From the NCBI GenBank assembly GCA_026986005.1, contig JALSPK010000134.1, positions 1-33,490 of the forward strand: a DNA stretch of 33,490 bases. The letters are read 5' to 3'. A program made the position numbers and the translations under genes. The first letter of the stretch is position 1. Each line of letters begins with the position of its first letter. This stretch comes from Saprospiraceae bacterium (GTDB lineage Bacteria; Bacteroidota; Bacteroidia; Chitinophagales; Saprospiraceae). The notes beneath the pieces are model-generated. The model saw nothing but the letters and a program-made list of their open reading frames with translations. It did no database searches and had not been told where the DNA came from. Shown in pieces: positions 1-33,490 of this stretch.

Positions 1-1
1 T

Positions 2-3000
2 TGCAACAACTTGACGGAATTAGGATGTGACGGAGATGCTGCATTGACTGATGTAGTGGCTGATCCCAATACGATATACTGGGTGATGAAGTGGGGAACC
101 GGTGACTTTACAGCTACTTCTGATGCTACAGTTCCCGCAAATGATCTATGTGCTAATGCAGAAGTTCTTACACCGGGAACCGCCGCCGAAGGATCAAATG
201 TCTGTGCTACTTGGACCTGGGATTATTGTGATATATCGGGCAATACAGCACATGAAGTATTTTACTCTTATACGAACAACACAGCAAACACAACAGATAT
301 TGACGTTTTGATAGATCAAAGTACGGCGACAAATGGAATAGCAGCAACGGATCTAAGTGTTGCGATTATAACTGATGCATGTACCGGAACCGCTTTTAAT
401 AATCTAGGACCTGAATGTAATACATTAGGAACATCATTTAATATTGGGTGTATCGATCCCGGAGAAAAGATTATTCTTGTTGTAGGAAGTGTTGAGGGTA
501 CTGAAGGAGATTTTAGTATTACAATTACAGAAAATACAGCAGGACATCCTGCTAACGATGTATGTACCGGTGCAACTGATTTTGGAGAAATAACCTCTAG
601 TTGTACCAAAGTTGATAATGCTGCAGATAATACAGGAGCTTGTTCTGATAATTATACTGATGGTGGATGTGGTTTTGATGCTAATACAATGATGAGTGTT
701 TGGTATACTTTTAGTACTGATGCCAATGCTGAATTTGTGGATATTGAAACTGATTTGACTGATGCTTTATTTTCACTATATACGGGAGCGGATTGTAATA
801 GCTTAACTTATGAAGCTAATTCATGTACATCTGATGGTACTCTAGACAACCTTCCGGTTCTGCCAAATACTACATATTATATTCTTATTGGTTCCAATAC
901 AACAGAAAGTACATTTAACATAGGTATAACAGTAAAAAACATCCCGGACAATAATCTTTGTGCTGATGCTGTTGTAATAGCAGATGGCCTTGATGGCACT
1001 AATGCTTGTTCTGATGCAGAGTACGATTATTGTAATCAGGTAACAGGAACAACACATGAAGTATATTACAAATACACAAATAATAATGGTGCTAATGTAG
1101 ACTTGGATGTGACAGTCACCGGCAATACAAACACTACCGGTACTGCTGCTACAGGTTTGGATGTAGCAATAATGACTGATGCATGTGACGGTACTTTGTA
1201 TAATGCTCCTAATAATACTTTCTGTGCGACTTTGGCTACTCAATTTACCATAGAATGTATTGAAGATGGGGAAACTATTATTTTGGTTTTCGGTAGTGAA
1301 GATAGCCAAGAAGGTGACTTCGGTATATCTATTACAGAAAATGTAAGTAGTGTTACTAATGATGAATGTTCAGGAGCTGATGATATAGCATATACAGCTT
1401 GTCAATGGGAATCAGTAAGTACCGACAATACAGGAGCGTGTTTTGAAGATTTTACAGTTGCAGGATGTGATTATGATACGGAGCCTGTAGTATGGATGAA
1501 ATTTGATGCTACCGCAAATGCTACTTCTGTCGAGTTTGATAATTTCACTACAGGCGGTACAGGCTTTTTAGGGTTGTTTGAAGAGACAGTAGATTGTGAT
1601 AATCAAACCGAGGCAGCAGCAGGATCTGCTTGTAATACCGGAAGTGGTCCATTTGGTCCGTTTGATATTACCGGAGGCAATACATATTATATAGCTTTGG
1701 GTTCGTCAGGAGGAGAAGGAGCAATCAATTTCGATATTAAAGTCAATGAATCTCCTGTCAATGATGATCCTTGTTCAGGAACTTTTGCGCCTATTGATTT
1801 GACTGACGGTACTACGTTTACCGATAATAATACCTGTGCAGGTTTTGATTTTACAAGTTGTAATGTTGACAATACCACAGGAAAAACATTGTTTTATGAG
1901 CACACAATGACTCAGGATGCCAATCTTGAAATTAATATTAATGGCACAACAGCTAACGGGCCATTTACTATTGCTACATACGATGGTGATATAGCATGTG
2001 GTGATGAAAGTAATTTTATATTGGATAATTGTACAGACAATACCTTGACTTTATTGTGTAAACTGGCTGGGGAAAAGGTTGTAATAATGATAGGTACAAG
2101 TGAGACAGCAGGTGAATTTGGAGAATATGAGATTACAGTAAATGAAGTAGTAGTTGCCAGACCAGCCAATGATTTATGTACAGATGCTGAAGAGGTAATA
2201 TACAACGATGCTGATTTATGTAAATGGAAAGGAGCGGATAATAACGAAAGTAATATAAATGCTTGTTCGGAAGACAATGACTTTGGAACAGCTTGTGATT
2301 ATACCAACGAAGAAGTAGTTTGGTTTAAGTTTACCACGCCACCGGCAACCGTAGCAGGTTCTTCAGTCAGCATTAGATTTATGAACTATACAGGTACGGG
2401 GACTTTGTTTGCCACCATGTTTGATGACGGGGCAGATTGTACCAATTTGACAGTTTCAGCCGGGGGAGGATGTGCGACGGGAAATGGTCCAAATGGTCTT
2501 GGTACAGTTGATCCAAATACTACATACTTGATTGGAGTGGGATCGACAGGTGATACAGGTGGAGATTTTGACTTGGAGATAAAGATTACATCAGGTCCAC
2601 CAAATGATGATGCATGTGCGGATATGACCAATTATGATTTGACTGCAGGAGGTACATTACCTGATGAGCAGACCAATGCATGTAGTGGAGCAGGAATGAA
2701 TTTTCCGGAATGTTCAGGAGACGATCAGACCAATGCAGTATTTTATACATTTACCATCACAGCACCTGTATATGGTATAAATGTAGAGATTACCCAATCG
2801 GGAGCAGAGCCGATTGATGGCATTGTGGTAGCCGGTATATCTGAAGTGAATACTGAATTTTGTAATGGTACAACTTATCATGCACCAGCATATTGCGAAG
2901 ATATAGGTACAGCGCAATTTGAGTGGAAATGTCTTGAAGAAGGTACATATCAATTGCAGATATCCACATCAGATCCCAATTCAGGTACTTTTAATATCAC

Positions 3001-6000
3001 ATCAACTATGTTGGATAAACCTAATAATGACTGCAATCTCAATGACAAATGTGATGATGCTAAAGAGTTGGATGCTACCTTAGAATGTGAGTGGAATGAC
3101 TTTCTAAAAGAATGTAATGAGGATGCATGTCCTGATCCTTATGTTGTTGGAACATGTGATATGACAGTAGGGCCGACTACTTGGTTCAAAGTATTGATTC
3201 CTACAGGAGCTGCTTCTATAGACGTGATCATCGACAATGCTAGTTCTCCGTCAGGAGTGGATATGGTCATAGCTAAGGAAGCTGATGCATGCCCATTGAC
3301 TGCAGGATGGTGTGGATCCGGTGGTACTTTAGCAGCACCAATTATGTTGGACGCTACTGATGAAGGTACATACTACTATATAGCTGTTATTGATATTGGA
3401 GGTGGAAATGGGGGAACATTTGATATACATATAAAAATAGATGTACCACCTATTAATGATAGTCCTTGTATGGCAAATGACAGACCTCCATATGACTTGG
3501 GTACGGGAGGAAGTCATTCGGGTACTACTTGTTGTGCTGTTGGAGCCAATGATGATCCAAACCAAGATCAAGCCAATGTAGATTGTAATGCAGCATCTGA
3601 TGATAATGCTGTATGGTATAGAGCGGAGTATGATTCAAATCAAGATGGTGTCAGTATTAACATAACTGGAGGCACAATAGGTGGTAGTATAGGAGTAGAA
3701 GTGTATGTTGGGGGAGCAGATGCTGCCTGTGATGGGACAGCTGAATTCAGGAAATCCAAATGTGACGGTCTTCCCGTTACAGATATGCATATCGGATGTC
3801 TTGAAGACGGTGATTATGTGTTTATCAAAGTTGCGAATTCTGATAATGATGGTGACTGTGGTACTTTTGATATTTCAGTTGAGAGCATCAAAGATTGTGA
3901 TGTAGCAGATGCATGTGAAGATATAACGGGTGCACAAGAGCTTGATCCTGTCACTCCTGAAGATGTTGAGGTGAATTATGTTTGTACCTTTGGATGTTTG
4001 GATCTGGCTTGTCCTGATCCCGGATTACCTGGAGGTTGTGGTGGATTCAATACGCAGCCTACGGTTTGGTTTCAAGTTAATACTGATGCAGATGCTGCAC
4101 AATTGTATACGACCGTTACAACAAATGGATCTTGGACTCCTGTCTGGTCAATATTCTATTCACCCAATAATGATTGTACTGATTTGACAAATGCTGCAGG
4201 AAACGGATCATTTCCATGTAGTTTAGATGCGAGCCCTCCAGCTCCACCGCTAATTACAGGAGTAACAGAAGGAGTATACTATATTGCTGTGTCTGCAAAT
4301 GAAGGAGATGTAATAGATGATCCCAACTTTGAAGTATGTGCAGCTACAATTAAAAATGTTGTTGTCTGCTTGGGACCGGATCTTGGTTGTGGTAATGATG
4401 AAACTTTAGTGTTTGAGGTGACGGAAAGAGAAAATACTGATGCTGAACCTAATGGGCCTCCATATTTTGGGCCTTTCTGTCCGGGTGAGGAGTTGACAGT
4501 ACATATGAACTTCACTTATGATGCTACGCAGACAGGAGATGACTGGATAATAGGTATGATACCAAAATTTGGTAATGGTTGGGATATGACAGGCTTTAGT
4601 TTTGCAGCCAATCCGCCTACCGGTACTCCAATGGGGGCATCAGAGTATTATGAGGAGACCGGAGGATGCGCGCCTTTGGTCATGGAAAAGTTTAGTTTCC
4701 TTTGTACTTATACCGATGATGATGGGCACTTAAGATTGTGCAATACCTTGTGTGAGAATTGCCCTTGTAGCGGTGGTATGGTAGAGCAAGATCCATTGCC
4801 TAGTGGATATTTTTGGGTACAGGAAGGTACGTCTCCTGATTGTGATGCCAATAACTGTTCTCCATCTAGAAAATATGGGATTGGTAGTCCGGTATCAACG
4901 ATTGATTGGGAAATCAATCTAAAGGTTAAAGAATTTGCCAATCAAGCAGAGTGTATGGAGAATGATGATCTTTTGATCAGTTTTATGACGTTCTCTGATG
5001 GAGGAGCCGGATGTTGGGACGATCCTATTGGTGAATGTTTGATTGATAAACCACAGTTTTCACCGCCATGGAAAGTGAATTGTGATATTCCTCCCGGAGT
5101 GATAGCTACACCGCAGCCACAAGATATTTGTTCAGGAGCAGAAGCCGGAGTAGATGTGACAACAGAAGATGGTAGTACGGAGCTTATTGAGATTACATTT
5201 GATGATAATCCAAACGTCGATGGAGAAAGCGATCATTCATTCGCCGATGGTTTTGGGACAATAGACGATGTTCTTACAATTAATGATGCTGATTTGTGTG
5301 ATGTAGAAATTGTTACTTATTATGCACAGGTGATTATAGAGGGAATGATTTGTGAAGGTAAAATTGATACGATTGAAGTAAATGTGTATCCTTTACCAAG
5401 GATTCCGGAACAGGATGATATATTTGGAGCTTGTATGTCTGATTTACCTTATACCTTACCTATTGATGCTGAATGTGGATATCCTGGATCATATACGTTC
5501 AGTTGGTCAGATGACATAAGTGGAAATACAGGGGAAGGAAGCGATATTATAATAGATGCATCATTTGGTGCAGGTTTGCACACATTCAGTATTACCGTAA
5601 CTGATGATCTGGGATGTGAAAATACGGGGGAACTAAAATTCAATGTATATCCGGATGTTGAGTTTAAGCTACAAGGAGATACTTTATGTTGGGGAGAATA
5701 CAAAGAATTTACTGTTGATTTGCTAGGTAGAGAAAGTTATGATTTCGAATTCAATTGGTATTGGAATCCAGGGGAAGGAGATAATGGAGGAGATGAGACA
5801 TATATAATAGAAGTAGATGAATACGGTACAGTTTATCCGCCAAGTGAGAATCCTGAGGATTATCAGTTGTGCTTAGAATTGACTGAAGAGCATGATGACG
5901 GAGTGGTCTGTTCTCATGATACATGTGTAAATGTATGGTTTAGGAAGCCTATGAATTTGACATTGAATCCCGGTAATCCTGTATATCTCTGTGAAGGGCA

Positions 6001-9000
6001 AAATTGTGTCAACGTTGAAGTAGTATTCGATGAAGATAATGGAATGTTATTTGATGAAGTATATGAGATTTATTGGAATGGTGACATTACAAATAATTCG
6101 GAGCATGAATTTTGTGAGACATCACCCGGCAATTTTGTTCAGATTATAGATGTCTTTGGTTGCGATACGACTATTGATTTTGATATATTGGCAAATCCTG
6201 TTACAGATATAGTTATTGAAGGAGATACTACGATATGCGTAGGAGATTGTACAACACTGACTGTGAAGGATGATTTTGATAGCTATACATGGAATACGGG
6301 AGATGACACGAAATCAATTACTGTATGTCCGACTGATGCTCTGACCACCTACGAAGTATCTGCTATCAATTCAAGCGGGTGTGTGTCTGCCGGTAGTGTT
6401 AATGTGCATGTGTTTACGGCAGAAGTGCCAAATATACCACCGACAGCGACGTTCTGTACCGGATTTAGTACAACTGTTACTGCTCCGGCCGGTTACAGTT
6501 CATACAATTGGTATTTCAATGATACAAATACTTCGCCTGTTTCCACAACTGCAGATGTAACAATTAACCAAACGGGAAATTATATTATTGTTGTAGTGAG
6601 TCCGGAAGGATGTGCTGCACAAGATACCGTTGTTGCTTCTGAAGATAGTGAACTCTCACCATTTGTTGTGGGTGATACTTCATTATGTTTTGAGCAGACA
6701 AATACATTGATGATTGCTCTTGGAGGTAACTTTACGTTATATGAATGGAGGTACAATGATGCAAACGGTGCTTTGGTCATCCCTGAAACGGATAAGGATA
6801 GTATTTATCTTGCAGAAGGTACATATCACCTTCATGTGAGTGATGGAAACTGCGCAGGTAACACTTCCTTTACAATAACGAGGAGGCCAAAAGTTGAACC
6901 AAAGATAATGCCTGATGTAGATACTATTCATATTTGTTATGGAGCGGATACTACGTTGACTGCACCGGCAGGATTTGATGCCTACAAATGGAGTAATGGT
7001 TCATTTAACAGAATAGTGACAGGCGTAAGCCAAGGTAAATATTTTGTTACCGTTACTGATGAGGAAGGATGTCAGGGAGTGGATAGTATTTATGTGAATG
7101 AATATCCTCGTATGTATCCTTCACTTCAAGATAGCGTCGAAATATGTGCTGATGATAAAGCAACATTAACACCAGGTAAGTTTGCTGATTATATATGGGC
7201 TAAAGATGGTGTCCATTTAGCTGGTTTTGATGGAAAAAAATCAATAGAAGTTACGGATGGAGGATATTATTCTGTTATCGTTAGTAATGCAATTGGTTGT
7301 ACCGCTTTTGATACTATCAAAGTGATTAAGACAGATAATCTTACACCTGTAATTGTAGGAGCAAAAGATTTATGTGATGACGATGAGATCACACTTACCA
7401 TATCAGGTACGTATGATAGCTATAAATGGACAAATTCAACAGGAAAGGTTTTAGGTACTGAAGCGACGCTTACGTTTACGATGACACCGGGTAAAGATAT
7501 TGAAACTATCACTTTGGAAGTGAAGTCCAATACCGGTTGTCTTGGTTCTGATCAGGTCACAATCAATAGATATCACTCACCGGAGTTGGAGTTAGACCAC
7601 AATCCGGTAAAAGACGTATGTGGTAAGGGCTCTACTAATCCTGCGGTATTGAACTTTGATGATTATTTCATAAAAGGAAATTCTAGTATGGGAAACTGGA
7701 GAGATTTTGATAATTCCAACGCGACTCATAATTCAGATTGGACTTCTGTAGATTTTGCAACGGTTGATCCGGGTAAAACATATAGATTTGTGTTTAGAAC
7801 GACTAGTGCTAATGCACCTTGTTCGGATGTGGTTGATACGATTTACATTACTGTGATTGCATGTAGTTGTGAACAATGGGAGATTAGTGAATTTGCAGAT
7901 GTTTGTAACGATGAAAATACTGCTCAGATTAACTTGAGTGAGCATATCATTAACGCTGCCGGCGATAGAATTATACCCGTTCCGACGGGTGTATGGACTG
8001 TTAGTCCTTCCGGTACAGGTGTGGTATCCGGCAATAAGTTTATTGCTTCAGGAGCTGCGTCGGGAACATATACTTTGACATATAAGTTCAATGATAAAGG
8101 TATTTATTGTTCGGATACACATACTCAGACCATTATTGTACAAAATGCAGTAAATCCGGGAACACCTCAACCTCAACATGTATGTGAGGGAACGAGTGAA
8201 GAGTTTGATCTCGGTGGACTGTTAATAGGTGGAGATGCTGGTGGTGTATGGACTGAAGTTTCAACAATACCAAGTACAGGAGGTGCATTTGATGCTACAG
8301 CCGGTACATTTAATACGGATGGGCAAAATGTCGGAGAATTTATCTTTGAATACAAATTGGTTGGAGTTGATCCTTGTCCGGATAAGAGTGCCAGAGTTAG
8401 TATCATTGTTGATCCTACTCCAATCGCTGATGCAGGAGATGTGACAGCGTGTTTTGAAGAAAAGCCAGTCACGCTTCATGCCAAGAATGAAGCAGATAGA
8501 TATGAATGGACAAAGAAAGGTGAGACTGATATTTTAGGCACTAATAGAGAATATAGTACTTCTCAATCAGGAACATATGTATTGAAGGTTCTTTCATCCT
8601 TGGGTTGTTCTACAGAGAAAGATATTGAGGTAGACATTAAACCAGAGATTGTTGCTAGTATATCCGGAGCTTCTGTTCTTCAAAATGGAGCTAGTGACAC
8701 ATTATTTGCGAATGTTGCGGGTAGGGGAGTTGACGATATAAGGATATACAATTGGACAAAAGATGGTGAGCCTATTGATACTGTACATAGTAATTTCTTA
8801 ATAGTTTCTGATAAGGGGGTATATTGCGTAGAGGTAGAGGACAATGAAGGTTGTACAGGAGATGTCTGTCATACTGTTACAGTTGCAATCACAAAAGATA
8901 TTGAGGTACCTAATGTATTTACTCCGGATGGCGATGGTAAAAATGATAAATTCTTTGTGAAAGACGGTAAAAATGTCAAGCATATAAGAACTTTCAAAGT

Positions 9001-9190
9001 TTGGGACAGATGGGGTAATTTGATATATAGCGACAAAGACTTCTCATTCCAAGATAGGAAGAACCACTTTTGGAATGGAGATTACAATGGAAAGAAAGCA
9101 ATGCAGGGAGTATATGTCTATTTAGTAGAGTTCACATGGAGTGATAATAAAGATGATTTTGTGTCAGGAGATGTTACTCTGATCAGATAA
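2..9190 (+). CDS. Giant T9SS-secreted adhesin-like protein, 5' end outside the window
   Basis: The reading frame is open to the left edge (C-N-N before the first candidate start, TTG at 11), so this is the C-terminal 3,062 residues of a longer protein. From about 135 to 4370 there are ten beta-sandwich modules of 135-160 residues. Most open with an Asn-Asp-x-Cys-like motif, and they resemble the PPC-like modules of Bacteroidota surface proteins. From about 4370 to 5100 lies a Cys-rich module I do not recognise. From about 5100 to 8880 come PKD/Ig-like repeats of the form 'CxGDxxTLTxxxGxxSYxWxxG...GxYxVxVxDxxGC'. The last 95 residues (from about 8900) start VPNVFTPDGDGKNDKF and contain KVWDRWGNLIY and GVYVYLVEF: the gliding-motility-associated, T9SS type B sorting domain. 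The likely role is a surface or secreted adhesin of the SprB type. Ligand and gliding function are inference. A hairpin terminator follows the stop codon. Confidence 0.93.
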   Translation, partial: CNNLTELGCDGDAALTDVVADPNTIYWVMKWGTGDFTATSDATVPANDLCANAEVLTPGTAAEGSNVCATWTWDYCDISGNTAHEVFYSYTNNTANTTDIDVLIDQSTATNGIAATDLSVAIITDACTGTAFNNLGPECNTLGTSFNIGCIDPGEKIILVVGSVEGTEGDFSITITENTAGHPANDVCTGATDFGEITSSCTKVDNAADNTGACSDNYTDGGCGFDANTMMSVWYTFSTDANAEFVDIETDLTDALFSLYTGADCNSLTYEANSCTSDGTLDNLPVLPNTTYYILIGSNTTESTFNIGITVKNIPDNNLCADAVVIADGLDGTNACSDAEYDYCNQVTGTTHEVYYKYTNNNGANVDLDVTVTGNTNTTGTAATGLDVAIMTDACDGTLYNAPNNTFCATLATQFTIECIEDGETIILVFGSEDSQEGDFGISITENVSSVTNDECSGADDIAYTACQWESVSTDNTGACFEDFTVAGCDYDTEPVVWMKFDATANATSVEFDNFTTGGTGFLGLFEETVDCDNQTEAAAGSACNTGSGPFGPFDITGGNTYYIALGSSGGEGAINFDIKVNESPVNDDPCSGTFAPIDLTDGTTFTDNNTCAGFDFTSCNVDNTTGKTLFYEHTMTQDANLEININGTTANGPFTIATYDGDIACGDESNFILDNCTDNTLTLLCKLAGEKVVIMIGTSETAGEFGEYEITVNEVVVARPANDLCTDAEEVIYNDADLCKWKGADNNESNINACSEDNDFGTACDYTNEEVVWFKFTTPPATVAGSSVSIRFMNYTGTGTLFATMFDDGADCTNLTVSAGGGCATGNGPNGLGTVDPNTTYLIGVGSTGDTGGDFDLEIKITSGPPNDDACADMTNYDLTAGGTLPDEQTNACSGAGMNFPECSGDDQTNAVFYTFTITAPVYGINVEITQSGAEPIDGIVVAGISEVNTEFCNGTTYHAPAYCEDIGTAQFEWKCLEEGTYQLQISTSDPNSGTFNITSTMLDKPNNDCNLNDKCDDAKELDATLECEWNDFLKECNEDACPDPYVVGTCDMTVGPTTWFKVLIPTGAASIDVIIDNASSPSGVDMVIAKEADACPLTAGWCGSGGTLAAPIMLDATDEGTYYYIAVIDIGGGNGGTFDIHIKIDVPPINDSPCMANDRPPYDLGTGGSHSGTTCCAVGANDDPNQDQANVDCNAASDDNAVWYRAEYDSNQDGVSINITGGTIGGSIGVEVYVGGADAACDGTAEFRKSKCDGLPVTDMHIGCLEDGDYVFIKVANSDNDGDCGTFDISVESIKDCDVADACEDITGAQELDPVTPEDVEVNYVCTFGCLDLACPDPGLPGGCGGFNTQPTVWFQVNTDADAAQLYTTVTTNGSWTPVWSIFYSPNNDCTDLTNAAGNGSFPCSLDASPPAPPLITGVTEGVYYIAVSANEGDVIDDPNFEVCAATIKNVVVCLGPDLGCGNDETLVFEVTERENTDAEPNGPPYFGPFCPGEELTVHMNFTYDATQTGDDWIIGMIPKFGNGWDMTGFSFAANPPTGTPMGASEYYEETGGCAPLVMEKFSFLCTYTDDDGHLRLCNTLCENCPCSGGMVEQDPLPSGYFWVQEGTSPDCDANNCSPSRKYGIGSPVSTIDWEINLKVKEFANQAECMENDDLLISFMTFSDGGAGCWDDPIGECLIDKPQFSPPWKVNCDIPPGVIATPQPQDICSGAEAGVDVTTEDGSTELIEITFDDNPNVDGESDHSFADGFGTIDDVLTINDADLCDVEIVTYYAQVIIEGMICEGKIDTIEVNVYPLPRIPEQDDIFGACMSDLPYTLPIDAECGYPGSYTFSWSDDISGNTGEGSDIIIDASFGAGLHTFSITVTDDLGCENTGELKFNVYPDVEFKLQGDTLCWGEYKEFTVDLLGRESYDFEFNWYWNPGEGDNGGDETYIIEVDEYGTVYPPSENPEDYQLCLELTEEHDDGVVCSHDTCVNVWFRKPMNLTLNPGNPVYLCEGQNCVNVEVVFDEDNGMLFDEVYEIYWNGDITNNSEHEFCETSPGNFVQIIDVFGCDTTIDFDILANPVTDIVIEGDTTICVGDCTTLTVKDDFDSYTWNTGDDTKSITVCPTDALTTYEVSAINSSGCVSAGSVNVHVFTAEVPNIPPTATFCTGFSTTVTAPAGYSSYNWYFNDTNTSPVSTTADVTINQTGNYIIVVVSPEGCAAQDTVVASEDSELSPFVVGDTSLCFEQTNTLMIALGGNFTLYEWRYNDANGALVIPETDKDSIYLAEGTYHLHVSDGNCAGNTSFTITRRPKVEPKIMPDVDTIHICYGADTTLTAPAGFDAYKWSNGSFNRIVTGVSQGKYFVTVTDEEGCQGVDSIYVNEYPRMYPSLQDSVEICADDKATLTPGKFADYIWAKDGVHLAGFDGKKSIEVTDGGYYSVIVSNAIGCTAFDTIKVIKTDNLTPVIVGAKDLCDDDEITLTISGTYDSYKWTNSTGKVLGTEATLTFTMTPGKDIETITLEVKSNTGCLGSDQVTINRYHSPELELDHNPVKDVCGKGSTNPAVLNFDDYFIKGNSSMGNWRDFDNSNATHNSDWTSVDFATVDPGKTYRFVFRTTSANAPCSDVVDTIYITVIACSCEQWEISEFADVCNDENTAQINLSEHIINAAGDRIIPVPTGVWTVSPSGTGVVSGNKFIASGAASGTYTLTYKFNDKGIYCSDTHTQTIIVQNAVNPGTPQPQHVCEGTSEEFDLGGLLIGGDAGGVWTEVSTIPSTGGAFDATAGTFNTDGQNVGEFIFEYKLVGVDPCPDKSARVSIIVDPTPIADAGDVTACFEEKPVTLHAKNEADRYEWTKKGETDILGTNREYSTSQSGTYVLKVLSSLGCSTEKDIEVDIKPEIVASISGASVLQNGASDTLFANVAGRGVDDIRIYNWTKDGEPIDTVHSNFLIVSDKGVYCVEVEDNEGCTGDVCHTVTVAITKDIEVPNVFTPDGDGKNDKFFVKDGKNVKHIRTFKVWDRWGNLIYSDKDFSFQDRKNHFWNGDYNGKKAMQGVYVYLVEFTWSDNKDDFVSGDVTLIR

Positions 9191-9215
9191 TACGAATAGA
9201 TTGTTAAATTATTTA

Positions 9216-9251
9216 ATAAAGAGGTGGCTATGGTCACCTCTTTATATTTTT
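9216..9251 (+). terminator. Intrinsic terminator after the giant adhesin gene
   Basis: A perfect 11-bp stem (ATAAAGAGGTG at 9216-9226 with CACCTCTTTAT at 9235-9245) can be extended by G-T and C-G pairs to a 4-nt loop. An A/T-rich tail with a run of five T (9247-9251) follows. It lies 26 nt after the adhesin stop codon and before the rbfA promoter, so the two genes are probably transcribed separately. Confidence 0.85.
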
Positions 9252-9298
9252 ATATTAAAATAATCCATTATTGTGGTAGGGATAAATTAAACATTCTT

Positions 9299-9306
9299 TA
9301 TCTTTG
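9299..9306 (+). promoter_or_regulatory. Bacteroidota -7 element for rbfA
   Basis: TATCTTTG matches the Bacteroidota primary sigma -7 consensus TAnnTTTG and lies 18 nt before the rbfA ATG, giving a 5' leader of about a dozen bases. A TTG at 9271-9273 is slightly too far upstream to be a convincing -33 element. Confidence 0.65.
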
Positions 9307-9324
9307 CGTAATAAAACAATTATT

Positions 9325-9669
9325 ATGGCATCAAAAAGGCAAGAGCAAGTCGCAGCGCTGATAAAGAGAAATTTTAGTATAGTTCTAACGAATGAAGGAT
9401 TATATATTTATGGTGATGCATTGGTTTCAGTTACAGATGTTAAAATGTCACCGGATTTAAGACTGGCAAAAATATATGTTAGTATATTCAATACAGATGA
9501 TAAAGATGCTGTATTTGATTTAATATTACAACATACAGCAACTTTAAAATACGAATTAGTGAAACGTATACGAAAACATGTGAGAAGAATTCCTGATATA
9601 CGAATTTACAGGGATGACCTGTTAGATGAAATGTACAACATAGACGATATGCTCAATAATCTTGATTGA
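9325..9669 (+). CDS. rbfA: 30S ribosome-binding factor A
   Basis: The product is a 114-residue single KH-fold protein, the usual RbfA length. RbfA binds the immature 30S subunit in the cytoplasm and assists late 16S rRNA 5'-end maturation, notably in the cold. The sequence shows the typical N-terminus (MASKRQEQVAALIKR), the central VSVTDVKMSPDLRLAKIYVS strand-helix region and the C-terminal IPDIRIYRDD segment. The frame also opens at TTG 9304, but the ATG at 9325 is preferred: it gives the family N-terminus and lies just downstream of the TATCTTTG promoter element, whereas 9304 falls inside that element. The gene is monocistronic, with no neighbouring ribosome-assembly gene in the window. Confidence 0.93.
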   Translation: MASKRQEQVAALIKRNFSIVLTNEGLYIYGDALVSVTDVKMSPDLRLAKIYVSIFNTDDKDAVFDLILQHTATLKYELVKRIRKHVRRIPDIRIYRDDLLDEMYNIDDMLNNLD

Positions 9670-9700
9670 TTATTGAAATAGTCCGGCAAAAAACACGGTT

Positions 9701-9885
9701 AGTGTCGTGTCAAGCGTATTCTGACGCACCAAATCTTGTTCTTTTTGCGCATAGCTTCGTTAAAAAATTTAACCTTTGCTAAGGCTTCCAAAGTGAATTT
9801 GGGACAAGTTACGCTGAAAATTTTGTACCTGTTCTACACAAAAATTCCTGCTGTTTATACGGCATTATACACTTGGCATGACACT
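9701..9885. repeat. Non-coding element bounded by 17-nt imperfect inverted repeats
   Basis: The left end AGTGTCGTGTCAAGCGT (9701-9717) and the reverse complement of the right end (9869-9885, AGTGTCATGCCAAGTGT) match at 14 of 17 positions, and all three differences are transitions. About 150 nt lie between. These include two small hairpins: GCGT/ACGC at 9714-9727 and GTTAAA/TTTAAC at 9759-9773. No open reading frame of note is present. The element sits between the convergent rbfA and M49-like genes. It could be a MITE-like element, an interspersed palindromic repeat, or a structured RNA or bidirectional terminator. No clear target-site duplication is visible. Confidence 0.45.
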
Positions 9886-9894
9886 AGGCAAATA

Positions 9895-11568
9895 TTAAAG
9901 ACCTAATACATCAATACCTTGTTCAAATATCACATCGACAGGAATACCTTTTGCTGATAATGAATTAATGTCTGATTGTAGTGTTTTGCCCATTTTACCG
10001 TATTTTTCTACAAATTGTTTTACCTTATTATAATCACCATCTCCTTGAAGTGTAAGAATCTTTGTTGATAGCAAATCCATTGCTTTTTCAAAGTTCTTGT
10101 AGTCAATTTTGTATTTGTTTGTTGTCTTATTTTTGGCAAAAGCGCCTAGTTCTTTAAAGAAATTGAATCTTATCAAATTTGCTCTTCCGTGAGCTGATGA
10201 AGCACCAAACCTTATCGACCTGAATATACTAGTCATGAAAGTGGTATAAAAATCTTTTAGGTCTCCTTCAATTTGTCCTTTCTTGTGCAATTGTCTTATC
10301 ATATACAAACCCAGCATGTCAGCCTTCCCTTCTTCCAAAGCCGAATATAGCTCTTTTAAGGCTTTTCTTACAGTTCCCTTACCGTCTAATGTGTTCTTAA
10401 TACCCAATCCGTGAGCTACTTCATGAAACATTGTATTGGAGAAAAATGCATTAAAATTTATTCTTTTCTTTTGGTCTGGGTCGATTAATTCATCTGCAAT
10501 TGGCATTAAAATTTTATCAAATTTCGCTTTCATTGCATTTTTAAGTTGCAATCTTCTAGTACCTTTTTGAAGTTGAACTTCTTCGTCATTTGGCAAATTG
10601 ATAGCTATAGTTTTGCTTCCTGCATTGCAATCTCCTGCGTAATAAACAACATCATAAGCATTCAATTCAACATCACTTCCGGGTTTTTCTTGTTTGTATT
10701 TGTCATCAACAGGAAGCCCTCTTTGTAGTTCAGGTAAGAACTTGGCAAATTTCTTTAACCTCTTGCTCCAATCCATATCTTTTATCAAGACATATGCCTC
10801 ATGCGCTGCCTTGTATCCAAATAAAGCATCTTCATAATTTTCTATTGGGCCTATTACAATGTCAAACTTATTGTCTTTCATATCTAGCCACGCCATATCG
10901 CTCAACTGATAGTTATCGTGTTTTAGTGCTTCAGCCCGTAGTCTTAAGTAGTTGATGAATCCGGCATCTTTGGCATAATGGCTTGCAGTCAAAAGCATAT
11001 CTGCAACATACCATACTTCTTTTTTGAATGCTTTGTAATACGGTACGGAAAAGAGTTTGCCATTTTCGTCCCTTTTGATAAATGTGTATAAACTCTCTTT
11101 ATCTTTTATGTCTGCCGCTTCAAATTCTTCTTTAGTCATGTCTTTAGGGTAAAAGTTGGCTCCCAATGGTTTTTTAGCTATTCCTTTGATAAAAGATTCA
11201 TTACCTCCAAGTCTGTCCCAAGGACCATAATTAATAATAGCAAATTTTTTAAGTTTTGAGTCTGAAATTTTATTTAAAAATCTTGTTTTATTACCGTATG
11301 CTTCTACCCAAAACATACCGTCCATCACTTTTGCTGCATTGATAAGATGCTTCAATAGAATTTTTTCTTTGTCTGTATATTTACTTATATCAGTCGTAAG
11401 TCTGAATGTGGTATATTTTGCCAATAGTTTGTCAATGTCTCTTGATGCCTTGTAGGAGGCAGTTTCGACAATTTTATTTTGTGTTATTTTTTCTTTAGAT
11501 TTTGTGTCATTTTCTTTACACGAAAATATGCTAATAGCAATTATTGATAGAAATAATAGTTTGTTCAT
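9895..11568 (-). CDS. M49-like (dipeptidyl peptidase III family) zinc peptidase, lipoprotein
   Basis: The product has 557 residues. Residues 1-17 form a lipoprotein signal (MNKLLFLSIIAISIFSC, Cys17 as lipid site), which places the enzyme in the periplasm or on a membrane. Around residues 379-390 is MFHEVAHGLG, with His382-Glu383 and His386 as the probable zinc and catalytic residues. LEEGKAD at 411-417 supplies the third ligand (Glu412 or Glu413), as in the EExxA[ED] motif of M49. The upstream segment GPIENYEDALFGYKAAHEA (about 240-258) also fits M49. Most M49 enzymes carry a six-residue HExxGH; this one has the shorter HExxH. M49 enzymes remove dipeptides from the N-termini of oligopeptides; substrate use here is inferred. 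The gene starts 4 nt after the stop of the upstream barrel gene, so the two are probably one operon. Confidence 0.8.
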   Translation of the reverse strand: MNKLLFLSIIAISIFSCKENDTKSKEKITQNKIVETASYKASRDIDKLLAKYTTFRLTTDISKYTDKEKILLKHLINAAKVMDGMFWVEAYGNKTRFLNKISDSKLKKFAIINYGPWDRLGGNESFIKGIAKKPLGANFYPKDMTKEEFEAADIKDKESLYTFIKRDENGKLFSVPYYKAFKKEVWYVADMLLTASHYAKDAGFINYLRLRAEALKHDNYQLSDMAWLDMKDNKFDIVIGPIENYEDALFGYKAAHEAYVLIKDMDWSKRLKKFAKFLPELQRGLPVDDKYKQEKPGSDVELNAYDVVYYAGDCNAGSKTIAINLPNDEEVQLQKGTRRLQLKNAMKAKFDKILMPIADELIDPDQKKRINFNAFFSNTMFHEVAHGLGIKNTLDGKGTVRKALKELYSALEEGKADMLGLYMIRQLHKKGQIEGDLKDFYTTFMTSIFRSIRFGASSAHGRANLIRFNFFKELGAFAKNKTTNKYKIDYKNFEKAMDLLSTKILTLQGDGDYNKVKQFVEKYGKMGKTLQSDINSLSAKGIPVDVIFEQGIDVLGL

Positions 11569-11572
11569 GTTC

Positions 11573-12169
11573 TTAAAATTTATATATTAATCCAAAATTT
11601 AAAAAATAGCTCAAAAGACTTTTTGTCCCATCATCAGGATGCTTGTACATTCTATTAATTGAACGAGTATATCTACCTGTCAACCCCCAGTGTTTGCTGA
11701 AAAAATACTTAGCACCCAATAGAAAACTGATGTCGTTTTTTAAGAAATTGCCTTCTTCTATATCAGGATCTCCCAAACTGTTTTTTGTGCCAAATAATCT
11801 CCCAAACGATATGCCTGCAAAGCCTTGAACCTTGTAATATTCATCATCCTCTATATACCAGTCCTGATAAGATACATAAACAGGAAGTTCAATATAGTTG
11901 AGAGTTATGCTTCTTACTGGTTGACCGATTTTTGTATGACTTCCCCTTTGGCTGAATAAAAAATTAAAATTGACTAGCCAGTTATTTTCAAGATCGTAAG
12001 ATATGCCCAAGCCTGTATCAAATCCCAATTTGTTGTATCCGGCAAGCTGATCTCCATCTATTTGAGCAGCATTGAAACCCAAAATCAACTCTCCACTAAA
12101 TTTTTGAGCTATTGCGGTCTGGGTAAAACTGAAGGACAAAATAAATAATAAAAAATGATACTTACTCAT
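11573..12169 (-). CDS. Small outer-membrane beta-barrel protein (PorT/OMP_b-brl-like)
   Basis: The 198-residue protein has a signal peptide of about 21 residues (MSKYHFLLFILSFSFTQTAIA then QKFSGELILGFNAAQIDGDQ). Alternating polar and hydrophobic beta strands follow, ending in YFLNFGLIYKF with a terminal Phe, as expected of a small outer-membrane barrel. The segment 'LILGFNAAQIDGDQLAGYNKLGFDTGLG' has the pattern seen at the start of many Bacteroidota PorT-like barrels (InxSqidGd...gyxKxGfxxGxxv). The specific function is unknown. It is first in a two-gene operon with the M49-like lipoprotein, which follows after 4 nt. A TATATTTG promoter element lies just upstream. Confidence 0.75.
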   Translation of the reverse strand: MSKYHFLLFILSFSFTQTAIAQKFSGELILGFNAAQIDGDQLAGYNKLGFDTGLGISYDLENNWLVNFNFLFSQRGSHTKIGQPVRSITLNYIELPVYVSYQDWYIEDDEYYKVQGFAGISFGRLFGTKNSLGDPDIEEGNFLKNDISFLLGAKYFFSKHWGLTGRYTRSINRMYKHPDDGTKSLLSYFLNFGLIYKF

Positions 12170-12191
12170 GTATTGATTTTTAAAATATGTA

Positions 12192-12199
12192 CAAATATA
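12192..12199 (-). promoter_or_regulatory. Bacteroidota -7 element for the barrel/M49 operon
   Basis: On the minus strand these bases read TATATTTG (TAnnTTTG), 22 nt before the ATG at 12169. No clear -33 TTTG is seen in this AT-rich stretch. Confidence 0.5.
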
Positions 12200-12354
12200 A
12201 TAAATGATTTGTTTTTAAACGTGAGATTGAATAAAAAGGTATATATTATTTTGAATTGTGCATGCAATAATAGTACAAGTAAAAAACCGAGCTATTTACT
12301 GATGTTTGATGTTTTTTAAAATATAAACACGACTCACAATATATAAAAAATGAC

Positions 12355-12362
12355 TATCTTTG
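12355..12362 (+). promoter_or_regulatory. Bacteroidota -7 element for the small protein/MBL operon
   Basis: TATCTTTG fits TAnnTTTG and lies 17 nt before the ATG at 12380. It falls inside the upstream in-frame extension that starts at 12350, so the ATG at 12380 is the better start. Confidence 0.6.
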
Positions 12363-12379
12363 CTGTAAATAAAATCAAA

Positions 12380-12682
12380 ATGTTTAGTTATACAAGAGCA
12401 AATATAAATAAACTTACGGAAATATTTAATGAATCAGGCTATATTGTGCGTTTCGAAAGAGGTAATTTTAAATCAGGATATGCATTAGTAAAAAACAGGA
12501 AGATTATTGTCATTAATAAGTTTTTTGATATAGAAGCTAGGATTAATGCAATGTTGGAAATAATGGATATTATTCAGTTGGATCAGCATATATTGACTAA
12601 AAAATCAAAACGATTTTATCGATTTCTTGTAAAAAACGGCTTGGTTTTAGGAATAGGTTTAGCTAAAAATGAAGAAGAATGA
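12380..12682 (+). CDS. Conserved small Bacteroidota protein of unknown function
   Basis: The product is about 100 residues, basic, with no signal peptide and no membrane segment. The core reads ESGYIVRFERGNFKSGYALV then KNRKIIVINKFFDIEARINAML. I recognise this as a pattern (YxVRYExGNFxxGYCxL...VVVxNKFFxxExRxxxLxxIL) found in short uncharacterised proteins of many Bacteroidota; that recollection cannot be checked here. An in-frame ATG at 12350 would add ten residues, but it overlaps the probable -7 element, so 12380 is preferred. The stop overlaps the next gene's start by ATGA, implying translational coupling with the hydrolase. No catalytic motif is visible and no function is assigned. Confidence 0.75.
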   Translation: MFSYTRANINKLTEIFNESGYIVRFERGNFKSGYALVKNRKIIVINKFFDIEARINAMLEIMDIIQLDQHILTKKSKRFYRFLVKNGLVLGIGLAKNEEE

Positions 12683-13452
12683 AAATAATATTCCTTGGAA
12701 CCGGACCGTCTTTGGGAGTGCCTGTGCCAACATGTCATTGTGATACTTGCTCTTCAAAAAATTCCAAAGATAAGAGATTGAGAAGTTCTATTTACATTGA
12801 GTATAGAAACAAAAAATTTGTGATAGATTGTGGTCCCGACTTCAGACAGCAAGTATTGTCAAATAGTATTGAAGAAATAGATTTTATTTTATTGACACAT
12901 AAGCATAATGATCATGTGGGAGGATTGGATGATGTTAGACCGTTTAATTATATTCAAAGGAACAATATGCCGATTTATGGTAGTAAGGATACTTTGAGTG
13001 ATGTGAAAACCAGATTTTACTACTCCTTTGAAAAGAGACCTTATCCCGGAGCTCCAAAGTTTGAATTAATCGAATTGGAAAAGGGTAAATCTTTTGATGT
13101 GGATGGATTGGAAATAGTACCGATAGAAGTGCTGCATGGCTCAATGCCAATTTTAGCATATAGAATCGGTGATTTTACATATGTTACAGATGCAAAATAT
13201 ATAGATGATGATCAAGTGAAATTAATTAAAGGAACAAAATACCTCGTTGTAAATTCACTTCTTGTAAATAGATCTCACAGCATTCATTTTAACTTGAGAG
13301 AAGCACTTGATTTTATAAAGCGAATAAATCCAAAAAAAGCTTACTTGACACATTTAAGCCACAATTTTCCTCCTACTGAAGATATTGGTGGCCTCTTACC
13401 TGAAAATGTACAACTGGCTTATGATGGGCTGGAACTTGTATTTAAATTTTGA
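12679..13452 (+). CDS. Metallo-beta-lactamase-fold hydrolase, PhnP-like
   Basis: The 257-residue cytoplasmic protein has the metallo-beta-lactamase fold. It opens with MKIIFLGTGPSLGVPVPTCHCDTC: the GTGxSxGVP start and the Cys19/Cys21/Cys24 cluster, probably a structural zinc site, are hallmarks of PhnP-like phosphodiesterases. The HxHxDH motif is LTHKHNDHVGGLDDVRPF (His74, His76, Asp78, His79). Further ligands are probably His153 (VLHGS), Asp171 (TYVTDAKY) and His225 (YLTHLSH). PhnP hydrolyses cyclic phosphate diesters. No phn genes lie nearby, so a general phosphodiesterase role is more likely than phosphonate breakdown. It overlaps the preceding small gene by four bases. Confidence 0.88.
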   Translation: MKIIFLGTGPSLGVPVPTCHCDTCSSKNSKDKRLRSSIYIEYRNKKFVIDCGPDFRQQVLSNSIEEIDFILLTHKHNDHVGGLDDVRPFNYIQRNNMPIYGSKDTLSDVKTRFYYSFEKRPYPGAPKFELIELEKGKSFDVDGLEIVPIEVLHGSMPILAYRIGDFTYVTDAKYIDDDQVKLIKGTKYLVVNSLLVNRSHSIHFNLREALDFIKRINPKKAYLTHLSHNFPPTEDIGGLLPENVQLAYDGLELVFKF

Positions 13453-13475
13453 ATTGAATTTACCTCATTAAATTA

Positions 13476-15614
13476 TCAATAGTTTTGATCCCATGTTGGT
13501 ACGACTTGCTTTAGTGATGTCTGTAGGTTTTCATTTGGCATCAGACATGCACCATCAATACAAATATATATTAGCGTTTTACCATTTATAAATCTATTTT
13601 TTAATAAAGGTAAATTACTTTCTGCCTTGCTTGCGGCAATGATTGCATTAGGCAAGTACTTTTTATTTAATTCTTTGATATACTTTAAAGCTTTTTCTCC
13701 GATGATTGCAATTTCATAAAATTCTCCTACAAAATCACTATATAATAATAGCCAATTTGAAAATCCTGAGCCATAATTTGATGCTTGTCTTAATGTGTTT
13801 TTTAGCATTTGTTCAGCTATTTCTTTGTATGTTTTGTTTTCAAAATAATGACTAAGTTTAAATAAATTGATTGCCATTACAGAGTTGGAACTGGGTATGA
13901 CACCATCATAAGTTTCGATTTTTCGAGTAATCATAGCCGGATCTTGGTCAGAAGTAAAGAAAAACATATTGCTTTGTTTGTCATGAAAATGCAAAATTGT
14001 ATATTCTGAAAGTGACCTGGCTAAGTCAAGCCATTTTTCTTCAATAGTGGCTTGATATAAACTTATAAATGCATCTATGACAAGTGCATAATCTTCAAGA
14101 TGAGCATTGATCGTGCTTTTTCCATTTTTATAATTGTGGTACAAGCTACTATCCGGATTCATTTGTTTTTTAATAATGAAATTTGCATTTTTTAATGCTA
14201 TTTCCAAAAAGTGATTATCACCAAAGGCATTATAGGCTTCAACATAGGCTTTGAGCATTAATGCATTCCAAGAAGTCAGGGTTTTGTCATCTAACCGTGG
14301 TTTTGATCTATTGCTCCTGTAATCGTATAGTAGCTTTTTCCACGATGCAACTTTATTCTTTAGTTTTGCTAAGTCAATATTATATTCATCTACAAATTCA
14401 TCATCAGTTTTATTTTTTATCAATACATAATATCCATGTTCCCATCTACCATAATTGTTTACATTGTAATACTCCTTGAATAGCTTAAAATCTTCTCCCA
14501 ATAATTGCTTAAGTTCATCTTTTGTCCAAACATAATAAGCTCCTTCTTCTAAATGCCCTGATCCATCATCGCTATCGGCATCTAGAGAAGAGTAAAAATT
14601 ATTCTCACTTCCCATTAACTCTCTTTCAACAAAATTTAAAGATTCTATAACTACATCTTTGTAAACATTATTTTTGTCATGAGTGTATGCTTTGGAATAA
14701 AGGCTGACCAATTGTGCATTGTCATATAGCATCTTTTCAAAATGGGGGATATGCCATTTACCATCGGTTGAATACCTTGAAAAACCACCTCCGATTTGGT
14801 CATAAATTCCACCTTGAGACATTTTAGTAAGAGTCAAATTCACCATTTTCATAATGTCATTATCATTGGCTTGAATAGCATATCTCAATAAGAACTCATA
14901 ATTATTTGGTAGTGGAAATTTTGGTGTTCTTACAGTTCCTCCATTTTTTTTATCAAAGCTATTTGCCCATTTATCAACAGTCTTTTTAAGATAATCCTTT
15001 GTAAAAATTGCTTTACCCTTATTTACTGTGATTAAATCTGCTTGTTTAACTTTATTGGTCAACCCTTCAGCATAATCTTCTAATTGTTCCGGATTAGTAA
15101 TATGCATTTTCGCTAATTGTTCTAGAGCGTTTGCCCAATTGTTTTTGGTGAAATATGTGCCACCCCAGACAGGTCTTCCGTCAGGTAAAGCAACAATGTT
15201 GAGAGGCCAACCTCCTCTACCAGTCAAGATTTGAACAGCTGTCATATAAACCTGATCAATATCGGGTCTTTCTTCACGATCTATTTTAATACAAATGAAA
15301 TTGTCATTCATCAGCTTGGCAATAGTGGTATCTTCAAAACTTTCGTGTTCCATTACATGACACCAGTGGCATGCAGCATAGCCAATAGAGATAATAATTA
15401 ACTTGTTTTCAGCTTTAGCTTTAGCCAAAACAGCTGGATGCCATGCTTCCCAATTTACGGGATTATGAGCATGTTGAAGGAGGTATGGACTAGATTCATT
15501 TATTAGTTTGTTTGTATATTTATGATTGTTCATTATTGGTGAATTTGTATGATTCTGACTTTTACAATTTGATAACAGAAGAGTTACTAAAATTGCTATT
15601 ACGTATTTATGCAT
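13476..15614 (-). CDS. YyaL/DUF255 thioredoxin-domain protein with lipoprotein signal
   Basis: The 712-residue protein has two parts. Residues about 30-190 form the thioredoxin-like DUF255 domain, with the family block NPVNWEAWHPAVLAKAKAEN and the motif GYAACHWCHVMEHESFED (Cys82 and Cys85). IDREERPDID and GGWPLNI follow, all classic for the YyaL/SPATA20 family. The C-terminal part (about 200-700) is an alpha/alpha-barrel-like region with motifs such as GGIYDQIGGGFSRYSTDGKWHIPHFEKML and TSWNALML. The biochemical activity of the family is not settled. The first 17 residues look like a lipoprotein signal (Cys17 in LLLSNCKSQ), unlike the many cytoplasmic homologues. An alternative start at Met28 would remove it. 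The gene ends tail-to-tail with the hydrolase, 23 nt apart. Confidence 0.88.
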   Translation of the reverse strand: MHKYVIAILVTLLLSNCKSQNHTNSPIMNNHKYTNKLINESSPYLLQHAHNPVNWEAWHPAVLAKAKAENKLIIISIGYAACHWCHVMEHESFEDTTIAKLMNDNFICIKIDREERPDIDQVYMTAVQILTGRGGWPLNIVALPDGRPVWGGTYFTKNNWANALEQLAKMHITNPEQLEDYAEGLTNKVKQADLITVNKGKAIFTKDYLKKTVDKWANSFDKKNGGTVRTPKFPLPNNYEFLLRYAIQANDNDIMKMVNLTLTKMSQGGIYDQIGGGFSRYSTDGKWHIPHFEKMLYDNAQLVSLYSKAYTHDKNNVYKDVVIESLNFVERELMGSENNFYSSLDADSDDGSGHLEEGAYYVWTKDELKQLLGEDFKLFKEYYNVNNYGRWEHGYYVLIKNKTDDEFVDEYNIDLAKLKNKVASWKKLLYDYRSNRSKPRLDDKTLTSWNALMLKAYVEAYNAFGDNHFLEIALKNANFIIKKQMNPDSSLYHNYKNGKSTINAHLEDYALVIDAFISLYQATIEEKWLDLARSLSEYTILHFHDKQSNMFFFTSDQDPAMITRKIETYDGVIPSSNSVMAINLFKLSHYFENKTYKEIAEQMLKNTLRQASNYGSGFSNWLLLYSDFVGEFYEIAIIGEKALKYIKELNKKYLPNAIIAASKAESNLPLLKNRFINGKTLIYICIDGACLMPNENLQTSLKQVVPTWDQNY

Positions 15615-15692
15615 TTTATTCTGTTTTTTATATAGTGTTTCGTCACAAAATCTCTGTTAAAAAAAATAAAGCACCTTAGAGGCAGACGCTAA

Positions 15693-16448
15693 TTAATCAA
15701 ATCCTTGTAAAAAACTTAACAGAACTTTTTTATTTGCTCTGCTTACAGGGATTTGAACATTGTTGTTAAGAATCAGATATCCTCCATCTCCCCTTATATA
15801 TTTAAAAACATGATTCATATTGACATAATAAGATTGATGAGCTCTAAAAAATTGAGATAAGGGTAGCATTTGTACAAACTCTTTTAGTGTTTTTGAAATG
15901 ATAAACTTTTTCTTATGATTTGTATAAATCCAAGTGTAATTGCTTTCTGATTTTGCATAGATAATATCTTCTATTTTTATGAATTCAAAACCTGAAGATG
16001 TTGGAAGTGCTATACTTTTAAAGCTTTTTTGGTTGATCTGTAAATTTAAATTGTTGACTAATGCTTTCAAATGACTAGCATCAAGTTTTTCATTTTTTTT
16101 ATCAATTACTTTTTGTATTGAGTTAACCAACTGAACTTTTCTTATCGGTTTGAGCAGATAGTCTATTGCATTAAACTCAAAAGCTCTAATTGCATATTCA
16201 TCAAATGCCGTGATAAAGATTAAATCAAAATTAATATCATCTAATGATTGAAGTAATTCAAAACCTGACAATTTTGGCATTTCTATATCTATCATTACCA
16301 ATTCAGGTTGCATTTCATTTATTGCATCCAAGCCATTGAATGGACTATCATATGTCCCTATGATTTCTATTTTGGGACAATAAGCATTTAATTCAATAGA
16401 CAAAGACTCTAAACTATCTCTTTCATCATCAATTATTAGGGTTCTCAT
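15693..16448 (-). CDS. LytTR-family response regulator
   Basis: The 251-residue protein has an N-terminal receiver domain (1-120) with Asp7/Asp8, phospho-acceptor Asp54 in LVMIDIEMP, Thr80 and Lys100 (LLKP). A LytTR DNA-binding domain follows (about 145-250), recognisable from IIYAKSESNYTWIYT, FFRAHQSYYVNMNHV and a final QIPVSRANKKVLL. It should be phosphorylated by the LytS-type kinase encoded just upstream, whose 3' end it overlaps by 20 bp. Targets are not shown by sequence. The divergent surface-protein operon from 19876 is the obvious candidate, but no convincing LytTR direct repeat was found in the intergenic region. Confidence 0.92.
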   Translation of the reverse strand: MRTLIIDDERDSLESLSIELNAYCPKIEIIGTYDSPFNGLDAINEMQPELVMIDIEMPKLSGFELLQSLDDINFDLIFITAFDEYAIRAFEFNAIDYLLKPIRKVQLVNSIQKVIDKKNEKLDASHLKALVNNLNLQINQKSFKSIALPTSSGFEFIKIEDIIYAKSESNYTWIYTNHKKKFIISKTLKEFVQMLPLSQFFRAHQSYYVNMNHVFKYIRGDGGYLILNNNVQIPVSRANKKVLLSFLQGFD

Positions 16449-19400
16449 AAGGCATTGATATTTTGATTAGTGTTCCTAAAGGTTGATTTTTATCGTTATA
16501 TTTATCTATAATTTCCGTTTTTATCCCCAAGATGCTTGTCGAATTTAAAAGGGATATTCTCTCTTTAGTTATTCCAAGCCCCATCGATTTATACTTTAAA
16601 AAAGATTTGCTTTTTATTTCTTTTGCTTTGATTCTCCCAATACCATTATCTTCTATCTCGCAAATTACAAAATTATTTTGTAAAAAGAATCTTATTGTTA
16701 GTTTTCTGTCTTTTTCTTTATGGAGCAGACCATGCCAAATAGCATTTTCTATGTGCGGCTGTAGTATCATAGGAGGTATATTTACTTTAGTCAAGTCAAT
16801 AGATTTATCTATTCTATAATCTGTTATGAATTTATCTTTAAATCTTAATTTTTCCAGATCCACATACAATTTGATCATGTCTATTTCTTCCTTTAGAGAG
16901 ATCTGTCTTTCTCTAGAGTATTGTAAAATTAAACGTATTAAGTGAGAAAAGTTAGAGAGGTATTCAGCTGCTAATATCGGTTCGTGTTTTAAGATGTAGT
17001 TCTTTATGGAGTTAAGGCTATTAAACATAAAATGAGGATTCATTTGAGAACGTAAAGCTTTTAATTCTAGACAAGCTAGCTGTTTCTCATATTCTGATTT
17101 TAAATGTTCTTTTAATTTCAATCGTTTAGTATTCCATGAATGAAAAATATAAAGAATTGCAAGAAGTAAACTGCTTGAAAATATAATAAACCACCATGTT
17201 CTCCAAAATGGAGGAACGATGGAAAAAGATAATCGTACGGGGGAACTCCATATTTGAGATTCGTTTTTTGACTTAACTAAAAATGTATAGTTCCCCGGGT
17301 TTAAATTAGGGTAGTTTGCAACTTTCACTTTAACTGCTGGTTTTTTCCAATCATGGATTCCTTCTAATTTGTATTGATATTTTATTCTGTTAGGATTACT
17401 GAAGTTGATCGTTGTAAATTCTATTGAAATATCATTTTTTTCATATTGAAAATATAATTTATTTTTTATCTTGTTTCCATTAATATGGGTAAGACTATCA
17501 CCTGATGTAATTGATTTTATAATAGGTTTTGTCGGTTTTCTATATTTGTAACAGTTCTTTGTGTTAAGTTTTGAATAACCTAATTCATGAAATAAAACTA
17601 ATTTATCGTCGATATATCTCATGCCAATGATATTATTATCCAATAATCCATTTTCTTTGGTGAAATTTGAGAACCTATTGATATTTGGAAGAAATAATGA
17701 AAGACCTGAAGCAGAAGATGCAAAAACACTTCCATTAGGAGTTATCACAAGACTATTAATGCGATTATTTATCAATCCATCACGAGTTGTATATTTTTTT
17801 GATAAATATAGCTTATTGTTTTTTAATCCAAACCTAAAAAGACCATTGCTCCAGGTAGCAACCCAAATTGTGCCTTTCTTGTCAACGATTATTTCATTAA
17901 TACCATTTTTTAAATATGCATTAATTTCACTACCGATGGAATTATTTAATTTTCTAGACACTAAATTATAACATAATAATTTGGCATTTTTTTCTATCCA
18001 AACATTGGACATGTCTTGGTAAAAGAGTCCTCGAGAAAATTCAGTTTTACTATTAGATGAACCAATATGAAATGAATCTATGACATTGTTGAATAAGTTA
18101 AGATAAAAAAGTAGATTTGGTGGTTTGGTGAATATTAGTTTATCTTGTTCTGTATGCGCTACGGAAAAATAACCATCCTTCTCAATTTCCTTACTATATC
18201 TGCCCAATTCTAATTTTGATAAACTTTTTGTTTTTTTATTTACTTTGGCTATTCCGTTTTTAAAAAAAATATAAATGTCATTACCTTTTTGTTCAATAAG
18301 GTGAGGGCTTCTAAAATGCTTTGTTCTATCGTTTAAATCAAAAGTTTTATAAATGCTATCACTATTGTCTTTATATATTACTTTGTCAAAATATGCATTT
18401 ACCAATATGTTAAAGCTATCTGATTCCTCATAATAATCGTGAATATAAAAATTTATATCTGACCCCGGCTCTGTAATACTTATACCGGTGATATTTTGAT
18501 TGTCCGGATTCAAATAACTGATACCTTCCGATGTTCCTAGCCATATTCCTCCTGCATGATCTTTATAGATGGATTCAATAAATTTACTTGGTATGCTTTT
18601 ATTGTTTTTAGGCAATACAATCTCCCATGTTTTTGAATTTGTATCAAAAATTTTCAATCCTAATCCTTTCGTTCCAAGCCAAATTCTATCATGATCATCA
18701 ATAATAATATTCGAATTGACACTATTGGGTTGTATATAATGTTGTACTGATTTTGTTTTTGGATTGAATGATGTTAAACCATCTGAATATCTAGCACTCC
18801 AAACAATTCCTTTTGAATCCAACAAAATTCTGTTCCATATAAGTTGGTCGCTTATTGTTTCTTCAATAACGTTACAGCAACCTGTGTTAATATCGCATAC
18901 ATATAATTCAAATCCTGCTGATACATAAATAGAATCTGTGTTGGGGCAAGGTATAATATCTCTAACGTGCCACTTCAAGGGATTACATACAGGAAAAACA
19001 ATATCTTTCATTCCATTTTTAAGATAAGACAATCCTCTATTTTGACTTCCAAGCCATATTTTTTGATTTTTGTCTATATAAATCTTAAAAAAAGGCATAA
19101 TGCCGATTGAATCAGATTCTTTAGGATAATAGTAAAATCTTTTAGCTTTATTTGTTCTTGTGTTCAATTTGTTAAGCCCTCCCTCGTGAGTACTAATCAA
19201 AATGGTTTTTTCGTCCATGCAAGTTATACTTAGTATATCATTGCTGGAAATAGTTGAAGAATCTTCATCTAAAGAAGTAAAATATTCAAAGTTTTGACCG
19301 TCATACTTCACTAATCCTTCTGAGCATCCCAGCCAAATATAACCTAAAGAATCTTGTCTAATTTTTTTAATATGTTTGTAATATAAGCCATCCCTATGGT

Positions 19401-19476
19401 CAAAATTGGTAAAGTTGTATTGAGAAAAAGACGAGCGAATAAAAATATTGAAAAGAAAAAGTGTAAGAAATGTCAT
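16429..19476 (-). CDS. Propeller-type sensor histidine kinase (LytS-like kinase core)
   Basis: From the chosen start the protein has 1,015 residues: signal peptide (MTFLTLFLFNIFIRSSFS), then a periplasmic sensor of two-component-regulator propeller repeats with recurrent 'GxIWLGTxxGL' signatures (IWLGCSEGLVKY, IWLGTKGLGL, IWLGTSEGISYL, IWVATWSNGLFRF). A Y_Y_Y-type beta domain follows (about 680-745), then a transmembrane helix (about 758-781) and a LytS-type kinase. The phospho-acceptor is His815 in QMNPHFMFNSLNSI; the N-box is HIENAIWHGL (from 908), with DNGIG (942-946) and a GLG motif near 966. The frame continues to an ATG at 19536 (1,035 residues), but a TACCTTTG element sits directly before that ATG, so 19476 is preferred. 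It signals to the overlapping LytTR regulator. Confidence 0.9.
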   Translation of the reverse strand: MTFLTLFLFNIFIRSSFSQYNFTNFDHRDGLYYKHIKKIRQDSLGYIWLGCSEGLVKYDGQNFEYFTSLDEDSSTISSNDILSITCMDEKTILISTHEGGLNKLNTRTNKAKRFYYYPKESDSIGIMPFFKIYIDKNQKIWLGSQNRGLSYLKNGMKDIVFPVCNPLKWHVRDIIPCPNTDSIYVSAGFELYVCDINTGCCNVIEETISDQLIWNRILLDSKGIVWSARYSDGLTSFNPKTKSVQHYIQPNSVNSNIIIDDHDRIWLGTKGLGLKIFDTNSKTWEIVLPKNNKSIPSKFIESIYKDHAGGIWLGTSEGISYLNPDNQNITGISITEPGSDINFYIHDYYEESDSFNILVNAYFDKVIYKDNSDSIYKTFDLNDRTKHFRSPHLIEQKGNDIYIFFKNGIAKVNKKTKSLSKLELGRYSKEIEKDGYFSVAHTEQDKLIFTKPPNLLFYLNLFNNVIDSFHIGSSNSKTEFSRGLFYQDMSNVWIEKNAKLLCYNLVSRKLNNSIGSEINAYLKNGINEIIVDKKGTIWVATWSNGLFRFGLKNNKLYLSKKYTTRDGLINNRINSLVITPNGSVFASSASGLSLFLPNINRFSNFTKENGLLDNNIIGMRYIDDKLVLFHELGYSKLNTKNCYKYRKPTKPIIKSITSGDSLTHINGNKIKNKLYFQYEKNDISIEFTTINFSNPNRIKYQYKLEGIHDWKKPAVKVKVANYPNLNPGNYTFLVKSKNESQIWSSPVRLSFSIVPPFWRTWWFIIFSSSLLLAILYIFHSWNTKRLKLKEHLKSEYEKQLACLELKALRSQMNPHFMFNSLNSIKNYILKHEPILAAEYLSNFSHLIRLILQYSRERQISLKEEIDMIKLYVDLEKLRFKDKFITDYRIDKSIDLTKVNIPPMILQPHIENAIWHGLLHKEKDRKLTIRFFLQNNFVICEIEDNGIGRIKAKEIKSKSFLKYKSMGLGITKERISLLNSTSILGIKTEIIDKYNDKNQPLGTLIKISMPYENPNN

Positions 19477-19543
19477 TCTGACGATTCCTGTGATACGAGG
19501 CAAAATAAATAGTTTTATATTATAGCTACAACTCATACAACCC

Positions 19544-19551
19544 CAAAGGTA
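19544..19551 (-). promoter_or_regulatory. Candidate -7 element for the kinase/regulator operon
   Basis: The minus strand reads TACCTTTG (TAnnTTTG). Transcription would start about at the ATG at 19536, leaving a leader of about 60 nt for a start at 19476. No well-spaced -33 element is visible. Confidence 0.45.
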
Positions 19552-19728
19552 TAATTTTTTATTTTATAAAAACTATTTGACAATGATAAAATTTTGAGAT
19601 TAAATAACCATATTTTTATTGTGCCAAATACTAAAAAAATCGACCGGTTACTAATTTTTAAACAAAATTTGCCTGGATTTTATTTTTTTTTATGTCATAT
19701 GTAAACTATAATTTAAAATCGCCCCAAT

Positions 19729-19736
19729 TAGATTTG
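19729..19736 (+). promoter_or_regulatory. Candidate -7 element for the five-gene surface operon
   Basis: TAGATTTG matches TAnnTTTG. It would give a leader of about 130 nt before the GTG start at 19876. No -33 TTTG lies at the usual distance, so an activator may be needed or the match may be chance. Confidence 0.35.
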
Positions 19737-19875
19737 CACTATTTTTTATTGGACGTATTTAATTTTCATTTCTGTAATCTATCCTTAATTTTATGCTAAC
19801 TACTCATTTGTTTATGAATTGAATGTTGTTTTTATGTAATATTGCTAAAATTAAATTTTTTCAAATTGTATAGAT

Positions 19876-21549
19876 GTGAAAAAGTACTTGATTGTTATAT
19901 TGGTTTTTTTATTTTTTTGCGAACTGGATTTTGCTCAGGAAGTTTATGTTAGTGGTAGGGTGTCAATAAGCACTACCTTTAATACCATTAATGGTATTGA
20001 TGCACGAAAACCCGCATTCTCTTATGTGTTGAACGGTAGTCCTTCGTTGCACATCGGAAGCTTTGTTCTGCCATTTGGGGTGTTATTTTCAAATTATAGA
20101 AGAAATTTCAGTCAACCTTTCAATCAATACGGTATTAGCCCTAAATATAAGGGTATAAAATTGCATATCGGCCATCGATCTATTAATTGGTCAAAATACT
20201 CTATGGGTGGGCACAGATTTTATGGTCTTGGAGGAGAAACAAACCTTGGAAAAATCAGGTTAGGTTATGTTCAAGGAAGATTTTTAAAAGCTACAAATCC
20301 GGATACGACAACAAATTATCGAATAGCATCAAGACCTTCTTTTAAAAGAACCGGATATGCTATAAAATTGGGATTCGGTAATACTAAAACTTATATTGAT
20401 TTTGTCTATTTTAAAGCGAAAGATGATATAAAATCACTTGATTCTGTACAACGTTTAAGGCTTAAGCCAAAAGAAAATACAGTACTTGGATTGAAAGGTT
20501 TGATAAAGATTTCAAAAAAATGGAAGTTCAAATTGGATTTAGGTGTGTCAGGGCTAAATAGAGATAGTCGCAATGATGATATCAGTATTGATTCTACTAG
20601 CGGTGTGATCAAGTTTGCAAAAATAATATTCACACCAAAGGTATCTGCACAAATTTGTGTTGCCAAAGAGTTAAGCTTAAATTATAAATCCAAAAGATTT
20701 GGTATTGATATGAAATATAAAAATATCGATCCCAATTATACAAGTTTGGGGACTTATTATCTTCGAACCGATATATCGCATATTAGTGTTGGATCTTTTA
20801 TCTCTTTAGCTGATAGGAAATATTATTTTAGTTTTAGATATGGAATAGAAAATGATAATGTTCATGAACAAAAACTTCAAACTACTAAACGTACTGTTTT
20901 TTCATCCAATATACTTTTAAGGCCTAATAAATTTTTTGGATTGATGGCTCAATATAGTAATTTTGGGCTATTGCAGGATTCGAAGCTAATAAGTATTTCG
21001 GATACTACAAGACTCAATAATATCATGAAAAGTTTAATTATTAACCCCAATGTAAATATTGAAGCTGCTGGGTTGAATCATAATATATCATTGATTTATA
21101 GCAACCAAACCTTAGATGATAAAAATAAGTTTACTGTTGTATATACAAGCATAAAAACCAAATCGTATACAATTAACTATATAGCAAATCACAAAACGGG
21201 GTGGAGTGGTAGAATTGGTTGGAATAAGAATACAAGCATATTGAGTGCAGGGATTGCTGAATCCAATGGATTTAGTTTTGGACTTAATAAAAGATTTAAT
21301 AAAAAAGGAATATCTGTAAATGCTAGTTTCTTTTACAATCAAAATAAATATGAAAATACAAAAAATGGTTTTACTTCAAGAATATCATCCAATCTGAAAT
21401 GGTCGTTTTTCAAAAATCATTCTATCACAATATCTTATTATAGATTAGTAAATAAATCTTTACACAATGAAGTGTCTTCTTCATTTACAGAAAATAATAT
21501 AAGAACAACATATTCATATAGATTCACTACTAAAAAATCAAGGAAATGA
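19876..21549 (+). CDS. Putative outer-membrane beta-barrel protein, first gene of the TANFOR operon
   Basis: The 557-residue protein has a clean signal peptide (MKKYLIVILVFLFFCELDFA then QEVYVSGRVSIST). The rest is rich in alternating beta strands and aromatic residues (YYFSFRYGIEND, FSFGLNKRFNKKGISVNASFFYNQ, HSITISYYRLVNKS) and ends TTYSYRFTTKKSRK, which suggests a barrel of 20 or more strands. I do not recognise a named family. The start codon is GTG: the overlapping ATG two bases earlier is followed directly by TGA. The stop overlaps the next gene's start by ATGA, so it is coupled to the 1,948-residue protein and may serve as its membrane anchor or export partner (inference). Confidence 0.8.
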   Translation: MKKYLIVILVFLFFCELDFAQEVYVSGRVSISTTFNTINGIDARKPAFSYVLNGSPSLHIGSFVLPFGVLFSNYRRNFSQPFNQYGISPKYKGIKLHIGHRSINWSKYSMGGHRFYGLGGETNLGKIRLGYVQGRFLKATNPDTTTNYRIASRPSFKRTGYAIKLGFGNTKTYIDFVYFKAKDDIKSLDSVQRLRLKPKENTVLGLKGLIKISKKWKFKLDLGVSGLNRDSRNDDISIDSTSGVIKFAKIIFTPKVSAQICVAKELSLNYKSKRFGIDMKYKNIDPNYTSLGTYYLRTDISHISVGSFISLADRKYYFSFRYGIENDNVHEQKLQTTKRTVFSSNILLRPNKFFGLMAQYSNFGLLQDSKLISISDTTRLNNIMKSLIINPNVNIEAAGLNHNISLIYSNQTLDDKNKFTVVYTSIKTKSYTINYIANHKTGWSGRIGWNKNTSILSAGIAESNGFSFGLNKRFNKKGISVNASFFYNQNKYENTKNGFTSRISSNLKWSFFKNHSITISYYRLVNKSLHNEVSSSFTENNIRTTYSYRFTTKKSRK

Positions 21550-24500
21550 AAAGAGTATTTTTATTATTTTGCATCAGTTTTTATATAATCAATGCCAACA
21601 GCCAATTAATTGTAAATACTTTTGTAAATCCTCCGTATTCTCCATATTTTGAAGATTATCTACAATATGATAATAAACTGGTTCTATCTATAAAAAATAC
21701 AAGTAATATAGATATTGAATTTTATTTTAGAGGTAGTATTATTGGTGATAATGGAGTTGAAATTATGACGCAATCAAATTTTAGACCTTCAGAGCCTTTC
21801 ATCGTTTTGGCAGGTCAAACCATGCAATTGACAGGAGGGGATCTAGATCCTTATCTTAATTTTGACAATGTGGATGTCACCGGTATAGAAGTAAATGATA
21901 TTATTGGAGTCGAAGGATTACCTGAAGGACATTATCAGGTATGTATTCAAGCATTTAATTGGGAAAATGATACGCAGGTAAGTGAAGGAGAACCACAGGG
22001 TTGTGCCGATATCTATGTTCAAAATATTGAGCCTTCTATCATTACAACACCTGCTTGTGGTGATACTGTTATAGCTTCAATTCCGCAAAATATCACATTT
22101 TCATGGTCTATTTCTCCGGGGGCTTTGCCTAATACGGAATATATTCTTCAGATTGTTGAAGTTATTGAAGAACAATCTCCTGAATCGGCGATGGAATCTA
22201 TAATTGAGCCGGTTTTTTTTGAAAAACAGGTTAAGGAATTTAGTTATAATTTTGGAGCCGCTGATCCTCAACTCATAGAAGGACACAAATATGCTGTCAG
22301 GGTTAAATCCGTTGACCCTTCGGGTGAAAAAGTTTATAGGAATCAGGGATTTGGTGAAGTTTGTAGTTTTGTCTATGGGAGTTTTGGTACAACAAAAGAT
22401 ACAATTCCTAACGATGGAGACGATATAGCAGTCGGATTTACACTACTGACAAAATTAAATAATTGTACTATCTCAGGTAAGCTTTTGTGTAAAATGCCTA
22501 AAGATCATATGGAGACGAAATCTTTACAAACTTTTATCCCTTTTACTTCGTCTATGATATCAACTGGCGGTATGAGTTTTAATGATTTTAATTTCTCTAC
22601 TACTTCTACTTTTAATGATAATTCGAACAATTCTATTTTTGGTATAGGTAATGACATTATTATTAATAAGGCTTCCATTCCTTCATGGAACAAATATTAT
22701 GAAAAAGATAAAGAGTCAAAAGAAGGAGCGATTCCTCTTTCCAATATGACTATTCAGTTTGTGCCCTCTTTAGTATTACGTAATGCTACTCTAGAAAATG
22801 GTGATGTAGTTCCCTTTGTAGTAATGGGAAAGCCGGAGCAGAATGATAAGATTTTAAATACACTAACTTATAAATTTGGAAAACTCAATACTGATTATTT
22901 GAAAAACATTCCCACAGTAGTGACAACAACTGACAGAAATGGTAATTTTGAGAAAACATTTCATTTGCCAAAACCAACCGGATTTATTGCTGCAAATGTA
23001 AAATGGTTTAGAATGGAAGGTACAATTGAGACATATCGTACAGGCATTAAAAATAATATCAAACAAAATCGTGTTGCTACAGGAGACCTCTATTTTGCAT
23101 ATGTACTGGTAGTTACTGATAATTATGAAAGATTTACCAGCCCCAATACTATTATATTACCTAAAGTAAACGATGCTATACAACTGCCTGACCAAATTTC
23201 ATTAATTCGTGCTTTTCATGTACAAATAACAGTAAGTTCTGCTGTTAGTAATAAAAAATTATTTGATCAAAAAGGAATAATTCCTGGCGCAGAGGTTACT
23301 GTTTTTAGAGAAAAGTCATCTTTTGATGGTGAAAGAAAAGAAATATTAAAACTGGAAGGACAAGAACTTCATGAATGGCGGTACATTGGAGGGAAAAGGG
23401 TGAAAATAGTGTGTAAAGCAAAGACTGATGATAAAGGGATTGTCAAATTAGAGTTTCTTTCAAAATCACCGTCAGAGTATTATTTTCAAGTTCGAACACG
23501 TGACGAAACTAAACTTAAAACCGGTTACGAACCAAACACTTTTTACAATTACAAAACGAAGGTAGGTCTATTGAGTGCTTCTGTTCATAATTATGAATAT
23601 GAGGATGAAGATGTGAAGGATACTACTCAAATTTGGAGTCCTAATTATATCATTCCAGTATATGGTTTCAAAACTTATCTAATTCCCCACCCACCTGAGA
23701 TTAAAGGACGTGTAAGAGAAAAATCCTCCAGCACTAAAACTAAATCAGTAAATGTTCCCGGGCTAAAGGGAGCTACTGTTAGTCTATATAACAAACAAGG
23801 AGGTTCTAGAATTGTAGAAAAAATGCTCAATACTGGTTCTGGAGGCTGGTTTAGGTTTACGAATTTGTGGGTAAAACATAAAAAGGGCATTGCTATAGGT
23901 CCTAAAAGGTATTTGTCTATATGGAAAAAGGGATATAATAGGATATTAAGACCAAATATTGATAGTGATGAGAGTCCTGCTGTGCTATCTTTGGGACAGT
24001 TTTGGTGGCTGGGAGATATAGACCTTTTCCCTGATTCCAAAGTTTCAGGACTTGTTGAGGATGAAGATAACAATGGAGTCGAATCTTATGTCAATATCAT
24101 TGATGGTGCTTATTATAAAACTCAATTAGGAATACGTAAAGCCGGGATTTTTTATAAATTTACTCAACGATTTAAAATGTTTACTCCTACCGGAGGTCAA
24201 TTATTTATTGCCTCGCCATTGTCCAGTAAATATTTTGGTGGATTTCTATTTAAGAACATCCCTGCTAAGGATCCTACACTCATTGATATTGGCCCGGAAT
24301 ATTTTGATGTTGGGAAAATAACAGTATATAAAAAGCTTCACAGAATTAGGGTAGTTGTTGTTGGGCCTGTTGGGCAAAAATTGATTGCAAGAGTAAGTAT
24401 AGGAGACGTTTCTACAATAACTCAAAATGGAGTAGCATTTTTTAAGTTTCCTTCCCAAGCTTCGGATTTTACATTGTCGGTTTATCCCAATAACAAAGAG

Positions 24501-27392
24501 TATATGGAATATCACGAGGTTATACACCTTCCAAATAGCAGCTCGGAAGGAACTAAAAAAGTAAAGTTATACAAAGGTTATACATTAAATGGTCAGGTTG
24601 TAGATAAGACAACGAATCAAGCTGTAAAGGGGGCTAAAGTATCAGTTTTTATTGGCGAATATAAAGGTGCTTCAAAGTATATATCTACAACAACAGATGA
24701 TAATGGAAATTATACTTTAAAAGGTATTCCAACAGATGATCAATCTGAGTGGAATACTATTGAAGTATTCAAAGAGACTGACCCCTCTGCTGGATTTGCG
24801 TACAAAGTTGCTCGGAAAGCAATTAATTTTGGATATGATACTGAAGTGCCATTCATAATCACACAATTGGAAAGAGTGCCTAAAATTAATAATATATGGG
24901 GATATCCACTAGCAATTAATACAATTCACAAAATTTCTTCAAGCAGAATTAAAATATCCGGTTATTTTTATGATATACCAATGGCTGATGGTTTTCAATT
25001 GGCAGATAAAGATCAAAGAATTTACTTTTATAATATAGTTTTGAAAAAAAATGCTGGAGAAGGATTTCTGCCTACAACCAATTCCATTACACTATTTACT
25101 AACGAAATAAATTTTAAAGTTAATAACGTATTTGATGGAGTGCTATTTATGGCATCCGGTTATGGTTCCAATCCAAATTTGCATCTTGTGAAAAATGGAA
25201 ACTCAGAAACTGGGTTTATTGAAGGGATGATGCGTATTGAAGCAAGTTCTTTCAAGTCATCTTACGATTATAGTGGCGACCTATTCATCGGAAACGGTAC
25301 GAGAAAATTTGTTGTAGCATGTAGAAACGATAAAAAGACAAATAATGATAAAGAAAAGTTTGGAGTTTTTCAATTCAGTTTTAGTAATAGATGGAGGAAA
25401 AAAGTCCAATCTGATATTACTGATTTTCATTTATTTGGCTTTTCGGCTGTTGGAGAGAGAACAATGTCCTTTATGGAAGGGGATGAAATACATTTATCAG
25501 CAAGCATACAGACCGATATAAAAAATTGTACTCCATCAAATCTTAATTTCAAAATTGGAGAGATACTCATTACCTCCACTACAGCAGATTTTGTAAAAAC
25601 AGCAGACAATAAGTTAAACTTCAAAATAGATAATTGGGATGTTATTGATAAAAAAGGATGGACCTTTGATAAGAATGAAGAAGCTTTTATCCTTAAAGAA
25701 GTCCTTATTAACACTCATCAAGGAGTTGACTTTAGAGTCAAAGGGATGAGAGTAAAGTATGATGAATTGGCTGAGGGAGAAGTTAGCTCTAAAGGAGGAT
25801 TGACCTTAGGTGGAGTTGTGGATCTTAATATTAGCTCTAAGTCAAATATATCATTTTTTTATGATGAAGGGTCAGCTACAAATGGTCAATACATTATTAC
25901 TGTAACCTCTGCCGCTGGAGGGTATGCTGCACAGACCAACCCATTGCCCGGGTTGACAGGTAGCAATAAACGCTTGGCGTTTGATAATATTACTTTGGGA
26001 AGTGCTGATAAAACACCATCTATGGCTATTTCCATGGAAGTAAAATATCAAAATATTATTGATTTCACTATCTTAGGAATTCAAACTCTTGATGGAGTAC
26101 TAAATATTCAAGGACAACCTGATGTGCATATACCTAATCTTGAGTTGCCTGGCACTATACTGAAATATACTAAAAAAGGAAATAGCATTAAGCATGAAAT
26201 GATTTCTTTGGATGCTGTTGCTGATACTTATGGGGGTGTTCATATCAAATTTGACACTTCTCGCCAGATAATCAACCATAGCCTGTTTGAGACATATGTG
26301 GATATTGCATTGAATCCAAGTAGTGCTATGGAGAGTGAGGGGGAGTCTATTGTACTAAGAGGGCTTTTGACTAAAAAACCTAATTCTTGTAAGATAAAAA
26401 TCATAAAGACTGACTCGGAAGGTAAATTTGAAGATAATAATGGTAAATTTCAAATATTTCCAACAGGAGATCTTGATAAATCTCTTGTTATAAAAAGTGG
26501 GGAGCAAATAGTAACATCCAATAAATGGAAGCCAATGCAATTAAAGGCACTAAGTTCAAATAGCGATGGGATGAATGGGAAAGAGAATGAGTTTAAGTTT
26601 ATAGTTCATGGTGCTATAGATATTGATAATGATGAGGCTAAAATTGATAATATAGACATTGGTATCGGTAAGTTGGATATGACGTATAATTGGAGCGACC
26701 AAAGCATAAATGGCTCTCTGATGATGAGAGTAAATATTCCCTGTGGTCCTGTAACATTAGTGAAAGGAGGAACGGGATTTTGTAGATTTGGAAGTGGTGG
26801 GTTTTATATTGGATATAGTGGAAGTCTTACTATAAGTGGATTTAATGTAACTAATGCTTCTATGGTCTTAGGTTGGCATGATAATGTATTAGATAAGCAT
26901 AAAAATTTAGCAATTGGTTATTTTATTAATAAATCATTAATTAATAAAACGCAGATATCCGAAGGTAAAGTTCATGGTATTTTTATTGGAGCTCAAAAGA
27001 TATTTTGGAATGATGAGATATATTTGGGAGTTCCTACCTTTTTTATCAATACAAATGCCGGAATGGAAGTATTTTTGGAAGCAAGTTTTAAAAATCCAAT
27101 AAGCATGACAATAGGGGGATTTGCAACAGCTAGAGGAGCTGTAATATGTAAGCCTCCCGCGGTAGATGCATATTGTATAACTGGAGCGGCAGCTAATGTT
27201 AGTCTATTGGGGCAATATAAAGATAGTCAAATGAATATTGATACCAAGGGATCATTAATAATTGATGTTGCCGCAGTAAAAGCTGAATTATGTATGAGTC
27301 TACATCTTGGTACATCAGATCCCAAATTTGATGTAGATATTAGTTTGGGGAATTGTGGTGAAGACAGCTCTGATTTGAGTTCATGTCCCTAA
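21546..27392 (+). CDS. Giant TANFOR-like, multi-domain exported protein
   Basis: The 1,948-residue protein has a signal peptide (MKRVFLLFCISFYIINANS). Residues about 20-165 resemble the TANFOR domain known from Tannerella and other Bacteroidota: two-part pattern with 'PPYSPYFEDY...', long beta strands and a final LPEGHYQVCIQAFNW...QGCADI. A fibronectin-like sandwich follows (about 170-280). Several carboxypeptidase-regulatory-like beta modules occur in the middle, clearest at about 1010-1070 (LNGQVVDKTTNQAVKGAKVSVF...DDNGNYTLKGIP) and a weaker one near 715-800. The C-terminal 900 residues are beta-rich, with no domain I can name and no T9SS sorting tail. The role is probably structural at the cell surface. 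TANFOR assignment is from memory of the family and needs a profile search. It is coupled by overlap to the upstream barrel gene. Confidence 0.82.
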   Translation: MKRVFLLFCISFYIINANSQLIVNTFVNPPYSPYFEDYLQYDNKLVLSIKNTSNIDIEFYFRGSIIGDNGVEIMTQSNFRPSEPFIVLAGQTMQLTGGDLDPYLNFDNVDVTGIEVNDIIGVEGLPEGHYQVCIQAFNWENDTQVSEGEPQGCADIYVQNIEPSIITTPACGDTVIASIPQNITFSWSISPGALPNTEYILQIVEVIEEQSPESAMESIIEPVFFEKQVKEFSYNFGAADPQLIEGHKYAVRVKSVDPSGEKVYRNQGFGEVCSFVYGSFGTTKDTIPNDGDDIAVGFTLLTKLNNCTISGKLLCKMPKDHMETKSLQTFIPFTSSMISTGGMSFNDFNFSTTSTFNDNSNNSIFGIGNDIIINKASIPSWNKYYEKDKESKEGAIPLSNMTIQFVPSLVLRNATLENGDVVPFVVMGKPEQNDKILNTLTYKFGKLNTDYLKNIPTVVTTTDRNGNFEKTFHLPKPTGFIAANVKWFRMEGTIETYRTGIKNNIKQNRVATGDLYFAYVLVVTDNYERFTSPNTIILPKVNDAIQLPDQISLIRAFHVQITVSSAVSNKKLFDQKGIIPGAEVTVFREKSSFDGERKEILKLEGQELHEWRYIGGKRVKIVCKAKTDDKGIVKLEFLSKSPSEYYFQVRTRDETKLKTGYEPNTFYNYKTKVGLLSASVHNYEYEDEDVKDTTQIWSPNYIIPVYGFKTYLIPHPPEIKGRVREKSSSTKTKSVNVPGLKGATVSLYNKQGGSRIVEKMLNTGSGGWFRFTNLWVKHKKGIAIGPKRYLSIWKKGYNRILRPNIDSDESPAVLSLGQFWWLGDIDLFPDSKVSGLVEDEDNNGVESYVNIIDGAYYKTQLGIRKAGIFYKFTQRFKMFTPTGGQLFIASPLSSKYFGGFLFKNIPAKDPTLIDIGPEYFDVGKITVYKKLHRIRVVVVGPVGQKLIARVSIGDVSTITQNGVAFFKFPSQASDFTLSVYPNNKEYMEYHEVIHLPNSSSEGTKKVKLYKGYTLNGQVVDKTTNQAVKGAKVSVFIGEYKGASKYISTTTDDNGNYTLKGIPTDDQSEWNTIEVFKETDPSAGFAYKVARKAINFGYDTEVPFIITQLERVPKINNIWGYPLAINTIHKISSSRIKISGYFYDIPMADGFQLADKDQRIYFYNIVLKKNAGEGFLPTTNSITLFTNEINFKVNNVFDGVLFMASGYGSNPNLHLVKNGNSETGFIEGMMRIEASSFKSSYDYSGDLFIGNGTRKFVVACRNDKKTNNDKEKFGVFQFSFSNRWRKKVQSDITDFHLFGFSAVGERTMSFMEGDEIHLSASIQTDIKNCTPSNLNFKIGEILITSTTADFVKTADNKLNFKIDNWDVIDKKGWTFDKNEEAFILKEVLINTHQGVDFRVKGMRVKYDELAEGEVSSKGGLTLGGVVDLNISSKSNISFFYDEGSATNGQYIITVTSAAGGYAAQTNPLPGLTGSNKRLAFDNITLGSADKTPSMAISMEVKYQNIIDFTILGIQTLDGVLNIQGQPDVHIPNLELPGTILKYTKKGNSIKHEMISLDAVADTYGGVHIKFDTSRQIINHSLFETYVDIALNPSSAMESEGESIVLRGLLTKKPNSCKIKIIKTDSEGKFEDNNGKFQIFPTGDLDKSLVIKSGEQIVTSNKWKPMQLKALSSNSDGMNGKENEFKFIVHGAIDIDNDEAKIDNIDIGIGKLDMTYNWSDQSINGSLMMRVNIPCGPVTLVKGGTGFCRFGSGGFYIGYSGSLTISGFNVTNASMVLGWHDNVLDKHKNLAIGYFINKSLINKTQISEGKVHGIFIGAQKIFWNDEIYLGVPTFFINTNAGMEVFLEASFKNPISMTIGGFATARGAVICKPPAVDAYCITGAAANVSLLGQYKDSQMNIDTKGSLIIDVAAVKAELCMSLHLGTSDPKFDVDISLGNCGEDSSDLSSCP

Positions 27393-27430
27393 ATGAAAAT
27401 TTAAACTATGAAATATAAAATAAATGCACT

Positions 27431-28900
27431 ATGAAATATATATTATTATTTTTAGTATTTATACCTTTACTTAGTCTAAAAGGACAGACATATTGGAAGG
27501 GAACTAAATCTAAAGGTATTACTCAGCCAGAACTTAGTTGGAAGGCTAAACCGAGGGAGAAGTCTAGGGATTGCATTAAGGTATTTCGCAGCCCAATTGG
27601 TGAAAACAAATTTAAGCCCATCCATACTAGCTTTTATTTTAAAGAAGCCGGAGATAGCTTGCTAGCAGTAGTATTCGATACAACATTGATAGAAAAAAAC
27701 ATCTATGAATATCGTTTACAATGTAAGGAAAAGATTATTTCAGATTTAATCTATGGGCATAATTTGGGTGAGGTTGCATTACCTGAGATACGGTATTTGC
27801 ATGTCGATGAAGTAAAAGGAAAAAGAGCATTGAAATTGGGATGGAAGTTGAGCTATAAGGCTACCGTAACAAGTATAGAATTATATAGAAGTGGATACTA
27901 TAACAAAGGCTATAAGTTAATAGCCACTCTATCAGCAGAAGATACAAGTTATATTGATTATCCCAAATGGGCCAATGAAGCAAGTTATTATTTGCTAGTT
28001 GTAAAGGATCTGTTTGGACAACGTCCACCTACACCACCGGTTCACGGTATTCCTACTCATGACGATCGTCCTTTTGCTCCTCAAAATATTACAGGAGTTA
28101 TGTCAGGAAATATTTTAAACCTGAAATGGGAAAACGTGTCTAGAAATGTATTATGGTATCAGCTATTTGTTGAAGAACAAAATACGAATAGGTACGTATT
28201 ATATAAAAATATTGATGCATATAAACTGGATGACAATTCTTTTAGCATATCAATTGATACAGCTAAAGAAGGAATATTCAATCTGTTTATGACAGCTAAA
28301 TCATCGGGAAATTATGTCAGCGAACCATCAGATACTTTATATTTTGAAATTGTTTCTAAAAAAGCATTGAAGCCACCTATGGGAGGTGATGTAATCAAAG
28401 ATTCATTGAATAATAATATAATAGTATGGGATTTTAGAGCTAAAAATGAAGGAAAAGTAAAAGGATACAACGTGTATGCTTCAAAAAACGGAAAGCATTT
28501 AAAATTAAACCCTTATCCTATTCCGCCTTGGATTAATCACTACAATGTATTAAATAAAGATCAAAATGACACTTATTTTGTTAAGGTTATTAATCGTTTT
28601 GACAAAGAAAGCAAACCACTAAAGATTAAAAATCCGTATTATGATACCAATGCTGAGACCAATGCAGTATTAATGCTTAAAAGTATTGGCAATTTGGCTG
28701 AATTGTCATGGTCTATTACTAACGGAGAAGCACTTTATCTTTATAGGGAGTCAGAAAAAGGAAATAAGAAGTTGTTGACTTCTATACAAAACCCAATAGG
28801 GCACTACTTGGATGCAAATATATTGAAAGGAGGATACACTTATTTTATCCTTTCAAAAAATGTTATAGTATCTAACAAAGTACAATTTATTAAAAATTAA
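27431..28900 (+). CDS. Exported fibronectin type III-like protein
   Basis: The 489-residue protein has a signal peptide (MKYILLFLVFIPLLSLKG then QTYWKG). About four beta-sandwich units follow, of fibronectin type III appearance: 'LKLGWKLSYKATVTSIELYRS', 'LNLKWENVSRNVLWYQLFVEE', 'NIIVWDFRAKNEGKVKGYNVYAS' and 'AELSWSITNGEALYLYRES', each with the Trp-containing B strand and Tyr in the C strand. There is no enzyme motif and no C-terminal sorting domain. It lies third in the operon, 38 nt after the giant TANFOR-like gene, and is preceded by a duplicated start context. It is probably a surface-complex subunit binding its neighbours (inference). Confidence 0.8.
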   Translation: MKYILLFLVFIPLLSLKGQTYWKGTKSKGITQPELSWKAKPREKSRDCIKVFRSPIGENKFKPIHTSFYFKEAGDSLLAVVFDTTLIEKNIYEYRLQCKEKIISDLIYGHNLGEVALPEIRYLHVDEVKGKRALKLGWKLSYKATVTSIELYRSGYYNKGYKLIATLSAEDTSYIDYPKWANEASYYLLVVKDLFGQRPPTPPVHGIPTHDDRPFAPQNITGVMSGNILNLKWENVSRNVLWYQLFVEEQNTNRYVLYKNIDAYKLDDNSFSISIDTAKEGIFNLFMTAKSSGNYVSEPSDTLYFEIVSKKALKPPMGGDVIKDSLNNNIIVWDFRAKNEGKVKGYNVYASKNGKHLKLNPYPIPPWINHYNVLNKDQNDTYFVKVINRFDKESKPLKIKNPYYDTNAETNAVLMLKSIGNLAELSWSITNGEALYLYRESEKGNKKLLTSIQNPIGHYLDANILKGGYTYFILSKNVIVSNKVQFIKN

Positions 28901-28910
28901 AATTATTATT

Positions 28911-30644
28911 ATGAAAAATGTATTACTATTTATTTTTATTGTTATTATTAGTTTTGGTTTATCAGCACAGGATCTGGGTTTCAATTATCAAACAGTCGTA
29001 AGAAATTCTAATGGAATAGTGGCAAACCAAAATGTAGCGATTACTTTTATTGTAACTACCAAGTCCCATGTGTTGGTAGAGGAACATCAAGTAACTACCG
29101 ATGAGCATGGATTGATTAATTTGGTTATTGGCTCAGGTACCCCCTCAGCATTTAAGGATTTCGATTGGTCAGATGGGAATGCTACTATTCAAGTGAAGAT
29201 GGTGGTCGATAATGAGACTATTGATACCGGAGCAAAACCATTACAAGCTGTTCCTTATGCTTTTTATGTACCTGGGTTAAAAACAAAAGATATTGTTAAT
29301 ATTAAAGAAGCTGATGCTGAAAATGGAGATGTGCTACTTTACGATGATGGAGATTGGATCAGTACACCTCTTCAGGATAGAGATAATCAAACATTATCCC
29401 TAAGCGGTACAACATTGAGCATAAGCAATGGAAATTCAATAAATTTGAATGAAATAACCACAGGAGGAGATGGTTGGGGCAGTCAATTGGCAGAGACCGA
29501 AGGAAGAATCGATGGAGATGGGACATCTTCAAATCCAATACAATTATCTACAACAAATGTTTCGGAAGGAGAGTATCTTACCTTTGATGGAAGCCAATGG
29601 CAGACATCTGATTATCACGGGGTGGAAAAAATTCTAGCGGGCTCAGGAATGCAAGTCTTTGACAATGATAATGGTGAAACAACTGTTGCTGCCCTTAGAT
29701 ATGATGCGCTATGGAATGCAGAGAAACTAAGAGGTAATACTATTACAGCTGAACAACCATCAGATGGCCAGGTTTTGGTTTATAATCAAAGTCAGCAACA
29801 ATGGGGACTTGGGGTTTTGCCGGCAGAAACCGGTTGGATAAAAGAGTATATAGGCTCCGGATCTGATGGTTATTGGAGAAATTATACAGACTACAAAACC
29901 TTTATAAATCATTATCTTGAAGTAGAATACAACATAAGTACAAATAATCAAATTTCAGCATGGGGTGATGGTTATAATACTCTAAGGGGAAATACTGTTC
30001 TAGGGCCGGGTTTTGGAAATGCAACTCTCTCCGTTACCGGTGGGTCAGATATATCTTTAGGAGATAATTCAGGAGGAGTTCTGACTGTTGGAGATATTAG
30101 TGGTAATCATTTGGCTATGGATGGAAATGAAATAATGGCGAAAGGATCAGGTAGTTCGGAGGGAACACTTTTTCTCCAAGTTGAGGGAGGTAGTGTCAAA
30201 GTGGGAGGAGGGGCATCTTACCCCTCTCATATATTTCAGGTAGGGGGTATAGCTCGTTCAACTCAATCGACTTGGGCTACTTCAAGTGATGAAAGAGTAA
30301 AAAGGAATATTCATGGATTTCCTTATGGTCTTAAAGATATATTAGCATTAAGACCTGTTCAATTTGATTGGAAAGACATTTATAAGAAGGAAAACAAAGG
30401 CTTGAAGGATGGAAAACTTGGATTTATCGCTCAGGAAGTTGAAAAAATTATTCCTGAGATGGTATCTACACATGAAGAACACATAGGAAATGAATCAATA
30501 AAGGACTTTAGATCAATCAATATGGATCCTCTATTTCCTGCTTTAGTCCAAGCAGTCAAAGATCAACAAAAATTAATTGATGAACAGCAAAAACGAATAG
30601 ACGATCTGGAAATCTTAGTAAAAAAATTAATTCAAAAAAAATAG
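28911..30644 (+). CDS. Fibre protein with C-terminal S74 intramolecular chaperone
   Basis: The 577-residue protein has a signal peptide (MKNVLLFIFIVIISFGLSAQ). An N-terminal domain (about 22-125) is typical of Bacteroidota fibre proteins (FNYQTVVRNSNGIVANQNVA... to PLQAVPYAFYVPG). A Gly/Asn/Thr-rich beta-stalk follows to about 445, then a Peptidase_S74 domain (about 450-545). TSSDERVK gives Ser459 and Lys464, the five-residue Ser-Lys spacing of the self-cleaving endosialidase chaperone. KLGFIAQEVEKIIPEMVS is the second hallmark, and a short coiled coil ends the protein. S74 domains drive trimer assembly of phage tail spikes and then cut themselves off. A trimeric surface fibre is therefore likely. 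It is not a prophage gene here: the neighbours are exported cell proteins. Confidence 0.9.
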   Translation: MKNVLLFIFIVIISFGLSAQDLGFNYQTVVRNSNGIVANQNVAITFIVTTKSHVLVEEHQVTTDEHGLINLVIGSGTPSAFKDFDWSDGNATIQVKMVVDNETIDTGAKPLQAVPYAFYVPGLKTKDIVNIKEADAENGDVLLYDDGDWISTPLQDRDNQTLSLSGTTLSISNGNSINLNEITTGGDGWGSQLAETEGRIDGDGTSSNPIQLSTTNVSEGEYLTFDGSQWQTSDYHGVEKILAGSGMQVFDNDNGETTVAALRYDALWNAEKLRGNTITAEQPSDGQVLVYNQSQQQWGLGVLPAETGWIKEYIGSGSDGYWRNYTDYKTFINHYLEVEYNISTNNQISAWGDGYNTLRGNTVLGPGFGNATLSVTGGSDISLGDNSGGVLTVGDISGNHLAMDGNEIMAKGSGSSEGTLFLQVEGGSVKVGGGASYPSHIFQVGGIARSTQSTWATSSDERVKRNIHGFPYGLKDILALRPVQFDWKDIYKKENKGLKDGKLGFIAQEVEKIIPEMVSTHEEHIGNESIKDFRSINMDPLFPALVQAVKDQQKLIDEQQKRIDDLEILVKKLIQKK

Positions 30645-30648
30645 AAAA

Positions 30649-31122
30649 ATGAAATCAAATATTCTTATCTTATTCCTTTTACTCCTTTCAGGCATGTCAC
30701 TATCAGGACAAGATTTTAATCTTGAAGTACTTGCTGCGGATGGAGAATGCTTTTCGAGCGGCAGCATAAGTGGCTCTTATACATTGGGAGAAGTCGTTAT
30801 AGGTGGAGGGACAAATGGTAATCTTAACTTTGATCAGGGATTTCAACAATCTGATAATGGTATTGTAGCAACAACTGCAAGGAATATACCTAAGATTGAA
30901 GTTTTTCCAAATCCTTCTTTCGGTATTTTTACAATAAAATGTAATGAATTAATATTGGAAGTATATTTGTATTCAGATACTCGCAAATTGATATTAAAAT
31001 CATTTCCTATGGTATCTACTCTTTCTATTAACATGACTCGTTTAAATACCGGTATGTATTACCTTCGTTTAGTTACAAAAGGGAAATCAATATTTAGGAA
31101 AATAGTAAAAGTGTCGAGATAG
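30649..31122 (+). CDS. Small T9SS type A sorting-domain protein
   Basis: The 157-residue protein has a signal peptide (MKSNILILFLLLLSGMSLSG then QDFNLEVLAADG). A short domain with the common pattern SGSYTLGEVVIGGG...LNFDQGFQQ follows. A type A sorting domain then runs from about 85 to the end: IEVFPNPSFGIFTI, a middle strand pair, LNTGMYYLRLVTKGKSIFRKIVKV. T9SS would carry it across the outer membrane and attach or release it. It is the last gene of the operon, 4 nt after the S74 gene, and the only member with a recognisable T9SS tail. Confidence 0.88.
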   Translation: MKSNILILFLLLLSGMSLSGQDFNLEVLAADGECFSSGSISGSYTLGEVVIGGGTNGNLNFDQGFQQSDNGIVATTARNIPKIEVFPNPSFGIFTIKCNELILEVYLYSDTRKLILKSFPMVSTLSINMTRLNTGMYYLRLVTKGKSIFRKIVKVSR

Positions 31123-31164
31123 TAAATTAAAGTTGCATAAGAATTGAAGCAAATAAAGAGCAGA

Positions 31165-31200
31165 TTTCAAATTGCAAAAAGATTATCTATGAATTTGAAA
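31165..31200 (+). terminator. Possible weak terminator after the surface operon
   Basis: TTTCAAATT (31165-31173) and AATTTGAAA (31192-31200) form a perfect but AT-rich 9-bp stem with an 18-nt loop, 42 nt after the last stop codon of the operon. There is no strong T tract, so it may be a weak terminator or chance. Confidence 0.3.
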
Positions 31201-31355
31201 ATTTATTGACTTGCTATCAAATGTGTTATATTTGGCTGGAAATTATGTTTGGTTGAAAATATTATTCCTGTTTTTTCAAGAACAAGAACTTTGTGTTTGA
31301 GATTTAAGTGATATTCCCGTAATGAAATTTTCGCTATATCCCAGATTTGAAGTAA

Positions 31356-31496
31356 CTAAAAGACCGAAATATTATCAGCCCTGAGAGAAAAGCACATTCC
31401 TTTGGTCTTTCTGATAAGCATCCAACTATCCAATCCATCATCCCAAACAAATTTGGATAAATAGATATTATTGGTATCGTTGTCGTATATATGCAT
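31356..31496 (-). pseudogene. Relic of a WDx5W-repeat protein
   Basis: A minus-strand frame of 46 codons contains YDNDTNNIYLSKFVWDDGL followed by DSWMLIRKTK. It aligns without gaps to the repeat unit of the neighbouring gene (YDNKDQRIHYIGQIWDTINK, then IWI), sharing Y, D, N, I, W, D and W at identical spacing. Only about one unit remains, with no signal peptide and no sorting domain, and an in-frame TGA just upstream. It is probably what is left of a paralogue after deletion. Confidence 0.4.
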
Positions 31497-31531
31497 GCCC
31501 CACCGGATAAATCACACACTTCCCTTGTGAT

Positions 31532-31753
31532 TCAGGGGGCAATAATAGGGCATGGGGGATTTCGCCAACTTTGGGATTTGCTCACATCTGCTTCATCCAA
31601 TAATTGTCGCGTCTGGTAAGGTATATCCAGACTGATTAGGCTGTGGCCGACATAGTACACCCGATGTTGACCTAAAGCCATAAATCCTGAAATTATCCCG
31701 ATGGCAAGCAGCCAGTACCTCTTAAAATTCAAATAGTATTGTACCCAATTCAT
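31532..31753 (-). pseudogene. Truncated SGNH/GDSL-like exported protein
   Basis: The frame of 73 codons starts 11 nt after the stop of the WDx5W gene. It has a signal peptide (to about residue 28: LLAIGIISGFMALG then QHRVYYVGHSL). VYYVGHSL followed by an amphipathic helix (IPYQTRQLLDEADVS) resembles the N-terminal block I of Bacteroidota SGNH hydrolases, where GHSL replaces GDSL. The similarity stops after about residue 60; the last 14 residues (SWRNPPCPIIAP) look foreign and a stop follows. No blocks II-V are present, so it cannot be an active hydrolase. SGNH assignment rests on one short block and is tentative. Confidence 0.45.
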
Positions 31754-31764
31754 TTATTGTAAAT

Positions 31765-32983
31765 CTATTGCTTAATAATGATCGTGCTCTTTTGAGCCTG
31801 TCCACTAATGCACTTCAGAATATACATGCCCGCAGGTAAGACGCTCAAGTCAAGGTGGTTTTGTTTTGTGGCAGTGATTAAAAGACGCCCATTCCTATCT
31901 GATATTTCTATCCTTGAGACGGGAAAATCCGATCTTGTATGAACGAAAATATCCGTATCAAAGGGATTGGGATAGACCAATGGGCTTATTTCTTTTAGGT
32001 TAGAAATACGGGTGGTAATAACTTCCGACCAAAAGCGCTTTTCTTCTCTGCCTATGTTCCAACTTTCGATATCTTTATCCCATAGGCTTACAATTATGAC
32101 CATCAGATTATCATTGATATCGTAAGTTTCGTTGACTTTTATGTGTTTTTCCCATTTGGTGTTGGTGGCGTTCCACTGATTTATAACAAGACTATCCAAG
32201 AGCGCTTTTTCATTGTGATAATAATGACGCAAGGTCTTATTTTCCCAGTCGTTTTTAGAAATGTTATAATTCATTGTGATATTAACTTCCAGTAGGGAAG
32301 GATCCTGCCATGTGAATAAATCTTTAAACCTAGAGATCCATTTCAATTTCTTTGTGTCCCAGGTCTGATAATAGCTTAGGATGACTTTTCCATCTGGGTT
32401 GAAGGTTCGAATACTTCGGGAGAAATTTATCCATTTATCCAATGTCTTATCCCACTTTTGTTGTAGGTGGATGGTGTCGAGCCCGTCCGAATTGAAAGTA
32501 ATCTCACGCCTGTAAGTGTTATACCACTTCTTTGAGTTTTTGTCCCAGTTTTGGGTAAGGGAATGTATTGCCATACGATGGGCATTATAAGACCAATCTA
32601 TCTTTGAGCTATTTATCCATATTTTATTTATGGTATCCCAGATTTGACCTATATAGTGAATGCGTTGATCTTTATTGTCATATTCGTATGTATTGTTATA
32701 GGCCGTATAAAAACGCTTATTTGCTTCGTCATATACAGAAATTAGTGCATCTGTAAGGCGTCCTTTTTCATCTATGCAATTGAGTTGTTTTCTATAAAAT
32801 TGCAAGCTATCTCCAACCAACTTAAAATATTGTATTGAATCATTTTGCCATCTACTATTGGTGGCGGAATAGGGGGGGGGCGCTTGAATTTTGAAGGTCA
32901 AAACCGAGCGTGTTTTGTGCATAATTAGGGTTAAAACCAGCTAGTATGGCCAGTAGGGTAAAAAGGTAATTCATACGATTCAT
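31765..32983 (-). pseudogene. WDx5W-repeat T9SS type A protein, frame-shifted at a run of nine C
   Basis: The minus strand from ATG 32983 encodes a good signal peptide (NYLFTLLAILAGFNPNYAQN). This frame runs through nine C (32872-32880 as G on plus) and stops at 32855. The body continues in the next frame to 31765 and can be read back only to an unlikely start at 32922 (MHKTRSVLTF). Removing one C joins signal and body into one frame of about 405 residues. The body contains six clear repeats of W[DN]x5W spaced about 40 residues (WDTINKIW, WDKNSKKW, WDKTLDKW, WDTKKLKW, WNATNTKW, WDKDIESW). A type A sorting domain ends it (PLVYPNPFDTDIFV to MYILKCISGQAQKSTIIIKQ). It may be phase-variable, truly broken, or a sequencing error. 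Function of the repeat is unknown. Confidence 0.75.
32872..32880. repeat. Homopolymer G9 (C9 on the coding strand)
   Basis: Nine consecutive G on the plus strand lie just after the signal peptide of the WDx5W-repeat gene, in a context where 8 or 11 bases would restore a single frame. It is a typical site for slipped-strand mispairing and is conspicuous in AT-rich DNA. Confidence 0.9.
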
Positions 32984-33038
32984 TTTGTTCTATTTTATAG
33001 CGTGAATAAGATTTTTTACAATTGAGTTGGATTCATTT

Positions 33039-33134
33039 TTAGCAGGACATTACAATTCGATTATTCCTGCATTCTTCGCAGCCCCACACGAAGGACAATG
33101 CGATTATTAGAAACAATAAATATCGACTTTTCAT
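33039..33134 (-). CDS. Possible 31-residue lipoprotein
   Basis: The short frame begins 8 nt after the stop of the S74 gene. It reads MKSRYLLFLIIALSFVWGC, then a short tail EECRNNRIVMSC. A basic start, a 13-residue hydrophobic core and VWGC at 16-19 fit a lipoprotein signal, with Cys19 as lipid site and two further Cys (22, 31). It could be a genuine tiny lipoprotein, the stump of a larger one, or a chance frame. Its position in the gap between two co-directional exported-protein genes favours a real translated product. Confidence 0.4.
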   Translation of the reverse strand: MKSRYLLFLIIALSFVWGCEECRNNRIVMSC

Positions 33135-33142
33135 TTTGATGG

Positions 33143-33490
33143 TTATTTTTTAGTGAGTATATTTTGATTGGATTCGAGTTGTTCGATGCGTTTGGTAAGT
33201 ACGGCTTGATTACTTTCGTATTGGGCCATGAGCTTTTCAAATCGATCGATGGTCTTTCCCTGACTTTCGATGATGGCTTGTTGTTCTTGTACGGCTTTGA
33301 CGAGGGGGACGACGAACTCGGCGTATCGGAGGCCGTAATGTGCATTTTCATTTTGGGGTTTGTCGACCCCGTGGAAGTCATAGCCCACTTCCTTAGCGGC
33401 TGATTCCACTTCCTGGGCGATAAATCCGGTCTGAATCTCAGCAGCTTTGAGCTGCTCTGCGTCGTAGAGGCGGAGGCTGTCGGGGGTGTG
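33143..33490 (-). CDS. S74 (tail-fibre chaperone) domain protein, 5' part outside the window
   Basis: The frame is open to the right edge; the visible part is the last 115 residues. It includes LRLYDAEQLKAAEIQTGFIAQEVE, then GYDFHGVDKPQNENAHYGLRYAEFVVPLVKAVQEQQAII and a C-terminal coiled coil (DRFEKLMAQYESNQAVLTKRIEQLESNQ). This is the second half of a Peptidase_S74 intramolecular chaperone as found in Bacteroidota exported fibres. The catalytic Ser lies beyond the window. A GTG inside the frame (33409) is not the real start. Base composition is clearly richer in G+C than the rest of the window (33 of 60 bases in 33301-33360), so the gene may be of different origin. It probably begins the minus-strand cluster leading to the WDx5W gene. 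Confidence 0.85.
   Translation of the reverse strand, partial: HTPDSLRLYDAEQLKAAEIQTGFIAQEVESAAKEVGYDFHGVDKPQNENAHYGLRYAEFVVPLVKAVQEQQAIIESQGKTIDRFEKLMAQYESNQAVLTKRIEQLESNQNILTKK

What the first reader, a model, noticed from the sequence alone, without database searches (positions are those of the whole stretch)
16429..31122. Sensor kinase/LytTR pair divergent from a five-gene surface-assembly operon
The operon encodes a putative barrel, a 1,948-residue TANFOR-like protein, an Fn3-like protein, an S74 self-processing fibre and a T9SS type A protein, with spacings of -4, 38, 10 and 4 nt. All five have signal peptides. The combination looks like a surface appendage or matrix in which an S74 domain templates a trimeric fibre and the barrel anchors the giant subunit. 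A propeller sensor kinase points away from it across 339 bp and may control it. I know of no characterised system with this gene set.
Basis: partly seen in the sequence, partly recalled or inferred. Interest (0 to 1): 0.65.

Follow-up and report, generated by a model that had tools for sequence, protein, structure and literature searches.

The report
Barrel-giant-Fn3 surface cassette in Bacteroidota
This gene row is a real, widely shared bacterial cassette pairing an outer-membrane pore of an unnamed family with a giant secreted protein, probably for displaying adhesins or, in a few relatives, toxins on the cell surface.

Summary
In detail: seven ORFs, spacings and the 339-bp divergent gap are as stated. 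The row is not unique. Its first three genes (outer-membrane barrel, giant with a TANFOR-like N-domain, Fn3-repeat protein) form a cassette across Bacteroidota: of 124 barrel loci I fetched and could call, 84 read barrel-giant-Fn3, 8 giant-Fn3-barrel, 11 run off the contig. Barrel and giant N-domain distances correlate strongly (rho 0.84, 86 triples), barrel and Fn3 weakly (0.17). The barrel family is unnamed (0 of 71 in NCBIfam); its model (pLDDT 88) is a barrel of about 24 strands. The S74 gene and small T9SS protein are an accessory pair. Two-component genes recur beside cassettes in one locus set (43 of 64 against 6 of 40 control windows), less clearly in the other (14 of 48). Nearest known: TANFOR polymorphic toxins (PMC7073777), with Fn3 and T9SS neighbours but no barrel mentioned. 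The window giant is below the TANFOR cut-off, with no toxin domain and no T9SS signal found. Best reading: a barrel-linked surface-display cassette with exchangeable cargo, a new variant of a known kind. Contacts, export route and regulation are untested.

The parts
19876..21549 (+). Outer-membrane beta-barrel, 557 aa, GTG start; core gene 1; unnamed family
   Evidence: ORF; AlphaFold2 pLDDT 88.4, pTM 0.79, about 24 strands by my count; 0 of 71 members in NCBIfam, 1 of 71 in Pfam; matches in 35 of 100 genomes, own included
21546..27392 (+). Giant secreted protein, 1,948 aa; core gene 2
   Evidence: ORF; giant is next gene in 70 of 74 and 40 of 54 barrel loci (in the first set 69 by N-domain profile, 1 by length); no family in its last 300 aa
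21546..22385 (+). N-terminal region of the giant (residues 1-280), TANFOR-like: the part most widely shared
   Evidence: 58 of 63 matches to the whole giant lie inside residues 1-365; TIGR02542 E 6.5e-4, below cut-off
24123..26885 (+). C-terminal half of the giant (residues 860-1780), conserved in a subset; all-beta, with a CarboxypepD_reg domain
   Evidence: 23-49 of 132 sequences align between residues 875 and 1775; PF13620 residues 1013-1065; model pLDDT 76.5, pTM 0.54
27354..27386 (+). Two cysteines in the last 12 residues of the giant (1937, 1947)
   Evidence: 32 of 115 giants have two or more Cys in the last 30 aa; internal control mean 2.8, maximum 9 in 500 draws
27431..28900 (+). Fn3-repeat protein, 489 aa; core gene 3
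   Evidence: Family within five genes downstream in 58 of 70 and 30 of 40 barrel-giant loci; fn3 in 24 of 41 members, no Por_Secre_tail listed
28911..30644 (+). S74 protein, 577 aa, putative self-processing fibre; accessory
   Evidence: PF13884 50.6 bits; PDB sequence relatives 7dc3 and 6f45
30285..30302 (+). SDERVK, an SDxxxK motif (residues 459-464)
   Evidence: motif named as S74 catalytic motif in PMC10769870 (passage)
30649..31122 (+). Small T9SS type A protein, 157 aa; accessory partner of S74
   Evidence: PF18962 and TIGR04183 above cut-off; 6 of 7 small genes beside S74 in other cassettes also carry PF18962 above cut-off
16429..19536 (-). Propeller sensor kinase (Reg_prop, Y_Y_Y, His_kinase), divergent from the cassette
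   Evidence: homologous kinase (E 3.3e-95) beside the second cassette on C172
15693..16448 (-). LytTR response regulator, overlapping the kinase by 20 nt
   Evidence: one of six LytTR matches in the genome
19537..19875 (.). Divergent intergenic region, candidate control region; one imperfect 17-nt direct repeat
   Evidence: the repeat may be chance in AT-rich DNA; no binding site shown

Best explanation
Genes 1-3 are a cell-envelope display cassette. Shown by sequence or model: a barrel of about 24 strands, a giant without a recognised T9SS signal whose N-terminal 280 residues are its most shared part, and an Fn3-repeat protein also without such a signal, kept together across Bacteroidota. Inferred: the barrel sits in the outer membrane and holds, and perhaps passes, the giant by its TANFOR-like N-domain; the variable middle and beta-rich C-terminal half project outward as a stalk; the Fn3 protein is a co-subunit. 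Inferred: an exchangeable cargo slot beside the trio carries an adhesin or fibre. Here that is an S74-processed trimeric fibre with a small T9SS-A partner; elsewhere SprB-repeat or MopE-repeat proteins, or a nuclease-tipped second giant. Inferred: a local two-component pair sets expression; here a propeller kinase with LytTR.
For: Order in 124 called barrel loci: 84 barrel-giant-Fn3, 8 giant-Fn3-barrel, 11 barrel-giant at a contig end. Barrel-giant gap at most 50 nt in 67 of 70 and 33 of 40 loci. Other direction: 16 of 20 loci that I chose from giant hits hold a barrel within 20 kb. Controls: barrel 0, giant 0, Fn3 1 of 40. Distances barrel-giant N-domain rho 0.84 against 0.17 for barrel-Fn3. 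Barrel model. Cargo: SprB repeats in 4 of 10 neighbours scanned, MopE repeats in 2; S74 + small T9SS-A; nuclease tips in 2 of 116 giants. Two-component: 43 of 64 named loci against 6 of 40 controls, p 1.3e-7; seven regulators scanned are 3 LytTR, 3 LuxR, 1 OmpR type.
Against: No contact, export or expression data. The distances share one species tree; all three pairs, barrel-Fn3 and giant-Fn3 included, exceed every one of 500 permutations, and Fn3 repeats align poorly, so co-evolution is not proven. In set 1 the two-component excess is not significant (14 of 48 against 6 of 40, p 0.09); the named set holds many related species and its controls come from other genomes. Twelve of 124 loci have barrel-giant without Fn3 next to it (in L112, L114 and L152 it lies further on) and 9 show neither order. 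The C-terminal model is moderate (pTM 0.54), so surface exposure is not shown. SprA is in 99 of 100 relatives, so its presence cannot tell whether export needs T9SS. S74 linkage is weak: 7 of 112 loci against 0 of 40, p 0.11.
Confidence: 0.57

Rival explanations
1. Polymorphic-toxin locus: the giant is a TANFOR toxin exported by T9SS, as proposed in PMC7073777, and the neighbours assist delivery.
For: N-domain related to TANFOR (45 of 74 N-termini scanned at E 1e-3); two of 116 giants carry nuclease tips; Fn3 and CTD neighbours match that paper.
Against: No toxin domain found in the window giant; 114 of 116 C-termini match no Pfam toxin family at E 1e-3 and none of 116 matches Por_Secre_tail or CHU_C; the C-terminal half is conserved in a large subset. 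New toxin families would be missed by such a scan, as that paper itself found one.
Confidence: 0.18
2. A three-gene cassette plus an S74/T9SS-A pair that merely lies beside it; the five genes do not work together.
For: S74 is common: 339 matches in 71 of 100 relatives; S74 in 6 of 48 set 1 and 1 of 64 named loci of 18 kb or more, together not significant against 0 of 40 (p 0.11); position varies, before the barrel or after Fn3.
Against: Set 1 alone exceeds the controls (p 0.02); same strand with 10- and 4-nt gaps here; S74 lies in the same locus in L067, L072, L085, L086, L088, L099 and L101, with a CTD-bearing small gene beside it in 6 of these 7.
Confidence: 0.3
3. Periplasmic or lipid-handling bridge: the giant is a long beta-groove protein working with an outer-membrane barrel on lipids or polysaccharide, not a surface appendage.
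For: Foldseek lists LptD and ApoB100 rows for the giant's C-terminal half at very low TM; rows for the barrel include the alginate exporter AlgE.
Against: TM-scores of those rows 0.08-0.14 on the query; domain-level rows are transthyretin-like and pilin-like modules and generic porin sheets; several neighbours are surface-type proteins.
Confidence: 0.08

Closest known systems
TANFOR polymorphic toxins of Bacteroidetes (Jana, Salomon and Bosis 2020, PMC7073777; parts 1-3 of 6 read, plus a term search of the main text)
   Same: Giant secreted proteins with an N-terminal TANFOR-type domain, Fn3 and T9SS-CTD/SprB neighbours
   Different: Window giant is below the TANFOR cut-off and no toxin was found in it; the terms barrel, porin, two-component, sensor and S74 do not occur in that main text
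PorP/SprF carriers of type B CTD adhesins (PMC9143113, passages read)
   Same: An outer-membrane barrel paired with a giant surface protein and thought to anchor it
   Different: Those are 14-strand FadL-type barrels with type B CTD cargo; here about 24 strands and no CTD found in the giant
MAT/S74 fibres of Bdellovibrio (PMC10769870, passages read)
   Same: S74 domain with SDxxxK, N-terminal signal-like segment, weak match to the MAT N-domain
   Different: NF053851 at 22.6 bits, cut-off 60; here beside T9SS and barrel genes
MtrB, barrel of the Mtr complex (PDB 6r2q_B)
   Same: Best structural match of the barrel: Z 19.2, rmsd 6.1 over 449 residues
   Different: 11% identity; other barrels follow at Z near 15-16; no cytochrome family among the Pfam hits of the operon

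Membership tests
TANFOR domain (TIGR02542) | Score at or above the curated cut-off of 67 bits | tested here: not met
   15.5 bits, 19.6 bits on 330 aa; 0 of 395 phylum genomes drawn pass it, 13 match at E 1e-3
TANFOR polymorphic toxin | C-terminal toxin domain | tested here: not met
   No Pfam family at E 1e-3 in the last 300 aa; an undescribed toxin would not be seen
TANFOR polymorphic toxin | Fn3 and T9SS-CTD genes nearby | tested here: met
   CTD; Fn3 by family membership, not by a hit of the window protein itself
T9SS substrate (giant) | Recognised type A or B C-terminal domain | tested here: not met
   No Por_Secre_tail, CHU_C or TIGR04183 match
T9SS type A substrate (157-aa protein) | Por_Secre_tail above cut-off | tested here: met
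   30.8 against 27; 36.5 against 23
S74 intramolecular chaperone | PF13884 above cut-off with SDxxxK motif | tested here: met
S74 intramolecular chaperone | Trimerisation and self-cleavage | not testable with these tools
   Needs protein
Mosaic adhesive trimer (NF053851) | N-domain above the cut-off of 60 bits | tested here: not met
   22.6 bits, residues 9-81
PorP/SprF | 14-strand barrel and sequence-family match | tested here: not met
   About 24 strands in the model; only YfaZ (1 of 71) in Pfam and nothing in NCBIfam; strand number of PorP-like proteins from PMC9143113; that Pfam holds a PorP/SprF model is recalled
MtrB | Family membership and a cytochrome partner | tested here: inconclusive
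   Fold resemblance only; no PDB sequence hit at E 1
LytTR two-component pair | His_kinase plus receiver-LytTR regulator | tested here: met

The most novel reading that the evidence does not exclude
The barrel is the dedicated outer-membrane translocon or sheath for TANFOR-type giants, with the N-terminal 280 residues as docking signal: a two-partner export and display system, independent of the T9SS C-terminal signal, spread over Bacteroidota. It would supply the export route left open for TANFOR toxins.
Probability: 0.22. Interest if true: 0.82.

Novelty: new variant of a known kind. Interest (0 to 1): 0.52.

Why it matters
TANFOR toxins are known, but how they leave the cell was left as a hypothesis (T9SS). 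An unnamed barrel, present in 16 of 20 loci that I chose from giant hits and diverging in step with the giant's N-domain, is a concrete candidate partner and a gene to delete in strains of genera such as Pedobacter, Runella, Spirosoma or Dyadobacter. It also points to a barrel family that the libraries searched here do not name.

Tried and rejected
Rejected: an obligate five-gene complex (S74/T9SS-A too scattered). Rejected: a recognised T9SS tail on giant or Fn3 protein. Rejected: PorP/SprF identity for the barrel. Uninformative: T9SS co-occurrence (SprA matches in 99 of 100 relatives, 97 above cut-off). C-terminal barrel in the giant: residues about 1689-1936 match porin-like sheets (Z up to 12.1, 198 residues), but the model is moderate and the protein ends in SSCP, not in the aromatic residue that I recall as usual for outer-membrane barrels, so no autotransporter is claimed. 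The cysteine tails recall the SprF twin-cysteine link to GldK (PMC12635249; abstract, outline and passages seen); a lead only, as giants are fairly rich in cysteine elsewhere. LytTR sites: one 17-nt repeat, not interpretable. Promoter and terminator scans: 110 promoter-like sites (85.7 expected, sd 9.2) and 3 terminator-like (7.3 expected), not usable. Sequence search of solved structures: barrel none at E 1, giant two rows at E above 0.6. A fold absent from the structural lists is not excluded. Statements on the literature rest, openly licensed PMC papers only.

Rows and weaknesses. Set 1 loci were my choice (40 from barrel hits, 20 from giant hits), not all hits. Profiles for barrel, giant N-domain, Fn3, S74, regulator and kinase were built from set 1, so set 1 counts lean towards them; the named set is independent except that the barrel was its bait. 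The 132 giants were picked by the N-domain profile and include the window protein and one record pair twice, so their sharing of residues 1-280 is partly by construction; the unbiased figure is 58 of 63 matches. 'Giant next' also accepts an ORF of 1,000 aa or more: in the named set 69 by profile, 1 (L167) by length. My gene caller drops an ORF that overlaps a longer one by more than 60 nt, so 13 loci show no barrel (7 of 61, 6 of 80), 9 of which had been fetched by a barrel match; they are left out of the 124. L065 and L066 duplicate L123 and L124: left out, not; one search holds one record twice (L066, L124). One search drops barrels under 500 aa. Of the 8 giant-Fn3-barrel loci, 3 have the giant by profile (L106, L117, L170), 3 have an open fragment in a giant cluster (L077, L078, L080) and 2 an open fragment not assigned (L069, L071). 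Of 129 N-termini listed 74 were aligned and scanned. Control windows were placed by hand on contigs that carry cassettes.
Full report
What is there. Pfam and NCBIfam confirm the LytTR regulator, the propeller kinase, the S74 domain and the T9SS type A tail; the barrel, the giant's N-domain and the Fn3-like protein have no confident library hit of their own. The window is contig C134 of a 3.8-Mb assembly in 220 contigs. Two genomes of the same genus (L065, L066) match, by length and coordinates, the records titled Saprospiraceae bacterium (L123, L124).

Paralogues in the same genome. Three barrel-giant pairs were found: this one, one on C172 and one on C208 that the contig end cuts. C172 reads barrel, giant, Fn3, then a protein of the SprB-type cluster, with a kinase and LytTR pair convergent on it.

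Conservation of order. In the named set 74 of 80 show a called barrel; 70 of these have the giant as next gene, within 50 nt in 67 and touching or overlapping in 31; Fn3 follows within five genes in 58 of 70, and 7 of the 12 misses have only one gene left in the locus. In set 1 the figures are 54 of 61, 40 of 54, 33 of 40 and 30 of 40. Over 124 loci, duplicates removed: 84 barrel-giant-Fn3, 8 giant-Fn3-barrel, 11 barrel-giant at a contig end, 12 barrel-giant without adjacent Fn3 (further on in L112, L114 and L152), 9 other. The barrel was the bait for most loci, so its presence is by construction; giant and Fn3 are not. The other way round, 16 of 20 loci that I chose from giant hits contain a barrel. 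In 40 control windows of 20 kb on cassette-bearing contigs: barrel 0, giant 0, Fn3 1.

Co-divergence. For 86 loci with all three genes, Spearman correlation of pairwise distances is 0.84 for barrel against giant N-domain (highest of 500 permutations 0.30), 0.17 for barrel against Fn3 (highest 0.13) and 0.14 for giant against Fn3 (highest 0.12). All three share the species tree and the locus, so the large excess for barrel-giant suggests a tight pair; poor alignment of Fn3 repeats could also lower the other two.

Barrel. AlphaFold2 on 71 sequences gives pLDDT 88.4, pTM 0.79. I count 22 strands from residue 94 on plus the N-terminal ones, about 24. The closest solved fold is MtrB (Z 19.2, 449 residues), then various barrels, porins, AlgE and FimD at Z near 15: a large, generic barrel. 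No PDB sequence relative at E 1, 0 of 71 in NCBIfam, 1 of 71 in Pfam.

Giant. With the whole giant as query, 58 of 63 matches in 296 phylum genomes (49 genomes with a match) lie inside residues 1-365. Residues 300-840 are little shared and 875-1775 are shared by 23-49 of 132. N-termini are distant TANFOR relatives: 45 of 74 scanned match TIGR02542 at E 1e-3, yet 0 of 395 genomes reach its cut-off. The C-terminal half is all-beta (pLDDT 76.5, pTM 0.54), with transthyretin-like and pilin-like modules near residues 930-1110 and a porin-like sheet near 1689-1936. Of 116 C-termini none matches a Pfam T9SS tail and two carry toxin domains: a colicin/pyocin-type DNase (also hit by LHH) in L110 and an AHH nuclease in L111. 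In L111 a barrel fragment, a giant and Fn3 precede a second, AHH-tipped giant. Two or more cysteines in the last 30 residues occur in 32 of 115 giants against 2.8 expected from internal stretches.

Fn3 protein. 24 of 41 members hit fn3; no T9SS tail is listed. The window copy is short, 489 aa, most others being 630-780.

Accessory genes. Ten neighbours were scanned: four have SprB repeats (T9SS tail above cut-off in L082 and L068, below it in L071 and in L097, which the stretch end cuts), two MopE repeats (tail above cut-off in L094, just below in L089), one a T9SS tail alone (L072), one an alpha-amylase (L101), one a cyclase with TPRs (L067), one a kinase (L084). S74 proteins lie in L067, L072, L073, L085, L086, L088, L099, L101 and the window; the small gene beside S74 carries PF18962 above cut-off in 6 of the 7 scanned. 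S74 matches number 339 in 71 of 100 relatives. By profile S74 is in 6 of 48 and 1 of 64 loci of 18 kb or more and 0 of 40 controls: p 0.02 for set 1, 0.11 for both together. The window S74 has SDERVK at 459, the motif given in PMC10769870.

Regulation. Regulator or kinase profiles hit within 5 genes before or 7 after 44 of 74 barrels in the named set and 17 of 54 in set 1. For loci of 18 kb or more: 43 of 64 against 6 of 40 controls (p 1.3e-7), and 14 of 48 in set 1 (p 0.09); for the kinase profile alone 10 of 64 and 8 of 48 against 1 of 40 (p 0.03 each). Seven regulators scanned are 3 LytTR, 3 LuxR and 1 OmpR type, which suggests repeated recruitment. This genome has 19 receiver matches, 17 above cut-off, and 6 LytTR matches; two of the six lie beside two of its three cassettes.

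Relation to what is known. PMC7073777 describes TANFOR proteins as polymorphic toxins with Fn3, SprB and CTD genes enriched nearby and hypothesises T9SS export. Its main text does not contain the words barrel, porin, two-component, sensor or S74. Added here: the barrel partner, a core trio without recognised T9SS signals, a majority of giants without known toxin tips, and local sensor pairs. PorP/SprF carriers are the nearest working analogy.

Judgement. A real, conserved cassette, most likely for surface display with exchangeable cargo. The barrel as translocon is possible and not excluded. Contacts, export and regulation are inferred.

Noticed in passing
window 2-9190: A 3,062-aa ORF open at the 5' end; its 3,059-aa part has Ig_7 and CHU_C (type B T9SS) domains: another giant surface protein.
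   Followed up: no
window 9895-12169: An M49-type peptidase gene and a small outer-membrane barrel gene (OMP_b-brl_2) on the same strand, 4 nt apart.
   Followed up: no
window 31765-32922: A second T9SS type A protein, opposite strand, with a sub-threshold DUF3836 match.
   Followed up: no
L064 13880-13942 and 14046-14108: A 63-nt direct repeat (92% identical) upstream of the second cassette's barrel.
   Followed up: partly
L183, L200: Cassette genes on MAG contigs labelled Gemmatimonadetes and Chlorobiota: transfer or mis-binning.
   Followed up: no
L111 5768-12996: An AHH-tipped second giant follows giant and Fn3, with a 218-aa gene after it that could be an immunity protein.
   Followed up: partly
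L109, L112, L113, L121: Barrel version of 815-819 aa in one family (f5) of the same class; L109 and L112 carry two giants per locus.
   Followed up: no
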